From: Erwinia billingiae Eb661
Lineage (GTDB): Bacteria; Pseudomonadota; Gammaproteobacteria; Enterobacterales; Enterobacteriaceae
Assembly (NCBI RefSeq): GCF_000196615.1
Contig: NC_014306.1
Coordinates: 744,001 to 808,000, forward strand
Direction: 5' to 3'
DNA length: 64,000 bases
Every line of letters starts with the position of its first letter. Position 1 is the stretch's first letter. The notes beneath the pieces are model-generated. The model searched no databases. It was given only the letters and a program-made list of their open reading frames with translations, and was not told the origin of the DNA. The translations under genes and the position numbers were made by a program. Of the stretch, positions 1 to 64,000 are shown one piece after another.

Positions 1-1
1 G

Positions 2-322
2 TCGGAAGCGGTGTTCCAGGACTACCTGCGCTGTTATCAGCATCCGCAGATGGTTCATGCGGTGTGCGAAGACTATCGCGCGGCGGCGACCCTTGATTTG
101 GAGGATGACGCGGCCGACAGCGAGAACCGCATCCGCTGCCCGTTGCAGCTGTTGTGGGGTGAAAAGGGCACCGTCGGCCAGCTGTTCGACGTGCTGGCGA
201 CCTGGCGCGAGAAGGCGCTCAACGTGCAGGGCGAAGCGTTGCCCTGTGGCCATTCGCCGCAGGAAGAGATCGCGGATCTCTTTTTGCAGAAACTTCAGCC
301 CTTCCTGAAAACAGTGCTATAA
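2..322 (+). CDS. Alpha/beta hydrolase, C-terminal part (haloacetate dehalogenase-like)
   Basis: The reading frame is open from the left edge to a TAA stop, so only the last 106 residues are present and the true start lies outside the window. The pattern DYRAAATLDLE, then CPLQLLWGEKG, then LPCGHSPQEE near the end is typical of the cap and C-terminal half of alpha/beta hydrolases of the fluoroacetate/haloacetate dehalogenase type. The His in PCGH would be the catalytic His. The nucleophile and oxyanion residues are upstream and cannot be seen, so the substrate is unknown. A LysR regulator follows on the same strand after about 30 bases and may control it. Confidence 0.75.
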   Translation, partial: SEAVFQDYLRCYQHPQMVHAVCEDYRAAATLDLEDDAADSENRIRCPLQLLWGEKGTVGQLFDVLATWREKALNVQGEALPCGHSPQEEIADLFLQKLQPFLKTVL

Positions 323-353
323 AACCCTATTATTCCTTCTGTTTTTGGTGACG

Positions 354-1304
354 ATGAAAACCCCTTCCGCCGGAAAAAATCTCCGCCAGCCTGTTGAGGG
401 CTGGCCTTCCATTGACGATCTGTCGGTGTTTGTCACCGTGGCGCGCAACGGCGGTTTCGCCCGCGCGGCACAGGAGCTGGGGCTGTCGCCGTCCACCATC
501 AGCAAGCGGATTGCCATGCTGGAAAAGCAGCTGGATATCCGGCTGTTCTTCCGCAATAACCGCAGCATGCGCTTGACCGCCGAAGGGGAAATTGCGCTGG
601 AAGGAGCGATGCAAATTGTCAGCGGCGTCGGCGATTTTGTCAGCGACCTTAACGGGCTGCGCGGCGCGGTGACCGGCAATATCACCCTCAGCTGCTCGTT
701 TGGTTTTGGTCACGAATATATGGCGGATGCCCTGTCCGACCTGATGAACCTGCATAACGGGCTGAACGTGAAGCTGATGCTCAGTGACAGGGAAGTGAAT
801 CTGGTGGACGAAGGGATCGACATCGAGATCCACGTCGGCGATGAAATCAACGATCTCTATATCGCCCGGCAGCTGGCGGCTAACCGCCGGATCCTGTGCG
901 CCTCACCGGACTATCTGCGTCAGGCTGGCGTACCGACATCGCTGGATGATTTGCGACAGCATGACTGCCTGATTATTCAGGAAAGAAGCGCGGCATTCGG
1001 CAACTGGGCGCTGACCAACGGCGAGGACAGTATTGTCTGCCGGGTCAACAGTCAGCATTCGTCCAACAGCGGCAGCGTGGTGCTGGCCTGGGCGCTGCGC
1101 GGACAAGGGATTGTGCTGCGATCGGCGTGGGACGTGGCGAAGCATCTGGCCAGCGGCGAGCTGGTGCAGATCCTGCCAGCGTGGTATCAGCAGGCGAATA
1201 TCTGGGCGGTCTATACCCAACGTTCCTCCCACTCACTGCGGATTAAAACCTGTATCGATTTTCTCAGCGACTACTTTGCTCAACGGTTGCCCGCGCCGCG
1301 ATAA
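354..1304 (+). CDS. LysR-family transcriptional regulator
   Basis: A 316-residue DNA-binding regulator. The N-terminal winged helix-turn-helix (about residues 20-80) reads DLSVFVTVARNGGFARAAQELGLSPSTISKRI, the normal LysR signature. The rest is a LysR substrate-binding domain (about 100-305), including the usual RRILCASPDYL segment. The ATG at 354 was chosen. In-frame TTG (345) and GTG (348) codons just upstream would add only three residues, and no strong ribosome site decides between them. The gene follows the partial hydrolase and converges on the sugar-binding protein operon, with a hairpin between them. The ligand is not predictable. Family assignment is firm, target genes unknown. Confidence 0.9.
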   Translation: MKTPSAGKNLRQPVEGWPSIDDLSVFVTVARNGGFARAAQELGLSPSTISKRIAMLEKQLDIRLFFRNNRSMRLTAEGEIALEGAMQIVSGVGDFVSDLNGLRGAVTGNITLSCSFGFGHEYMADALSDLMNLHNGLNVKLMLSDREVNLVDEGIDIEIHVGDEINDLYIARQLAANRRILCASPDYLRQAGVPTSLDDLRQHDCLIIQERSAAFGNWALTNGEDSIVCRVNSQHSSNSGSVVLAWALRGQGIVLRSAWDVAKHLASGELVQILPAWYQQANIWAVYTQRSSHSLRIKTCIDFLSDYFAQRLPAPR

Positions 1305-1320
1305 ACGACGGTGGAAGAAC

Positions 1321-1339
1321 AGGGGAGCCAGGCTCCCCT
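1321..1339. terminator. Hairpin between convergent genes
   Basis: AGGGGAGCC and GGCTCCCCT form a 9-bp inverted repeat around one base. It lies between the stop of the LysR gene and the stop of the convergent binding-protein gene. There is no good T-run on either side, so it is only a weak bidirectional terminator candidate. Confidence 0.45.
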
Positions 1340-1344
1340 ATCGG

Positions 1345-2268
1345 TTACTTGCTGTTTTTGGTCATAAATTCGGTGTAGTTCTCAGGGGTAATGGTCTGGT
1401 ACGGGATCCAGATGGTGCTTTCAACTTTCTCACCGGCGAGCATTTTCTTCGCCGTCTGCACCGCGCCCATGCCCTGACCGGCCGCGTCCTGGAAGATGGT
1501 CAGCGACAGCTTGCCGGATTTCACAAAGCGCAGCGCATCGGGCGTGCCGTCGATGCCAGCGACCAGCACATCTTTTTTGCCCGCCTGTTGCAGCGCCATG
1601 ATCGCGCCAATCGCCATTTCGTCATTGTTGGCGGCAATCGCATCAATCTTGTCGCCGTTCAGCAACCAGCCGGAGGTGACATCCACCGCCTCGTTACGCA
1701 TCCACTGCGCGGACTGCTTCTCAACCACCTTCATATCCTTATATTTGGCGATCACCTCTTCGGTGGCCTTGGTACGCTGACGGGCTTCTTCCGCCGACAG
1801 CGCGCCCATCAAAATCGCCACGTTGCCTTTGTAGTTCATCTTTTTCGCCAGCGCTTCCATCTCCATTTTGCCGCCGAGTTCCGAGTCTGAACCGACATAG
1901 GCCATATTGGCGCTCAGCGGAATTTCCGGCTTACGGTTGACGAAAATCAACGGGATTTTGGCGCGGCTGGCGGCTTCCATCATCGGCTTCACCGCCTGGG
2001 TATCCACCGGATTGAGGATAATGGCGTCGACGCCCTGGTTAATAAAGTTCTCCACCTGCTGCACCTGCACGGCAACGTCGCCTTTGGCATCCTCGAACTG
2101 GCCATTGATCTTCTCTTTCGCCAGCTCTTTCACCATCTGGGTACGCAGGATCGACACGAAGTTAAGGTCGAAGTTGGCCAGCGCCACGCCAACGGTTTGC
2201 TCTTTTGCCTGGCTTAACGGGCTGAGGGCCAGCGTACAGACCAACAGTAACGATTGAGATAATTTCAT
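1345..2268 (-). CDS. Periplasmic sugar-binding protein (RbsB-like ABC transporter component)
   Basis: 307 residues. It starts with a Sec signal peptide (MKLSQSLLLVCTLALSPLSQA, cleavage predicted after SQA) followed by a type-1 periplasmic binding fold. Visible signatures are VEQVENF-like lid segments, GVDAIILNPVDTQAV, VGSDSELGG, AANNDEMAIGAIMAL and VAGIDGTPDALRFV, as in ribose, inositol and rhizopine binding proteins. It would deliver a sugar or polyol to an ABC importer, but no permease or ATPase gene lies nearby. It is the second gene of a minus-strand operon, 52 bases after the TIM-barrel isomerase. The substrate is unknown; a cyclic polyol or sugar is a guess from the family. Confidence 0.87.
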   Translation of the reverse strand: MKLSQSLLLVCTLALSPLSQAKEQTVGVALANFDLNFVSILRTQMVKELAKEKINGQFEDAKGDVAVQVQQVENFINQGVDAIILNPVDTQAVKPMMEAASRAKIPLIFVNRKPEIPLSANMAYVGSDSELGGKMEMEALAKKMNYKGNVAILMGALSAEEARQRTKATEEVIAKYKDMKVVEKQSAQWMRNEAVDVTSGWLLNGDKIDAIAANNDEMAIGAIMALQQAGKKDVLVAGIDGTPDALRFVKSGKLSLTIFQDAAGQGMGAVQTAKKMLAGEKVESTIWIPYQTITPENYTEFMTKNSK

Positions 2269-2320
2269 AGCGATTCTTCCTGTAGGGTTTTTCCCCTTGT
2301 TGGGGATATTTTGTTATGGG

Positions 2321-3100
2321 TTACAACATAAACTGCTCTTTGAAACGCATCAGGGCGGTCTCGCTGTCGCCTGATGCCCAGCCTTCCATCGCCACCACGC
2401 CCTGGTAGTTCATCGCCCGCAGGGCATTGGCAATGGCGCGGTAGTTGATCTCTCCGGTGCCCGGTTCCTGACGACCGGGAACGTCGGCGACCTGAATTTC
2501 GCCAATCGCGCTGCCGGCTCTTTTCACCAGCTCAATCAGGTTTCCTTCGCCGATCTGCGCGTGATACAGGTCGAGGTTGATGCGCAGATGCGGGCTGTTG
2601 ACCGCCTCGACCAGTGCCAGCACCTCACTGGCTTTGGCGAACGGCGTGCCGGGATGATCGACGGCGGTATTCAGGTTTTCCAGGGTGAACACCTTGCCTG
2701 CGCGTTCCGCCATCGCCGCCAGTTTTTCCAGCGTGCTGGCGGCCTTCAGCCACATCGCGCCGGTCACCACCTCCACCGGCTTCACCGGCAGGCCTTTGTC
2801 ATCCAGCCCGGTGCCGTGCAGGTTGAGCGACGGACAGCCGAGCTGCTCAGCCACGCCCAGCGACACTTCCGCGCTGGCCAGCAGGCTGGCAATCTCACGG
2901 TCATCGGTGAAATTGCCGGACAGGTAGCCGGTCATCGAGGTAAAGCGCGCGCCGGTGGCCGCCAGCGCCGGAATATCTTTGTTCTGCCAGTTCCAGAGTT
3001 CCACGCCAAAGCCCAACTGGTGGATCCGTTTCACGCGCTCGATAAACGGCAATTCCAGGAAAACCATTTCAGCGCACACTGAAAGAGTGAAAAGGGTCAT
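2321..3100 (-). CDS. TIM-barrel sugar isomerase/epimerase (hydroxypyruvate isomerase-like)
   Basis: 259 residues of the xylose-isomerase-like TIM-barrel family. Metal-binding acids typical of the fold are visible in FTLENLN (about residue 141), RINLDLYHAQIGEGNL, GEIQVADVPGRQEPGTGEINY and the closing VAMEGWASGD. The IQVADVPGRQEPGTGEIN segment is characteristic of the Hyi/hydroxypyruvate isomerase branch. It probably interconverts an aldose and ketose, or a small hydroxy-oxo acid, in the cytoplasm. A strong ribosome site (AGGAAGG) precedes the ATG. It is the first gene of an operon with the binding protein, divergent from a sigma-54 activator, and a -24/-12 promoter lies upstream. Exact substrate unknown. 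Confidence 0.82.
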   Translation of the reverse strand: MTLFTLSVCAEMVFLELPFIERVKRIHQLGFGVELWNWQNKDIPALAATGARFTSMTGYLSGNFTDDREIASLLASAEVSLGVAEQLGCPSLNLHGTGLDDKGLPVKPVEVVTGAMWLKAASTLEKLAAMAERAGKVFTLENLNTAVDHPGTPFAKASEVLALVEAVNSPHLRINLDLYHAQIGEGNLIELVKRAGSAIGEIQVADVPGRQEPGTGEINYRAIANALRAMNYQGVVAMEGWASGDSETALMRFKEQFML

Positions 3101-3163
3101 GTCCTTCCTCCGAAGTCATTTGTTCAATTGGCCAGCCGCAGGGATGCAGGCTAATCACTAATA

Positions 3164-3179
3164 AGCAAATGTTATGCCA
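3164..3179 (-). promoter_or_regulatory. Sigma-54 (-24/-12) promoter for the isomerase operon
   Basis: On the minus strand the sequence is TGGCATAACATTTGCT. It matches the sigma-54 consensus TGGCAC-N5-TTGCT, with the invariant GG and GC dinucleotides at the correct spacing. The predicted start is near 3153, giving a leader of about 53 bases. The divergent neighbour is a sigma-54 activator, which supports the call. Confidence 0.7.
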
Positions 3180-3240
3180 GTGGCAAAACCCGCAGATTAG
3201 CGGCCTGTCAGTCGGCGTTCGATCACAAAGTGAACACAAA

Positions 3241-3267
3241 ATCGACATGTAAACTCAACATGTCGAT
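3241..3267. promoter_or_regulatory. Perfect inverted repeat, likely activator binding site
   Basis: ATCGACATGT and ACATGTCGAT are exact reverse complements separated by 7 bases. The centre lies about 100 bases upstream of the predicted sigma-54 start and 46 bases before the activator's own ATG. That is the usual place for an enhancer-type site, and it could also mediate autoregulation. Confidence 0.6.
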
Positions 3268-3299
3268 AAAATGGACATTCCAGAAAGGGGGAGAACAAA

Positions 3300-5255
3300 A
3301 TGCATATACCTGTTTTGGCGGGCGCGATAGTGGAAGAGTGCGAAGGTAAACTCAGTCTGCCGCAAGGGGCAGAAGCCAGCCGCTGGGATGCCCAGTTTGA
3401 GCTGGCCTGGCGGGCGTTTGTAGCCGGGCAGGAGCCCTCTTTTCTGCGTCCGCAGATCCGCGCATCCTGGCAGGCCAGCCGCGACGCCGGTATCGATCCC
3501 GGTGCCATCAACTACGTTTTCCCTGCCGAGGCGGAACTGAAGGCGATTCTGGAAAACCATGCGGAGCTGATCGAAGTGGCGGACAGCATTATGCAAAGCC
3601 TGCTGGCCTATAACCCGGACGGGCACATCAATCTGACCGATGCCAACGGCGTGACCTTATGTTACTGCGGGCTGGATTTAACGCCGGTCGGCAGCATTCT
3701 GCGCGAGTCGGTGATGGGCACCAACTGCACCGGACGCTGCCTTAACGAACAGCGGCTGGTCTACGTGCTGAATGGCGAGAACTGGAAACAGGCGCTGCGT
3801 CAGCGGCACCGGCAGTGTGCCGCCGCGCCGGTGCGCAATGCGGAAGGGCGGATGATTGGCGTGCTGACCCTGACCGCCAGCCAGGACAATTTCCACTATC
3901 ACACCCTCGGCACGGTGCAGGCCGCGGCCGAAGCCATTGGCCGCCAGCTGGTACTGCGCAGCCTGCTGGCCGAACAGCGCTCCATTCTGGAAACGCTGAA
4001 CGAAGGGGTGATCGTCACCGACGCGCGCGGCATCATCAAAACCATTAACCGCTACGCCCGGCAAATTTTCCACGGCATGATGCTGACCGGAAAATCGGTC
4101 GACAGCGCGTTAAACCCGGAGGGCGTGACGCTCACCGGCATCACCTTCTGCAACGACCGCGAAGTGGTGTTTCAGCCGCAGGATCGGCCGCGCGTCTCCT
4201 GCCTGGTGTCGGTGATGCCGGCGCCGGACGGTGGGCGGATCGTCTCGCTGCGCGATAATCAGCGCATCCGGGCGATCACCCGCCAGGTGATGGGCATCGG
4301 TGCCAGCTACACCTTTGAGATGATCTGCGGACGTTCCACCGCGCTATCGGAAGTGCTCGATAAAGCGCGCACCAGCAGCCGCAGCGACAGTACGGTACTG
4401 CTGACCGGCGAGAGCGGCACCGGCAAGGAGCTGTTCGCGCAGGCAATCCACAACGGCAGCGCGCGCCACGGCGGGCCGTTTATTGCGGTCAACTGTGGCG
4501 CCTTACCGCGCGATCTGGTGCAAAGCGAACTGTTTGGCTACGTCGACGGCGCGTTTACCGGCTCGCGACGCGGCGGGGCGGCAGGCAAGTTTGAGCTGGC
4601 CGACGGCGGTACGCTGTTCCTCGATGAAATCGGCGATATGCCGCTGGAAGCGCAAACCAGCCTGCTGCGCGTGTTGCAGGAGGCGGAAGTGATGCGCATC
4701 GGCGCGCAGCGTCCGGTGAAGGTCAACGTCAGGATTATTGCCGCCACCAACTGCGATCTGCAACGGGCGATCGAAACGGGCGCCTTCAGGCGCGATCTGT
4801 TTTACCGTCTGAACGTGATCTCTCTGCGCATCCCGGCGCTGCGCGAGCGGACCGGCGACGTGCCGCAGCTGGTGGAGTGGTTTAGCGAGAAAATGTGTAC
4901 CCGACTGAAGAAAGCCAGCATGCAGTTTACCCCGGCGGCGATGGCCGCGCTGGAGCAGTATCCGTGGCCGGGTAACGTGCGGGAACTGGAGAATATTGTC
5001 GAGCGGGCGATTAACCTCAGCGACAAGCTGCTGATTGATGCCGGGGATCTGCCGGAAGAGATCGCCACCGAAGAGCGGCCGAAATCCGGCGACTCGCAGC
5101 GGCTGGACAGCCACGAGCGGGCGCATATCGTCACCATGTTGGCGTCGCTCAACGGCAATCTGCGTAAAACGGCGCAGAAGATGGGGGTCTCCCGCGCCGG
5201 GTTATACAACAAGCTGAAGAAGCACGGTATCAGTGTGGATGAGTTTCGCGGCTGA
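3300..5255 (+). CDS. Sigma-54-dependent transcriptional activator (AcoR/DhaR type)
   Basis: 651 residues. Domain order: a GAF-like sensory domain (about 60-200), a PAS-like segment (about 205-310, LNEGVIVTDARGIIKTINRYA), an AAA+ sigma-54 activation domain (about 340-570) and a Fis-type helix-turn-helix at the end (about 619-645). Key motifs are Walker A GESGTGKE (about residue 369), the sigma-54-contacting loop GAFTGS (about 417), Walker B GGTLFLDEIGD and the arginine-finger region FRRDLFYRLN. It lacks a receiver domain, so it senses a small molecule through GAF/PAS as AcoR and DhaR do. The strong site AAGGGGGAG precedes the ATG. It is divergent from, and probably activates, the isomerase/binding-protein operon. 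The last 26 bases overlap the NRPS gene tail to tail. Confidence 0.93.
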   Translation: MHIPVLAGAIVEECEGKLSLPQGAEASRWDAQFELAWRAFVAGQEPSFLRPQIRASWQASRDAGIDPGAINYVFPAEAELKAILENHAELIEVADSIMQSLLAYNPDGHINLTDANGVTLCYCGLDLTPVGSILRESVMGTNCTGRCLNEQRLVYVLNGENWKQALRQRHRQCAAAPVRNAEGRMIGVLTLTASQDNFHYHTLGTVQAAAEAIGRQLVLRSLLAEQRSILETLNEGVIVTDARGIIKTINRYARQIFHGMMLTGKSVDSALNPEGVTLTGITFCNDREVVFQPQDRPRVSCLVSVMPAPDGGRIVSLRDNQRIRAITRQVMGIGASYTFEMICGRSTALSEVLDKARTSSRSDSTVLLTGESGTGKELFAQAIHNGSARHGGPFIAVNCGALPRDLVQSELFGYVDGAFTGSRRGGAAGKFELADGGTLFLDEIGDMPLEAQTSLLRVLQEAEVMRIGAQRPVKVNVRIIAATNCDLQRAIETGAFRRDLFYRLNVISLRIPALRERTGDVPQLVEWFSEKMCTRLKKASMQFTPAAMAALEQYPWPGNVRELENIVERAINLSDKLLIDAGDLPEEIATEERPKSGDSQRLDSHERAHIVTMLASLNGNLRKTAQKMGVSRAGLYNKLKKHGISVDEFRG

Positions 5256-8200
5256 CGCCGACAGCGGATAACGCGGCGGCAATCTCCTGATGACAAAGGA
5301 TAATCGAATGGTGATTGGCCGCCAGCGGCACGATTCTCAGCGAGGAACAAAGCGCGCCGACGCCGTTATCCTTAATTGCCAGCAGCTCATTGCCTTCCGC
5401 GGTGCCGCTGTCGCTTAAATCGAAAAACTGCATCGCTTTCAGCAAGGTCACCTGGGTGTGACGCAATGGCGAACTGACCGCCTGATTATTGATGCTCAAC
5501 TCGGTCTCTTCCGCCTGAATCGCGCGTTTTGCCGCATCGCCTTCCAGCCCAATCGCCTTCAGCAGCGACGCCAACATGCCGGGCGCGACCCGTTGTTGCA
5601 CCTCGGTTTGATACAGCGAGTCCAGCAGGCAAACCTGCAGCTGGGTATAGCCCCGCTGTTCAAGCTGTGCGGCGATTTCCAGTGCGATCACCCCGCCGAG
5701 CGACCAGCCCAGCAGCCGCACCGGCCGGTCGGTCGGCAGGCCCCATTGCAGCATATGCTGCAGATAGTAGCTGGCTAACGCCGCCAGCGTCGGAATGTGC
5801 GGACGGTTGTGCAGGTTGTAGTTGTTGATCCCCAGCACGTTGAATTTTCCGCTCAGGCTGTCCGCCAGATCCTGATAGATCTCGCAGCCGACCACCGCCG
5901 GATGGATCATCCACAGATCGTCACCTTGCGTGGCGGCATTTAACGGCTGGATCAGATCAAAGGTTTGCTGCGGGCGATTCAGCTGCTTAAGCAGATTGGC
6001 CAGCGGTGCAGGCGTGTCGACCCACTGCGGGCTCTGTGCCGTCGCAGGCTGGCTGAGGGCTTCAGCCTGCTGACGCAGTTTGGGATGGGCAAACAGCGTC
6101 TTCATTTCCACCTCAATCCCCCGCTTTCTCAGCCGCATCATCAGCTGAATCGCATGCAGCGAGTGGCCGCCGAGGGCAAAAAAGTCGTCATCGCGACCGA
6201 CAGGCGAGACGCCCAGCAGATCGCTCCAGCAGGCCGCTAACAGCCGTTCCTGCGCGGTGGCCGGCGGCGTAAAGGCAGGCAGCGCGTCGGCGGCAGGCAT
6301 CGGCAGCGCTTTTCGGTCCAGCTTACCGTTCGGCGACAGCGGCAGGGCATCCACCCTGACGAAGCTGGCCGGGATCATAAACTCCTGCAGCGATTGCCCG
6401 ATCTGCTGGCGCAGGCTGTCCGCCAGCTGCGGATCGGGCCGCGCGACCACCCAGGCAATCAGCCTTTTATCGCCGTCGTCATCCTCGCAGGCCAGCACCA
6501 CGCAATCCTCCACCTGCGGGCAGGCGACAATCTGCTGCTCGATTTCGCCCAGCTCGATGCGCAGGCCGTGGATTTTGACCTGGAAGTCATTGCGGCCCAG
6601 ATACTCAATGTTGCCATCCTCCCGCCAGCGCGCCAGATCGCCGGTTTTATACAGCCGCGCATCCGGCTGAGCGCTCAGCGGATCGGCGATAAAGCGCTGC
6701 TGGCTCAGTTCTTCGCGGTTCAGGTAGCCGCGCGCCACCTGCACGCCGCCAATGTGCAGCTCGCCGCTGATGCCCGGCGGCAGAAGCTGCAGGTTGGCAT
6801 CGAGGATATACAGCTGGGTATTCGCTACCGGTCGGCCAATCGGCACGCTGCTGCCGATTTCGCCCGGTTTGCAGTGCCAGTACGAGACGTCGACCGCCGC
6901 TTCGGTCGGGCCATACAGATTGTGCAGCTCCACGGCGGGCAGCTGCTGATGGCAGCGCTCGACGGCGGTCAGCGGCAGGGCTTCACCGCTACAGAACAGC
7001 CGACGCAGGCTGCGACAGTGCGCCATCTCGCCGTGGCGCAAAAACAGTTGCAGCATCGACGGGACAAAATGCAGCGTGGTGATCTGCTGCTGCTGAATAA
7101 AGTCGCTCAGGTAGCCGGGATCCTGATGGCCGCCCGGTTTGGCCATCGCCAGCCGTGCGCCGACCATCAGCGGCCAGAAGAACTCCCAGACCGAGACGTC
7201 AAAACTGAACGGCGTTTTTTGCAGCACGCGATCCTGCGCGGTCAGCGGGTAGGCGTCCTGCATCCACTGCAGCCGGTTCATTACCGCCAGATGCTCGTTC
7301 ATCACCCCTTTGGGTTTGCCGGTCGAGCCGGAGGTGTAGATCACATAGGCCAGCGATCGTTGCGGATCGTCGGCCAGCGCCGGCAGATTGCCGGTCGATC
7401 CCGCCTGCCAGCGCGGTCGGTCATTCCGCAGATGCACCAGCGGCAGGCTGGCGATCGGTTGCAGCGCCCGGGCGCCGACATCATCCACCAGCACCTGCTT
7501 CGCGCCGCAGTCGCTCAGCATATGTTGCAGGCGATCCTGCGGGTAATCCGGATCTAACGGCACATAGGCGGCACCGGCCTTGAGGATCGCCAGCAGGGCG
7601 ATCACCATGTCGGCGCTGCGGCTGACGCACAGCGCAATGCGATCGTCCGGTTGGATCCCGCCCGAGCGCAGCCAGTGCGCCAGCCGGTTCGCCTCGGCAT
7701 TCAGCGTGGCGTAAGTCATCTCCGCCACGCCACTCAGCGCCACCGCGTCTGGGGTTTTGCTGACCTGCTGCTCAAACCAGCGGTGGATCCCTTCCGGCAG
7801 TGGCCAGTCGGCGGCGGTGTCGTTCCACAGGTTGAGGATCACGTGCTGTTCGTCGGGCAGCAGCAGCGGCAGTAACGCCATCGGCTGTTCGGGCGGCGCG
7901 TCGAGGATCGCATTCAGCAGGTGCAGCAGGCGATCGGCAATCTTGCCGGCTTCCTGCTCGCTGAACCAGGCCTGATTGACGTTGCATTCCAGCACCGGAT
8001 CGTCGCCAGGATGATAATGGCGCAGGTACACCGCCACCGGCATCTGCTCAAAGCCGTGATGCAGGGCTTCCACTTTTAGCGGCGTGCCGTTCAGCTCAAT
8101 ATCGGTCGGGAAGGTTTCCAGCGAGAAGCTCATATCGTACAGCTGGCGGCGTCCCTGCTGGCTGAGGCGCAGATGGCGGTTCAGCTCGGCCACCGGGAAA

Positions 8201-9177
8201 CGCTGGTGGCGATAGCTGCGGCGCAGCTCGGCGGAGACCTGCCGGATCAGCGAAGAAAACGGCTGGGCGGTGTCAATCTGCAGGCGGACGGGCAGCATCG
8301 CCGAGAACATCCCCAGCGTCTGCTTATGCCGCGCCCCGCTGCGATTGTGCACCGGCACGCCGAGGGTAAAGTCTTCCGTTTGCCACTGCCGGGCAAACCA
8401 GCACGCCATCAGCGCGCTAAAGAAATGCATCGGCGACGCGCCATAGCGTCCGGCAAACGCCGTCAGCTGCTGATAGCGCGCCTGCGGCAGCGTGCGCAGG
8501 ATTTGCGTGCTCGGCCAGGCTTCGCTGGCGGCAAATCCATTGCGCCTTTCCAGCAGCGACGCCGGGGCATCGGCAAAGCGCGAAAGCCAGTACGCGCGAT
8601 CCCGTGGGTAACGGCTGGAGGCGAGATAGTCGCGGTCCTGGCCAATAAAATCGGTATATCCCGCGCAGGCGTCCGTCACGGCGAGTGCCTGTCCCAGCAA
8701 CAGCGATTTATAACGATCGATAATCATCCGGCCTAATAACGACACCGAGGTGCCGTCGGCAATAATATGGTGAGCATTAACTAACCATAAAGAGGTGGTG
8801 GCATTCACTTTCACTAAAGACGATCGCCAGAGTAATTCACCGTACAATTTGAAAGGCTGAATAAGACGGGCGTTTAATAATTCCCGTGCGGTGTGTACCG
8901 GCTGTAATTCCCTGCTGACATCGTGGCATTCGAGAATGAATTCTCTTTTATGGACGGTCGTCTGATTAATTCCCTCTTCACCTTCCGTCAATTTTATTTT
9001 TAACGCGTCATGCTGCTGTAATACCAGATTAATTGCCCGGTGCAGCAGGGAGGTGTCCAGCGGACTGTCGATGCGCCACAGCCCGCCCACGTTGTAGCAG
9101 GGCGTATCGGGCGTCAGTGCCTGGTCCAGCCAGACGGCTTGCTGTGAGGACGTTAACGGATAAATAGACAAGCGCAT
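5230..9177 (-). CDS. Single-module non-ribosomal peptide synthetase (C-A-T-TE), serine-type, EntF-like
   Basis: 1315 residues, close to the length of EntF. Condensation domain: HHIIADG at 136-142. Adenylation domain: YTSGSTGKPKG (about 610), FDVSVWE (about 657), HFVPSML, FCSGEALP, NLYGPTEAAVD. Thiolation domain: LGGHSL around residue 1004, with Ser as the phosphopantetheine site. Thioesterase: GWSLGG (about 1158) and a late NHH. The ten specificity residues read off these motifs are D-V-W-H-F-S-L-V-D-K, the EntF serine code. No other siderophore or peptide gene is in the window, so the product and the acyl partner are unknown. The ribosome site GGAGG abuts the ATG, whereas the TTG at codon 3 has ideal 7-base spacing, so either may be the start. 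A Fur-like box and a TATAAT lie upstream. Confidence 0.93.
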   Translation of the reverse strand: MRLSIYPLTSSQQAVWLDQALTPDTPCYNVGGLWRIDSPLDTSLLHRAINLVLQQHDALKIKLTEGEEGINQTTVHKREFILECHDVSRELQPVHTARELLNARLIQPFKLYGELLWRSSLVKVNATTSLWLVNAHHIIADGTSVSLLGRMIIDRYKSLLLGQALAVTDACAGYTDFIGQDRDYLASSRYPRDRAYWLSRFADAPASLLERRNGFAASEAWPSTQILRTLPQARYQQLTAFAGRYGASPMHFFSALMACWFARQWQTEDFTLGVPVHNRSGARHKQTLGMFSAMLPVRLQIDTAQPFSSLIRQVSAELRRSYRHQRFPVAELNRHLRLSQQGRRQLYDMSFSLETFPTDIELNGTPLKVEALHHGFEQMPVAVYLRHYHPGDDPVLECNVNQAWFSEQEAGKIADRLLHLLNAILDAPPEQPMALLPLLLPDEQHVILNLWNDTAADWPLPEGIHRWFEQQVSKTPDAVALSGVAEMTYATLNAEANRLAHWLRSGGIQPDDRIALCVSRSADMVIALLAILKAGAAYVPLDPDYPQDRLQHMLSDCGAKQVLVDDVGARALQPIASLPLVHLRNDRPRWQAGSTGNLPALADDPQRSLAYVIYTSGSTGKPKGVMNEHLAVMNRLQWMQDAYPLTAQDRVLQKTPFSFDVSVWEFFWPLMVGARLAMAKPGGHQDPGYLSDFIQQQQITTLHFVPSMLQLFLRHGEMAHCRSLRRLFCSGEALPLTAVERCHQQLPAVELHNLYGPTEAAVDVSYWHCKPGEIGSSVPIGRPVANTQLYILDANLQLLPPGISGELHIGGVQVARGYLNREELSQQRFIADPLSAQPDARLYKTGDLARWREDGNIEYLGRNDFQVKIHGLRIELGEIEQQIVACPQVEDCVVLACEDDDGDKRLIAWVVARPDPQLADSLRQQIGQSLQEFMIPASFVRVDALPLSPNGKLDRKALPMPAADALPAFTPPATAQERLLAACWSDLLGVSPVGRDDDFFALGGHSLHAIQLMMRLRKRGIEVEMKTLFAHPKLRQQAEALSQPATAQSPQWVDTPAPLANLLKQLNRPQQTFDLIQPLNAATQGDDLWMIHPAVVGCEIYQDLADSLSGKFNVLGINNYNLHNRPHIPTLAALASYYLQHMLQWGLPTDRPVRLLGWSLGGVIALEIAAQLEQRGYTQLQVCLLDSLYQTEVQQRVAPGMLASLLKAIGLEGDAAKRAIQAEETELSINNQAVSSPLRHTQVTLLKAMQFFDLSDSGTAEGNELLAIKDNGVGALCSSLRIVPLAANHHSIILCHQEIAAALSAVGVSRETHPH

Positions 9178-9258
9178 ACCTCCGGTTAAGGAAAGTCAAA
9201 ATAGGGAAAGCATTCTCAGCAAGGATTGTATAGGAAGATTTCAAAAATATGATACGGA

Positions 9259-9264
9259 ATTATA
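9259..9264 (-). promoter_or_regulatory. Candidate -10 hexamer for the NRPS gene
   Basis: A perfect TATAAT on the minus strand, about 80 bases before the NRPS start codon. No good -35 element lies at the right spacing. The Fur-like box falls roughly over the -35 position. Confidence 0.45.
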
Positions 9265-9276
9265 TTTATTTTGTTA

Positions 9277-9291
9277 TGAGAATAATTCACA
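9277..9291 (-). promoter_or_regulatory. Fur-like box upstream of the NRPS gene
   Basis: The minus strand reads TGTGAATTATTCTCA. It matches 11 of 14 informative positions of the Fur 7-1-7 consensus TGATAAT-N-ATTATCA. It sits just upstream of a perfect -10, where bound Fur-Fe would block RNA polymerase. It supports an iron-related role for the NRPS but is a by-eye match in an AT-rich stretch. Confidence 0.45.
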
Positions 9292-9440
9292 CCCTTTGCA
9301 GAATGGAATTATTTATTGAGAGATGGTCGTCTGAATAATGACTTAAGTGAAATAACTATTAACGGAGATAAACATCTTATTTCGAGATGGTGGTTTATAA
9401 TCAGCTTTAATTAAGTCGGGTAAATAAGCGCGAATATAAA

Positions 9441-9475
9441 TAAAAGACGGGGATAATGCCGACCCTTATCCCCGT
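9441..9475 (-). terminator. Terminator of the urea operon
   Basis: ACGGGGATAA and TTATCCCCGT form a 10-bp stem with a 9-base loop. On the minus strand it is followed by a T-rich tail. It lies 24 bases after the urtE stop and separates the urea operon from the NRPS gene on the same strand. Confidence 0.8.
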
Positions 9476-9498
9476 TTACCGGCACTTCTTTTGCTGCG

Positions 9499-10197
9499 TT
9501 AAATTGCCACCAGACTGCGGACGCCATCGGTTTCCATACTGTCGCCCCGGCCGCGCTGGACGATCTCGCCGCGCGACATCACCAGATAGCTGTCCGCCAG
9601 CTCGGCGGCAAAGTCATAAAACTGCTCCACCAGCAGGATCGCCATATCCCCGCGTTGCGCCAGCTGGCGGATCACCGCGCCAATTTCTTTGATCACCGAG
9701 GGCTGAATGCCTTCGGTTGGCTCATCGAGGATCAGCAGTTGCGGCCGGCAGGCCAGCGCCCGGCCAATCGCCAGCTGCTGTTGCTGGCCGCCGGAGAGAT
9801 CGCCGCCGCGCCGCTGCTTCATCTCTTTCAGCACCGGGAACAGCCGGTAGATCTCCTCCGGCACCTGTTTGGCTTCCGCGCCCGAAAAACGCGCCAGCCC
9901 CATCAGCAGGTTCTCTTCCACCGTCAGCCGGGGAAAGATCTCTCTGCCCTGCGGCACGTAGGCAATGCCGGCCTGCACGCGCTGATGCGGCTTGCGGCCG
10001 TTAAGGATTTTATCCTGCCAGCTGATGGTGCCGGATTTGGCCGGGATGATGCCCATCAGGCATTTCAGCAGCGTGGTTTTACCGACGCCGTTACGCCCCA
10101 GCAGGCAGGTGATTTCCCCGGTTTTTACCTCAAAAGAGAGGCCGCGCAGGATATGGCTGCCACCGTAATATTGATTCAGTTCAGACACTTTTAGCAT
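9499..10197 (-). CDS. urtE: Urea ABC transporter ATP-binding protein UrtE
   Basis: 232 residues, using the ATG at 10197 where the protein reads MLKVSELNQYYGGSHILRGL. A 16-residue upstream extension in frame overlaps urtD and is unlikely to be translated. ABC ATPase motifs are Walker A GRNGVGKTT, signature LSGGQQQQLAIGRAL and Walker B LLILDEPTEGIQ. It belongs to the LivF-like branch and pairs with UrtD to power urea import through UrtB/UrtC. It is the last gene of the operon; one base separates the urtD stop from this ATG. A strong terminator follows. Confidence 0.94.
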   Translation of the reverse strand: MLKVSELNQYYGGSHILRGLSFEVKTGEITCLLGRNGVGKTTLLKCLMGIIPAKSGTISWQDKILNGRKPHQRVQAGIAYVPQGREIFPRLTVEENLLMGLARFSGAEAKQVPEEIYRLFPVLKEMKQRRGGDLSGGQQQQLAIGRALACRPQLLILDEPTEGIQPSVIKEIGAVIRQLAQRGDMAILLVEQFYDFAAELADSYLVMSRGEIVQRGRGDSMETDGVRSLVAI

Positions 10198-10198
10198 G

Positions 10199-10990
10199 TC
10201 AGCGCCCCAGATAGACTTCGATAACCTGCTCGTTGGCCTGCACATCGCGCAGCGAGCCCTCGGCCAGAACCTGGCCCTGATGCAGTACCGTTACATGGTC
10301 GGCGATGGTTTCGACAAAGCCCATATCGTGCTCCACCACCATCAGCGAATGCTGTCCCGCCAGGCTGCGAAACAGCTCGGCGGTGTACTCGGTTTCCGCA
10401 TCGGTCATGCCCGCTGCCGGTTCATCCAGCAGCAGCAGATGCGGGTCCTGCACCAGCAGCATGCCGATTTCCAGAAACTGCTTCTGACCGTGCGAGAGTA
10501 AACCGGCCAGCCGGTAGCGTTCGGCACCCAGCCGCAGCAGCTTCAGCACTTCATCAATGCGATCCTGCTGCTCGCCACTCAGGCGGCTGCGCAGGCAGGC
10601 CCACACCGATTTGTCGGTTTTCAGCGCGATTTCCAGATTTTCAAACACCGTCAGCGCTTCAAATACCGTCGGTTTCTGGAACTTGCGGCCAATGCCGATA
10701 CGGGCAATGTCCACCGGTGACAGGGTGGTGAGATCGGTGCTCTGGTCATACATTACCCGGCCATTGTCCGGCCGGGTTTTGCCGGTGATCACATCCATCA
10801 GCGTGGTTTTGCCGGCGCCATTCGGCCCGATAATACAGCGCAACTCGCCGACGCCAATCTGCAACGAAAGGTTGGTCAGCGCCTTAAAGCCGTCAAACGA
10901 GACGTTAATATTTTCCAGCAGCAGCACCGGATCGGTCTGGTCGCGGTGGCGGTCGGCCGGATGGGGTTGGGTAAAAAGTTGATCAGTCAT
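10199..10990 (-). CDS. urtD: Urea ABC transporter ATP-binding protein UrtD
   Basis: 263 residues of the LivG-like ABC ATPase branch. Motifs: Walker A GPNGAGKTTLMDVITG, signature LSHGQKQFLEIGMLL, Walker B LLLLDEPAAGM, then the switch His in MVVEHDMGF. It carries the extended N-terminal segment common in UrtD. The start overlaps the urtC stop by 8 bases, consistent with translational coupling. Together with UrtE it energises high-affinity urea uptake at the inner membrane. Identity rests on the full urtABCDE set next to urea carboxylase genes, which separates it from branched-chain amino-acid transporters. Confidence 0.94.
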   Translation of the reverse strand: MTDQLFTQPHPADRHRDQTDPVLLLENINVSFDGFKALTNLSLQIGVGELRCIIGPNGAGKTTLMDVITGKTRPDNGRVMYDQSTDLTTLSPVDIARIGIGRKFQKPTVFEALTVFENLEIALKTDKSVWACLRSRLSGEQQDRIDEVLKLLRLGAERYRLAGLLSHGQKQFLEIGMLLVQDPHLLLLDEPAAGMTDAETEYTAELFRSLAGQHSLMVVEHDMGFVETIADHVTVLHQGQVLAEGSLRDVQANEQVIEVYLGR

Positions 10991-12059
10991 GCTTCCTCCG
11001 GCGGATCAGCCCGATGACGCCACGCGGCAGGAACAGGGTGACCAGGATAAACATCAGGCCAAGGAAAAACAGCCAGTATTCCGGGAAGGCCACGGTAAAC
11101 CAGCTCTTCGCGCCGTTGACGATCCCGGCACCCAGCAGCGGGCCAATCAGCGTGCCACGGCCGCCGAGCGCGACCCAGATCGCCGCCTCAATCGAGTTGG
11201 TGGGCGACATTTCGCTGGGGTTGATAATGCCGACCTGCGGCACATACAGCGCCCCGGCCAGCCCGCACAACACCGCAGAGAGCGTCCAGACAAACAGCTT
11301 GAAGCCTTTCGGATCGTAGCCGCAGAACATCAGGCGGTTTTCCGCATCGCGTACCGCGGTCAGCACCCGGCCAAACTTGCTGCGCGCGAGGGCGAAACCG
11401 ATGCCGAGGCTGGCCACCAGCAGCAGCACGGTGGCAACAAACAGCCCGATGCGGGTGCTGGTGGCGGTCACCTGGAAGCCGAGCAGGGTGGTGAAGCCGG
11501 TAAAGCCGTTGTTGCCGCCAAAGCCGGTTTCATTTCGGAAGAACAGCAGCATGCCGGCATAGGTCAGCGCCTGGGTCATGATCGAGAAGTAGACGCCTTT
11601 AATCTTCGAGCGAAAGGCGAAGAAGCCGAAGATCAGCGCGAGGATGCCGGGTACCAGCACGATCAGGCACAGCGTCCAGGCAAAGTGCTGGGTGCCGGTC
11701 CAGAACCACGGCAGCTCGTTCCAGGAAAGGAACGACATAAAGGCCGGCAGCCCGTCGCCGGAGGCCTGGCGCATCAGGTACATGCCCATCGCATAACCGC
11801 CGAGGGCAAAGAACAGCCCGTGGCCCAGCGACAGCAGCCCGGCGTAGCCCCAGACCAGGTCCAGCGCCACGGCGACGATGGCGTAGCAGAGGATCTTGCC
11901 AATCAGCGTCAGGGTATAGGTGGAAAGGGCCAGCGGATTATCCGCCGGCAGCAGCGCGAGGAAAGGCAGCACCAGCAGCACCAGTAAGGCCAGCAGGCCA
12001 ATACCGATTGTCAGGCGCGGCGCTTTCTGCGTCAGGGTCAGCGTCATCGGTTGCGTCAT
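10983..12059 (-). CDS. urtC: Urea ABC transporter permease UrtC
   Basis: 358 residues with about nine or ten hydrophobic segments, of the LivM-type permease family. Recognisable segments are YAIVAVALDLVWGYAGLLSLGHGLFFALGGY and VALGGRGTLIGPLLGAGIVNGAKSW. It forms the urea channel with UrtB in the inner membrane. The ATG overlaps the last base of the urtB stop (TGATG), and its end overlaps urtD, so the three genes are tightly coupled. The C-terminal RRRKHD tail is cytoplasmic. Confidence 0.94.
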   Translation of the reverse strand: MTQPMTLTLTQKAPRLTIGIGLLALLVLLVLPFLALLPADNPLALSTYTLTLIGKILCYAIVAVALDLVWGYAGLLSLGHGLFFALGGYAMGMYLMRQASGDGLPAFMSFLSWNELPWFWTGTQHFAWTLCLIVLVPGILALIFGFFAFRSKIKGVYFSIMTQALTYAGMLLFFRNETGFGGNNGFTGFTTLLGFQVTATSTRIGLFVATVLLLVASLGIGFALARSKFGRVLTAVRDAENRLMFCGYDPKGFKLFVWTLSAVLCGLAGALYVPQVGIINPSEMSPTNSIEAAIWVALGGRGTLIGPLLGAGIVNGAKSWFTVAFPEYWLFFLGLMFILVTLFLPRGVIGLIRRRKHD

Positions 12060-13633
12060 CAGTCAATCACCCTTCCTTTAAAGGCAAACAGCCCCTGCGG
12101 TCGTTTCTGAATAAACAGCACGATCAGCACCAGGATCAGAATTTTGCCGAGCACCGCGCCAATCTGCGGCTCCAGCACCTTGTTGAGGATCCCCAGCCCA
12201 AAGGCGGCGACCACCGTGCCGGCCAACTGGCCCACGCCGCCGGTGACCACTACCAGGAACGAGTCAATGATGTAGCCCTGGCCCAGTTCCGGGCCGACGT
12301 TGCCGAGCTGCGACAGCGCCACGCCGCCCAAACCGGCAATGCCGGAACCGAGGCCGAACGCCAGCATATCCACGCGACCGGTGGGCACGCCGCAGCAGTC
12401 CGCCATCGCCCGGTTTTGCGTCACCGCACGCACGTTCATCCCCAGACGGGTTTTGTTCAGCAGCAGCCAGGTGAGGAACAGCACGGCAAAGACAAAGACA
12501 ATTACCGCCATGCGGTTATACGGCAGCACCAGGTTCGGCAGCACCTGCAATCCACCGGACAGCCACGGCGGGTTCGCCACTTCCAGGTTTTGCGCACCAA
12601 ACAGCATGCGCACCAGCTGGATCAGCATCAGGCTGATGCCCCAGGTGGCCAGCAGGGTTTCCAGCGGACGCCCGTACAGATGGCGAATAATGGTGCGTTC
12701 CAGCGCCATGCCAATCGCGGCGGTGACAAAGAAGGCCACCGGCAGCGCCAGCAGCGGATAGAACGCCAGCCACTCCGGCGCAAAGCGCTGGAACAGCGTC
12801 TGCACCATCCAGGTGGCGTAGGCGCCAAGCATCAGCATCTCGCCGTGGGCCATATTGATCACCCCCAGCAGGCCGTAGGTGATCGCCAGCCCCAGCGCGG
12901 CCAGCAGCAGCACCGAGCCCAGTGACAAACCGGTAAATGCCTGGCCCAGCAGATCGCCGAGCACCAGCCGGTGTTTAATCTGCTTCAGGCCATCAGCGGC
13001 GGCGGCGCGCACCGTGGCGTCCGGCTCGTTCTGCGGCTGCGACAGGCGTTCAAGCACCGCCTGGGTTTGCGGATCGCTGGTTTCGCCTAACAGCTTCACC
13101 GCCTGCAGACGCACCTGCGGGTTGCTGTCGCCAATCTGCAAACCGGCCACCGCCTGCGCCAGTACCGCATGGACGCCGTCGTCTTTTTCCGCCGCCAGAC
13201 GTTGGGTCAGCAGCGGCAGCTGATCGGCCTGCGCGTCGTTTTGCAGCGCGCGCGCCGCGCTCAGGCGCGTTGCCACGCTGTCGCTGACCAGCTGATGCGC
13301 CGCCAGCGTGGTGGCAATCATTACCCGCAGGCGGTTGTTCATAAACAGCTTTTTGGTACTGCCCGTCGGTTGCGCCACGCTGTCCAGCGCGCTCAGTTTG
13401 CCGTCAACCTCGCTGAACGGCTGTTTGTGCTCATCCAGCACCACGTTTTCGTTACGCAGGGCCTGAAGAAAGGGCAGACGGGACGGATCGGGTGTCGCCG
13501 CCCACCTCTGTAAAAGTGTGATTTGGTCGCTGCGGCTGGCGGCCGCAAAATCCGCCGCCGGACCGGCAAAGGCCGACAGCGGGGCCAGCAGGCACAGGGC
13601 CAGTAAAAATGTGCGTAAAGGGCGAATCGTCAT
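12059..13633 (-). CDS. urtB: Urea ABC transporter permease UrtB
   Basis: 524 residues, long for a LivH-type permease because of an N-terminal signal peptide (MTIRPLRTFLLALCLLAPLSAFA) and a roughly 200-residue periplasmic region. That region has HEAT-like helices, for example NPQVRLQAVKLLGETSDPQ. This layout is typical of UrtB proteins. The permease part starts near residue 230 (LSLGSVLLLAALGLAITYGLLG) and carries the conserved INMAHGEMLMLGAY segment. It pairs with UrtC as the inner-membrane urea pathway. About 97 bases separate it from urtA upstream; no strong terminator was seen there. Confidence 0.94.
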   Translation of the reverse strand: MTIRPLRTFLLALCLLAPLSAFAGPAADFAAASRSDQITLLQRWAATPDPSRLPFLQALRNENVVLDEHKQPFSEVDGKLSALDSVAQPTGSTKKLFMNNRLRVMIATTLAAHQLVSDSVATRLSAARALQNDAQADQLPLLTQRLAAEKDDGVHAVLAQAVAGLQIGDSNPQVRLQAVKLLGETSDPQTQAVLERLSQPQNEPDATVRAAAADGLKQIKHRLVLGDLLGQAFTGLSLGSVLLLAALGLAITYGLLGVINMAHGEMLMLGAYATWMVQTLFQRFAPEWLAFYPLLALPVAFFVTAAIGMALERTIIRHLYGRPLETLLATWGISLMLIQLVRMLFGAQNLEVANPPWLSGGLQVLPNLVLPYNRMAVIVFVFAVLFLTWLLLNKTRLGMNVRAVTQNRAMADCCGVPTGRVDMLAFGLGSGIAGLGGVALSQLGNVGPELGQGYIIDSFLVVVTGGVGQLAGTVVAAFGLGILNKVLEPQIGAVLGKILILVLIVLFIQKRPQGLFAFKGRVID

Positions 13634-13730
13634 CGCAATGCCCGTCCATGTCAGGGTTGCAGAAAACAGGCCGACGCATCGGCCCTTTCGGGAAAAATCA
13701 TACTGGCGAACTGGCGTCCGCCCGTGGGTG

Positions 13731-14999
13731 TTATTTGGTGGTTTTCACCGGATAGTCAGGCTTTTTATCGTTACCGGCGATATACGGGCTCCATGGCTGA
13801 GCACGTACCGGCTTATCGGTCTGCCAGACCACGTTGAACTGACCGTTATCTTCGATTTCACCAATCATCACCGGCTTGTGCAGGTGGTGGTTGGTCTGGT
13901 CCATGGTCAGCGTAAAGCCGTCCGGTGCTTTAAAGGTCTGTCCGGCCATTGCCGCACGCACTTTATCCACATCGGTGGTGCCGGCTTTCTCAACCGCCTG
14001 CGCCCACATATGGATGCCGACATAGGTCGCTTCCATCGGGTCGTTGGTCACTGCGGTGGCGGCGTTCGGCAGGTTGTGCGCTTTGGCGTAAGCACGGTAA
14101 TCGGCCACAAACTGCTTGTTCACCGGATTATCAATCGATTCGAAGTAGTTCCACGCCGCCAGGTTACCGACCAGAGGTTTGGTATCAATGCCGCGCAACT
14201 CTTCTTCACCGACGGAGAAGGCCACCACCGGGACGTCAGTGGCTTTGATGCCCTGATTCGCCAGCTCTTTGTAGAACGGCACGTTGGAGTCACCGTTGAT
14301 GGTGGAGATCACTGCGGTTTTACCGCCCGCCGAGAATTTCTTGATGTTCGACACGATGGTCTGGTAATCGCTGTAACCAAACGGCGTGTACACCTCTTCG
14401 ATATCGCTGTCCTTCACCCCTTTTGAATGCAGGAAGGCGCGCAGGATTTTGTTGGTGGTGCGCGGATAGACGTAGTCCGTGCCCAACAGGAAGAAGCGTT
14501 TGGCGCTGCCGCCATCTTCGCTCATCAGGTATTCCACCGCCGGGATCGCCTGCTGGTTAGGCGCTGCGCCGGTGTAGAACACGTTTGGCGACATCTCTTC
14601 GCCTTCATACTGCACCGGATAGAACAGCAGGCCGTTCAGCTCTTCAAACACCGGCAATACCGATTTACGCGATACCGATGTCCAGCAGCCAAACACCACC
14701 GCCGCTTTATCCTGCGTCAGCAACTGACGGGCTTTCTCGGCAAACAGCGGCCAGTTCGAGGCCGGGTCAACCACCACCGGTTCGAGCTTTTTGCCCAGAA
14801 CGCCGCCTTTGGCGTTAATCTCGTCGATGGTCATCAGCGCCACATCTTTCAGCGGCGTCTCGGAGATCGCCATGGTGCCGGAGAGCGACGAGAGGATCCC
14901 GACCTTAATGGTGTCCGCAGCCTGCGCACCCCATGACAAGCCCATACTGACAACCGTGGCGGATAGCGCAAAAGCCTTGAGCAGTGAACGTCTTTTCAT
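13731..14999 (-). CDS. urtA: Urea ABC transporter substrate-binding protein UrtA
   Basis: 422 residues from the ATG at 14999, which has a GAGGG ribosome site. A TTG five codons earlier is open but less likely. The N-terminus is a signal peptide beginning MKRRSLLKAFALS. The RRSLLK stretch resembles a twin-arginine motif, so Tat export is possible. The mature part (from about ADTIKVGILSSLSGTMAISE) is a type-1 periplasmic binding fold of the AmiC/UrtA class, with FGCWTSVSRKSVLPVFEELNGLLFYPVQYEGEE, a very characteristic UrtA segment. It captures urea in the periplasm for UrtBCDE. It is 27 bases downstream of the GntR gene in the same operon. Confidence 0.95.
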   Translation of the reverse strand: MKRRSLLKAFALSATVVSMGLSWGAQAADTIKVGILSSLSGTMAISETPLKDVALMTIDEINAKGGVLGKKLEPVVVDPASNWPLFAEKARQLLTQDKAAVVFGCWTSVSRKSVLPVFEELNGLLFYPVQYEGEEMSPNVFYTGAAPNQQAIPAVEYLMSEDGGSAKRFFLLGTDYVYPRTTNKILRAFLHSKGVKDSDIEEVYTPFGYSDYQTIVSNIKKFSAGGKTAVISTINGDSNVPFYKELANQGIKATDVPVVAFSVGEEELRGIDTKPLVGNLAAWNYFESIDNPVNKQFVADYRAYAKAHNLPNAATAVTNDPMEATYVGIHMWAQAVEKAGTTDVDKVRAAMAGQTFKAPDGFTLTMDQTNHHLHKPVMIGEIEDNGQFNVVWQTDKPVRAQPWSPYIAGNDKKPDYPVKTTK

Positions 15000-15026
15000 C
15001 TGGCGAACCCTCAAAAGTATTGTTGT

Positions 15027-15737
15027 TTATGGTGGTGAATCCGGTTGTAGCCTTGCCTGTTGCAGCATATGCAGCGTGATCTTTCTGACCTCTGCCTTAC
15101 TGACAGCGATATGGTCGGTCAGAATGCGTTGGGCCTCCTCAGCGTGTTGATGTAAAACCGCCTGCAAAATCCGGGCGTGCTCGTGATAGGTCGCCTCAAT
15201 GCGGTCTTCCCGGGTAAAGTCGAGACGACGAATGATGCGAATTTTTTCGGTCAGTTCAGCGTGGATGCGCGCCATTTCGCTGTTGCCGGCGGCGGCCACC
15301 ATCGCCATATGAAACGCTTCGTCATGCAGGGAAACCGCCTTGCCGTCTTCCAGCCGTGGCGCCTCCACCCAGAACAGGCTTAACGCGCTCAGCAGTTCGC
15401 TGGCGCGCGCAGGCGGCATGCTGCACAGGCGGCGCACCGCCTCGCACTCCAGCACAATCCTCAGGTCGTAAAGCTCTTCGAAGTATTCGAAGTCGAACTG
15501 GCGAACCTGCCAGCCACTGCGGAAATAGACTTCGACATAGCCTTCACGCTCCAGCCAGAACAGCGCCTGCCGCACCGGCGTGCGGCTGACCTCCATCCGT
15601 TCTGCCATTTCGCTTTCGCTGAAGCGGTCACCCGGCATCAGGCGGAAATCGAAAATGTCGTTCTTGATGGTCTGGTAGACCTTTTCCGCCAGCGCTTCCG
15701 GTCGGGCCTTACCGCGTTTGGACTGAAGTTCCTGCAT
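15027..15737 (-). CDS. GntR-family regulator (FadR/FCD type) of the urea operon
   Basis: 236 residues. The N-terminal winged helix (about 15-80) contains FRLMPGDRFSESEMAERMEVSRTPVRQALFWLEREGYVEV, the GntR signature. The C-terminal FCD helical effector domain (about 95-225) has the metal/ligand residues ELYDLRIVLECEAVRR, HDEAFHMAM and HARILQAVL. It lies inside the operon, 9 bases after urea carboxylase and before urtA. It is therefore the likely local repressor, responding to urea, allophanate or a related ligand. A palindromic GntR-type operator lies just downstream of the operon's sigma-54 promoter. The ligand is inference. Confidence 0.9.
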   Translation of the reverse strand: MQELQSKRGKARPEALAEKVYQTIKNDIFDFRLMPGDRFSESEMAERMEVSRTPVRQALFWLEREGYVEVYFRSGWQVRQFDFEYFEELYDLRIVLECEAVRRLCSMPPARASELLSALSLFWVEAPRLEDGKAVSLHDEAFHMAMVAAAGNSEMARIHAELTEKIRIIRRLDFTREDRIEATYHEHARILQAVLHQHAEEAQRILTDHIAVSKAEVRKITLHMLQQARLQPDSPP

Positions 15738-15746
15738 CCTGACTCC

Positions 15747-18700
15747 TTATTCCAGCCACAGCAGGGCATCACCAGGGCTGACGGCACGGCCTGGCTGACA
15801 GGCAATGCGTTTAACAATGCCAGCCTGCGGCGCATGAATGGCCAGCTCCATCTTCATTGCTTCAACGATGATCACCGGCTGACCGGCAACCACTTCATCG
15901 CCCGGTTTCACCAGCACTTTCCAGATATTGCCGTTCAGATCGGCGCTGACCTGCACGCCGCCGTCTTCAACTTCCTCTGGCAGCAGATTTTCATCGCTGG
16001 TCAGCGGCGCGCCTTCCTCTTCCTGTGCCCACAGCGCCACTTCGGCGTCGAAGGAGCTGGCCTGTTTGCTGCGGAATTCGGCGATAGACGCGGCATTGTC
16101 CTGCAGGAACTGCTGATGGTCGGCGAAATCAAATACCGTTTCTTCGATGGTCACGGTGGCGCGGCCTTCGCGGAAATCTTCCCGCAGCACATCCAGTTCC
16201 GCTTCGGTCACCGGGTAGAAACGCACCTGGTCGAAGAAGTGCAGCAGCCACGGCTCGTTGGCGGCAAACTGTTCGTTTTTCAGGAATTTGTTCCAGATGG
16301 GCAGCGTGCGCCCCACCAGCTGATAGCCGCCTGGCGAGTCCATGCCGTAGATGCACATATACATGCCGCCAATGCCCACCGTGCCTTCGGCGGTGTGGGT
16401 ACGCGCCGGGTTATATTTGGAGCTCAGCAGGCGGTGACGCGGATCGATCGGCACGGCGCACGGCGCACCGAGATAGACATCGCCCAGCCCGAGGATCAGG
16501 TAACTGGCATCAAAAATGGTGTCGCGGACCTGTTCGCGGCTGCGCAAACCGTTGATGCGCTGAATAAAGTCGACGTTGTTCGGTAACCATGGCGCGGTGG
16601 ATCGCACCGTTTCCTGGTAACGCTCAACGGCACCCAGCGTGGCGCTGTCCTCAAAGGCCATCGGCAGATGCACAATGCGCGAAGGCACTTTCATCTTGCT
16701 GACGTCGCCGAGGTTTTTCTCCAGCGTCAGCAGCAAGGTCAGCAGCTGTTTCTGGCTGAGGATGCGGCTGTCATAGCGGATTTGCAGCGAAAGCACGCCT
16801 GGCGACAGCTCTTCAATGCCCGGCTGGCCGGTCTCGCGCAGGGCGGTCATCAACAGGTGCACGCGCAGGCGCAATGCCAGATCCAGCACGTTGTCGCCGT
16901 ACTCCATCAGGATGTAGTTGTCGCCCGCCTGACGATAAACGGCGGTTGGGGTAAAGGCGGTGGCCTTGATGGCGGCCAGCACCGTTGCCGAGCCGTGTTC
17001 GGTTTCAGCCAGTGATGGCACCGGGTAGGCAGGCTGCGTGGTGGCGTGCAGTTTATCGACGCTTTTCGCCTGCGCCTGCTCCAGCGCATGGGCCTCTTCA
17101 AAGCTGATGGGATGGAAGCGGATGCGGTCGCCAGGCTTAACCTGACCGACTTTCCACAGCTCGGCTTTGGCGATGGTTACCGGGCAGACGAAGCCGCCCA
17201 GGCTCGGTCCGTCGCGGGTGAGGATCACCGGGAAGTCGCCGGTAAAGTTCACTGCGCCGATGGCATATTCGCAGTCGTGAACGTTGGACGGATGAAGACC
17301 GGCTTCACCGCCGTTGGCGCGGGTCCAGCTCGGTTTCGGTCCGACCAGACGCACGCCCAGACGGTTGGAGTTGTAGTGCACCTGCCACTCACTGGCAAAG
17401 AATTCGTCGATCGATTCCTGGGTGAAGAAGTCCGGCGCGCCGTGCGGGCCGTACAGCACGCCGATGCGCCATTCGTCGCCGTACACCGGCACCAGCGAGG
17501 CGTCTAACGCCTGCGGTTCGCTGACCGGGGCCGGCGTGGTGCAGGCGGCCAGTTCAGGCTGCGAAATCGCCAGCATATCGGCAACGCGCAGGGTGCGGCC
17601 GGCGTGGCCACCAAACTGGCCCAGGGCGAAGGTGGAGCGGCTGCCTAGGTATTCCGGCACGTCAAAGCCATTACGCACCGCCAGATAGGTGCGGCAACCC
17701 ATCTGCGCACGGCCGAGGGTCAGCGTCTGACCGGCTTTGACGGACACCGGCTGCCAGTAGGCCACCGCGTCGCCATCCAGCGTGGCCGGGCATTCGGCAC
17801 CGGTGAGGGCAATCAGGGTATCGCTGTGGAAGCGCAGGGTTGGGCCCTGTAGCGTGAACTCCAGGCCCGCCGCTTCTTCGGCGTTGCCGACAATGCGGTT
17901 GGCCAGGCGGAAGGCAAAATCATCCATCGGGCCGGACGGCGGCACGCCAATGTCCCAGTAACCCAGGCGGCCGGGGTAGTCCTGAATGCTGCTCCAGGTG
18001 CCGGGTTGGATCACTTCAATCACCGGCGAGGCCGGTACAAAGCTGTCGAGCATCCGCGTCCACACCTTACCGCTGCGGAAGGCCTCGGTGGCGACGATCT
18101 GCCGCAGGTAATCCAGGTTGGTGGCAATGCCGTGCAGGCGGGTTTCGCTCAGCGCCTGCTGCATTTTGGCTAACGCCGCCTCGCGGTTCTCCGCATGGAC
18201 GATCAGTTTGGCAATCATCGGGTCGTAAAACGCGGATACTTCGGTGCCGGTGTTGATCCAGCCGTCGACGCGCACGTCGTCCGGGAAGCAGACTTCGGTC
18301 AGCACGCCAGGGCTTGGCTGGAAGTTTTTCAGCGGATCTTCGGCGTAAATACGCACTTCGATCGACGCACCCTGCGGTGCCAGCGTCAGGCGCGGCCAGT
18401 CAATTTCCTCTTCGGCGGCGACGCGCAGCATGCATTCAACCAGGTCCAGCCCGGTGACGCTTTCAGTCACCGGATGCTCCACCTGCAGGCGGGTATTGAC
18501 CTCGAGGAAGAAGAAATCATCCTGTTCAGCATCGTAGATATATTCCACGGTGCCGGCGCTGCGGTAGTTAACCAGTTCGCCCAGTTTGACCGCCGATTCC
18601 AGCAGCGCGGCGCGGGTGGCTTCCGGCAGCTGCGGTGCCGGGGTTTCTTCCACCACCTTCTGATTACGGCGTTGCAGCGAGCAGTCGCGTTCACCGAGGG

Positions 18701-19364
18701 CGATCACCTTGCCTTTGCCATCGCCAAAAATCTGCACTTCCACATGACGGGCGCGGTCGATGCAGCGTTCGAGGAACACGCCTGCATCGCTGAAGAACTG
18801 TTCGCCCAGGCGACGGACGCTTTCCCAGGCGTTGCTCAGCGCCTCCGCATCCGCACAGCGGGTCAGGCCGATGCCGCCACCGCCTGCGGTGCTTTTTAAC
18901 ATCACCGGATAGCCCACGCGTTCTGCGGCGCTCAGCGCCTCGTCCAGCGAGGCCAGCAGCGGCGTGCCCGGCGTCATCGGCACGCCCGCCGCCGCAGCCA
19001 GTTCACGGGCACGGTGCTTGAGGCCGAACTCGCCAATCTGCTGGGCCGTCGGGCCGACAAAGGCGATGCCGGCCTCTTCACAGGCGGCGGCAAACGGCAG
19101 GCTTTCTGACAGGAAGCCATAACCGGGCCAGATCGCCTGCGCACCGGTCTCTTTGGCGGCGGAGAGAATTTTATCGATGCGTAAATAGCTGTCGCTGGCC
19201 TTTTCCCCGCCGAGGGCGATGGCGATGTCAGCATCCTTCACGTGCTGCGCATTTTTATCGGCGTCCGAAAACACCGCCACGCTGGTGATGCCGAGGCGTT
19301 TCAGGGTGCGGATGGCGCGGCAGGCAATTTCGCCACGGTTAGCGATCAGGACAGTATTAAACAT
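15747..19364 (-). CDS. uca: Urea carboxylase (biotin-dependent)
   Basis: 1205 residues. It converts urea, bicarbonate and ATP to allophanate. Domains: biotin carboxylase (about 1-450; ATP-grasp loop KSTAGGGGIGLTRC, and EVNTRLQVEHPVTE), then carboxyltransferase parts of the AHS2/KipA (about 455-770) and AHS1/KipI (about 800-1075) types, then a biotinyl domain at the end with EAMKM. The biotinylated Lys is residue 1171. This architecture is specific to urea carboxylase and separates it from acetyl-CoA or pyruvate carboxylases. It overlaps the allophanate hydrolase gene upstream by 8 bases, and the two form a two-step urea amidolyase. No urease genes are in the window. Confidence 0.96.
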   Translation of the reverse strand: MFNTVLIANRGEIACRAIRTLKRLGITSVAVFSDADKNAQHVKDADIAIALGGEKASDSYLRIDKILSAAKETGAQAIWPGYGFLSESLPFAAACEEAGIAFVGPTAQQIGEFGLKHRARELAAAAGVPMTPGTPLLASLDEALSAAERVGYPVMLKSTAGGGGIGLTRCADAEALSNAWESVRRLGEQFFSDAGVFLERCIDRARHVEVQIFGDGKGKVIALGERDCSLQRRNQKVVEETPAPQLPEATRAALLESAVKLGELVNYRSAGTVEYIYDAEQDDFFFLEVNTRLQVEHPVTESVTGLDLVECMLRVAAEEEIDWPRLTLAPQGASIEVRIYAEDPLKNFQPSPGVLTEVCFPDDVRVDGWINTGTEVSAFYDPMIAKLIVHAENREAALAKMQQALSETRLHGIATNLDYLRQIVATEAFRSGKVWTRMLDSFVPASPVIEVIQPGTWSSIQDYPGRLGYWDIGVPPSGPMDDFAFRLANRIVGNAEEAAGLEFTLQGPTLRFHSDTLIALTGAECPATLDGDAVAYWQPVSVKAGQTLTLGRAQMGCRTYLAVRNGFDVPEYLGSRSTFALGQFGGHAGRTLRVADMLAISQPELAACTTPAPVSEPQALDASLVPVYGDEWRIGVLYGPHGAPDFFTQESIDEFFASEWQVHYNSNRLGVRLVGPKPSWTRANGGEAGLHPSNVHDCEYAIGAVNFTGDFPVILTRDGPSLGGFVCPVTIAKAELWKVGQVKPGDRIRFHPISFEEAHALEQAQAKSVDKLHATTQPAYPVPSLAETEHGSATVLAAIKATAFTPTAVYRQAGDNYILMEYGDNVLDLALRLRVHLLMTALRETGQPGIEELSPGVLSLQIRYDSRILSQKQLLTLLLTLEKNLGDVSKMKVPSRIVHLPMAFEDSATLGAVERYQETVRSTAPWLPNNVDFIQRINGLRSREQVRDTIFDASYLILGLGDVYLGAPCAVPIDPRHRLLSSKYNPARTHTAEGTVGIGGMYMCIYGMDSPGGYQLVGRTLPIWNKFLKNEQFAANEPWLLHFFDQVRFYPVTEAELDVLREDFREGRATVTIEETVFDFADHQQFLQDNAASIAEFRSKQASSFDAEVALWAQEEEGAPLTSDENLLPEEVEDGGVQVSADLNGNIWKVLVKPGDEVVAGQPVIIVEAMKMELAIHAPQAGIVKRIACQPGRAVSPGDALLWLE

Positions 19365-21162
19365 GGGTGGTCTCCTTGCGGGTCAGCCAGTTGCGCCAGC
19401 CGCCAAATTCAGTAATGTCCGTCGCCTCTGGCAGCACGGCGGGTTCACAGATAAAGCCCTTCACCAGGCGGCCATCCGCCAGCTCCAGCGTGCCAATCCC
19501 CAGCGGAGAGGGGATTTCAGCGACAAATTCACCGAAGCGCGCCAGCGGGATATCCCAGAGTTCCACCACGATCGACGCGCCGTCGCTGCCTTTGGCGAGG
19601 CCCGGTTTTGGCGGTGTGGTGTTGGCCAGCGCATACAGGCGATAGCAGGCGGCGGTGAGGGTCTCTTCCACCAGTACCGCATCGCGGCGGGTGAGCTGGT
19701 GGTTAAGCGGCATGCCGGTCAGGTGGGCACCGACCACCGCCACGCGCACATGCAGCGGCGAGGCCGGCAGCGCGGAGTAGGTGGCCGGCTGGGATTTGCC
19801 GGTGGCGCCGAGGCTCAATGCCTGGCTGGCCTGCCAGCGCTGGCCGAAGGTCACCAGCGCGCGGTCATACCAGGCCGGGGCAATCAGGGTGATGCCCGCC
19901 GGTAAACCGTCTTCGCGGAACGGGCCGGGCAGCGCCAGCGCCGAGAGATCGGCGAGGTTGGTAAAGTTGGTGTAGGTGCCGAACTGCGAGTTAAAGCGCA
20001 CCGGCTCCTGCTTCATCTCTTCCAGCGTGTGGATGGTGGGCGAGGTCGGCACCACCAGCGCATCGAACTGGCTGAGGGTTTGCTGGATTTGACGGGTCAG
20101 TTCCGCGCGCAGGTATTCGGCCTTAAAGGCATCGGTGGCGCTGTAGTTATTGCCGCTGGCGACGATGCCGTACACCACCGGATCCATCTCTTCCTTGCGT
20201 GCCAGCATCTCGCCGACGGCGACGGTGCGTTCAGCCACCCACGGGCCGTAATAGAGCTGTTCCGCCAGCTGGTGGAAGGCCGAGAAGTCGATGGGATGCA
20301 GCGTTGCGCCGGTGGCTTTGAGCGCCTCGACGGATTTCTCCCACGCCGCTTCGGCCTGGGCATCGGCAAAGAATTCCAGCGTGGCGGGGATTGCCAGGCG
20401 CGGCGCGGCAGGCAGTGAGGCGGGCGCCAGACCCGGATTGCGGCGCGAGTAAGCATCGCTGGCGTCATAACCGCCGGCACAGCTGGCGGCGAGGAACGCA
20501 TCTTCCACCGTCAGCGCGAAGATCGAAATGGTGTCGTTCAGGCGACAGGCGGGCACCACGCCGGTCGCGGATAACCAGCCTTTGGTCGGCTTGAGGCCAA
20601 CGATATTATTAAAGCCCGCCGGTACGCGGCCGGAGCCGGCGGTATCGGTGCCCAGCGCAAAGCCCACCAGACCGCGCGCGGTGACCGACGCCGAACCGGA
20701 ACTTGAGCCGCCGCTGACATACGCCGGGTTGAAGGTATTGCAGACCGCACCAAACGGCGAGCGGGTGCCGACCAGGCCGGTGGCATACTGATCGAGGTTG
20801 GTTTTGCCAATCACCACCGCACCGGCGGCTTTCAGATTGGCCACGGCGGTGGCATCCGCCGCCGCGTTATAAGCAAATGCCGGGCAGGCGGCGGTGGTGG
20901 GCCAGCCTGCCACGTCGATATTGTCCTTCACCGCGAACGGCACCCCAAACAGCGGCAGCGACGTCGGGTCCTGCTGCCAGGCGGTCAGCAGCGGTTCAAC
21001 CTGTGCGCGGATCTGCGCCGGCGTCGCCAGATACAGCCACGCGTTATCCCCGGTGGATAATTCGTTCAACAGGCCGGTCAGCGTGTCGAGAACGGCGTCA
21101 GGATGCTGCTGCTGATAGTGATGCTGCCAGTCGCTAAGGGTGAATCCGGTGGTCAGGGCCAT
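19357..21162 (-). CDS. atzF: Allophanate hydrolase
   Basis: 601 residues. It hydrolyses allophanate to ammonium and carbon dioxide, the second step after urea carboxylase. The N-terminal amidase domain (about 1-440) has the full Ser-cisSer-Lys triad: K79 in FAVKDNID, S153 in GGSSSGS and S177 in GTDTAGSG. The 24-residue spacing between the two serines is standard for amidase-signature enzymes. The C-terminal domain (about 455-600) is the allophanate-hydrolase-specific extension, so the protein is full length. First gene of the operon; about 30 bases of leader follow the predicted sigma-54 start. No clear ribosome site is visible, which is slightly unusual. Confidence 0.95.
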   Translation of the reverse strand: MALTTGFTLSDWQHHYQQQHPDAVLDTLTGLLNELSTGDNAWLYLATPAQIRAQVEPLLTAWQQDPTSLPLFGVPFAVKDNIDVAGWPTTAACPAFAYNAAADATAVANLKAAGAVVIGKTNLDQYATGLVGTRSPFGAVCNTFNPAYVSGGSSSGSASVTARGLVGFALGTDTAGSGRVPAGFNNIVGLKPTKGWLSATGVVPACRLNDTISIFALTVEDAFLAASCAGGYDASDAYSRRNPGLAPASLPAAPRLAIPATLEFFADAQAEAAWEKSVEALKATGATLHPIDFSAFHQLAEQLYYGPWVAERTVAVGEMLARKEEMDPVVYGIVASGNNYSATDAFKAEYLRAELTRQIQQTLSQFDALVVPTSPTIHTLEEMKQEPVRFNSQFGTYTNFTNLADLSALALPGPFREDGLPAGITLIAPAWYDRALVTFGQRWQASQALSLGATGKSQPATYSALPASPLHVRVAVVGAHLTGMPLNHQLTRRDAVLVEETLTAACYRLYALANTTPPKPGLAKGSDGASIVVELWDIPLARFGEFVAEIPSPLGIGTLELADGRLVKGFICEPAVLPEATDITEFGGWRNWLTRKETTHV

Positions 21163-21175
21163 AAGTTGAATTCCA

Positions 21176-21189
21176 TCTGGTATACAAGA
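21176..21189. promoter_or_regulatory. GntR-type operator at the urea operon start
   Basis: TCTGGTATACAAGA is palindromic at 12 of 14 positions around a GTATAC core, as in operators of FadR/FCD-type GntR proteins. It lies at about +4 to +17 relative to the predicted sigma-54 start, so binding would block transcription. An adjacent perfect palindrome, ATTGAATTCAAT (21189-21200), covers the start point. Confidence 0.55.
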
Positions 21190-21202
21190 TTGAATTCAAT
21201 TG

Positions 21203-21218
21203 AGCAAAACGCGTGCCA
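21203..21218 (-). promoter_or_regulatory. Consensus sigma-54 promoter of the urea operon
   Basis: The minus strand reads TGGCACGCGTTTTGCT, an exact match to the sigma-54 consensus core TGGCACG-N4-TTGCT. The predicted start is near 21192, 30 bases before atzF. It fits nitrogen control of urea use through NtrC. A possible NtrC half-site (GGTGCAC) is at 21268-21274, but no full dyad was seen. Confidence 0.8.
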
Positions 21219-21323
21219 ATCAGTAACAGATTGAATTTGATGGTTTTTTAAAACCCGCCCCGTCAACGGTGCACGCTGGACGAGCAGGGAGTGAGCAAAA
21301 ACAGGGCAGGGAGTACGCGGGGA

Positions 21324-22211
21324 TCAGGGGTTTGGCTGACTCAGCCTGTCCTGCAGGAAGGCGAGGAACTGGCGGTTAATTTCGCTTCGCTGGCGATGCT
21401 GGGGGAAGACCGCATTCAGGCTCAGCGGTGAGGGGATATACTCATCCAGCACCCGGACCAGCTCGCCACGCGCCAGCGCACCGCCGACGATAAATTCCGG
21501 CAGCAGCACCAGCCCCAGCCCGGCCACGGCGGCATCCAGCAACACCTCACCGTTATTGCTCTGCACCGGACCGCTGACCGCCATGATCTTGCGCTTCCCG
21601 TCCACCTTCAGCTCCCAGCCCGTTTGCCCTTCGCGGCCATAGCGCAGGCAGGCATGTTGCAGCAAATCGTCCGGCTTTTCCGGTTGTGGCAGTCGCTGCA
21701 GGTAGGCAGGGCTGGCACAGATCACCCGTGGCAACTCGCCAAGCTTGCGGGCCACCAGCGTGGAATCCGCCAGCGTGCCGATGCGGATCGCCATGTCGAA
21801 CCCTTCGCCAATCACATCGACATAGCGATCGGCCAGTTCGATCTGGAAATTAACCGCCGGATGGCGCGACAGAAATTCGGCAATCAGCGGAGAAAGGTGA
21901 CTCATGCCGTAGGACATCGGCATGCTGATGCGAAAGGCACCGTGCAGCGCCTGATGGCGCTCGGACACCGCCTGCTGGGCTTCCTCGATATCTTCCAGGA
22001 TGCGCTGCGCGTGTTGAGCAAAGGTGTGGCCGGTATCGGTGACCGACAGCTTACGGGTGTTGCGGATCAACAGCCTGGCACCCAGCGAGTCCTCCAGCGC
22101 TGCCATCCGGCGGCTGACGTACTGCTTGGAGAGCATCAGCTGCTCGGCGGCGGCGGTAAAACTGCCGGAGGCGATCACCACCAGATAAATCCTCAGATCG
22201 TCAATCTGCAT
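21324..22211 (-). CDS. LysR-family transcriptional regulator
   Basis: 295 residues from the ATG at 22211, which has a GAG ribosome site 8 bases upstream. An in-frame GTG three codons earlier is possible. The helix-turn-helix (about 1-60) reads DDLRIYLVVIASGSFTAAAEQLMLSKQYVSRRMAALE; the effector domain covers about 85-290. The segments GAFRISMPMSYGMSHLSP and RPRVICASPAYL-like text place it in the large DmlR/AaeR-like subgroup. It is divergent from the pirin gene, which it probably regulates. A wide inverted repeat (ACTCATTTG ... CAAATGAGT) lies between the two genes. Confidence 0.9.
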   Translation of the reverse strand: MQIDDLRIYLVVIASGSFTAAAEQLMLSKQYVSRRMAALEDSLGARLLIRNTRKLSVTDTGHTFAQHAQRILEDIEEAQQAVSERHQALHGAFRISMPMSYGMSHLSPLIAEFLSRHPAVNFQIELADRYVDVIGEGFDMAIRIGTLADSTLVARKLGELPRVICASPAYLQRLPQPEKPDDLLQHACLRYGREGQTGWELKVDGKRKIMAVSGPVQSNNGEVLLDAAVAGLGLVLLPEFIVGGALARGELVRVLDEYIPSPLSLNAVFPQHRQRSEINRQFLAFLQDRLSQPNP

Positions 22212-22342
22212 ATTGTCCACTCATTTGTGACAGTGATTGCCTTTACAGGCCATTGTTGAGCAAATGAGTTTACTTGTAATCTGGGTTCATCGGAAGGGCA
22301 ACCGCTCTCCAGAAACCTACACTGAGATTACCGGAGCAGATC

Positions 22343-23068
22343 ATGATCGAACAAAGACTGTCAGAACAACGCGGAGTGGGCGACCACGGTTGGTTGAACT
22401 CGCATCATACTTTTTCGTTTGCTAACTACTGGGATCCAAAACAGGTTGGCTTCTCGGATCTGCTGGTGATCAATGACGACCGGGTGGCCAAAGCCCGCGG
22501 ATTTGGTGCCCATCCGCACAGCAATATGGAGATTATTTCCTATGTGCTGGAAGGCTCGCTGGAGCATAAAGATTCAATGGGTACCGGCTCGGTGATTGTC
22601 CCTGGCGATGTGCAGTTGATGAGTGCCGGTAGCGGCGTCACGCACAGCGAGTTTAACCACTCGGCCACTGAAGGCGTGCATTTCCTGCAGATCTGGATTG
22701 TGCCGGCAGAGAAAAATACCCCGCCGGGCTACCAGCAGGTGTCGGTCAGTGACGCTGAGAAACGCGGCAATTTGCGGCTGATTGTCTCCCCGGATGGCGA
22801 AGATAACGCGCTGACCGTGCGCCAGGACATGAGGATTTACGCCGGTCTGTTTAACGGTGACGAGCAGCAAACCTTCACCCTGAATGCCGATCGCTATGCC
22901 TATATTCAGCTGGCACGCGGCAGCCTGACGGTAAACGGCATTCGCTTTAAAGCCGGTGATGGTGCCCGGGTGCGTAATGAAACCACGCTGACCTTCAGTG
23001 ACGGTGATGACGCAGAAGTGTTGTTATTCGACCTGCGGCCGGTGGAAGTGAATCACCAGACGCGTTAA
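22343..23068 (+). CDS. Pirin-family bicupin protein (YhhW/YhaK-like)
   Basis: 241 residues. The metal ligands of pirins and of the E. coli quercetinase YhhW are present at the expected positions: H57 and H59 in GAHPHSN, H101 and E103 in VTHSEFNHS. The N-terminal half is the metal-containing cupin and the C-terminal half (about 150-235) a second, degenerate one. Such proteins can act as quercetin 2,3-dioxygenases or as redox-sensing partners; which applies here is unknown. Divergent from a LysR gene and convergent on the alpha/beta hydrolase, with a bidirectional terminator between. Cytoplasmic; no signal peptide. Confidence 0.92.
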   Translation: MIEQRLSEQRGVGDHGWLNSHHTFSFANYWDPKQVGFSDLLVINDDRVAKARGFGAHPHSNMEIISYVLEGSLEHKDSMGTGSVIVPGDVQLMSAGSGVTHSEFNHSATEGVHFLQIWIVPAEKNTPPGYQQVSVSDAEKRGNLRLIVSPDGEDNALTVRQDMRIYAGLFNGDEQQTFTLNADRYAYIQLARGSLTVNGIRFKAGDGARVRNETTLTFSDGDDAEVLLFDLRPVEVNHQTR

Positions 23069-23084
23069 TTCGAGGTGAAAAAAC

Positions 23085-23113
23085 AACGGCCACCCGCAAG
23101 GTGGCCGTTTTTC
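23085..23113 (+). terminator. Bidirectional terminator, pirin / alpha/beta hydrolase
   Basis: AACGGCCACC and GGTGGCCGTT form a 10-bp perfect stem with a CGCAA loop. A T-run follows on the plus strand and an A-rich stretch precedes, so it can serve both convergent genes. Confidence 0.88.
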
Positions 23114-23129
23114 GTGCTGGCGCGCAAAA

Positions 23130-23951
23130 TTAATGGCTTTGCAGGAAGGCCAGCAAATCTTCGTTAAGCCGATCCTGATGGGTGACGGCAAAACCGTGCG
23201 GCGCATTGTCATACACTTTCAGCTCGGCACCGGGGATCATTGCCGCAGCGACTTTGCCGGTGGTCTCGAACGGCACCACCTGATCGTTACTGCCGTGGAT
23301 CACCAGCGTTGGCACGGTAATTTTCTGCACATCGCCGCGGAAATCCGTTTCTGAGAAGGCAGTAACGCAGTCGATGGTGCCTTTCAGCGACGCCAGCAGT
23401 GCAATGTTCAGGGTCTGCGTCAGTGCGCCCGCGGAGACGGTCTGCCCGGCGTTGGTGCCGTAGAAAGGCACGGCAAAATCACTGATAAACTGCGCGCGAT
23501 CCTGACGCAGTCCCGCTTTGATGCCGCTGAATACCGACAGATCCACCCCTTCAGGATAGTCATCGGCCTTGCCAAAGATCGGCGTCACCGCGCCCAGCAG
23601 CACCAGCCCGGCAATGCGATCGCTGCCGTAAGTGCCGAGATAACGCGCCACGTCGCCGCCGCCCATCGAGAAGCCCACCAGCGTCACGTCGCTCAGATCA
23701 AGCTGCACGATCAGTTCGTTGATATCAGAGGCAAAGGTATCGTAATCGTAGCCGGTCCACGGCTGATCGGAGCGGCCAAAGCCACGGCGATCGAAGGCAA
23801 TGCCACGGTAGCCTCGTTCCGCCAGGAAGTTCATCTGGCTGTCCCACATATCCGCATCCAACGGCCAGCCATGACTGAACAGCACCGGTTTGCCGGTGCC
23901 CCAGTCTTTGTAATAGATCGCTGTGCCATCGGAGGTTTTAATCGTGCTCAT
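23130..23951 (-). CDS. Alpha/beta hydrolase (non-haem chloroperoxidase-like)
   Basis: 273 residues of the cofactor-free haloperoxidase/esterase group. Features are the HGWPL oxyanion motif (H27-G28), the nucleophile S95 in GFSMGGG, VIHGSNDQVVPF with the acid Asp, and the catalytic His in NAPHGF near the end. FDRRGFGRSDQPWTGYDYDTFASDI is typical of this group. No signal peptide. Third gene of a minus-strand run: amidohydrolase, MFS, hydrolase, with gaps of about 42-45 bases. The substrate is unknown; the group often hydrolyses esters or performs perhydrolysis. Family call firm, function open. Confidence 0.92.
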   Translation of the reverse strand: MSTIKTSDGTAIYYKDWGTGKPVLFSHGWPLDADMWDSQMNFLAERGYRGIAFDRRGFGRSDQPWTGYDYDTFASDINELIVQLDLSDVTLVGFSMGGGDVARYLGTYGSDRIAGLVLLGAVTPIFGKADDYPEGVDLSVFSGIKAGLRQDRAQFISDFAVPFYGTNAGQTVSAGALTQTLNIALLASLKGTIDCVTAFSETDFRGDVQKITVPTLVIHGSNDQVVPFETTGKVAAAMIPGAELKVYDNAPHGFAVTHQDRLNEDLLAFLQSH

Positions 23952-23996
23952 GGTGTTTATCCTGTCGTTGAGTGAAACGGTGATAACGGGCCCCGG

Positions 23997-25625
23997 TCAG
24001 ACCGGAGCGACCAGATAGCGAACTTCAGGCTGGCTGTCTCCCTGATGGAAGGCCAGCACCCGGTTTTGAATTTTGCTGTCGTTAATGGTGTAACGTTCCT
24101 TTTGCCGCAGGTGCTCCATCCAGGAGCCGACGACAAAGGTTTCGACAAAAATACCGGGCCGCAAAATGTCTTCGTACAGACACCAGTTGATCGCACCGCC
24201 GCGCCGTCGTACCCGGCGCATCTCCTGAATACAGACCGTGAAGCTGTGGGCCTGGTCGCTGGCGATCAGGTATTCATAGCTGACCATCACCGGCCCGCGA
24301 TCGTGACGGACATCGGGCAGGGTGCCGTTTTCATCGCGGGCGATGCTGTCGAGATTCAGATCGGGATCCTGATCCAGCCGCCAGCGCAACACGGTGGCGC
24401 TGGCGAGGATCATCCCGGCGGTGGCAATACACAGCGAGGCCGGAATGCCATAGTGGGACGCCAGCTGCCCCCAGATGGCGCTGCCGGCGGTCATTGATCC
24501 AAAGAACACCGTCAGGTACACCGCCAGCGCGCGGGCTTTTACCCATCTGGCGGCGCTGCGCTGCGCGCCAAGATTGAGGGTAGACAGCACCGCAATCCAG
24601 GCAAAACCGGTGAAGAATTCAAAGGCGTTCAGCAGCCAGAAATGACGTACCCAGGCCAGCGCCAGCATAGTGAGGGCAAACATCAGGCTGGCCAGCACCA
24701 TCAACCGGTCGGCACTGAAACGTTTGCGCATCCACGGCAGGAACAGCGCGCCGCAAATCGCCCCGACGCCAATAAATGCCAGCATGATGCCGTAACCGCC
24801 AGGCCCCAGCCCCAGTTCACGGCGGGCGACCAGCGGCAGCAATGCCCAGCCCGCGCTGCCGAAAACAAAGAAGGCGACGGTGCGCACCAGCACATTTCGC
24901 AACACCGGCGCGGCATGGACGTAACGCAGACCGGCGCGGACCGCAGAGAAAAAATGCTCCGGCGGCAGGCGCTGCACGGTTGGTTCGGCTTTCCAGCGAT
25001 ACAGCACCAGCGCGACCCCCAGCACCGACAGCGCATTGAGCATAAACACCATCCACGGGCCCACGAAGGAGAGGATCAACCCGCCCAGCGCCGGACCAAT
25101 GGCGCGACTGATATTGATGCCGAGGGAGTTAAGGGCAATGGCGGGACCCAGCGACGGCTTGTCGACCAGATCCGGCACGATGGCCTGAAACGGCGGCGAG
25201 CTCATTGCCGCACCGGCGCTGAGGAAGAACGCCGCCACCAGCAGCACCAGCGGCGTGACGTGGCCGGTAAACGACAGCACCGTCAGGATCGCCGCGGCAA
25301 TAAAGACCCACAGTTGCGAAAACAGCAGGTATTTGCGCCGGTCGACGATATCGGCCAGCACCCCCGACGGCAGCGCAAACAGGAACATTGGCAGGCTGCT
25401 GGCCGCCTGCACCATTGCCACCGACAGTGGATCGGCACTCAGGGTCAGCATCGTCCAGTTCACCCCCACATCGTTCATCCATGAACCGATGTTGGAAACG
25501 ACGGTGGCCAGCCACAGCATACGGAACACCGGCAGCCGCAAAGGCTGCCAGGGCGAAACGCTCACCGCCGGCAGGTCTTCAGGCAGCGGCGTGCTGGCAC
25601 TGTGAATATCATTTACCTGCGCCAT
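23997..25625 (-). CDS. MFS transporter (MFS_3/EntS-like) with C-terminal soluble domain
   Basis: 542 residues, longer than a plain MFS protein. Residues about 25-415 carry the membrane segments, starting PVFRMLWLATVVSNIGSWMNDVG, with the motif-A-like loop PSGVLADIVDRRKYL. This belongs to the group that includes the enterobactin exporter EntS. The last 115 residues or so (from VMVSYEYLIASDQAHSFTVCIQEM to EVRYLVAPV) are soluble and look like a dimeric alpha-beta barrel (ABM-like) domain. Probable efflux of a small molecule across the inner membrane. It lies between the amidohydrolase and the alpha/beta hydrolase in the same operon. Confidence 0.87.
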   Translation of the reverse strand: MAQVNDIHSASTPLPEDLPAVSVSPWQPLRLPVFRMLWLATVVSNIGSWMNDVGVNWTMLTLSADPLSVAMVQAASSLPMFLFALPSGVLADIVDRRKYLLFSQLWVFIAAAILTVLSFTGHVTPLVLLVAAFFLSAGAAMSSPPFQAIVPDLVDKPSLGPAIALNSLGINISRAIGPALGGLILSFVGPWMVFMLNALSVLGVALVLYRWKAEPTVQRLPPEHFFSAVRAGLRYVHAAPVLRNVLVRTVAFFVFGSAGWALLPLVARRELGLGPGGYGIMLAFIGVGAICGALFLPWMRKRFSADRLMVLASLMFALTMLALAWVRHFWLLNAFEFFTGFAWIAVLSTLNLGAQRSAARWVKARALAVYLTVFFGSMTAGSAIWGQLASHYGIPASLCIATAGMILASATVLRWRLDQDPDLNLDSIARDENGTLPDVRHDRGPVMVSYEYLIASDQAHSFTVCIQEMRRVRRRGGAINWCLYEDILRPGIFVETFVVGSWMEHLRQKERYTINDSKIQNRVLAFHQGDSQPEVRYLVAPV

Positions 25626-25667
25626 GCGGGTACCTCAGACGGTGGAGTCGTGGCGTTATTCATCGGC

Positions 25668-27545
25668 TCAGAACGCAAAGCAGCTGCAACCCAGCGCGCC
25701 CCAGAAAGCGGTATCTTCGGACACCGGCACGTTAGCGCCGCGCGCCGCATCGTGCTGATGGCTGTGAACGCCGCACGGGCCGCTGCAATGGTGCACCGAC
25801 GGCATCATTCCCACCCGGGAGGCGGCCTGCGGTGGTGCGCTGCGATAATGGCCCGGCACCTTCACCACCGGCGACCAGTCGGGCAGCACCGGAATCGACG
25901 GCGGTGCCTCGGCACCAAAGGTCCCGGCGGCGTAGACCACGTTGCCATCGACCACGGTTAACACCGATTCAATCCCTTTGATCTCCTCTTCCGGCACGCT
26001 GAAGAAGTCTTTGCTCAGCACCGCCATATCGGCCAGCTGTCCGACCTTGATCTGGCCTTTTTTCCCCTGCTCGCTGGAGAACCAGGCACTGCCCTGGGTC
26101 CACAGCATCAACGCGGTTTCGCGATCCAGACGTGCGCTGGCCTCATACATTTGCATTCCGCCGACGGTGCGCCCGGAGACCAGCCAGTACAGCGCGGTCC
26201 ACGGGTTGTAGCTGGCGACGCGGGTGGCGTCGGTGCCGAGACCCACCGGCACCTCAGTGTCGAGCATGCGCGCCACGGGCGGCGTGTGGCGGGTGGCTTC
26301 AATGCCGTAGCGCTCGGCAAAGTATTCCCCCTGGAACGCCATGCGGTGCTGCACCGCGATCCCACCGCCCAATTCCTTGATGCGGTCGATATTCTTCTGG
26401 GTGACGGTTTCTGCATGGTCGAAGAACCAGTGCAGGCCGTTAAACGGAATGTCGCGGTTCACTTTCTCAAACACGTCCAGCATGCGGCTGATGGATTCGT
26501 CATAGGTGGCATGCAGGCGGAACGGCCAGCGATGCTCGACCAGATGGCGCACCACGCGTTCCAGCTCGTCTTCCATGCCGGGCGCTAAATCCGGTCGCGG
26601 TTCGAGAAAATCTTCAAAGTCTGCCGCCGAGAACACCAGCATTTCGCCGGCGCCGTTATGGCGGAAGTAGTCGCTGCCCTGGCCGGGTGACAGCATGTCG
26701 GTCCACTTTTCAAAGTCCTCGAGTTCATGGCCCGGTCGCTGGGTAAACAGGTTGTAGGCGATGCGCAGCGTCATCTGCTTTTTCTCGTGCAGCTCGGCGA
26801 TCACCTGGTAGTCTTCGGGGTAATTCTGGAAGCCGCCGCCGGCGTCGATGGCGCTGGTCAGGCCAAGACGGTTAAGTTCGCGCATAAACTGACGCGTCGA
26901 GTTGACCTGCTGTTCCAGCGGCAGCGTCGGCCCTTTTGCCAGCGTGGCATAGAGGATCATCGCATTTGGCCGGGCAATCAGCATGCCGGTCGGGTTGCCG
27001 TTGCCGTCACGCTGGATTTCGCCGCCCGGTGGATTCGGCGTGTCTTTGGTGTAGCCGACCACCTTTAGCGCAGCGCGGTTGAGCAGGGCGCGATCGTAAA
27101 GGTGCAGGACAAACACCGGCGTGTCGGGCGCGGCTTCATTGATTTCTTCCAGTGTCGGCATCCGGCGCTCGGCAAACTGGAATTCGGTCCAGCCACCCAC
27201 CACCCGCACCCACTGTGGAGACGGGGTGCGCAGCGCCTGCTCCTTCAGCATCCGCAGCGCATCGGCTAATGAAGGCACCCCTTCCCAGCGTAACTCCAGG
27301 TTGTAATTCAGGCCGCCCCGGATCAAATGCAGGTGGGAGTCATTCAGGCCGGGCACCGCCGTGTGGCCTTTAAGGTCGATCACTTTGGTGGCGTCATCGT
27401 GGTACTGCATGACCTCGGCTACCGTGCCCACCTGCAGAAATTTACCCTGTGAAATCGCGACGGCTTCCGCGAAGGGCTGTTGACGATCAACGGTGTGGAA
27501 CTTGCCGTTGGTGAAAATAAGATCGGCTTTAGCGGGCGTGACCAT
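25668..27545 (-). CDS. Amidohydrolase (YtcJ-like) with Cys/His-rich C-terminus
   Basis: 625 residues. The N-terminal part has the urease-superfamily metal motif H71-L-H73 (NDSHLHLIRGG), then FDHAETV, AVQHRMAF and the late GLGTDATR with the catalytic Asp, as in YtcJ-type amidohydrolases. It likely hydrolyses an amide, or a cyclic or carbamate bond, with one or two zinc ions. The last 60 residues are unusual: VHHCSGPCGVHSHQH followed by a terminal GCSCFAF, a possible extra metal site. First gene of a three-gene operon, with a strong AGGAGG ribosome site. It is divergent from the YcaC-like hydrolase across an operator-like repeat cluster. Substrate unknown. Confidence 0.88.
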   Translation of the reverse strand: MVTPAKADLIFTNGKFHTVDRQQPFAEAVAISQGKFLQVGTVAEVMQYHDDATKVIDLKGHTAVPGLNDSHLHLIRGGLNYNLELRWEGVPSLADALRMLKEQALRTPSPQWVRVVGGWTEFQFAERRMPTLEEINEAAPDTPVFVLHLYDRALLNRAALKVVGYTKDTPNPPGGEIQRDGNGNPTGMLIARPNAMILYATLAKGPTLPLEQQVNSTRQFMRELNRLGLTSAIDAGGGFQNYPEDYQVIAELHEKKQMTLRIAYNLFTQRPGHELEDFEKWTDMLSPGQGSDYFRHNGAGEMLVFSAADFEDFLEPRPDLAPGMEDELERVVRHLVEHRWPFRLHATYDESISRMLDVFEKVNRDIPFNGLHWFFDHAETVTQKNIDRIKELGGGIAVQHRMAFQGEYFAERYGIEATRHTPPVARMLDTEVPVGLGTDATRVASYNPWTALYWLVSGRTVGGMQMYEASARLDRETALMLWTQGSAWFSSEQGKKGQIKVGQLADMAVLSKDFFSVPEEEIKGIESVLTVVDGNVVYAAGTFGAEAPPSIPVLPDWSPVVKVPGHYRSAPPQAASRVGMMPSVHHCSGPCGVHSHQHDAARGANVPVSEDTAFWGALGCSCFAF

Positions 27546-27670
27546 GGATCCTCCTGACGTGAGATGTCCGCACCGCCCGGCGCAGGCGGCAGTACGGAAA
27601 AGGGGAGCTGGGTGCCGGACAGCAGGGCACCAACGTTGAAGAAGTATGGTGAGGAGTTTGGCCGATCGTC

Positions 27671-27712
27671 TAGTTATACGAAGGGATAACTATACGTCCG
27701 TATAGTTATACG
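27671..27712. promoter_or_regulatory. Operator-like repeat cluster between amidohydrolase and YcaC-like genes
   Basis: The hexamer TATACG recurs at 27675, 27691 and 27707, exactly 16 bases apart. Within this, ATAACTATACG and CGTATAGTTAT (27686-27709) form a perfect 11-bp inverted repeat around TC. A further TAGTTAT (27671-27677) mirrors ATAACTA (27686-27692). Lying between divergent genes next to a two-component system, it is a likely binding site for the FixJ-type regulator. Confidence 0.6.
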
Positions 27713-27811
27713 CAGAGATAATAGTGACGGTGAATTAATCGCCTTAGACTGCGGGCTGACAGTGATTTTTCGGTAGCTTAATTCGCTTTTCAACCTCAAT
27801 GGGTGACCACA

Positions 27812-28498
27812 ATGACTAACGCTAAACTTGAAGTTTTGACGCCTCATAACAGCCAGATGATTTTCATCGACCAGCAGCCGCAGATGGCCTTTGGCGTCCA
27901 GTCAATTGACCGTCAGGTGCTGAAAAACAATACCGTGGCGCTGGCGAAAGCGGCAAAAGTCTTCAATATTCCTACCATTATCACCACGGTAGAAACCGAG
28001 AGCTTCTCCGGCCATACCTATCCCGAACTGCTGGACGTGTTCCCAGGGCTGGATATCCTCGAACGCACCTCAATGAACTCCTGGGATGACCAGAAAGTGC
28101 GTGATGCGCTGGCCGCCAACGGTAAAAAGAAGGTGGTGGTTTCCGGCCTGTGGACCGAAGTGTGCAACAACAGTTTTGCCCTCTGCGCGATGCTGGAAGG
28201 GGACTATGAGATTTATATGGTGGCCGATGCGTCCGGTGGCACCACCAAAGAAGCGCATGACTTTGCCATGCAGCGCATGATCCAGGCGGGCGTGGTGCCG
28301 GTCACCTGGCAGCAGGTGATGCTGGAGTGGCAGCGTGACTGGGCGCATCGCGATACCTATGACGCGGTGATGAACATTGCTAAAGAGCATTCGGGTGCTT
28401 ACGGCATCGGCGTGGATTACGCCTATACCATGGTGCACAAAGCCCCTTCCCGTCAGAAGAGTGAGCACCGCACGCTGGCACCGGTGCCTGCGCGCTGA
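27812..28498 (+). CDS. Isochorismatase-family cysteine hydrolase (YcaC-like)
   Basis: 228 residues from the ATG at 27812; a GTG three codons earlier is also open. The cysteine-hydrolase triad can be read as the Asp in MIFIDQQPQ, a mid-domain Lys and the nucleophile Cys in VVSGLWTEVCNN. The sequence tracks YcaC closely in layout (PTIITTVETESF, FPGLDILERTSMNSWDD, VADASGGTTKEAHDFAMQRM, GVVPVTWQQVMLEWQRDW). A C-terminal tail of about 40 residues is added. Substrates of YcaC proteins are not established; amide or N-carbamoyl bonds are the family norm. Divergent from the amidohydrolase operon and 83 bases before the receiver gene. Confidence 0.92.
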   Translation: MTNAKLEVLTPHNSQMIFIDQQPQMAFGVQSIDRQVLKNNTVALAKAAKVFNIPTIITTVETESFSGHTYPELLDVFPGLDILERTSMNSWDDQKVRDALAANGKKKVVVSGLWTEVCNNSFALCAMLEGDYEIYMVADASGGTTKEAHDFAMQRMIQAGVVPVTWQQVMLEWQRDWAHRDTYDAVMNIAKEHSGAYGIGVDYAYTMVHKAPSRQKSEHRTLAPVPAR

Positions 28499-28581
28499 TC
28501 CGGGTCGACGCTCCCGGACCGGGATAAAACGCCCTGAGCCGCTTTCCCTGACTCGCCCGCGCCATGTAAAAGGATATCCGG

Positions 28582-28965
28582 ATGCGTTCACGGCCCATTG
28601 TTATTGTGGATGACGAACCCTCGGTCCGCAGTGGGCTGAGTAACTTATTGCAATCAGAAGGTTACTGCACGCTGGCCTTTGAGTCGGCAGAGGCTCTGCT
28701 GGCGGATCGCATCGCGCTGCGCGAGGCGGCGCTGTTTATCATTGATGTGCGGCTTCAGGGGATGAGTGGCGTTGAGCTGTTCAGCGAGCTGAGCCATCGG
28801 CTGAAGGCACCGCCTGCCATTCTTATCTCGGGCGACGGGGACGAGAACATGCTGTGGGTGGCGATTGAGTTGGGCGCGCTTGCTTTTTTGCCCAAACCCA
28901 TCGAGATTGATACGTTGTTCACTCACATCCGCCAGCTGTTATCGCCAGGAGAAGCGCCGTCATGA
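28582..28965 (+). CDS. Stand-alone response-regulator receiver domain
   Basis: 127 residues consisting only of a receiver domain, with no output domain. The acidic pocket is D10/D11 (IVIVDDEPS), the phospho-acceptor is D55 (LFIIDVRLQ), the switch residue S83 lies in AILISGDGD and the conserved lysine is K105 (FLPKPIEID). The layout is closest to FixJ-type receivers. The ribosome site AAGGA precedes the ATG. The stop overlaps the start of the hybrid kinase by 4 bases (ATGA), so the two are coupled. It probably receives phosphate from that kinase as a shuttle or sink, inferred from context. Confidence 0.93.
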   Translation: MRSRPIVIVDDEPSVRSGLSNLLQSEGYCTLAFESAEALLADRIALREAALFIIDVRLQGMSGVELFSELSHRLKAPPAILISGDGDENMLWVAIELGALAFLPKPIEIDTLFTHIRQLLSPGEAPS

Positions 28966-31900
28966 GCCTGTCACCCGCCGCACTGCAGTTGGTCGGCGAA
29001 GAGGGATTTTCGCTGCCGGAAGATCTGACCCTCAGTCCGCTGGCACAGGAAAGTCAGCGGGCCTGGTATCTCTGCCGCAGTACGGCCGACAGCTTTATTA
29101 TTGCCACCGCCGCCAGCGAAGACGCCACCTTTCAGGTGACGCCACTGCTGAAAAATGAGTACGCGCTGCGTGAGCAACTTAGCGAACGCTGGGCGATCCG
29201 GCCGCTGGCACAAAGCCATTTCCATGGCCGTTACGCGCTGATTTATGAACTCTTTTCCCATCGCACGCTGGCAGACTTTCTTAGCCTGACGCCGCAAACG
29301 CTGGCCGACTTCCTCACCAGCGCCATCCGGCTTTGTGCGCCGTTAAGCCAGATGCATCAGCAGGGGCTGGTTCACGGCGACATCAAGCCCGCCAACTTCT
29401 TTCTCACCGAAGACGGCGCGTTTCGGTTAGGCGGATTCGGACTGGCCTCGCTGACGTCAACGGCGCCGTTACCGCCGGGATTACCCGCATCCGGCGGCAC
29501 GCTGGCGTATATGTCGCCAGAGCATACCCGCCGCACCGCGCAGCAGGTGACGCCGTTAAGCGATCTCTACAGCTTCGGCATGGTGCTGTACGCGCTGCTG
29601 ACCGGGAAGCTGCCTTTCGGCAACGCCGACGGCGGCCATGCCGAATGGGTTCATCATCATGTCGCCTCCGAGCCGCATCCGCCGCACCTGATGCGCAGCG
29701 ATGTCCCGCCGGTGCTGTCTGCCATCCTCTTGAAGCTGCTGGAAAAATCCCCGCAGCAGCGTTATCAGACGGTGGAGGGGCTGCAGGCCGATCTGCAGCG
29801 CTGCCTGGCGACTCTGACGCCCGACGGCCAGATTGCGCCTTTTATCCCAGGCTTGCAGGATACCCAGCGCAACGGGTTTGCCTGCGAAACCCTGAATACC
29901 GAACACCCTCAGGCTGCCCAGCTGCTGGCGCAGTTCGATGAAGTGATGCACAGCGGCCGATCCGCGCTGACGGCGATCGTGGGAGCCGCGGGCAGCGGAA
30001 AGTCCGCGCTGCTGGCCTCGGGCGTGAAAAAATTACAGCAAAAGTCGCTGCTGTTAACGGTGGTGACAGCCGATCGCTACGCGCCGCGGCGGCCTTATGG
30101 CGTCTTTACCGCTGCGTTTCGGATGGTGGTGCTGAATCTGCTGGGACTGTCGGCGGAAGAGGTCGCCCGCTGGCGATCGCACCTGGTCCGGCTGCTGGGC
30201 GATTATGTCGGGCTGGCGATCGATTTTGTGCCTGAGCTGGGGGTGTTGTTGCAGCAGAAGGCGCAAGCACCTGACGAAGTCGAGTCGCCCGATGCCCGAC
30301 ACCGTTTTACCCATATGGTCTGTCGCCTGGTCAACGCCTTCGCCCGGCCGGGCAGGCCGCTGGTGATGCTGATCGACGACATTCACTGGGTCGATCGGGC
30401 CAGCCTGCTGCTGCTGCAAAACCTGCTGGAAATGAGTGAAGATGCGCCGTTGATGCTGGTGATCGCCCATCACGATCTGGCTTCGCTACCCGGTGCGCAG
30501 ATCGGCCAGCAGCTAACGGCGCTTCAGCGTTCGGCGGGCCGCTCGGTGGAGATCAGCCCTCAGCCCCTGTCGGTAAACGCGGTCGCGCTGTGGCTGGCGG
30601 ACATCTTCCATGACCGTGCGGCGGCGACAGAGGAACTGGCGCAGCTGATCCACGAGAAAACCGCCGGTAATCCGCTCGCGACCCAGGCGTTTTTCCGTCA
30701 GGCGGTGCAGGATGGCCTCATCCACCACGGCCGCACGCCGCAGAAATGGGGTTACGATCGACAAGGCCTGCGCGCCTGCCGGTACAGGGAACATGCCGCC
30801 CCTGTGTTAGCGCCGCTGGAATCGGTGTCGGTTACCCGCCGGACGCTGCTGGAAGAGACCGAGTGGGCGTTTCTACAGGGCAATCTTGCCGTGGTGCGCG
30901 CGCATTGCGAGCAGTTGCTGGCAGCGCCGGGCAACATCACCGATAAAGCGATCGCCGCCTGTTGGCTGGCGGAAATACATATGCGCCAGTCTGACAACAG
31001 CCTGGCGCTGGAAACCGCCATTGGCTGGCTGGCGGTATTTGGCATCCAGCTGAACCGCCATCCCGACAAGGCCGAATGTGATGCCGCGAGGATTTTGCTG
31101 AAGGCGGATGTCGGCATCAATCCTTACACCCGCTTCCGCTCGCTGCCGCTGATGGCCAGCCGTGAGAGTCAGGCGATCATCAACCTGATGGCCAGCGCCA
31201 GCATGTTTGCGGCGTTTTGCAATCCACGACTGCACTTTATGATCGTCTGCAAAATGCTGCACCTGACCCTGGAGCAGGGGATCAGCGGGGCCTCGACCTT
31301 TGCGCTGTCCTGGTATGGCGTGCTGTGCGGCAGCCATTACGACGAGTACAGCCGCGGCTATGCCAGTGCGCTGCTGGCGCGGGAGCTGGTTTATCACCAC
31401 GATTTTACCCGCTATAAGGCCCGCACCCTGATGCCGCTGGATCAGGTCAGCGTCTGGACCATGCCATTGGCCTATGCCATCGAGCGCGCAAAGGAAACCT
31501 TCAACGTGGCGGTGGCCAATGGCGATCGCACCTCTGCCTGTCTGGCGTTACGCCATCAAACCATGAACTACCTGGCGCGAGGCGATCACCTGGAAGGCGT
31601 GCTGACCACCATTGAACGCGGCCTGGCCTATGTGCGCAAGGCGCAGTATCAGGATGTGGAATGCGTGCTGCAGATGCAGCGCGACTTTGTGTTGTTCCTG
31701 CGTGATGGCTCGCGAAGCGAGATGTCAGGCGAGCATTTTGTCGCGGACGGACTGCGACTGGCCGGCAGCGGTATCGCTACGCAGCCGTTGTTTTTGATGC
31801 AGTTCTGGCACTGGCTTTACCGCGGTATGGCGCATTTTTTCTCGGGCGAATACCGTCATGCGGAACGTTGCCTGGCACAGGCGGCGCGCTTTACCGATTC

Positions 31901-34049
31901 AATCCCCGGGCACATTCATATGCTCGACTTTCATCTTTACAGCGCGCTGTCGCTGACCCTGCAGCTGGAACCGGCGACCTTCACTGCCGATAAGCAGCAA
32001 CAGGTGGCGGCGCATTTTGAAAAAATCGCTACCTGGGCCACCGAAAATGCCAAAACGTTTGCCGATAAACAGGCATTGCTGCGGGCCGAAATCCTGCGGC
32101 TGGAAGGCCATAACAGTGCCGCCGCTGAGCATTATGAACAGGCCATCGCCTTATCCCGCAGCGGCCAGTTTGAGCACATAAACGGCGTGGCGCATGAGCT
32201 GGCCGCCCGCTTTGCCAGCGCGCGCGGATTATCGGTGGCGGCAGAGGCTTACCTGAAGGGCGCGATCAAGGCCTGGCAACGCTGGGGAGCCGACGCCAAA
32301 GTCCGGCAGCTGGGATCCCGCCATGCTTATCTGGCACCGGCCGCCCAGCATTCGCCTTTCAATACCGTCAGCTTCGATCAGAATGAAGCGGTCAGCGATC
32401 TGCAAAGTGTGATCGCCGCGATGCGCGCGCTGACCGAAGAGATCAACCTGGATCGCCTGATCAATACCCTGATGATGATGTTACTGGAGCGGGCCGGTGC
32501 GCAGCGGTGTCTGCTGATCCGCTTACTGGAAGGGCAGGTTCCCGAAATCGAAGCGATGGCCAACGCCACGGCCGATGGCACCCGGGTGAAAATTGTGCAG
32601 GTCACCCCAACCTCAACGGATTTGCCGCTGGCGGTTTTATCGGCGGTGATCCGCACCGGCCAGGAGATCCGCACCGGCAAACCGGAGGTGTTCAGCCCGT
32701 TCAGCCAGGATCCCTATCTGGTGGCGTCTGGCGCGGCGGTGATGTGCGTACCGATGTTTAAGCAGGCGCGGATGGTCGGCGTGCTGTACCTGGAAAACAG
32801 GCTGATGCCGGAGGTGTTTACCGCGGAACACTCCAGAATCGTGGCGATTTTGGGCGCGCAGGCGGCGATTTCACTGGAAACCACCCGCCTCTACAGTGAG
32901 CTGCTGGAAGAGAACATTCAGCGACGCCGCGTCGAGAAACAGCTGCGATCCAGCCAGACCTCGCTGATGCTCGGGGAGAAGATCAGCCATACCGGCACCT
33001 GGCACTGGTATCTGGAGCAGGACATGATGGAGATTTCGGATGAATACCGGCTGATCCTCGGGCTGCCTGAACAGCAAAAGAGCCTGTCGATGGCCAACTT
33101 TTTAACCCGCGTCCATCCTGACGATCGCCAGTGTATCAGCGAGCTGGTGAGCGACAGTGTGGGTAACGGCATCATCATGCAGGCGGAGTTTCGCGTGCTC
33201 AGGCCGAATGGCGAGTGTCGCTATATCAAAGGGATCGGCGAGCCGGTCGACAGCGGCGCGGAGGTGAAAGAGTATTTCGGCACCATCAGCGATATCACCG
33301 CGCAGCGGCTGTCGGAAGATGCTGCGCGCATGGCGCAGGCCGATCTCGCCAGAGTTTCCCGCGCCACCACCGTCGGGCAGCTGACCTCCTCCATCGCTCA
33401 TGAAATCAACCAGCCGCTGATGTCGATTGTGGCAAATGCGGGTGCCAGCCTGCGCTGGCTTAAACGTGACCCCATCCACCTCGAAAATGCCTGTTCCAGC
33501 CTGCAGGAGATCATCAACGAAGGGAAACGGGCGGGCGATATTATCCGTGGCCTGCAATCGCTGACCCGCAATCATGCCGCTGAATTTGGCCGGGCGAATC
33601 TGCACCTGATTGCCCGCGATATCCTGTCGCTGTCCCGCATGGAGCTGGAAAGGCGCTGGATTGGCCTTGAGCTTAAGCTGCGCGCCAGCAATGACGCGGT
33701 GTACTGCGACCGCGTGCAGATCCAGCAGCTGTTGTTAAATCTGGTGCTGAATGCCATCGAAGCGATGGATGAAACCCAGCAGCGGGCACATCTGCTGACG
33801 CTGTCGTCGTCCAATCCAACGCCTGCGCTGATCCGCTTTGAGGTGTCCGATACCGGCACCGGCCTGCCTGAACCGGTGATCAAACGCATCTTTGACTCGT
33901 TCTACACCACCAAGAAAGAGGGCATGGGCATGGGACTGACCATCAGTGATGAGATCATTAAAAAGCATCGGGGCGAGTTGCGGGCTGAAAATCGGGAAGG
34001 CGGCGGCAGTATTTTCTGGTTTACGCTGCCGACCGAACCGCCAGCATAG
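28962..34049 (+). CDS. Hybrid Ser/Thr-kinase-like / AAA ATPase / GAF / PAS / sensor histidine kinase
   Basis: 1695 residues, no membrane segments, so cytoplasmic. Domain order: eukaryotic-type kinase fold (about 40-285; H138-G-D140-I-K142-P-A-N145 catalytic loop, SPE at about 185-187); AAA/NACHT-like ATPase (Walker A GAAGSGKS at 341-348, Walker B LVMLIDDIHW near 470); a long helical TPR-like region (about 620-1130); GAF (about 1160-1310); PAS (about 1330-1450); histidine kinase with HEINQPL (phospho-His about 1478), NLVLNAIEAM, DTGTGLP, FDSFYTTK and GMGMGL. The DFG Asp is replaced (G158-F-G), and no Lys is evident in the expected beta-3 strand (FIIATAAS), so the first domain may be a pseudokinase. 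Related trifunctional kinases exist in proteobacteria. It likely senses a cytoplasmic signal and phosphorylates the neighbouring receivers. Confidence 0.93.
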   Translation: MSLSPAALQLVGEEGFSLPEDLTLSPLAQESQRAWYLCRSTADSFIIATAASEDATFQVTPLLKNEYALREQLSERWAIRPLAQSHFHGRYALIYELFSHRTLADFLSLTPQTLADFLTSAIRLCAPLSQMHQQGLVHGDIKPANFFLTEDGAFRLGGFGLASLTSTAPLPPGLPASGGTLAYMSPEHTRRTAQQVTPLSDLYSFGMVLYALLTGKLPFGNADGGHAEWVHHHVASEPHPPHLMRSDVPPVLSAILLKLLEKSPQQRYQTVEGLQADLQRCLATLTPDGQIAPFIPGLQDTQRNGFACETLNTEHPQAAQLLAQFDEVMHSGRSALTAIVGAAGSGKSALLASGVKKLQQKSLLLTVVTADRYAPRRPYGVFTAAFRMVVLNLLGLSAEEVARWRSHLVRLLGDYVGLAIDFVPELGVLLQQKAQAPDEVESPDARHRFTHMVCRLVNAFARPGRPLVMLIDDIHWVDRASLLLLQNLLEMSEDAPLMLVIAHHDLASLPGAQIGQQLTALQRSAGRSVEISPQPLSVNAVALWLADIFHDRAAATEELAQLIHEKTAGNPLATQAFFRQAVQDGLIHHGRTPQKWGYDRQGLRACRYREHAAPVLAPLESVSVTRRTLLEETEWAFLQGNLAVVRAHCEQLLAAPGNITDKAIAACWLAEIHMRQSDNSLALETAIGWLAVFGIQLNRHPDKAECDAARILLKADVGINPYTRFRSLPLMASRESQAIINLMASASMFAAFCNPRLHFMIVCKMLHLTLEQGISGASTFALSWYGVLCGSHYDEYSRGYASALLARELVYHHDFTRYKARTLMPLDQVSVWTMPLAYAIERAKETFNVAVANGDRTSACLALRHQTMNYLARGDHLEGVLTTIERGLAYVRKAQYQDVECVLQMQRDFVLFLRDGSRSEMSGEHFVADGLRLAGSGIATQPLFLMQFWHWLYRGMAHFFSGEYRHAERCLAQAARFTDSIPGHIHMLDFHLYSALSLTLQLEPATFTADKQQQVAAHFEKIATWATENAKTFADKQALLRAEILRLEGHNSAAAEHYEQAIALSRSGQFEHINGVAHELAARFASARGLSVAAEAYLKGAIKAWQRWGADAKVRQLGSRHAYLAPAAQHSPFNTVSFDQNEAVSDLQSVIAAMRALTEEINLDRLINTLMMMLLERAGAQRCLLIRLLEGQVPEIEAMANATADGTRVKIVQVTPTSTDLPLAVLSAVIRTGQEIRTGKPEVFSPFSQDPYLVASGAAVMCVPMFKQARMVGVLYLENRLMPEVFTAEHSRIVAILGAQAAISLETTRLYSELLEENIQRRRVEKQLRSSQTSLMLGEKISHTGTWHWYLEQDMMEISDEYRLILGLPEQQKSLSMANFLTRVHPDDRQCISELVSDSVGNGIIMQAEFRVLRPNGECRYIKGIGEPVDSGAEVKEYFGTISDITAQRLSEDAARMAQADLARVSRATTVGQLTSSIAHEINQPLMSIVANAGASLRWLKRDPIHLENACSSLQEIINEGKRAGDIIRGLQSLTRNHAAEFGRANLHLIARDILSLSRMELERRWIGLELKLRASNDAVYCDRVQIQQLLLNLVLNAIEAMDETQQRAHLLTLSSSNPTPALIRFEVSDTGTGLPEPVIKRIFDSFYTTKKEGMGMGLTISDEIIKKHRGELRAENREGGGSIFWFTLPTEPPA

Positions 34050-34057
34050 GGGATAAG

Positions 34058-34086
34058 CCGGGGCTGCTAGCGGCCCCGGGTTTTTT
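34058..34086 (+). terminator. Terminator of the hybrid kinase operon
   Basis: CCGGGGC and GCCCCGG form a 7-bp GC stem with an 8-base loop followed by six T on the plus strand. The hairpin includes the stop codon of the convergent FixJ-type gene. Confidence 0.85.
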
Positions 34087-34687
34087 CGATATTGAGCCGT
34101 TCGGCCGCCCGCACCAAATCGGAAAGGGAACGCACCTGCATTTTCTCCATCACCCGGCGTTTGTGCACCTTCGCGGTGATTTCGCTGATCCCCATTTCGG
34201 CGGCGATTTGCTTATTCTGTAAGCCGCCAATAGCCAGCAACATCACTTCGCCTTCACGCGGCGTCAGCGAATGATGCCGCGCGGTCAGCTCCAGCTTTTG
34301 CTGCGAGGAAGCCATACCGTCTTCGGAAATCCTCAGCGCTTCTTCCACCGCCTGCAACAGTCGCTCGGGATCGACCGGCTTGGTCAGGAACTCGAAGGCG
34401 CCGGCTTTCATTGCCCGGACGGTCACCGGAATGGTGCCAAAACTGGTCAGAAAGATGGTGGGGATGGAATAGCCTCGTTCCATCAGCGCGCTGGCCACGC
34501 CGAATCCGTCGGTGCCCGGCATATTAATATCGACAATCAGGCAGCAGGGCGATGGGTAAAAGGGATGCGCCAGAAAGGCGTCCGGAGACGAAAAGGCCGC
34601 CACGTCATAATTTTGTGAGCTGAGTAGGTTGGTCAGCGCGGTGGTCACAGACTCATCATCATCAACAACATAAACTATGTGGTTCAT
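34067..34687 (-). CDS. FixJ/NarL-type response regulator
   Basis: 206 residues. N-terminal receiver with D9-D11 (YVVDDDESV), phospho-acceptor D53 (LIVDINMPGTDG), Thr in TIFLTSFGT and Lys in FLTKPVDPE. The C-terminal LuxR-type helix-turn-helix (about 140-200) reads HSLTPREGEVMLLAIGGLQNKQIAAEMGISEITAKVHKRRVMEKM. Its convergent position against the hybrid kinase makes it the probable DNA-binding output of that kinase. Candidate targets are the divergent promoters at 27.6 kb. Family call firm; pairing is inference. Confidence 0.93.
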   Translation of the reverse strand: MNHIVYVVDDDESVTTALTNLLSSQNYDVAAFSSPDAFLAHPFYPSPCCLIVDINMPGTDGFGVASALMERGYSIPTIFLTSFGTIPVTVRAMKAGAFEFLTKPVDPERLLQAVEEALRISEDGMASSQQKLELTARHHSLTPREGEVMLLAIGGLQNKQIAAEMGISEITAKVHKRRVMEKMQVRSLSDLVRAAERLNIEKTRGR

Positions 34688-34715
34688 AACGTTTCTCTTC
34701 TTAAGGGAACCCTCA

Positions 34716-34735
34716 CTGACCCCTGACCCCTGACC
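34716..34735. repeat. Tandem 7-base repeat
   Basis: CTGACCC occurs twice head to tail, followed by a third copy lacking only the last base. It lies about 30-50 bases upstream of the FixJ-type gene start and could alter its leader by slippage. Function unknown. Confidence 0.7.
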
Positions 34736-34821
34736 ACGGACATAAGCCTGCGATCAACGGAAGTATAGAATCAGTTAAGAAATCGTCAGGGCTTGGGCAG
34801 GAGCAAGGCTGGATAATAGCA

Positions 34822-34839
34822 TAATAATTATTATTATCA
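34822..34839. promoter_or_regulatory. Overlapping Fur-like boxes
   Basis: Two overlapping 15-base windows (34822-34836 and 34825-34839) each match 12 of 14 informative positions of TGATAAT-N-ATTATCA. The stretch is very AT-rich, which raises the chance of a random match. No iron gene adjoins it; the neighbours are the FixJ-type regulator and the bgl operon. Confidence 0.3.
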
Positions 34840-34969
34840 TCGTTTTAGCCCGCTAATAAGAATAACGCCACAAGCCGATGATTAGCCTCGCAATGCCGTC
34901 GGCAAGCTGCCCACATTTTCCCGCTATTCCGCGCCGTTTAACCCCTGCAAAGGCCGGCGAAATTTGACT

Positions 34970-34991
34970 CGCCTCACAGTTCGCTACTGAA
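34970..34991 (+). promoter_or_regulatory. CRP-like site upstream of the bgl operon
   Basis: The core TTTGA-N6-TCACA matches CRP (TGTGA-N6-TCACA) at 9 of 10 core positions, flanked by AAA on the left and TT on the right. It lies about 55-75 bases before the RNA antiterminator, where a CRP-activated promoter for a beta-glucoside operon is expected. Confidence 0.5.
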
Positions 34992-35037
34992 ACCCATTAA
35001 AAATCTTGCCTGTTCGCCGCTGAAATGACATTGATAG

Positions 35038-38410
<3,373 letters not shown>

Positions 38411-38415
38411 CCGCT

Positions 38416-38438
38416 CGCCGGGCGGTTTCCGCCCGGCG
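38416..38438. terminator. Hairpin between convergent bgl genes
   Basis: CGCCGGGCGG and CCGCCCGGCG form a perfect 10-bp stem around TTT. It sits exactly between the glucosidase stop and the bglG stop. There is no T-run, so termination may be inefficient. Confidence 0.6.
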
Positions 38439-39302
38439 TTACGCCTCGTCTGCGTCCTCCGCTAACGCCAGCGTTTCCTTACGCACCCGCTCGATATGAA
38501 TGGTCAGGAACATGCGTTCTTCACAGGAGAGCGTGTAGTGATGTTTTTGCTGAATATGCTGGTCAATTTTTTGCGCGCACTGGTAGGAGAGCGGATATTT
38601 ATCGCGCACCACATCATGCAACGACTCATCGTCACTCCACACGCCGCGTTTGCCGAGCATGCGCTGGGCGAAGAACTTCAGATGGTTAACAAAGCGGTTA
38701 TAGCTCAGGCTGTCGATGCGGTAATCCAGCTGGAGCCGGTACTTCACGATATGCAGGATCTCCTGCATAAACTGGGTGATATGCGACACATCGGACATAT
38801 CGCTGCCCAGCTGGGCGTTGACCAGATGCAGGGCAATAAACCCGGCTTCATCCTCCGGTAGCGTTACGCCCAGCCGTTTTTCAATCAGCTCAAGGGCGTT
38901 CAGGCCCAGCGCGAACTCTTTAGGGTACAGCGTTTTGATTTCCCACTTCAGCACATTGCGGATTGGCAGGTTTTGCCGGTGCCGCTCCAGCGCAAAGTGG
39001 CAGTGATCGCTGAGGGCAATCGACAGGCTCTCATGTAAGGGCGTGCCCAGCTCGCGGCGGGCTTCGGCGATAATCAGCTCGGTGGTGGTGATCACCTCCA
39101 GCGGGATTTCCGACAGCAGTTCGCTCAGACGGGCGGTGAGCGCATCGCTTTGCAGCGCGAACACTTTTTCAATCAGGCCGGCATCCAGCTCATCGCCGAC
39201 GCGTTTTTGAAAGGCTAAACCGCGTCCCATCACCACCTGTTCGTGGCCGTTGTCCGCCAGGATAATCGCCACATTATTATTAAGGATTTTTGCGATCTTC
39301 AT
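38439..39302 (-). CDS. bglG: BglG/LicT-family transcriptional antiterminator
   Basis: 287 residues. The N-terminal CAT RNA-binding domain (about 1-60) reads MKIAKILNNNVAIILADNGHEQVVMGRGLAFQKRVGD. Two PTS regulation domains follow (about 65-170 and 175-285), with the regulatory histidines in SDHCHFALERH, IALHLVN and FLTIHIERV. It binds the RAT in the bglF leader and lets transcription pass. Its own leader also contains a RAT and terminator, so it is autoregulated the same way. It is transcribed towards the bglF-glucosidase pair rather than ahead of it, unlike E. coli bglGFB. Confidence 0.93.
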   Translation of the reverse strand: MKIAKILNNNVAIILADNGHEQVVMGRGLAFQKRVGDELDAGLIEKVFALQSDALTARLSELLSEIPLEVITTTELIIAEARRELGTPLHESLSIALSDHCHFALERHRQNLPIRNVLKWEIKTLYPKEFALGLNALELIEKRLGVTLPEDEAGFIALHLVNAQLGSDMSDVSHITQFMQEILHIVKYRLQLDYRIDSLSYNRFVNHLKFFAQRMLGKRGVWSDDESLHDVVRDKYPLSYQCAQKIDQHIQQKHHYTLSCEERMFLTIHIERVRKETLALAEDADEA

Positions 39303-39320
39303 TTATCCGCCCTGAAAATA

Positions 39321-39360
39321 AAAAAACCTGGCCCACCGGGAGAACGGTGTGCCAGGTTTT
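39321..39360 (-). terminator. Attenuating terminator in the bglG leader
   Basis: A stem of 11 pairs with one mismatch (39327-39338 with 39345-39356) around a 6-base loop. On the minus strand a T-run follows. It lies about 20 bases before the bglG start. Confidence 0.88.
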
Positions 39361-39386
39361 GCCTGTGCTATGCACAGTAACAATCA
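39355..39386 (-). promoter_or_regulatory. Second RAT, in the bglG leader
   Basis: On the minus strand GATTGTTACTG is followed by a short stem-loop and CAGGCAAAACC, the two conserved RAT halves. The 3' end overlaps the terminator, as in the bglF leader, which points to autoregulation of bglG by antitermination. Confidence 0.85.
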
Positions 39387-39568
39387 TGCGCCATGATTAA
39401 CGGCGGGTGCGGATACCGCAATCACTTGATCCGTGAAATGTGATGCATATCCGCTAAAAAACTGACCAAAGTTTAGTAAATATTTGTGCATATCAGTGCA
39501 GTAGTGCGTAAGCCTGGTTAGCATGAAGGAAGTTGTAACGTGAGTTCAGGATAAAGAGAGGCGTTAAC

Positions 39569-41503
39569 GTGGGGAAAGTCATGGCGGACAAGTGGCAGTT
39601 GTGGATAGCAGGCGCCTGTTTAACGGTAGTTACAGGAATGGCACACGCCGATTCGCTGGATGCGCAGCGCGGTCGTTATTTGCAGATTAAGCAGGCGTGG
39701 GACAGCAATCAAATGGATACGGTGGCGCAGCTGATGCCCACGTTACGTGACTATCCTCTTTATCCTTATCTTGAATACCGTGAGCTGGCTCAGCACCTGG
39801 ATCAGGAAACCGGGCTGGCAGTGAATGCCTTTATTAAGCAGTATCCGACCTTACCGCCGGTACGCTCCTTACCTTCCCGCTTTGTTAATGAACTGGCCCG
39901 TCGTGAAGACTGGCGCGGTTTGCTGGTGTTCAGCCCGGAAGAGCCGAAGCCGGTGTCCGCGCGCTGTAACTGGTATTACGCCAAATGGGCGACCGGGCAG
40001 CAGCAGGTCGCCTGGGATGGCGCGAAAGCCATCTGGCTGCGCGGCACGTCTCTGCCAGCAACCTGCGATAAGCTGTTCAGCGTCTGGCAGGCTGCAGGTC
40101 AGCAAACGCCCATCACCACCCTTGAGCGCATGCGTCTGGCGATGAAGGAAGGCAATACCAGCCTGGTCAATTTCCTCGCGAAACAGCTGCCGGAAGATTA
40201 TCAGACCATGGCCAACGCGGTAATGGATCTGCAGAACAACCCTCAAACGGTGGTGACCTTTGCCCGCGCCGTGGGCCCAACCGATTTCACCCGTCAGGCG
40301 ACCTCGCTGGCGTTTGCGCGCGTGGCGCGTGAAGACGCGGAAAATGCCCGGGCGATGATCCCGTCGTTGGTGACCGCGCAGAAGATGAGCGATCGGGAAG
40401 CGCAGGATCTGAAAGAGGCGGTCGCCTGGCGGTTGATGGGCAACGATATCACCTCTGAACAGGCACGCTGGCGTGATGATGTGGTGATGCGCAGCGACTC
40501 CACGGCGTTGATTGAGCGCCGGGTCAGGATGTCGCTTGGCAATAACGATCGTCGCGGTCTGAATACCTGGATAGCCCGCCTGCCGGTTGAAGCCAAACAG
40601 AAAGATGAGTGGCAATACTGGCAGGCCGACCTGCTGTTAGAGCAGGGCCGGAAAGAGGAAGCCGAGAAAATCCTGCATGGACTGATGCAGGAACGCGGTT
40701 TCTATCCGATGGTGGCTGCGCAGAAGCTCGGCGAAGAGTACAAAATGCAAATCGACAAGGCGCCGCCTCAGGACAGCAGCCTGACCCAGGGCGCCGAGAT
40801 TGCCCGCGTGCGTGAGCTGATGTACTGGGGAATGGATAATCTTGCCCGCACCGAATGGAGCTACCTGGTTTCCAGTAAAAACAGCGGGCAGCAGCAGCAG
40901 CTGGCCCAGTATGCCTACCAGCAAAACTGGTGGGTGCTGAGCGTGCAGGCAACCATTACCGGCAAATTGTGGAACAGTCTGCAGGAACGCTTCCCGCTGG
41001 CCTATCAGGATCAGTTCCAGCGCTACGCCAACGGCAAGGCGATTCCGATTAGCTATGCGATGGCCATCGCCCGTCAGGAGAGCGCCTGGAACCCGAAAGC
41101 GCGCTCGCCGGTGGGGGCATCGGGTCTGATGCAGGTGATGCCGGCTACCGCGCAGCATACGGTGAAGGTCTACAGCCTGCCGGGCTACAGCAACAGCAGC
41201 CAGTTGCTGGATCCGGAAACCAATATTCAGATCGGCACGCAGTATCTGGAATCGGTCTATCAGCAGTTTGGTCAGAACCGCATCTTCTCGTCTGCTGCCT
41301 ACAACGCCGGCCCATCACGGGTGAAAACCTGGCTGGGTAACAGCGCAGGCAAGCTGGATCCGGTGGCCTTTATCGAAACCATCCCGTTCTCGGAAACGCG
41401 CGGCTATGTGAAAAACGTGCTGGCGTACGATGCTTATTATCGCCATTTCATGGATAAGTCAGACAAAATTCTGGCGGATAACGAGTGGCAACGGCGCTAC
41501 TGA
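39569..41503 (+). CDS. slt: Soluble lytic murein transglycosylase
   Basis: 644 residues; E. coli Slt70 has 645. The GTG at 39569 is supported by an AGAGG site 7 bases upstream. From it, the signal peptide up to DSLDAQR is 27 residues, the same as in E. coli, whereas the ATG at 39581 would shorten it. The long N-terminal part is the helical superhelix. The catalytic domain (about 480-640) has E504 in ARQESAWNP, followed by SPVGASGLMQVMPATA and SAAYNAGPSRV. It cleaves peptidoglycan in the periplasm, forming 1,6-anhydromuramic ends. The same neighbour (trpR) follows as in E. coli. Confidence 0.97.
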   Translation: MGKVMADKWQLWIAGACLTVVTGMAHADSLDAQRGRYLQIKQAWDSNQMDTVAQLMPTLRDYPLYPYLEYRELAQHLDQETGLAVNAFIKQYPTLPPVRSLPSRFVNELARREDWRGLLVFSPEEPKPVSARCNWYYAKWATGQQQVAWDGAKAIWLRGTSLPATCDKLFSVWQAAGQQTPITTLERMRLAMKEGNTSLVNFLAKQLPEDYQTMANAVMDLQNNPQTVVTFARAVGPTDFTRQATSLAFARVAREDAENARAMIPSLVTAQKMSDREAQDLKEAVAWRLMGNDITSEQARWRDDVVMRSDSTALIERRVRMSLGNNDRRGLNTWIARLPVEAKQKDEWQYWQADLLLEQGRKEEAEKILHGLMQERGFYPMVAAQKLGEEYKMQIDKAPPQDSSLTQGAEIARVRELMYWGMDNLARTEWSYLVSSKNSGQQQQLAQYAYQQNWWVLSVQATITGKLWNSLQERFPLAYQDQFQRYANGKAIPISYAMAIARQESAWNPKARSPVGASGLMQVMPATAQHTVKVYSLPGYSNSSQLLDPETNIQIGTQYLESVYQQFGQNRIFSSAAYNAGPSRVKTWLGNSAGKLDPVAFIETIPFSETRGYVKNVLAYDAYYRHFMDKSDKILADNEWQRRY

Positions 41504-41529
41504 TCGCGCCAGGCCTGTGCTATGCTTCT

Positions 41530-41547
41530 GTACTAGTTTAATAGTAT
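41530..41547. promoter_or_regulatory. Trp operator upstream of trpR
   Basis: GTACTAGTTTAATAGTAT matches the trp operator palindrome (GTACTAGTTAACTAGTAC) closely, 10 bases before the trpR ATG. It predicts autorepression by TrpR with tryptophan. Confidence 0.85.
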
Positions 41548-41556
41548 GGGCCACAC

Positions 41557-41886
41557 ATGAGCGAATCTTCCGTTCCCGTTACCATGGAACCGCATAACGA
41601 AGAGTGGCAGCGTTTTGTGACGCTGCTGCAACGTGCCTTTGGCAATGGATTACATCTGCCGCTGCTGCAACTGATGATGACGCCCGATGAGCGCGAAGCA
41701 TTGGGAACGCGACTGCGGATTATTGAAGAATTGATGCGGGGCGAATTGAGCCAGCGTGAATTGAAAAACGATTTAGGGGTGGGGATTGCGACCATAACCC
41801 GTGGGTCGAACAGCCTGAAAAGTGCGCCGCCAGCGCTGAAAGCCTGGCTGGAGGCGCAACTGCTGACCGGCTCAGATAAGATCTGA
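41557..41886 (+). CDS. trpR: Trp operon repressor TrpR
   Basis: 109 residues; E. coli TrpR has 108. The helix-turn-helix reads [25 protein letters not shown], and the tryptophan-binding residues lie in the [12 protein letters not shown] region. A homodimeric repressor of the trp, aroH and trpR promoters when tryptophan is bound. The operator sits directly upstream. Its last 15 bases overlap the convergent yjjX gene. Confidence 0.97.
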
Positions 41887-42423
41887 TCCGTCGGATTCGC
41901 CCGGCTTCATCTGATAGATATCATTATGGAACGGGCAGAGCGCCAGAATCAGCGCCTGATGGTACACGCTGGTGCGTGACAGCAGGCCGGCGGTAAAGGC
42001 GCCGATGGCACCGCCTTTTTGCTTGATGTTATCAATGCCGGTGAGGCGGGACATCTCTTCACCCAGTTCACGGCCTTCGTGGATCCCTTTCATCACGATG
42101 GCCGGCAGCGTAAAGCTGGCCGAGCGCGATTCGCCGCGCAGTTTGTGGTTTTCCACCACCATCCAGGCGAAGGCACTCTCTTCTTCGATCCCGGCTTCAA
42201 TCGCCACCCAGAAATCTGCTTCCGGACGAACCTGGCGGGCATTCATCACCCGTTGGCGTGCGCCAGTTCTCGTTTCGTGATTTGTTATTGGCTGTGCGGC
42301 CACGCCGCTGTCGACCTCGACACCCTCAATATGGCAGGATCCTTCACCGAACACATCGCTGAATGCCTGAGAAATTGCCTTAATTTTGGCTGGATTGATG
42401 GTGGCAGCGACAACATGGTACAT
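41872..42423 (-). CDS. yjjX: Inosine/xanthosine triphosphatase YjjX
   Basis: 183 residues, starting [21 protein letters not shown] and containing [12 protein letters not shown], the ITPase-like fold of YjjX. It removes non-canonical purine triphosphates (ITP, XTP) that would otherwise enter nucleic acids. E. coli YjjX is about 13 residues shorter. The extra C-terminal tail ([12 protein letters not shown]) is encoded partly over the end of trpR. Convergent with trpR and divergent from gpmB, as in E. coli. Confidence 0.93.
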
Positions 42424-42473
42424 AATTGTTTGAACCCTTTAGGCAAATTTGTCGCAGTATAACGGAAAATCGC

Positions 42474-43121
42474 ATGTTACAGGTCTATCTTGTTCGCCAC
42501 GGAGAAACGCTTTGGAATGCCGCCCGACGCATTCAGGGACAGTCAGACAGCGCGCTGACGGAGAAAGGAGAGCAGCAGGCTCATCAGGTTGGGGAGCGCG
42601 TGAAACATCTTGGCATCACCCATGTGATCTCCAGCGATTTGGGGCGAACCAAACGCACGGCGGAGATCATTGCGGATGCCTGTGGCTGCAACGTCACCCT
42701 CGACCCACGCTTGCGTGAGCTGAACATGGGTGTGCTGGAAGAGCAGCCGCTGGATGAACTGACCGCCGAGCAGGAGAGCTGGCGGAAAACGCTGGTCGAC
42801 GGCACTGAAAACGGCCGCATTCCTGGCGGAGAGTCGATGACGGAGATGGCAGAGCGGATGCATAACGCGCTGAACGCCTGTCTGGATCTGCCTGCAGGAA
42901 GCCGTCCGCTGATCGTCAGCCACGGTATGGCGCTGGGTGTGTTGGTCAGTACCTTATTGGGCCTGCCGGCGCATGCCGAACGTCGCCTGCGCTTACGCAA
43001 CTGCTCGATTTCACGCGTCGATCATCAGCAAAGTGCCTGGCTGGCAGCGGGTTGGGTCGTGGAAACGGCCGGGGATGTTGCCCATCTCGATCAGCCTGCG
43101 CTGGATGAGCTGCAGCGCTAA
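42474..43121 (+). CDS. gpmB: Histidine phosphatase family protein GpmB (YtjC)
   Basis: 215 residues from the ATG at 42474, the same length as the E. coli protein. The open frame 16 codons upstream is not needed. The catalytic histidine motif VYLVRHGETLWN begins at residue 4, and the second His is in LIVSHGMALGVL. It is named a probable phosphoglycerate mutase, but the E. coli protein is mainly known as a phosphatase; in vivo role uncertain. Cytoplasmic. A hairpin follows, before the convergent rob gene. Confidence 0.94.
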   Translation: MLQVYLVRHGETLWNAARRIQGQSDSALTEKGEQQAHQVGERVKHLGITHVISSDLGRTKRTAEIIADACGCNVTLDPRLRELNMGVLEEQPLDELTAEQESWRKTLVDGTENGRIPGGESMTEMAERMHNALNACLDLPAGSRPLIVSHGMALGVLVSTLLGLPAHAERRLRLRNCSISRVDHQQSAWLAAGWVVETAGDVAHLDQPALDELQR

Positions 43122-43138
43122 TCATCGGAAGATGAAGC

Positions 43139-43160
43139 AGGGGCGATGTGTTTCGCCCCT
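43139..43160. terminator. Hairpin between gpmB and rob
   Basis: AGGGGCGA and TCGCCCCT form an 8-bp stem around a 6-base loop, 18 bases after the gpmB stop. The T-tail is poor. Confidence 0.55.
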
Positions 43161-43203
43161 TCACGCTAAAAGCCGGGGAATACCGTGCTCAATTACCCTG
43201 TGG

Positions 43204-44094
43204 TTACGCGGTTGCTGAGTCTGCCGGTGCACGGATGGGGATCAGATATTCACAACGGATCTCCGTCGGCGGCTCGGCGCGTTTCTTGCCACCGTGGGTG
43301 TAGAAGCGCTCGATATCCTGGCCATGGCGGCGGGTCAGCTTCAGCATCGGCATACAGGTGCCGTACACCAGCAGGATAAAGTCCTGGAACTCGCTGTGCG
43401 GGCCTTCATACGTAAACTGCACGTATTCCCCCCCTTCTAACATCACGGTCTGCGTGGACTGCAACGGCTGCGACAGCTTGTCCGACGGCACGGCGGTGGT
43501 GTACAGGATCTCCTGCTCATCATCCTTTTCCATGCTTGGACGCGACTGATGCAGGCCATACAGCACCGGCGGCACCATATCCGTTTCGGCCAGGAACTGA
43601 CGCCAGAAGTGCAACCGCATCTCACTCCGCGCACTGGAGATCTGCTCCAGCGTACAGGTGTAACTTTGCGTTTGCCCAACCAACACCGTTTCCGGCAGAG
43701 TGATCCAGGCAGGCTCGGGAACGTGGAAATCACCCAGGCGGATCGGCGGACGTAAGCCAAACGAGTTCCAGTCAGACGAGCGGCGATAGTACGCAGGCGT
43801 CTGGTTGAACTGCTTTTTAAATGCCCGGGTAAACGTCTGTTGCGAATCAAAACGATACTGCAGGGCAATGTCCAGAATCGGACGGCTGGTCAGGCGAAGC
43901 GCTACTGCGGCCTTAGACAGACGGCGTGCGCGGATGTATGCGCCAATCGCGTGTCCGGTGACTTCCTTAAACATTCTTTGCAAGTGCCATTTTGAATAAC
44001 CGGCCTTGGTCGCCACGTTGTCCAAAGACAGCGGCTGATCAAGGTGGCTTTCAAGCCAGACAAGCAAATCGCGAATGATACCGGCTTGATCCAT
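43204..44094 (-). CDS. rob: Right-origin-binding transcription activator Rob
   Basis: 296 residues. The N-terminal AraC-type DNA-binding domain (two helix-turn-helices, about 5-110) reads LSLDNVATKAGYSKWHLQRMFKEVTGHAIGAYIRARRLSKAA. The C-terminal GyrI-like effector domain (about 125-290) separates it from MarA and SoxS. It activates mar/sox/rob-box genes for multidrug, solvent and oxidant resistance, often after binding bile salts or dipyridyl. Divergent from creA, as in E. coli. Confidence 0.96.
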   Translation of the reverse strand: MDQAGIIRDLLVWLESHLDQPLSLDNVATKAGYSKWHLQRMFKEVTGHAIGAYIRARRLSKAAVALRLTSRPILDIALQYRFDSQQTFTRAFKKQFNQTPAYYRRSSDWNSFGLRPPIRLGDFHVPEPAWITLPETVLVGQTQSYTCTLEQISSARSEMRLHFWRQFLAETDMVPPVLYGLHQSRPSMEKDDEQEILYTTAVPSDKLSQPLQSTQTVMLEGGEYVQFTYEGPHSEFQDFILLVYGTCMPMLKLTRRHGQDIERFYTHGGKKRAEPPTEIRCEYLIPIRAPADSATA

Positions 44095-44286
44095 AAATCA
44101 TCCTTACCTGGTTAAAATTAGTGCAGGGAAAAGTTCCACTACTGGCTTCTGTTACGCATTCAGTCTGCAAGAAGACAAATACCCTGTGCTGATGCGCCTC
44201 AAACAACGGGGAGGTGTTACCATGCGGCAAGTGCCTGAAGAAGTTTACCTTACAATGTCATCTATTTTCTAAGCAATGGTAACGTT

Positions 44287-44757
44287 ATGACAATGAGAAA
44301 ATTGTTAATAGTCACGTCGGTAATTTTTGCATCGGTAACCGCTCATGCTGAGCAGGTTGGATCAGTGGACACGGTGTTTAAGGTGTTTGGCCCAGACCAT
44401 AAGATAGTGGTTGAAGCCTTCGACGATCCGGATGTAAAAAATGTAACTTGTTATATCAGTCGCGCCAAAACCGGCGGCATCAAGGGTGGACTTGGGCTGG
44501 CTGAGGATACCTCAGACGCGGCCATCTCCTGTCAGCAGGTTGGTCCGGTTGAACTTAGCGATAAAATTGCCAAGGGCAAAGCGGAAGGCGAGGTCGTGTT
44601 CCAAAAGCGGACTTCACTGGTGTTTAAAAAGCTTCAGGTGGTACGGTTTTACGATCAGAAGCGTAATGCGCTGATCTATCTGAGCTATTCCGATAAAGTT
44701 GTGGATGGTTCGCCTAAAAACGCCCTGAGCGCAGTGCCTATTATGCCGTGGAAATAG
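44287..44757 (+). CDS. creA: CreA family protein
   Basis: 156 residues with a short signal peptide ending near AHAEQVG. The body ([36 protein letters not shown] and the C-terminal SAVPIMPW) is nearly identical in layout to E. coli CreA. It is predicted periplasmic; its function is not established. In E. coli creA is followed by creBCD; here arcA comes next on the opposite strand and creBCD are absent. An ATG two codons later (44293) is an equally possible start. Confidence 0.95.
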
Positions 44758-44771
44758 TCTGCTGCATAGAA

Positions 44772-44801
44772 AAGGGCCGGATTACCGGCCCTTAATTTTT
44801 T
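44772..44801 (+). terminator. Terminator between creA and arcA
   Basis: AAGGGCCGG and CCGGCCCTT form a 9-bp perfect stem around ATTA, followed by AA and a T-run on the plus strand. It serves creA and may also act for the convergent arcA. Confidence 0.9.
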
Positions 44802-44814
44802 GCACCCGCAGGAA

Positions 44815-45531
44815 TTAGTCCTGCAGATCGCCACAGAAACGGTAACCTTCACCGTGGATGGTCGCGATGATTTCTGGGGTATCCGGCGTGGATTCGAAGT
44901 GTTTACGAATACGGCGGATGGTCACATCAACGGTACGATCGTGTGGCTTCAGCTCACGGCCGGTCATCTTTTTCAGCAGATCGGCACGGGTCTGGATTTT
45001 GCCTGGGTTCTCGCAGAAATGCAGCATGGCGCGGAACTCACTGCGCGGCAGCTTGTACTGCTCGCCCTGTGGGCTGATCAGGGAACGGCTGTTGATGTCC
45101 AGCTCCCAACCGTTAAACTTGTAGCTCTCAACCAGCTTGCGCTCTTCACTGTGCGGCGCCAGATTCATGGTGCGGGAAAGCAGGTTGCGTGCGCGGATGG
45201 TCAGCTCACGCGGGTTAAACGGTTTAGTGATGTAATCATCTGCGCCAATTTCCAGGCCGAGAATTTTGTCGACTTCGTTGTCGCGACCGGTCAGGAACAT
45301 CAGGGCTACGTTAGCCTGTTCGCGAAGTTCGCGGGCCAACAGCAGACCGTTTTTCCCTGGCAGGTTAATATCCATGATCACCAGGTTGATGTCGTTCTCG
45401 GTCAATATATGGTGCATTTCAGCACCATCCGTAGCTTCATAAACCATGTAGCCTTCGGCCTCAAAAATACTTTTGAGAGTATTACGAGTCACTAATTCGT
45501 CTTCAACGATAAGTATGTGCGGGGTCTGCAT
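44815..45531 (-). CDS. arcA: Redox response regulator ArcA
   Basis: 238 residues from the ATG at 45531 ([19 protein letters not shown]), identical in length to E. coli ArcA. The 29-residue upstream extension in frame is hydrophobic and not part of the family. The receiver has the phospho-acceptor D54 ([10 protein letters not shown]) and K in [11 protein letters not shown]. The OmpR-type winged helix (about 135-235) ends [15 protein letters not shown]. With ArcB it represses aerobic respiratory genes under low oxygen. The gene has a long leader region containing an FNR-like box. Confidence 0.97.
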
Positions 45532-46132
45532 GTGTTCGCTACCTAAAATTGCCAACAAAGTTAAAACAGGGCATACAGTTAACAGGACCAGACAAAGCAG
45601 ATGAGTCATCCGGCGCAAAACGTCAACTGTACAGAATATGTTCTTGAGCCATTAAAGACCAGGCCGTGCTTCCCGGGAAGACAAGGTGCATCCTGTCCTG
45701 GTACGCTTAAAAATGGGTGTACATCTTATCCGCATTAACAGCAATATAACAGTACAAGACCTGACCGAAATGTAATAAACAACGCTAAGTTGACTTATAT
45801 CAAACCAATTGTAGCACGTTAACAAGTTTGTGAAAAACTCTTCCAAGAATGCCAGCTTAGCTCACATTTATGTGCTTTTCGCCGACAAGTTAGCGCCCGG
45901 CGGCAAAAGGAGTTTGGATCGGATTTAACATTTGGTAATTGATTGAACCCTATGGTTTTATGTGCTGATAATTGTTTTTATTAGGGTATTTAGCCTGAAC
46001 TCGTCATATAATTTGTTTATGACTGAATAGAGTATGCACCGGTAATGTTGTTTATTTGTTACTGGTGAGCGAATTTTTTTACAAGCTGGCTGTAATTTGT
46101 TTACCGCCCGGCCAACCATTATTAAGGCAGTT
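45532..46132. other. Long intergenic region between arcA and the methyltransferase gene
   Basis: About 600 bases without a supported gene, AT-rich, carrying the divergent promoters. It contains one FNR-like box. The E. coli counterpart holds the small gene yjjY; no ORF here resembles it. A 45-codon ORF at 45601-45738 has no ribosome site and was not accepted. Confidence 0.65.
45790..45803. promoter_or_regulatory. FNR-like box upstream of arcA
   Basis: TTGACTTATATCAA matches the FNR consensus TTGAT-N4-ATCAA at 9 of 10 positions. It lies about 260 bases before the arcA start. E. coli arcA is activated by FNR from distal promoters, which fits. Confidence 0.65.
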
Positions 46133-46834
46133 ATGCGTTTTCCCCTGATCCTTGTCTCACCACGCAGACCAGAAAATGTCGGCGCCGCCGCCCGCGCCAT
46201 GAAAACCATGGGATTTGATGAGCTGCGGATCGTCAACAGTCAGGCGCACCTTGAACCGGCCGCCCGCTGGGTTGCGCATGGTGCCGGGGAAATCCTCGAC
46301 AACGCCACCCACTGGGATTCGCTGGACGCGGCACTGGCGGACATCGACTTCAGCATCGCCACCACCGCGCGCAGTCGGGCAAAATTCCGCTATTACGCCA
46401 CGCCTCAGCAGGTGCAGAGCCTGTTAGAAGAGAAGCAGCAGTGGGTGCAAAGTGCCGCGCTGGTGTTTGGCCGAGAAGATACCGGGCTGACCAATGAGGA
46501 GCTGGCGTTGGTGGATGTGCTGACCGGGATCCCGATGGCTGCCGACTATCCTTCCCTGAATCTGGGGCAGGCAGTCATGGTCTATTGCTACCAGCTTTCC
46601 GCGCTACGGCAGGTGAGTGCCATAAAAGAAGCGCCCGCGGATGCCCAGCAGCTGGATGCATTGCGGCAGCGTCTCGATCGGCTGTTGGTGAGCCTGGAAG
46701 TCAGCGAGGACAGCAAACTGGTGGACTGGCTGGCCCAGCGACTTGGCCTGTTGGAACAGCGCGACAACGCCATGCTGCATCGTCTGCTGCATGATGTAGA
46801 AAAAAAACTTATAGATAAAAAAACTGGCGAATAA
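46133..46834 (+). CDS. TrmH/SpoU-family RNA methyltransferase (YjtD/LasT-like)
   Basis: 233 residues from the ATG at 46133 (MRFPLILVSPRRPENVGAAARAMKTMGF). The SPOUT-fold motifs are ENVGAAARAMKTMG, ALVFGREDTGLTNEEL and MAADYPSLNLGQAVMVYCY. It uses S-adenosylmethionine to methylate RNA, probably a tRNA or rRNA 2'-O position; the target of this branch is not known to me. E. coli has the homologue at the same place between arcA and thrL. An upstream open extension of 12 codons is not conserved. Confidence 0.93.
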   Translation: MRFPLILVSPRRPENVGAAARAMKTMGFDELRIVNSQAHLEPAARWVAHGAGEILDNATHWDSLDAALADIDFSIATTARSRAKFRYYATPQQVQSLLEEKQQWVQSAALVFGREDTGLTNEELALVDVLTGIPMAADYPSLNLGQAVMVYCYQLSALRQVSAIKEAPADAQQLDALRQRLDRLLVSLEVSEDSKLVDWLAQRLGLLEQRDNAMLHRLLHDVEKKLIDKKTGE

Positions 46835-46951
46835 AGCAATGGCAGTGGGTATTACTGGCATTGTTTCGACAGCTAACAGAATGGATCTGTTTTTTCGGGG
46901 AATGCCCCAAGGCTTCTCCGCTGCGCCGTCGGCCAGACGGTGATAAAAAAA

Positions 46952-46980
46952 TTGACTTGGCCAGGGGATTGCTTTACTTC
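46952..46980 (+). promoter_or_regulatory. Promoter of the threonine operon
   Basis: TTGACT, 17 bases, then TACTTC. The -35 is strong; the -10 is weak. The position, 45 bases before thrL, corresponds to the E. coli thr promoter. Confidence 0.5.
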
Positions 46981-47024
46981 TGGAGGCCGACAGAATTTAT
47001 AAACAGACAGACGATAAATCTAAA

Positions 47025-47096
47025 ATGCGCAATTTCAGCCTGATGACAACAATCATTATTACCACCACCATTACCACAGGTAACGGTGCGGGCTGA
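47025..47096 (+). CDS. thrL: thr operon leader peptide
   Basis: 23 residues (MRNFSLMTTIIITTTITTGN...) with a run of threonine and isoleucine codons (8 Thr and 4 Ile). Stalling at these codons when threonyl- or isoleucyl-tRNA is scarce prevents the downstream terminator from forming. It is slightly longer than the 21-residue E. coli peptide. Confidence 0.95.
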   Translation: MRNFSLMTTIIITTTITTGNGAG

Positions 47097-47120
47097 CGCA
47101 TACAGGAATCATCAAAAATA

Positions 47121-47153
47121 AGCCCGCACCTAAACAGTGCGGGCTTTTTTTTC
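47121..47153 (+). terminator. thr attenuator terminator
   Basis: AGCCCGCAC and GTGCGGGCT form a 9-bp perfect stem with a 7-base loop, followed by seven T. It lies between thrL and thrA. The end of thrL (GGTGCGGGC) can pair with the left arm as antiterminator. Confidence 0.95.
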
Positions 47154-47177
47154 GGCAAAAATTCAGGAGATTTTGAT

Positions 47178-49640
47178 ATGCGAGTGCTGAAATTCGGTGG
47201 AACCTCAGTAGCCAACGCGGAACGCTTCTTACGCGTGGCAGACATTCTGGAAAGTAATGCGAAGCAGGGACAGGTTGCTACCGTATTGTCCGCGCCAGCT
47301 AAGATCACTAATCACCTGGTGGCGATGATTGAAAAAACCATCAGCGGCCAGGATGCCTTGCCGAACATCAGCGATGCGGAAAGCATTTTTGCTTCCCTTC
47401 TGCAGGGCCTGGCGGAAGTGCAGCCGGGTTTCCAGTACGACAAGTTGAAAACCGTTGTCGACCAGGAATTTGCGCAGCTTAAGCAGATCCTGCACGGCAT
47501 TGGCCTGCTGGGACAGTGCCCGGACAGCGTCAACGCGGCGATTATCTGCCGTGGCGAAAAGCTGTCGATCGCCATTATGGAAGCGCTGCTGCTGGCGCGC
47601 GGACATGGCGTCAGCGTCATCGACCCGGTTGAGAAGCTGCTGGCCGTTGGGCATTACCTCGAATCCACCGTTGATATCCCTGAGTCCACTCGCCGTATTG
47701 CCGCCAGCCAAATCCCGCGAGAAAACATGATCCTGATGGCCGGCTTCACCGCCGGTAATGATAAAGGTGAACTGGTGGTACTGGGCCGCAATGGCTCCGA
47801 TTATTCGGCTGCGGTGCTGGCCGCCTGTTTACGCGCTGATTGTTGTGAAATCTGGACCGATGTGGACGGGGTTTACACCTGCGATCCTCGCCAGGTGCCG
47901 GATGCGCGCCTGCTGAAATCGATGTCCTACCAGGAAGCGATGGAGCTTTCCTATTTTGGCGCGAAAGTGCTGCACCCGCGCACCATTACCCCTATCGCAC
48001 AGTTCCAGATCCCGTGCCTGATCAAGAATACCGCCAATCCTCAGGCGCCCGGCACGCTGATTGGTGGCGACAGCTCGGATGATGATAATCCGGTTAAGGG
48101 CATCACCAATCTGAATAACATGGCGATGTTTAACGTCTCCGGCCCGGGCATGAAAGGGATGGTCGGCATGGCGGCGCGAGTCTTTGCCGCCATGTCCCGC
48201 AGCGGGATCTCGGTGGTGTTGATCACCCAGTCCTCGTCTGAATACAGCATCAGTTTCTGCGTGCCGCAGAGCGATCAGGCGCGTGCCCGCCGCGTATTAG
48301 AAGAAGAGTTCTATCTTGAGCTGAAAGATGGCCTGCTAGAGCCACTGGACGTGATGGAACATCTGGCGGTGATTTCAGTGGTCGGCGACGGTATGCGCAC
48401 GCTGCGCGGCATCTCTGCCAAATTCTTCTCGGCGCTGGCGCGGGCCAATATCAATATCGTGGCCATCGCCCAGGGCTCTTCCGAGCGTTCTATCTCGGTG
48501 GTGGTGGATAACGATCAGGCGACAACCGGCGTGCGCGTGGTGCATCAGATGCTGTTCGCCACTGACCAGGTGATTGAAGTGTTTGTGATCGGCGTCGGCG
48601 GCGTTGGCGCGGCACTGATCGATCAGCTGCATCGCCAGCAGGCGTGGCTGAAAAATAAACATATCGATTTACGGGTGTGCGGCATCGCCAATTCCAAAGC
48701 GCTGCTGACCAACGTGCACGGCATTCCGCTGGAGAACTGGAAAGCATCGCTGGCTGACGCCAAAGAGCCGTTTAATCTTGGTCGCCTGATGCGTCTGGTA
48801 AAAGAGTATCACCTGCTGAATCCGGTGATTGTGGACTGTACCTCAAGCCAGGCGGTTGCCGATCAGTATGCCGACTTCCTCGGTGAAGGCTTCCACGTAG
48901 TGACGCCGAATAAAAAGGCCAACACCTCCTCTTACAATTACTACCTGCAGATGCGTGCGGCGGCGGCGAAATCTCGCCGTAAATTCCTTTACGATACCAA
49001 TGTTGGTGCGGGCCTGCCGGTGATCGAGAACCTGCAAAACCTGCTGAATGCCGGTGATGAGCTGCTGCGTTTCTCCGGCATCCTTTCTGGCTCTTTATCG
49101 TTCATCTTCGGTAAACTGGATGAAGGCGTGTCGCTGTCGGAAGCCACCAAAACCGCACGTGAAATGGGCTTCACCGAGCCAGACCCGCGTGACGATCTCT
49201 CCGGGATGGACGTGGCGCGTAAGCTATTGATCCTTGCCCGTGAAGCCGGCTACCAGCTGGAGCTCAGCGACATCGAGATTGAAGCAGTGCTGCCGGAAGA
49301 ATTCACGGCGATTGCCGACGTGGAAACCTTTATGGCGCGTCTGCCAGAGCTGGATGATGCCTTTGCTTCCCGCGTGGCGCGGGCCAGTGCAGAGGGCAAA
49401 GTGCTGCGATTTGTCGGTGCCATTGAAGAAGGTGGCCGTTGTCAGGTAAAAATTGATGCCGTGGACGGTAACGATCCGCTGTATAAAGTGAAAAACGGCG
49501 AGAATGCCCTGGCCTTCTACAGCCGCTACTATCAGCCCATTCCGCTGGTTCTGCGCGGCTACGGTGCCGGTAATGATGTGACCGCAGCAGGCGTGTTCGC
49601 CGACCTGTTACGCACCTTGTCATGGAAGTTGGGAGTTTAA
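47178..49640 (+). CDS. thrA: Bifunctional aspartokinase I / homoserine dehydrogenase I
   Basis: 820 residues, as in E. coli. Domains: aspartate kinase (about 1-295, [22 protein letters not shown]), tandem ACT regulatory domains (about 310-460, [31 protein letters not shown]), then homoserine dehydrogenase (about 465-820; GVGGVGAAL nucleotide-binding loop, [17 protein letters not shown]). It carries out the first and third steps from aspartate towards threonine and is feedback-inhibited by threonine. It follows the attenuator, and the ribosome site AGGAG precedes the ATG. Confidence 0.98.
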
Positions 49641-49642
49641 GA

Positions 49643-50572
49643 ATGGTTAAGATTTATGCCCCTGCCTCAATCGGCAACGTCAGCGTGGGCTTTGATGTAC
49701 TGGGTGCGGCGGTGTCTCCGATTGACGGCGCCTTGCTGGGCGACTGCGTGACCGTGGAAGCGGCCAGCGAATTCAGCCTGCGTAATGAAGGGCGTTTCGT
49801 CAGCAAGCTCCCCACCAATCCGCAGGAAAACATCGTCTGGCAGTGTTGGGATCGTTTCTGCGAAGCGATTGGCAAACGCGTGCCGGTGGCGATGACGCTT
49901 GAAAAAAACATGCCAATCGGTTCCGGCCTGGGTTCCAGCGCCTGTTCGGTGGTGGCTGGCCTGATGGCGATGAACGAGCACTGTGGTAAGCCGCTGAGCG
50001 ATAACGAATTACTGGCGCTGATGGGCGAACTGGAAGGGCGTATTTCCGGTAGCGTGCATTATGATAACGTGGCGCCATGCTTCCTCGGCGGCATTCAGCT
50101 GATGCTCGAGGAAAATGGGATTATCAGCCAGCAGGTGCCAGGCTTTGATGACTGGCTGTGGGTAATGGCCTATCCGGGGATCAAAGTTTCCACTGCGGAA
50201 GCCCGCGCGATCCTGCCGGCACAGTACCGTAAAGAAGACATTATTAAGCACGGTCGCTACCTGGGTGGGTTTATTCATGCCTGCCACACGCAGCAACCGG
50301 CGCTGGCGGCAAAGCTGATGCGCGATGTGATCGCCGAGCCTTACCGCACCAAGCTGTTACCGGGATTTGCTGAAGCCCGTCAGGCCGCGCAGGATATTGG
50401 CGCGCTGGCCTGTGGGATCTCAGGATCCGGCCCAACGCTGTTCGCCGTCTGTAACCAACCGGATACGGCGCAGCGCATGGCAGACTGGCTCAGCCAGCAC
50501 TATCTGCAAAATGATGAAGGCTTCGTTCATATCTGCCGCATAGACACGGCAGGCGCACGTAAACTGGGATAA
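49643..50572 (+). CDS. thrB: Homoserine kinase
   Basis: 309 residues from the ATG at 49643 ([26 protein letters not shown]); E. coli has 310. GHMP-kinase motifs are [16 protein letters not shown] (ATP loop) and [12 protein letters not shown] near the end. It phosphorylates homoserine to O-phosphohomoserine. It starts two bases after the thrA stop. The in-frame upstream extension inside thrA is not used. Confidence 0.98.
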
Positions 50573-50575
50573 CGC

Positions 50576-51862
50576 ATGAAACTGTATAATCTTAAGGATC
50601 ACAACGAGCAGGTAAGCTTCTCGCAGGCCGTTAAGCAAGGCCTCGGCAAACAGCAGGGCCTGTTCTTTCCGCTTGAGCTGCCTGAGTTTGAACTGACCGA
50701 CATCGACGAGATGTTGGAAATGGATTTCGTTACCCGCAGTAGCAAAATCCTCTCTGCCTTTATTGGCGATGAGATCGAACCTCATCAGCTGCATCAGCGC
50801 CTGAAAACCGCCTTCAGCTTCCCGGCACCGGTACAAAAGGTGACGGATGATATCGCTGCGCTGGAGCTGTTCCATGGTCCAACGCTGGCGTTTAAAGACT
50901 TTGGCGGCCGTTTTATGGCGCAAATGCTCTCCTACGTTAGCGGCGCCGATGAGAAAATCACCATTCTGACCGCCACTTCCGGCGATACCGGTGCGGCAGT
51001 TGCTCATGCTTTCTTCGGCATGGAAAACGTTCGCGTGGTGATCCTCTATCCGAAAGGTAAAATCAGTCCGCTGCAGGAAAAACTGTTCTGTACGCTGGGT
51101 GGCAATATCCAGACCATCGCCATTGAAGGCGATTTCGATGCCTGTCAGTCACTGGTGAAGCAGGCCTTTGATGATGAGCTGCTGAAGAAAGCCATTGGCC
51201 TGAACTCGGCAAACTCAATCAACATCAGCCGCCTGCTGGCGCAGATTTGTTACTACTTCGAAGCGGTGGCACAACTGCCTCAGGAGAAGCGTAACCAGCT
51301 GGTGATCTCCGTACCGAGTGGTAACTTCGGCGACCTGACCGCGGGCCTGCTGGCGAAATCCCTTGGCCTGCCGGTTAAGCGCTTTATTGCCGCTACCAAC
51401 GCCAATGACACCGTTCCGCGCTTCCTTGAGAAGGGCGAATGGCAGCCTAATGCCACGGTTTCCACCTTGTCTAACGCGATGGATGTCAGCCAGCCGAACA
51501 ACTGGCCGCGCGTGGAAGAGATCTTCCGCCGCAAAACCTGGCGCCTGACCGATCTGGGCTTTGGTGCGGTTGATGATCAGACCACCAAAGACACCATGCG
51601 TGAGCTGGCGGACCTGGGTTACATCTCTGAGCCCCACGCGGCGATTGCTTACCGTATGCTGCGCGATCAGTTGCAGGAAGGGGAATTTGGTTTGTTCCTC
51701 GGCACCGCGCACCCGGCCAAGTTTATCGAAAGCGTGGAAGCGATCCTCGACCGCAAGCTGCCGGTGCCAGAAGAGCTGGCACAGCGTGCCAACCTGCCGC
51801 TGCTCTCCCATGAGATGAAAGCGGACTTCGCCGAACTGCGCGAGTTCCTGTTGCACAAATAA
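50576..51862 (+). CDS. thrC: Threonine synthase
   Basis: 428 residues, as in E. coli. The pyridoxal-phosphate lysine is in HGPTLAFKDFGGRFM, and the phosphate-binding loop is SVPSGNFGDLTAG. It converts O-phosphohomoserine to threonine. It begins 3 bases after thrB and is followed by a strong terminator. This ends the thrLABC operon. Confidence 0.98.
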   Translation: MKLYNLKDHNEQVSFSQAVKQGLGKQQGLFFPLELPEFELTDIDEMLEMDFVTRSSKILSAFIGDEIEPHQLHQRLKTAFSFPAPVQKVTDDIAALELFHGPTLAFKDFGGRFMAQMLSYVSGADEKITILTATSGDTGAAVAHAFFGMENVRVVILYPKGKISPLQEKLFCTLGGNIQTIAIEGDFDACQSLVKQAFDDELLKKAIGLNSANSINISRLLAQICYYFEAVAQLPQEKRNQLVISVPSGNFGDLTAGLLAKSLGLPVKRFIAATNANDTVPRFLEKGEWQPNATVSTLSNAMDVSQPNNWPRVEEIFRRKTWRLTDLGFGAVDDQTTKDTMRELADLGYISEPHAAIAYRMLRDQLQEGEFGLFLGTAHPAKFIESVEAILDRKLPVPEELAQRANLPLLSHEMKADFAELREFLLHK

Positions 51863-51900
51863 GGTCTCCGGCCCCGTTGCGGGGCGTATCCACCCATGCA

Positions 51901-51927
51901 AACGGCCCTGAAAAGGGCCGTTTTTTT
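51901..51927 (+). terminator. Terminator of the thr operon
   Basis: AACGGCCCT and AGGGCCGTT form a 9-bp stem with a GAAA tetraloop, followed by T's on the plus strand. Confidence 0.93.
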
Positions 51928-51944
51928 ATGCTGCCGGTGTGCTG

Positions 51945-52721
51945 TCAGACCGCTTCGCGGCGCTTAAACATCAGTTCGCTGTCGCTACTCTCTTCGGGGA
52001 CAAAGGCGTAGCCGTCCACATCAAACTTCTTCAGCTGTGCCGGTTTGGTCAGGCGATTCTCAATGACATAACGGCTCATCAGGCCACGCGCCTTTTTGGC
52101 ATAGAAGCTGATCACTTTGAACTTGCCGTTTTTCTCGTCGAGGAACACCGGCTTGATGATGCGGCCATTGAGCTTTTTCGGCTTCACCGCTTTGAAATAC
52201 TCATCGGACGCCAGGTTCAGCAACACATCATCGCCTTGTTCGGCCAGCGCGGCATTCAGCGCTTCGGTCAGCTTATCGCCCCAGAAGGTGTAGAGATCTT
52301 TGCCGGCCGGGTTTTCCAGCCTGATGCCCATTTCCAGACGATAGGGCTGCATCAAATCCAGCGGGCGCAGCAGACCGTAAAGGCCGGACAGCATGCGCAG
52401 GTGCTGCTGAGCAAAATCGAAATCCTTCTCTTTAAAGGTTTCCGCCTGCAGGCCGGTATAGACATCACCTTTAAAGGCAAGGATTGCCTGACGGGCATTT
52501 TCCGGGGTGAACGGCGGGTGCCAGTGATGGAAACGATCGGCGTTCAGTCCAGCCAGCTTATCGCTGATATGCATCAGTGAACCGATCTGCGCTGGCGTCA
52601 GCTTTCGGGCAACCTCAATCAGTTTTTGGGAATCATCCAGCAACGCAGGTTGGGTGAAACGTTTGGTCGCCAGCGGGCTTTCAAAATCCAGCGTTTTGGC
52701 TGGGGAGATAACCATCAACAT
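51945..52721 (-). CDS. yaaA: Peroxide stress protein YaaA
   Basis: 258 residues from the ATG at 52721 ([17 protein letters not shown]), the same length as in E. coli. A 12-codon open extension upstream is not conserved. It belongs to the DUF328/UPF0246 family, which binds DNA and lowers free iron during hydrogen peroxide stress in E. coli under OxyR control. Convergent with thrC, and divergent from talB. The intervening yaaJ gene of E. coli is missing. Confidence 0.96.
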
Positions 52722-52974
52722 GCCTGAGTCCTTGTATGAATATGCCGCGAGGGGCAAAAGTTTAGCCGTTACTTTAGCAAAAAAGTGACATGAAAGGAGT
52801 AATCGCTGCCATTGCCTTTACTGATCCCCGGCGCGTTAAAGGGGGTATTCTTCATCAATTTAGCACTGCGTGGCCTGCGGGCAACCTTACCTTGCATGGC
52901 AAGCTTCGCGTGATATTATCCGTGTCAGACATTTTCTAGAACCCGATAACTCTACTCTGATGAGAATGACAACC

Positions 52975-53928
52975 ATGACGGATAAACTGACTTCCCTGCG
53001 TCAACTGACTACCGTTGTTGCCGATACCGGTGACATTGCAGCGATGAAGCTGTACAAGCCGCAAGATGCTACCACCAACCCTTCCCTGATCCTGAGCGCC
53101 GCGCAGATCCCTGAATACCGCAAGCTGATTGATGAAGCGGTTACCTGGGCTCGCGATCAGAGCAGCAAAAAAGAAGAGCAGGTGAACTACGCTGCGGACA
53201 AGCTGGCCGTCAATATCGGTCTGGAAATCCTGAAGCTGGTCCCTGGCCGTATCTCTACCGAAGTCGATGCCCGTCTGTCTTACGACACCGAAGGCAGCAT
53301 CAATAAAGCCCGTTCCCTGATCAAACTGTATAACGATGCTGGCATCAGCAACGACCGCATCCTGATCAAACTGGCGTCCACCTGGCAGGGCATCCGTGCT
53401 GCTGAGCAGCTGGAAAAAGAAGGCATCAACTGTAACCTGACGCTGCTGTTCTCCTTCGCCCAGGCGCGTGCCTGTGCTGAAGCGGGCGTGTTCCTGATTT
53501 CTCCGTTCGTCGGCCGTATTCTCGACTGGTACAAAGCCAACACTGACAAGAAAGAGTACGCTGCCCATGAAGATCCAGGCGTGGTTTCCGTGTCTGAAAT
53601 CTACGAATACTACAAGCAGCATGGCTACGAAACCGTTGTGATGGGCGCAAGCTTCCGTAACGTTGGCGAAATCATCGAACTGGCTGGCTGCGACCGTCTG
53701 ACCATCTCACCGAACCTGCTGAAAGAGCTGGCAGAAACCGAAGGGACGCTGGAGCGTAAACTGTCTTACACCGGCGAAGTGAAAGCGCGTCCGGCGAAAA
53801 TGACTGAATCTGAGTTCCTGTGGCAGCACAACCAGGATCCGATGGCCGTCGATAAACTGGCTCAGGGAATCCGTAACTTTGCGCTCGACCAGGGCAAACT
53901 CGACAAAATGATTGCCGACCTGCTGTAA
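52975..53928 (+). CDS. talB: Transaldolase B
   Basis: 317 residues from the ATG at 52975 ([21 protein letters not shown]), exactly the E. coli length. The Schiff-base lysine is in [12 protein letters not shown], and [16 protein letters not shown] is the N-terminal transaldolase signature. It transfers a dihydroxyacetone unit in the non-oxidative pentose phosphate pathway. Codon use is strongly biased, as expected for high expression. The upstream open frame of 35 codons is not conserved. Confidence 0.98.
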
Positions 53929-53938
53929 GTCTCCGACC

Positions 53939-53964
53939 GTGGCCGGTTATCCGGCCACCGTTTT
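53939..53964 (+). terminator. Terminator after talB
   Basis: GTGGCCGG and CCGGCCAC form an 8-bp stem around TTAT, followed by CG and TTTT. Confidence 0.8.
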
Positions 53965-54060
53965 CCCCCGCTGTACATCCCGCTTTGTAATGGTTTATCC
54001 TGCTTTTATCCTCCTCCACGCCCGCGCTTTTACCGTGGCCGTAAACACAGTGACCACACG

Positions 54061-54648
54061 ATGAATACACTACGTATAGGCTTAATTTCGGTTTCCGATC
54101 GTGCCGCCAACGGCATCTATCAGGATCAGGGGCTGCCTGCACTTGAGGCCTGGTTAACCCAGGCGCTGGCGACGCCGTTTGAGATTGAAAAACGGCTGGT
54201 GCCGGATGAACAGCCGATGATTGAACAGGCGATTTGCGAGCTGGTGGATGAAATGTTCTGCCATCTGGTCCTGACCACGGGCGGCACGGGGCCGGCGCGT
54301 CGTGACGTCACCCCGGATGCCACGCTGGCGATTGCCGATCGCGAGATGCCCGGTTTCGGCGAGCAAATGCGCCAGATCAGCCTCAACTTTGTGCCGACGG
54401 CGATCCTCTCCCGTCAGGTCGGCGTGATCCGTAAGCAATCGCTGATTATTAATCTGCCGGGCCAGCCAAAGTCGATTCAAGAGACGCTGGAAGGGCTGAA
54501 GGATGCCGAGGGTAAGGCGCGCGTGCACGGAATTTTTGCCAGCGTGCCGTATTGTATTCAGCTGCTGGAAGGCCCGTATGTAGAGACGCATGACGCGGTG
54601 GTAGCAGCATTTCGTCCTAAAAGTGCGCGTCGCGAAACAAACGGCTAA
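54061..54648 (+). CDS. mog: Molybdopterin adenylyltransferase
   Basis: 195 residues, as in E. coli Mog. The MoaB/Mog fold signatures are RIGLISVSDRAANGIYQDQGLPAL and HLVLTTGGTGPARRDVTPDATLAIADREMPGFGEQMR. It adenylates molybdopterin before molybdenum insertion. It lies after talB, as in E. coli. Confidence 0.97.
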   Translation: MNTLRIGLISVSDRAANGIYQDQGLPALEAWLTQALATPFEIEKRLVPDEQPMIEQAICELVDEMFCHLVLTTGGTGPARRDVTPDATLAIADREMPGFGEQMRQISLNFVPTAILSRQVGVIRKQSLIINLPGQPKSIQETLEGLKDAEGKARVHGIFASVPYCIQLLEGPYVETHDAVVAAFRPKSARRETNG

Positions 54649-54770
54649 AAATGGCGTAATTCAGGCATAAGATCGAGCTGGCGTAGCGGGAATTGAACGG
54701 TATAGTAAGGATAGCTTTACAACTTCTTACTCACCTTTTTTCTTCACCTTCTGGATGTGCCTGAATAATT

Positions 54771-56072
54771 ATGCTGCACGATAACGATCGCCGCCTGAAC
54801 CGGCAGGATTACAAGACCCTTTCTCTGGCGGCGCTCGGTGGCGCGCTGGAATTCTACGACTTCATCATCTTCGTGTTCTTCGCGGCGGTGATTGGCGAGC
54901 TGTTCTTCCCGGCGGATATTCCTGACTGGCTGCGCCAGGTCCAGACCTTTGCCATTTTCGCTGCCGGCTATCTTGCCCGTCCGTTAGGCGGCCTGATCAT
55001 GGCGCATTTCGGTGACAGCCAGGGGCGCAAAAAGATGTTCAGTCTGAGCATTCTGCTGATGGCGCTGCCCACGCTGGCGATGGGGCTGTTGCCGACCTAT
55101 GCCACGCTGGGCATTGCCGCACCGATCCTGCTGTTACTGCTGCGCGTGCTGCAAGGCGCGGCGATCGGTGGCGAAGTGCCGGGTGCCTGGGTGTTTGTCG
55201 CTGAACATGTTCCCGAAAAACGCATCGGCTTTGCCTGTGGCACCCTGACCGCCGGGCTCACCGCGGGCATCCTGCTGGGATCGGTGGTGGCAACGCTGGT
55301 CAACAGCGCCTTTGGTCCGCAGGGCATCCTGTCCGGCGCCTGGCGTATCCCGTTCCTGCTGGGCGGCGTGTTTGGCTTTATCGCGCTGTATCTGCGCCGC
55401 TGGTTGCAGGAAACCCCGATCTTTGTCGAGATGAAAGCGCGGAAAGCGCTGGCCGCGGAACTGCCGTTGAAAGCGGTGGTGGTGAAACATAAACGTGAAA
55501 TCGCCATCAGCATGTTGCTGACCTGGCTGCTCTCGGCGGGAATTGTGGTGGTGATCCTGATGACGCCGACCTTGCTGCAAAAGCAGTATGGCATTCCGAC
55601 GGCGCAAGCACTGCAGGCCAACAGCCTGGCGACGGTGATGCTGCTGGTGGGCTGCATCTGCGCGGGCTTTGCAGCCGATCGCTTTGGCGCCAGCAAAACC
55701 TTTATCGTGGGCAGCCTGTTGCTGGCGGTGTGCAGCTGGATATTTTACCGCACGGTTGGCGCGCATCCCGAGCTGCTATTCCCTTGCTATGCGCTGGTGG
55801 GCTTAAGCGTGGGCGTGGTCGGCGCGGTGCCTTATGTGATGGTGCGGGCCTTCCCGGCGGAAGTGCGTTTCACCGGTATTGCCTTCTCGTATAACGTCGC
55901 TTACGCCATTTTTGGCGGCTTAACGCCAATTTTTGTCACCCTGATTATGGCGGTGACGCCGCTGGCCCCGGCTTATTATGTGCTGGCGCTGTCAGCAATT
56001 GGTCTGCTGGTCGGCATCTGGTTAAAGCGCGATGGCAAGCGTGATGCACTGGTCGGTCGTACCTTCAGCTAA
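54771..56072 (+). CDS. MFS transporter, metabolite:H+ symporter (MHS) type
   Basis: 433 residues with about twelve membrane segments. The N-terminal segment YKTLSLAALGGALEFYDFIIFVFFAAVIGELFFP, the motif-A loop GGLIMAHFGDSQGRKKMF and RVLQGAAIGGEVPGAWVFVAEHVP are typical of the ProP/MHS group, which moves organic acids, betaines or similar solutes with protons. The exact substrate is unknown. It is inserted between mog and satP, where E. coli K-12 has no such gene. A hairpin shared with satP follows. Confidence 0.9.
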   Translation: MLHDNDRRLNRQDYKTLSLAALGGALEFYDFIIFVFFAAVIGELFFPADIPDWLRQVQTFAIFAAGYLARPLGGLIMAHFGDSQGRKKMFSLSILLMALPTLAMGLLPTYATLGIAAPILLLLLRVLQGAAIGGEVPGAWVFVAEHVPEKRIGFACGTLTAGLTAGILLGSVVATLVNSAFGPQGILSGAWRIPFLLGGVFGFIALYLRRWLQETPIFVEMKARKALAAELPLKAVVVKHKREIAISMLLTWLLSAGIVVVILMTPTLLQKQYGIPTAQALQANSLATVMLLVGCICAGFAADRFGASKTFIVGSLLLAVCSWIFYRTVGAHPELLFPCYALVGLSVGVVGAVPYVMVRAFPAEVRFTGIAFSYNVAYAIFGGLTPIFVTLIMAVTPLAPAYYVLALSAIGLLVGIWLKRDGKRDALVGRTFS

Positions 56073-56073
56073 T

Positions 56074-56104
56074 AAAAAGCCCGGTCGTTTTTCAACGGCC
56101 GGGC
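56074..56104 (-). terminator. Terminator of satP, shared with the MFS gene
   Basis: GCCCGGTCGTT and AACGGCCGGGC form an 11-bp stem (one T-G pair) around TTTC. The T-run lies on the minus-strand side, so it mainly terminates satP. Confidence 0.85.
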
Positions 56105-56124
56105 GGGTCACTTTCTTCCGCAAA

Positions 56125-56697
56125 TTACGCCTTATTCATCTCGCCAACGGGTAGCGCTTTGCGCCCCAACTGCGCATTAATCACTTCGGCCATGGCCAGA
56201 TAAATCGCGCCGGCACCACAAAGAATGCCTTCATAGCCTGCCAGCGTTATCACGGCATGATTGCCGGCAATATGGCCGATGGCGAGAAGGGCGAAGAGCA
56301 GCGTCAGGCTGGCGAAGACAAACTGTAAGGCCCGGTTGGCGCGCAGGGTGCCAAAGAACATAAACAGCGTGAACACGCCCCATAATGCCAGCCAGATACC
56401 GAGCGCGGTGTCATCAGCGGGCTCTGCTAGTCCGATGCGGGGTAACAGTAAAATGCCCACCAGGCTCAGCCAGAAGCAGCCATAGGCGGTGAAGGCTGTC
56501 AGGCCGAAGGTGTTGCCTTTTTTATACTCCATCAGGCCGGCGAGGATCTGCGCCAGACCGCCAAAAAATATCCCCATGCTGAAAATGGCGGCGTTAAGCG
56601 GAAAGAAACCGGCGTTGTGCAGATTAAGGTAAACGGTGGTCATGCCAAAGCCCATCAGGCCGAGCGGTCCGGGGTTCGCTAATTTGCTGCTGTCCAT
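56125..56697 (-). CDS. satP: Succinate-acetate/proton symporter
   Basis: 190 residues from the ATG at 56697 (MDSSKLANPGPLGLMGFGMTT), preceded by AGAGGA. Longer open starts exist (a TTG at 56721) but are less likely. E. coli SatP has 188 residues. Six hydrophobic segments and the family signature NPGPLGLMGFGMTT are present. It imports acetate and succinate with protons. Transcribed against the MFS gene. Confidence 0.95.
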   Translation of the reverse strand: MDSSKLANPGPLGLMGFGMTTVYLNLHNAGFFPLNAAIFSMGIFFGGLAQILAGLMEYKKGNTFGLTAFTAYGCFWLSLVGILLLPRIGLAEPADDTALGIWLALWGVFTLFMFFGTLRANRALQFVFASLTLLFALLAIGHIAGNHAVITLAGYEGILCGAGAIYLAMAEVINAQLGRKALPVGEMNKA

Positions 56698-57027
56698 AAG
56701 TCCTCTGATATCCATGATCAAGAAGTAGAAAAAAAAGTGAAGTAACTGACTGAAAGGGGCTGTTTTTGCGGATTAATGACCCCATTTTTTCAACTCGCGC
56801 GGCATCATAATGATCCGCCGTCCGGCAAACCTTGATCTGAAGAGTGGAAAAAACGAAATTTTTTTCACCTTGCCCCTTGATGCCGCTCTGGATGGCCCCA
56901 TCTTATTTGGCATCCAAGGTTATGGACCTGGAAAAAAAGCGCGGCGCCAGCAGTTGAAACGGCAAAAAAAGCCCGCATTAAGTGTTCATAAACTGATTTG
57001 ACATAAATTTAAGTGGGAGATGTATAG
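56698..57027. other. Intergenic region between satP and dnaK
   Basis: About 330 bases holding the divergent promoters, including a sigma-32 promoter for dnaK at 56876-56904. A 63-codon open frame here has no ribosome site or similarity and was rejected. Confidence 0.75.
56876..56904 (+). promoter_or_regulatory. Sigma-32 (heat-shock) promoter of dnaKJ
   Basis: CTTGATG, 13 bases, then CCCCATCTT matches the sigma-32 consensus (CTTGAAA, CCCCATNT) and the E. coli dnaK P1 -35 (CTTGATG). The leader to dnaK is about 115 bases. Confidence 0.9.
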
Positions 57028-58944
57028 ATGGGTAAAATTATTGGTATTGACCTGGGTACGACTAACTCTTGTGTCGCGATTATGGATGGCGGCAAAGCGC
57101 GTGTACTGGAGAATGCGGAAGGCGATCGCACCACCCCTTCCATCATCGCGTACACCCAGGACGGCGAGATTCTGGTCGGTTCACCGGCTAAGCGTCAGGC
57201 TGTGACCAACCCACAGAATACCCTGTTTGCGATTAAGCGCCTGATTGGCCGTCGCTTCCAGGACGAAGAAGTGCAGCGTGATATCAAAATCATGCCATAC
57301 AAAATCGCCGGTTCTGACAACGGTGACGCCTGGATCGACGTGAAAGGCCAGAAAATGGCACCGCCGCAGATCTCTGCTGAAGTGCTGAAGAAAATGAAGA
57401 AAACGGCTGAAGATTACCTGGGCGAACCGGTAACTGAAGCGGTTATCACTGTTCCAGCGTACTTTAACGATGCGCAGCGTCAGGCAACGAAAGATGCCGG
57501 CCGTATCGCAGGTCTGGACGTAAAACGTATCATCAACGAACCAACCGCAGCGGCACTGGCTTACGGTATGGACAAAGGCCAGGGCAACCGCACTATCGCG
57601 GTTTATGACCTGGGCGGCGGTACCTTCGATATCTCCATCATCGAAATCGATGAAGTTGATGGCGAAAAAACCTTTGAAGTGCTGGCAACCAACGGTGATA
57701 CCCACCTGGGTGGTGAAGACTTCGATAGCCGCATGATCAACTATCTGGTGGCAGAATTTAAGAAAGATTCTGGCATCGATCTGCACAACGATCCGCTGGC
57801 AATGCAGCGTCTGAAAGAAGCGGCAGAGAAAGCGAAAATCGAACTGTCTTCTGCACAGCAGACCGACGTGAACCTGCCGTACATCACGGCTGATGCGACT
57901 GGTCCTAAGCACCTGAACATCAAAGTGACCCGTGCGAAGCTGGAATCACTGGTTGAAGATCTGGTGGCTCGCTCTATCGACCCACTGAAAGTGGCGCTGC
58001 AGGATGCCGGTCTGTCTGTTTCAGACATCAACGACGTTATCCTTGTTGGTGGCCAGACGCGTATGCCAATGGTGCAGTCGAAAGTGGCTGAGTTCTTCGG
58101 TAAAGAACCACGTAAAGACGTAAACCCGGATGAAGCGGTTGCCGTCGGTGCTGCGGTTCAGGGTGGCGTGTTAGCGGGTGAAGTGAAAGACGTTCTGTTA
58201 CTGGACGTTACCCCTCTGTCTCTGGGTATCGAAACCATGGGTGGCGTGATGACCTCACTGATCACCAAGAACACCACTATCCCGACCAAACACAGCCAGG
58301 TGTTCTCTACTGCTGAAGACAACCAGTCTGCTGTAACCATTCACGTGGTTCAGGGTGAGCGTAAGCGTGCTGCGGATAACAAATCGCTGGGCCAGTTCAA
58401 CCTGGACGGGATTCAGGGCGCACCGCGCGGCATGCCGCAGATCGAAGTCACCTTTGATATCGATGCCGATGGTATCCTGCACGTGTCTGCTAAAGACAAA
58501 AACAGCGGTAAAGAGCAGAAGATCACCATCAAGGCATCTTCTGGTCTGAACGACGAAGAGATCGAAAAAATGGTTCGTGACGCTGAAGCTAACGCTGAGT
58601 CCGACCGTAAGTTCGAAGAGCTGGTTCAGGTTCGTAACACAGCCGATCACTTGTCGCACAGCACCCGTAAGCAGCTGGACGAAGCCGGCGATAAACTGCC
58701 AGCAGACGACAAGGCGCCGATTGAGGCAGCCCTGGCCGAGCTGAACGAAGCGCTGAAAGGCGAAGATAAAGACGCTATCGAAGCGAAAATGCAGGCGCTG
58801 ACTGAAGTTTCCAGCAAACTGATGGAGTTCGCACAGCAGCAGCAGGCCGCTGGCGGCGCAGCGGATGCCGGTGACGCTTCTGCGAAGAAAGATGACGACG
58901 TTGTTGACGCTGAATTTGAAGAAGTGAAAGACAACAAAAAATAA
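57028..58944 (+). CDS. dnaK: Chaperone protein DnaK (Hsp70)
   Basis: 638 residues, as in E. coli. The nucleotide-binding domain (about 1-385) has [14 protein letters not shown] at the start, [16 protein letters not shown] in the middle and [12 protein letters not shown]. The interdomain linker [15 protein letters not shown] follows, then the peptide-binding domain and a helical lid with a Gln/Ala-rich tail ending in [10 protein letters not shown]. It folds client proteins with DnaJ and GrpE and restrains sigma-32. Confidence 0.99.
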
Positions 58945-58962
58945 TCGCCCTGAGCGGGCACG

Positions 58963-59025
58963 GTGGCCTGTAACAGGCCACTGATGATAACCGGCACGGG
59001 CGTGGGAATTTCTCCACGCCCGTGC
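58963..59025. other. Two hairpins between dnaK and dnaJ
   Basis: First stem: GTGGCCTG with CAGGCCAC around TAA (58963-58981). Second stem: 12 perfect pairs, 58994-59005 with 59014-59025, around 8 bases. Neither has a T-run, so they look like mRNA-stability or processing elements rather than full terminators. Confidence 0.65.
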
Positions 59026-59052
59026 ACGCATGTTAAGGGCAGGAACACCAGT

Positions 59053-60192
59053 ATGGCGAAGCAAGACTATTACGAGATTTTAGGCGTTTCCAAATCAGCG
59101 GATGAGCGTGAAATCAAAAAGGCCTACAAACGCCTGGCGATGAAACTCCACCCTGACCGTAATCCCGGTGATAAAGAATCTGAAGCCAAATTTAAAGAAG
59201 TGAAGGAAGCGTACGAAATTCTGACCGATGGCCAGAAACGTGCAGCTTACGATCAGTACGGTCATGCAGCCTTTGAACAGGGCGGTATGGGCGGCGGTGG
59301 CGGCGGCTTTGGTGGCGGCGGTGCCGATTTCAGCGATATCTTTGGCGACGTGTTCGGCGATATCTTTGGCGGAGGACGTCGTCAGCAACGTGCTGCGCGT
59401 GGTGCCGATTTACGCTACAACATGGAGCTGACGCTTGAAGAAGCTGTCCGCGGCGTGTCCAAAGAGATCCGCATTCCAACGTTGGAAGAGTGTGAGGTGT
59501 GTGACGGTAGCGGCGCGAAAGCGGGCACCAAACCACAGACCTGTGGCACCTGTCATGGACAGGGCCAGGTTCAGATGCGTCAGGGCTTCTTTACCGTGCA
59601 GCAGGCGTGTCCTACCTGTCACGGTCGCGGCTCGGTGATCAAAGATCCGTGTAATGCCTGTCACGGTCACGGCCGCGTCGAGAAGTCCAAGACCCTGTCG
59701 GTGAAAATCCCGGCTGGCGTCGATACCGGCGACCGTATCCGTCTAACTGGCGAAGGCGAAGCGGGCGAGCATGGCGCACCGGCAGGCGATCTCTACGTTC
59801 AGGTGCAGGTGCGCAAGCACCCAATCTTCGAGCGTGAAGAGAACAACCTGTATTGCGAAGTGCCGATCAACTTTGCCATGGCAGCACTGGGCGGCGAGAT
59901 TGAAGTGCCGACGCTGGATGGCCGTGTGAAGTTGAAAGTCCCGGCGGAAACCCAGACCGGCAAGCTGTTCCGTATGCGCAGCAAGGGTGTTAAATCCGTG
60001 CGCGGCGGTGCTCAGGGCGACCTGCTGTGCCGCGTGGTGGTGGAAACCCCGGTCAGCCTGAACGAGAAGCAGAAGGCGTTGCTGCAGGAGCTGGAAGAGA
60101 GCTTCGGTGGCCCAAGCGGCGAGAAGAACAGCCCGCGCTCGAAAAGCTTCTTCGACGGCGTGAAGAAATTCTTCGATGACCTGACTCGTTAA
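59053..60192 (+). CDS. dnaJ: Chaperone protein DnaJ (Hsp40)
   Basis: 379 residues from the ATG at 59053 ([20 protein letters not shown]). J domain (about 1-70) with the HPD motif, a Gly/Phe-rich linker (about 75-115), four zinc-binding CxxCxGxG repeats (about 145-205: [32 protein letters not shown]) and C-terminal client-binding domains. It delivers unfolded proteins to DnaK and stimulates its ATPase. An in-frame upstream extension runs into the hairpins and is not used. Confidence 0.99.
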
Positions 60193-60211
60193 TTTCTGCG
60201 GAAGTCAGACT

Positions 60212-60242
60212 AACGGACGGCTCAGGCTGTCCGTTTTTTTTT
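60212..60242 (+). terminator. Terminator of dnaKJ
   Basis: AACGGACGGC and GCTGTCCGTT form a 10-bp stem (one G-T pair) around TCAG, followed by a run of T. Confidence 0.9.
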
Positions 60243-60375
60243 GCGCATTTTCCCGAACGGCTTCACAACTCGGAAATACCTACCTTATAACCGGGTATAA
60301 ACTGTTTTTTACGAGCAGTTAAAACGCGTATGCTTGCGGTACTTTTCTTCATCACTTTGTTAAGGGAATGCCAAG

Positions 60376-61536
60376 ATGAATGCAGCGCTCAAACGACTCC
60401 TGAAAAATGAAGCCACCGGTGGCGTGGTACTCATTATCGCTGCGGCGATAGCGATGATCCTCGCGAACACGGCCGGCACCCAGCAGGCTTACCAATCTAT
60501 CCTGAATATGCCGGTCGAATTCCGCTTCGGTAGCCTGGATATCAGCAAAAACCTGCTGTTGTGGATCAATGATGCGCTGATGGCGGTGTTCTTCCTGATG
60601 ATCGGTCTGGAAGTGAAGCACGAGCTGGTTTCCGGCTCGCTGGCAACGCGTGAGCGTGCGATGTTCCCATTGATTGCCGCGCTGGGCGGTATGCTGGCAC
60701 CCGCGCTGATCTATGCGGCGATGAACCATAACGATCCGCTGGCCATTCACGGCTGGGCTATCCCGACCGCGACGGACATCGCGTTTGCGCTGGGTATCCT
60801 TGCGCTGCTCGGCAGCCGCGTGCCGCCTGCGCTGAAGATGTTCCTGATGGCGCTGGCCGTCATTGATGACCTTGGGGCGATCCTGATCATTGCCTTCTTC
60901 TATACCCAGGACCTGTCCGTGACGTCACTGGCCGTTGCCGGCGGCGCGATTGTGGTGCTGGCGCTGCTGAATAAATTGGGCGTGCGCAGTATCTCGCTTT
61001 ATATGCTGGTTGGCATGGTGCTGTGGGTGGCGGTGCTGAAGTCTGGCATCCACGCCACGGTGGCGGGTGTGCTGGTTGGATTCTTTGTGCCGCTGAAAAA
61101 AGAGAACGGTCATTCCCCGGCGATGCACCTGGCGCATGGCCTGGCGCCATGGGTGAGCTGGGTGATCCTGCCGCTGTTTGCCTTTGCCAATGCCGGCGTC
61201 TCGTTAACCGGCGTGTCTGCTGATGGCCTGCTGTCGGCGGTGCCAATCGGCATTATTCTCGGGCTGTTTATCGGTAAACCGCTGGGGATCACCCTGATCT
61301 GCTGGCTGGCGGTAAAACTGAAGATTGCGGCCTTGCCGGAAGGCACCCGCATGCAGGACATCGCGTCGGTCGGGCTGCTGTGCGGGATCGGCTTTACCAT
61401 GTCGATCTTTATCGCCTCGCTGGCCTTTGATGCAGCCCACGAAGAGATGGTGACGCTGGCGAAACTGGGTATCCTGGTCGGTTCGGCTATTTCTGCGGTG
61501 ATGGGGTACACGCTGCTGCGTCTTAAACTGCGATAA
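60376..61536 (+). CDS. nhaA: Na+/H+ antiporter NhaA
   Basis: 386 residues; E. coli NhaA has 388. About twelve membrane segments. The ion-binding pair of aspartates is in [18 protein letters not shown], and [23 protein letters not shown] is the family signature. It exchanges external protons for internal sodium or lithium and protects against salt and alkaline pH. nhaR follows 57 bases downstream, as in E. coli. Confidence 0.98.
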
Positions 61537-61593
61537 CGCGTTTCCGGCCAGCCCCGGCTGGCCGGTTCCGAACACGCCATCAGGGAGGCGCGC

Positions 61594-62481
61594 ATGTCAC
61601 ACATTAACTTCAACCATCTTTATTACTTCTGGCAGGTGTGCAAAGCCGGTTCGGTGGTGGGCGCGGCAGATGCCCTTAATCTGACGCCGCAGACCATCAC
61701 CGGGCAGATCAAAGCGCTGGAGGACCGCCTGCAGGGCAAACTGTTTAAACGCCAGGGAAGAGGGCTGGTGCCGTCTGAGCTTGGACAGCTGGTGTTCCGC
61801 TATGCCGACAAAATGTTTCAGCTCAGCCAGGAGATGCTGGATATCGTTAACTATCGCAAGGAAGCCAGTCTGCTGTTCGACGTTGGCGTGGCGGATGTGC
61901 TGTCGAAACGGTTGGTCAGCCAGGTGCTGCAAACCGCGGTGGTCGACGAAGATAAAATTCATCTGCGCTGTTATGAATCGACCCACGAAATGCTGCTGGA
62001 GCAGCTGAGTCAGCACAAGCTGGATATGATCCTCTCCGACTGCCCAATCGACTCCACCCAGCAGGAAGGACTGTTCTCCGTCAAGCTGGGCGAATCCTGC
62101 ATCAGCTTCTGGTGTCAGGCACCGCAACCTGATTTACCTTTCCCGGCCTGCCTTGAACAGCGAAAGCTGCTGATCCCCGGCCGTCGTTCGATGCTGGGAC
62201 GAAAGCTGCTGAACTGGTTTCAGACTCAGGGACTGGAAGTGGATATTCTGGGCGAGTTTGACGATGCCGCACTGATGAAGGCGTTCGGTGCCAGCCACAA
62301 TGCGATATTTGTCGCGCCATCCAGCTATGCCAATGATGTATTTTTTGAGAAAGGAATTTTAGAACTGGGCAGGATAGACAGCGTGGTGGAAGAGTATCAC
62401 GTGATATTTGCCGAGCGGATGATCCAGCATCCGGCGGTACAGCGTATCTGCAACAAGGACTTTACGGGGCTGTTTTCCTGA
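61594..62481 (+). CDS. nhaR: LysR-type activator NhaR
   Basis: 295 residues. The helix-turn-helix reads [37 protein letters not shown], nearly the E. coli NhaR text. It senses sodium and activates nhaA. The ribosome site GGGAGG precedes the ATG. Convergent with rpsT, with a bidirectional terminator between. Confidence 0.97.
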
Positions 62482-62492
62482 ATTGCAGACAC

Positions 62493-62518
62493 AAAAAAAC
62501 CGGCAGAGCCGGTTTTTT
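62493..62518. terminator. Bidirectional terminator, nhaR / rpsT
   Basis: AACCGGC and GCCGGTT form a 7-bp stem around AGA, flanked by A-run and T-run, so it works on both strands. Confidence 0.93.
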
Positions 62519-62545
62519 CATCAAAGCCGATTAGCGGGCTGGAGA

Positions 62546-62809
62546 TTAATCCAGTTTGCTGATCTGTGCAGCCAGATTTGCTTTATGGCGTGCAGCTTTG
62601 TTTTTGTGGATCAGGCCTTTAGCTGCCTGACGGTCCACAATTGGTTGCATTTCATTAAATGCATTCTGCGCAGCCGCTTTATCGCCAAGAGCGACAGCCG
62701 CGTAGACTTTCTTGATAAAAGTACGCAACATTGAACGACGGCTAGCGTTGTGCTTACGACGCTTCTCAGACGTTACTGCGCGTTTCTTAGCTGATTTGAT
62801 ATTAGCCAA
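62546..62809 (-). CDS. rpsT: 30S ribosomal protein S20
   Basis: 87 residues ([31 protein letters not shown]...), highly basic, full length. The start codon is TTG, as in E. coli rpsT, where the weak start is part of S20 autoregulation. A GGAG ribosome site lies 8 bases upstream. A clear sigma-70 promoter lies about 50 bases before it. Confidence 0.98.
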
Positions 62810-62855
62810 GGTCCAACTCCCAAATAGTTCTATGAGGACAATTCAAAGGCCGAGG

Positions 62856-62884
62856 AATATGCCTCTTTCGCCCATGGTTGTCAA
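62856..62884 (-). promoter_or_regulatory. Sigma-70 promoter of rpsT
   Basis: On the minus strand TTGACA, 17 bases, then CATATT. A perfect -35, ideal spacing and a good -10. Confidence 0.75.
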
Positions 62885-63066
62885 TGGATTTGTGCAAATA
62901 AGCGCCGCCAAACACGCGACACTCTATTACGTTTCGATGGCGCAAGATTCTACCAGCTTCATCTCACCGAATACAGCTTAATCACAAGATAAATGCTATT
63001 GCCGCCTGAAGGAGCAGTTTACCGCAGAAAATGCCGCGATAAACAGAGTAAAGCCGCATTCGCGGG

Positions 63067-63095
63067 TTAACCTTCAGAGCTGTACAAGGTATAAT
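63067..63095 (+). promoter_or_regulatory. Promoter of ribF
   Basis: TTAACC, 17 bases, then a perfect TATAAT, about 30 bases before the ribF ATG. Confidence 0.6.
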
Positions 63096-63124
63096 CCGCC
63101 GATTTCCACAAATTTGAGCCAGCC

Positions 63125-64000
63125 ATGAAGTTTATCCGCGGCATACATAACCTTAGGGAGCAGCATCGCGGCTGCGTACTGACCATCGGTAACTTCGATG
63201 GCGTGCATCGCGGCCATCAGGCGCTGCTGGCCCGACTGTGTGAAGAAGGACGCCAACGCAATTTGCCGGTGGTGGTGATGATCTTTGAACCGCAACCGCT
63301 TGAGCTGTTTGCGGCTGATAAAGCGCCTGCCAGGCTGACACGCCTGCGGGATAAAGTTCGCTACCTGAGCGAAGCGGGTGTGGATGCGGTGCTGTGCGTG
63401 CGTTTCGACCGCCGCTTTGCCGCGCTGACCGCGGAAAGTTTTGTCACCGACTTACTGGTGGACAAGCTGGATGTGAAGTTCCTGGCCGTAGGCGATGACT
63501 TCCGCTTTGGCGCTGGTCGCCAGGGGGATTTCCTGTTATTACAGCATGCGGGCATCGAACATGGCTTTGATGTCATCAGTACCCAGACCTTCTGTGATGA
63601 TGGCAAGCGCATCAGCAGCACGGCAGTCCGTCAGGCGTTGGCCGAAGATAATCTGCCGCTGGCGGCTGCACTTCTTGGACATCCCTTCAGCATTTCAGGC
63701 CGGGTTGTGCACGGTGATGCACTGGGCCGGACGTTAGGCTTCCCTACCGCTAATCTGCCGTTGCGACGCTACGTTTCGCCGGTGAAAGGGGTGTATGCCG
63801 TGGAAGTGCTGGGTCTGGGCGATAAACCGTTGCCTGGCGTTGCCAACATTGGCACCCGCCCAACGGTTGCCGGCATGCGTCAGCAGTTAGAAGTTCACCT
63901 GCTGGACGTTGCAATGCACCTGTATGGACGCCATATAGACGTGGTGCTCTGTCAAAAAATACGAAATGAGCAGCGTTTTGCTTCACTTGACGAGCTCAAA
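63125..64000 (+). CDS. ribF: Bifunctional riboflavin kinase / FAD synthetase (3' end outside window)
   Basis: The frame opens at ATG 63125 and is still open at the right edge after 292 codons; full RibF is about 310 residues, so nearly all is present. The N-terminal FAD-synthetase nucleotidyltransferase domain has LTIGNFDGVHRGHQALL (residues 19-35) and ISSTAVRQALAEDN; the C-terminal riboflavin-kinase domain has GRTLGFPTANLPL, PVKGVYAV and NIGTRPTV. It makes FMN and FAD from riboflavin. ileS is expected next. Confidence 0.96.
   Translation, partial: MKFIRGIHNLREQHRGCVLTIGNFDGVHRGHQALLARLCEEGRQRNLPVVVMIFEPQPLELFAADKAPARLTRLRDKVRYLSEAGVDAVLCVRFDRRFAALTAESFVTDLLVDKLDVKFLAVGDDFRFGAGRQGDFLLLQHAGIEHGFDVISTQTFCDDGKRISSTAVRQALAEDNLPLAAALLGHPFSISGRVVHGDALGRTLGFPTANLPLRRYVSPVKGVYAVEVLGLGDKPLPGVANIGTRPTVAGMRQQLEVHLLDVAMHLYGRHIDVVLCQKIRNEQRFASLDELK

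Follow-up and report, generated by a model that had tools for sequence, protein, structure and literature searches.

The block at positions 21,324 to 34,687 of the window, the 64,000-nucleotide stretch of Erwinia billingiae Eb661 DNA analysed here, places a 1695-residue sensor kinase beside hydrolase and transporter genes, and this raises the question of whether these genes form one regulated system. To judge from the sequence comparisons, the kinase probably acts with a separate receiver and a regulator that binds DNA to turn on one two-way promoter and thus the hydrolase and pump genes. This agrees in part with the earlier note, where the block was read as a chemical-sensing switch: the co-occurrence of the genes and an operator connecting the enzyme promoter with kinase and regulator are in favour of that reading, but its hybrid kinase, its inclusion of the LysR and pirin genes and its catabolic, as opposed to protective, purpose are not retained.

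All nine genes listed in the earlier note are found as open reading frames at their places, with families assigned by Pfam and NCBIfam. The left part comprises a LysR-family regulator (21324–22220, minus strand; best NCBIfam match YafC, below the cut-off), a pirin of the quercetinase cupin type (22343–23068, plus strand; Pfam/NCBIfam), an alpha/beta hydrolase (23130–23951, minus strand; Pfam), being a close sequence relative of the solved arylesterases 3hea and 1va4, an MFS_3-type transporter (23997–25625, minus strand; Pfam/NCBIfam) and an Amidohydro_3 amidohydrolase (25668–27545, minus strand; Pfam), of which the Cys/His-rich C-terminal tail is conserved (15 sequences, from 19 loci tried). 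The right part begins with a YcaC-like hydrolase of the isochorismatase fold (27803–28498, plus strand; Pfam/NCBIfam), which matches the YcaC gene product 1yac distantly and, at 128 bits, stays below the NCBIfam YcaC equivalog cut-off of 310; comparison with a relative makes the ATG at 27812 a more likely start than 27803. The lone receiver (REC; 28582–28965, plus strand; open reading frame list and Pfam), the sensor kinase (28962–34049, plus strand; Pfam) and a FixJ/StyR-type response regulator with a receiver and a GerE helix-turn-helix (HTH) domain (34067–34687, minus strand; Pfam/NCBIfam) complete the block. In 2-kb steps, the G+C content is 0.555 to 0.625 between 20 and 36 kb and 0.481 to 0.644 over the whole window, and by this measure the block is not distinct from its surroundings.

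In the relatives, the common order of the left arm is arylesterase, MFS transporter, DoxX and amidohydrolase, diverging from a right arm with YcaC, two XapX genes, receiver and kinase, and a StyR-like FixJ regulator is usually close by. The LysR and pirin genes, counted as members by the earlier note, are variable neighbours: the pirin gene is found in only part of the related loci, and the LysR regulator, of which a close relative adjoins pirin in some related loci only, is probably not a core member. Compared with these relatives, the window locus lacks the DoxX gene (about 140 residues in most relatives; locus comparison places the junction at 25625–25668), the two XapX (DUF1427) genes that most relatives have (junction at 28499–28581) and, following residue 628 of the kinase (base 30845), a stretch of about 158 residues. 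In the Eb661 genome, DoxX has a single 35% match outside the locus, and one XapX query gave no match anywhere. The central segment of the kinase has 438 residues in the window and 590–600 in 18 relatives; the deletion is in frame, all remaining reading frames are open, and the kinase motifs and the operator are intact. The lost part falls in the predicted winged-helix/first-repeat region of the kinase, and the mean pLDDT is 56.8 for the window kinase model versus 72.2 for the comparison model. The window copy is reduced and hence a less than ideal representative of the system.

The kinase combines an N-terminal kinase-like domain, an AAA/STAND-TPR region, GAF and PAS domains and a histidine kinase (HisKA, HATPase). 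The AAA/GAF/PAS modules of the earlier note are therefore present, but the N-terminal kinase-like domain had been overlooked. The protein is also not a hybrid kinase as proposed, since Pfam finds no receiver in it; the receiver is a separate upstream reading frame, overlapping that of the kinase by four bases (28962–28965). In an alignment of 51 kinases, which includes one contig twice (L058 and L191) as well as closely related species, the H-box His, the HATPase Asn and the Walker A Lys are conserved in all 51, the Walker B residue is Asp in 48 and Glu in three, the HRD Asp is present in 48, and the DFG Asp position has Gly in 47, Arg in three and a gap in one. The phospho-acceptor Asp is read in the window receiver sequences and in the FixJ motifs compared, so that HisKA and HATPase domains with their key residues, together with such receivers, place the locus among the two-component systems. 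In the predicted model of an intact relative, the central region shows a winged-helix-like unit followed by helical repeats; the window kinase lacks much of the former. The top fold match of this intact region is 6mfv, with an E-value of 1.6e-9 and a TM-score of only 0.24.

Erwinia, Pantoea and bacteria related to them carry the predicted switch. The amidohydrolase is encoded in 30 of the 31 kinase-bearing genomes of the family versus 60 of 264 genomes without the kinase, and Cupriavidus campinensis has the gene set too, in a different order, so that the co-occurrence beyond close relatives for which the earlier note had suggested a search does exist. Amidohydrolase and YcaC adjoin the kinase at 44 of the 51 kinase loci scanned (the window, L049–L060, L064–L069 and L187–L218), counting one contig twice and taking the broken amidohydrolase of L217 as present; at the other seven, no adjoining pair is visible, six being without the cassette and one (L200) at a contig edge. 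The genome-contig scan covers 15 loci, 12 of them at 58% identity or above. A megablast of REC-kinase against plasmids gave only partial matches, in 15 records, none covering 80%.

A divergent promoter region, as the earlier note had claimed, is present between the amidohydrolase and YcaC genes, and here a tandem operator is found (27671–27720, plus strand), with 16-bp units, TAGKTATACNNANNGA, starting at 27671, 27687 and 27703 and with a perfect inverted repeat, ATAACTATACG-TC-CGTATAGTTAT, at 27686–27709. When the 51 kinase loci were put to operator extraction, eight were dropped (the six without cassette, L200, and L217, whose amidohydrolase is in pieces), and the operator lies between the divergent genes at all 43 extractable loci with kinase and cassette, these being the same loci on which it was defined; L058 and L191, one contig of length 169041, are counted twice in both 51 and 43, and closely related species are included, which makes the Fisher values for these comparisons nominal. 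Independent evidence therefore comes only from the kinase-only loci and from the genome-wide absences. The six kinase loci that lack the cassette played no part in this definition, and the operator precedes REC-kinase in all six, three of them having weaker sites (scores 18.5–19.1), including L060, where the kinase is in pieces. At the amidohydrolase loci without kinase, the operator is found at only two of 33 amidohydrolase promoters, a set that includes L075, L082 and L083, whose genomes have a kinase locus elsewhere, and a count that excludes a site in L235 (score 15.0) away from this promoter. In a set made up of 20 kinase-bearing genomes together with G691 and G659, 20 of the 22 contain exact matches, 31 of the 34 matches being at the cassette promoter and three just past the FixJ gene, versus none in 22 kinase-less genomes. 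One-mismatch matches in these kinase-less genomes number 28, fewer than for the reversed-pattern control (71), so that single loose matches carry no meaning.

The geometry of this promoter region is also nearly constant when compared over the 43 loci, with one mismatch allowed in the search for −10 elements. The putative −10 of the amidohydrolase (27643–27648, minus strand) is CATACT in the window and CATAAT in most relatives, and the distance from its start to the first operator unit is 28 bp at 34 loci, 27 bp at five and 42–43 bp at four. The putative −10 of YcaC, GATAAT (27717–27722, plus strand), lies at 14 bp within the last operator unit at 41 loci and at 29 bp at two. In the alpha- and beta-proteobacterial loci scanned, the cassette showed no such operator, and this includes Cupriavidus campinensis, where kinase and FixJ-like genes are present. 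A Cupriavidus version was rejected, as an alignment of the regions preceding YcaC in L142 and L156 gave no inverted repeat with arms of at least 8; a stretch CATACCA...TAGTT, common to both, is only a lead. A weak operator-like site also precedes a Rhizobium FixJ-like gene (L146, 8016; score 15.0).

The FixJ/StyR-type regulator is likely to be the operator-binding protein, to judge from its distribution: orthologues (E ≤ 1e-50) are found in 24 of 25 operator-bearing genomes versus none of 22 kinase-less genomes. In P. agglomerans HJS002, one plasmid has the cassette, REC, FixJ and the operator with no kinase adjoining, and another plasmid has REC-kinase with an operator unit, a case in trans. 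Genome G691 keeps the operator, with no kinase and no FixJ orthologue passing the thresholds applied. Among solved structures, the window regulator is closest to chain 1yio, which is StyR.

That gene transfer keeps together an otherwise unrelated enzyme cassette and kinase module, with an operator belonging to another regulator, is improbable. The cassette is elsewhere accompanied by LysR or other regulators, the kinase also occurs alone and G691 is as such an arrangement would have it, but the operator precedes REC-kinase even without the cassette, is absent at 31 of the 33 kinase-less amidohydrolase promoters and co-occurs with FixJ. Still more improbable is main control of the cassette by the adjacent LysR regulator, the kinase tuning its own operon only: LysR genes do adjoin similar cassettes in Sinorhizobium, Agrobacterium and Burkholderia, but a close relative of the window LysR is found at only two of 32 family kinase loci (L196, L200), against an operator between the divergent genes at every extractable locus. 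A role in anti-phage defence was rejected, as the kinase matches (best 25 of 33 in PADLOC) peak in and around the protein-kinase domain, residues 58–327, the matches of the receiver and FixJ are all weak, and there are none for YcaC, amidohydrolase and hydrolase.

A different matter is decay in Eb661, in which the kinase would no longer sense and the cassette would be silent or constitutive after loss of the STAND piece, DoxX and XapX; this is a serious possibility, though less probable than not. The three separate deletions and the lower-confidence kinase model point to it, whereas the open reading frames, the in-frame deletion and the intact motifs and operator argue against it, as do loci whose kinases are not cut in this way and where DoxX (L049, L056, L068, L069, L194) or XapX (L189) is also not detected. 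With DoxX, XapX and the winged-helix/first-repeat part gone, the window switch may have become insensitive or constitutive, or may be failing.

Matches to the window kinase show that several bacterial groups have proteins in which a Ser/Thr-kinase-like domain is fused to a STAND-type ATPase and a histidine kinase. Fungal group X kinases likewise have a Ser/Thr-kinase-like domain, GAF (some also PAS) and a histidine kinase in one protein. The same holds for the HstK-type cyanobacterial dual kinases, as far as the available text of PMC2176072 and PMC1262709 describes them. The kinases aligned here differ from both groups in lacking the DFG Asp, in having a separate receiver and FixJ, and in their operator and enzyme cassette; with the DFG Asp replaced, they do not have the catalytic Ser/Thr-kinase residues of the HstK type. 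No target promoter is named for such fusions in the available parts of PMC2176072, PMC1262709 and PMC4965123. The STAND protein with TPR sensor (6mfv) is the top fold match of the intact central region, at the low TM-score given above, the module being embedded here in a histidine kinase.

The predicted control of the locus is StyRS/TodST-like, a variant on that known theme. In the portions available of PMC2442086 and PMC5874301, StyS/StyR and TodS/TodT also devote a regulator of the FixJ/NarL type to one catabolic promoter, and differ in kinase architecture and enzyme set. The window regulator shares the NarL/FixJ architecture of StyR and TodT, a receiver with a GerE HTH. For StyR-like regulators, the same portions give the operator ATAAACN4GTTTAT, which differs from the 16-bp unit, and the recognition residues Lys, Val and His; in 39 FixJ sequences the Lys and Val are kept, whereas the residue opposite His179 of StyR is Arg in 29 of them and Lys in the other 10. 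The locus is not described in the titles or abstract openings of the open-access literature among the matches listed, and a term search of the available main text of the LPP-1 plasmid paper (PMC3505739) gave no match.

Taken together, regulation of the cassette by the predicted switch is well supported by these comparisons, and a dedicated switch from kinase to FixJ to operator to both divergent operons, perhaps directed against an ester- or amide-type toxicant, is on balance the probable reading. A chemical or metabolic signal would be read via the STAND-TPR, GAF and PAS modules, and the kinase, with its intact motifs, would autophosphorylate on its FixL-type H-box and pass the phosphate to the FixJ/StyR-type regulator; the co-translated lone receiver may be a second target, a phosphate sink or a competitor. 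Phosphorylated FixJ would bind the tandem operator between the two putative −10 elements and activate both the left operon, amidohydrolase-(DoxX)-MFS-arylesterase, and the right operon, YcaC-(XapX-XapX)-REC-kinase, the latter providing positive feedback. The products would perhaps hydrolyse and export the toxicant, this being the least certain step. It is also conceivable, as a speculative extension, that the kinase is an NLR-like machine, in which the pseudokinase and STAND-TPR oligomerise on ligand and switch a histidine kinase mainly serving one bidirectional promoter, with an operator array tunable by a unit number that varies between species, and that the STAND switch of the window strain bears a naturally occurring deletion. 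For this kinase class, a regulator, a conserved operator and few target sites per genome are here predicted together, so that signal, phosphotransfer and output would be testable by a simple reporter, and the natural kinase-in-trans, kinase-less and deletion variants may serve as ready-made comparisons.

All nine open reading frames claimed by the earlier note are found where it placed them, on a 5.10-Mb contig of the 5.37-Mb genome, and they belong to the LysR, pirin, alpha/beta hydrolase, MFS_3, Amidohydro_3, isochorismatase (the YcaC-like hydrolase), receiver (28582-28965, + strand), 1695-residue kinase (28962-34049, + strand) and receiver-GerE regulator (34067-34687, - strand; here FixJ) families. 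The last 4 bases of the receiver frame are shared with the start of the kinase frame. The flanks are also as described, with the urea carboxylase/allophanate hydrolase pair as one group and a bgl-type PTS/glycosidase/antiterminator group as the other. The tRNA-Val predicted by ARAGORN at 19074-19167 (+), within the urea carboxylase frame (15747-19364, -), is probably a false call.

On plasmid pPag3 of Pantoea vagans C9-1, a pirin gene faces the convergent group alpha/beta hydrolase-MFS-DoxX-amidohydrolase, which is divergent from hydrolase-XapX-XapX-receiver-kinase, and the latter is met by a convergent response regulator gene; this order, the pirin excepted, is conserved in P. piersonii and Cronobacter condimenti. 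Compared with relatives, the window is missing DoxX, the two XapX genes and a stretch of the kinase. A search of its own genome, run without a positive control, gives no XapX match, and the sole DoxX match (35% identity) lies away from the locus. Judged by its sequence, the locus in the window is a trimmed version of the system. DoxX is also undetected in five other loci (L049, L056, L068, L069 and L194) and XapX in locus L189. The DoxX protein of an intact cassette (L141:9361-9783) scores 30.4 bits against the HvfX copper-RiPP maturation family, for which the cut-off is 80. At its C-terminus the amidohydrolase (window 25668-27545) has a conserved tail rich in Cys and His, with the pattern C-x-(V/M)-H-x-H-x-H and, after it, GA-x-GC-(S/G)-C, present in 16 of 16 aligned sequences (the window and 15 of 19 loci tried), which range over Erwinia, Rhizobiaceae, Sphingobium, Paraburkholderia and an Acinetobacter-labelled record.

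When 43 loci are aligned over the stretch between the amidohydrolase and YcaC genes, a strongly conserved block stands out, the operator, built of 16-bp units, TAGKTATACNNANNGA; script counts give three units in 26 loci, two in seven, four in six and one in four. On the amidohydrolase strand, a CATAAT-like element (one mismatch tolerated) lies 28 bp ahead of the first unit in 34 of the 43 loci, 27 bp in five and 42-43 bp in four, and inside the last unit GATAAT, or one of the variants listed for it, is reached after 14 bp in 41 loci and after 29 bp in two; the array is therefore situated between two putative divergent -10 elements. The window operator (27671-27720) contains an inverted repeat whose 11-bp arms match perfectly. 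For its 19-bp pattern, at up to three mismatches, 0.08 matches are expected from window shuffles and two perfect ones are seen. These two alone have fewer than two mismatches in the own genome, where the other 21 matches are not above the reversed-pattern control (34).

Six kinase loci without the cassette had been left out of the operator definition, and each of them has a site upstream of the receiver-kinase genes, a weaker one in three loci. Among 33 kinase-less loci, the amidohydrolase promoter has the operator in two (L220 and L238), both from genera whose other members have kinase matches; L238 retains a FixJ relative. Genome-wide, with at most one mismatch, exact matches occur in 20 of 22 genomes (20 with the kinase plus G691 and G659), 34 in total, with 31 at the cassette promoter and three just past FixJ (G012, G014). 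In 22 kinase-less genomes there is no exact match, and the 28 one-mismatch matches are below the 71 of the reversed control. A FixJ orthologue (E <= 1e-50) is found in 24/25 operator genomes versus 0/22 kinase-less genomes; G691 has the operator and no FixJ orthologue at this threshold. A weak palindromic operator-like site is also seen in Rhizobium leguminosarum (L146:8016), ~500 bp upstream of a FixJ-like match.

The central kinase region is matched in 31 of 295 family genomes and the amidohydrolase in 90, the window's own genome being included among the former. The amidohydrolase is present in 30 of the 31 kinase genomes versus 60 of the 264 others (Fisher p 1.6e-16, nominal since the species are related), and in the sole exception, G453, a fragmented amidohydrolase adjoins the kinase. 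Counting this broken copy, amidohydrolase and YcaC genes are adjacent at 30 of 32 fetched family kinase places; of the remaining two, L196 has neither and L200 is cut by a contig edge. Both genes are found at 13 of 18 named or same-genus kinase loci and not at L052, L057, L059, L060 and L065. L065, in genome G030, is a second receiver-kinase copy (kinase identity 70% and 54% in two aligned pieces), having its own operator site and lying beside an alpha/beta hydrolase of 46% identity. In G033, where no full kinase is found, a 51-residue kinase scrap (L081:9522-9674, 86% identical) and an operator-like site ~1 kb away (L081:8574) are probably the relic of a lost locus.

A class-wide sample of 369 genomes yields only 15 with a match to the central kinase region (E <= 1e-20); one of them is the window's own genome, and the rest match at 24-29% identity. 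Cupriavidus campinensis has, within ~14 kb, FixJ-like, YcaC, hydrolase, amidohydrolase, MFS, XapX, a receiver-like match and the kinase (38-40%). The enzyme cassette is adjoined by LysR in Sinorhizobium, Burkholderia and Agrobacterium and by winged-helix proteins in Paraburkholderia and Sphingobium, and in R. leguminosarum a distant kinase stands with receiver and response-regulator genes and without the cassette. We read cassette and phosphorelay as two modules that are linked in some genomes of the family and in Cupriavidus at least once. The system picked out in the earlier note is real and conserved, and the operator, which that note does not mention, strengthens the idea of a switch; the inclusion of LysR and pirin, which accompany some related loci only, is unsupported, and the catabolic role given to the island there is no more than a possible one. 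P. agglomerans HJS002 provides a natural experiment with the kinase in trans: one plasmid carries the cassette, the receiver, FixJ and the operator in a 24-kb stretch that contains no kinase, and the receiver-kinase pair, with an operator unit of its own, is on another plasmid.

The kinase matches Pkinase, AAA_16, GAF, PAS_3, HisKA and HATPase_c; the label 'hybrid' is wrong, because the 1695-residue protein has no receiver match. In an alignment of 51 kinases, the window sequence among them, the H-box His, HATPase Asn and Walker A Lys are invariant. In the kinase-like domain, the HRD Asp is present in 48, and the DFG Asp position is Gly in 47, Arg in three and a gap in one; this domain is therefore probably a pseudokinase. 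The window kinase has lost 158 residues kept in all ten relatives of its alignment, and in a wider set its central segment has 438 residues versus 590-600 in 18 relatives. Mapped on the modelled structure of an intact relative (mean pLDDT 72.2), the missing stretch takes in the larger part of a winged-helix-like unit together with the first of the helical repeats that follow the ATPase core. The top fold match of this model is 6mfv, a STAND protein with a TPR sensor (E 1.6e-9, TM only 0.24). The model of the window version is poorer (pLDDT 56.8), which is suggestive only.

The best solved relative of the window regulator is 1yio (StyR, 164 bits), followed by the FixJ entry 5xso (130 bits). According to PMC5874301, StyR-like regulators recognize ATAAACN4GTTTAT, and the putative contact residues in StyR are Lys175, Val176 and His179. 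In 39 FixJ sequences the Lys and Val are kept and the His is replaced by Arg (29 sequences) or Lys (ten), a pattern consistent with a related but distinct DNA site. The proposed logic of the locus resembles that of the published StyS/StyR and TodS/TodT systems; phosphorylated StyR activates from a site at ~-40 (PMC2442086). No description of this locus was found among the titles and abstract openings listed from the open-access literature.

The domains, the operator, the gene arrangement and the co-occurrence are read directly from sequence. The likeliest mechanism is one in which a signal is bound by the STAND-TPR/GAF/PAS regions of the kinase, which would transfer phosphate to FixJ; FixJ would then activate from between the two putative -10 elements, with positive feedback on receiver-kinase expression, and the esterase, amidohydrolase and YcaC-like hydrolase, together with efflux, may achieve detoxification. 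Extra operator units are found near the kinase locus. In L049 (17621-17670) they have a BhsA-like gene on one side and, on the other, an AraC-type gene with a porin after it, and the setting in L069 (1713-1762) resembles this by sequence; others lie upstream of an AraC-type gene (L053:16676-16725), upstream of a porin (L057:18120-18153) and between FixJ and a helix-turn-helix gene (L306:15972). The AraC-type proteins best match Rob, RamA and SoxS, all below the cut-offs. These second targets hint at a response to envelope or toxicant stress, not plain nutrition.
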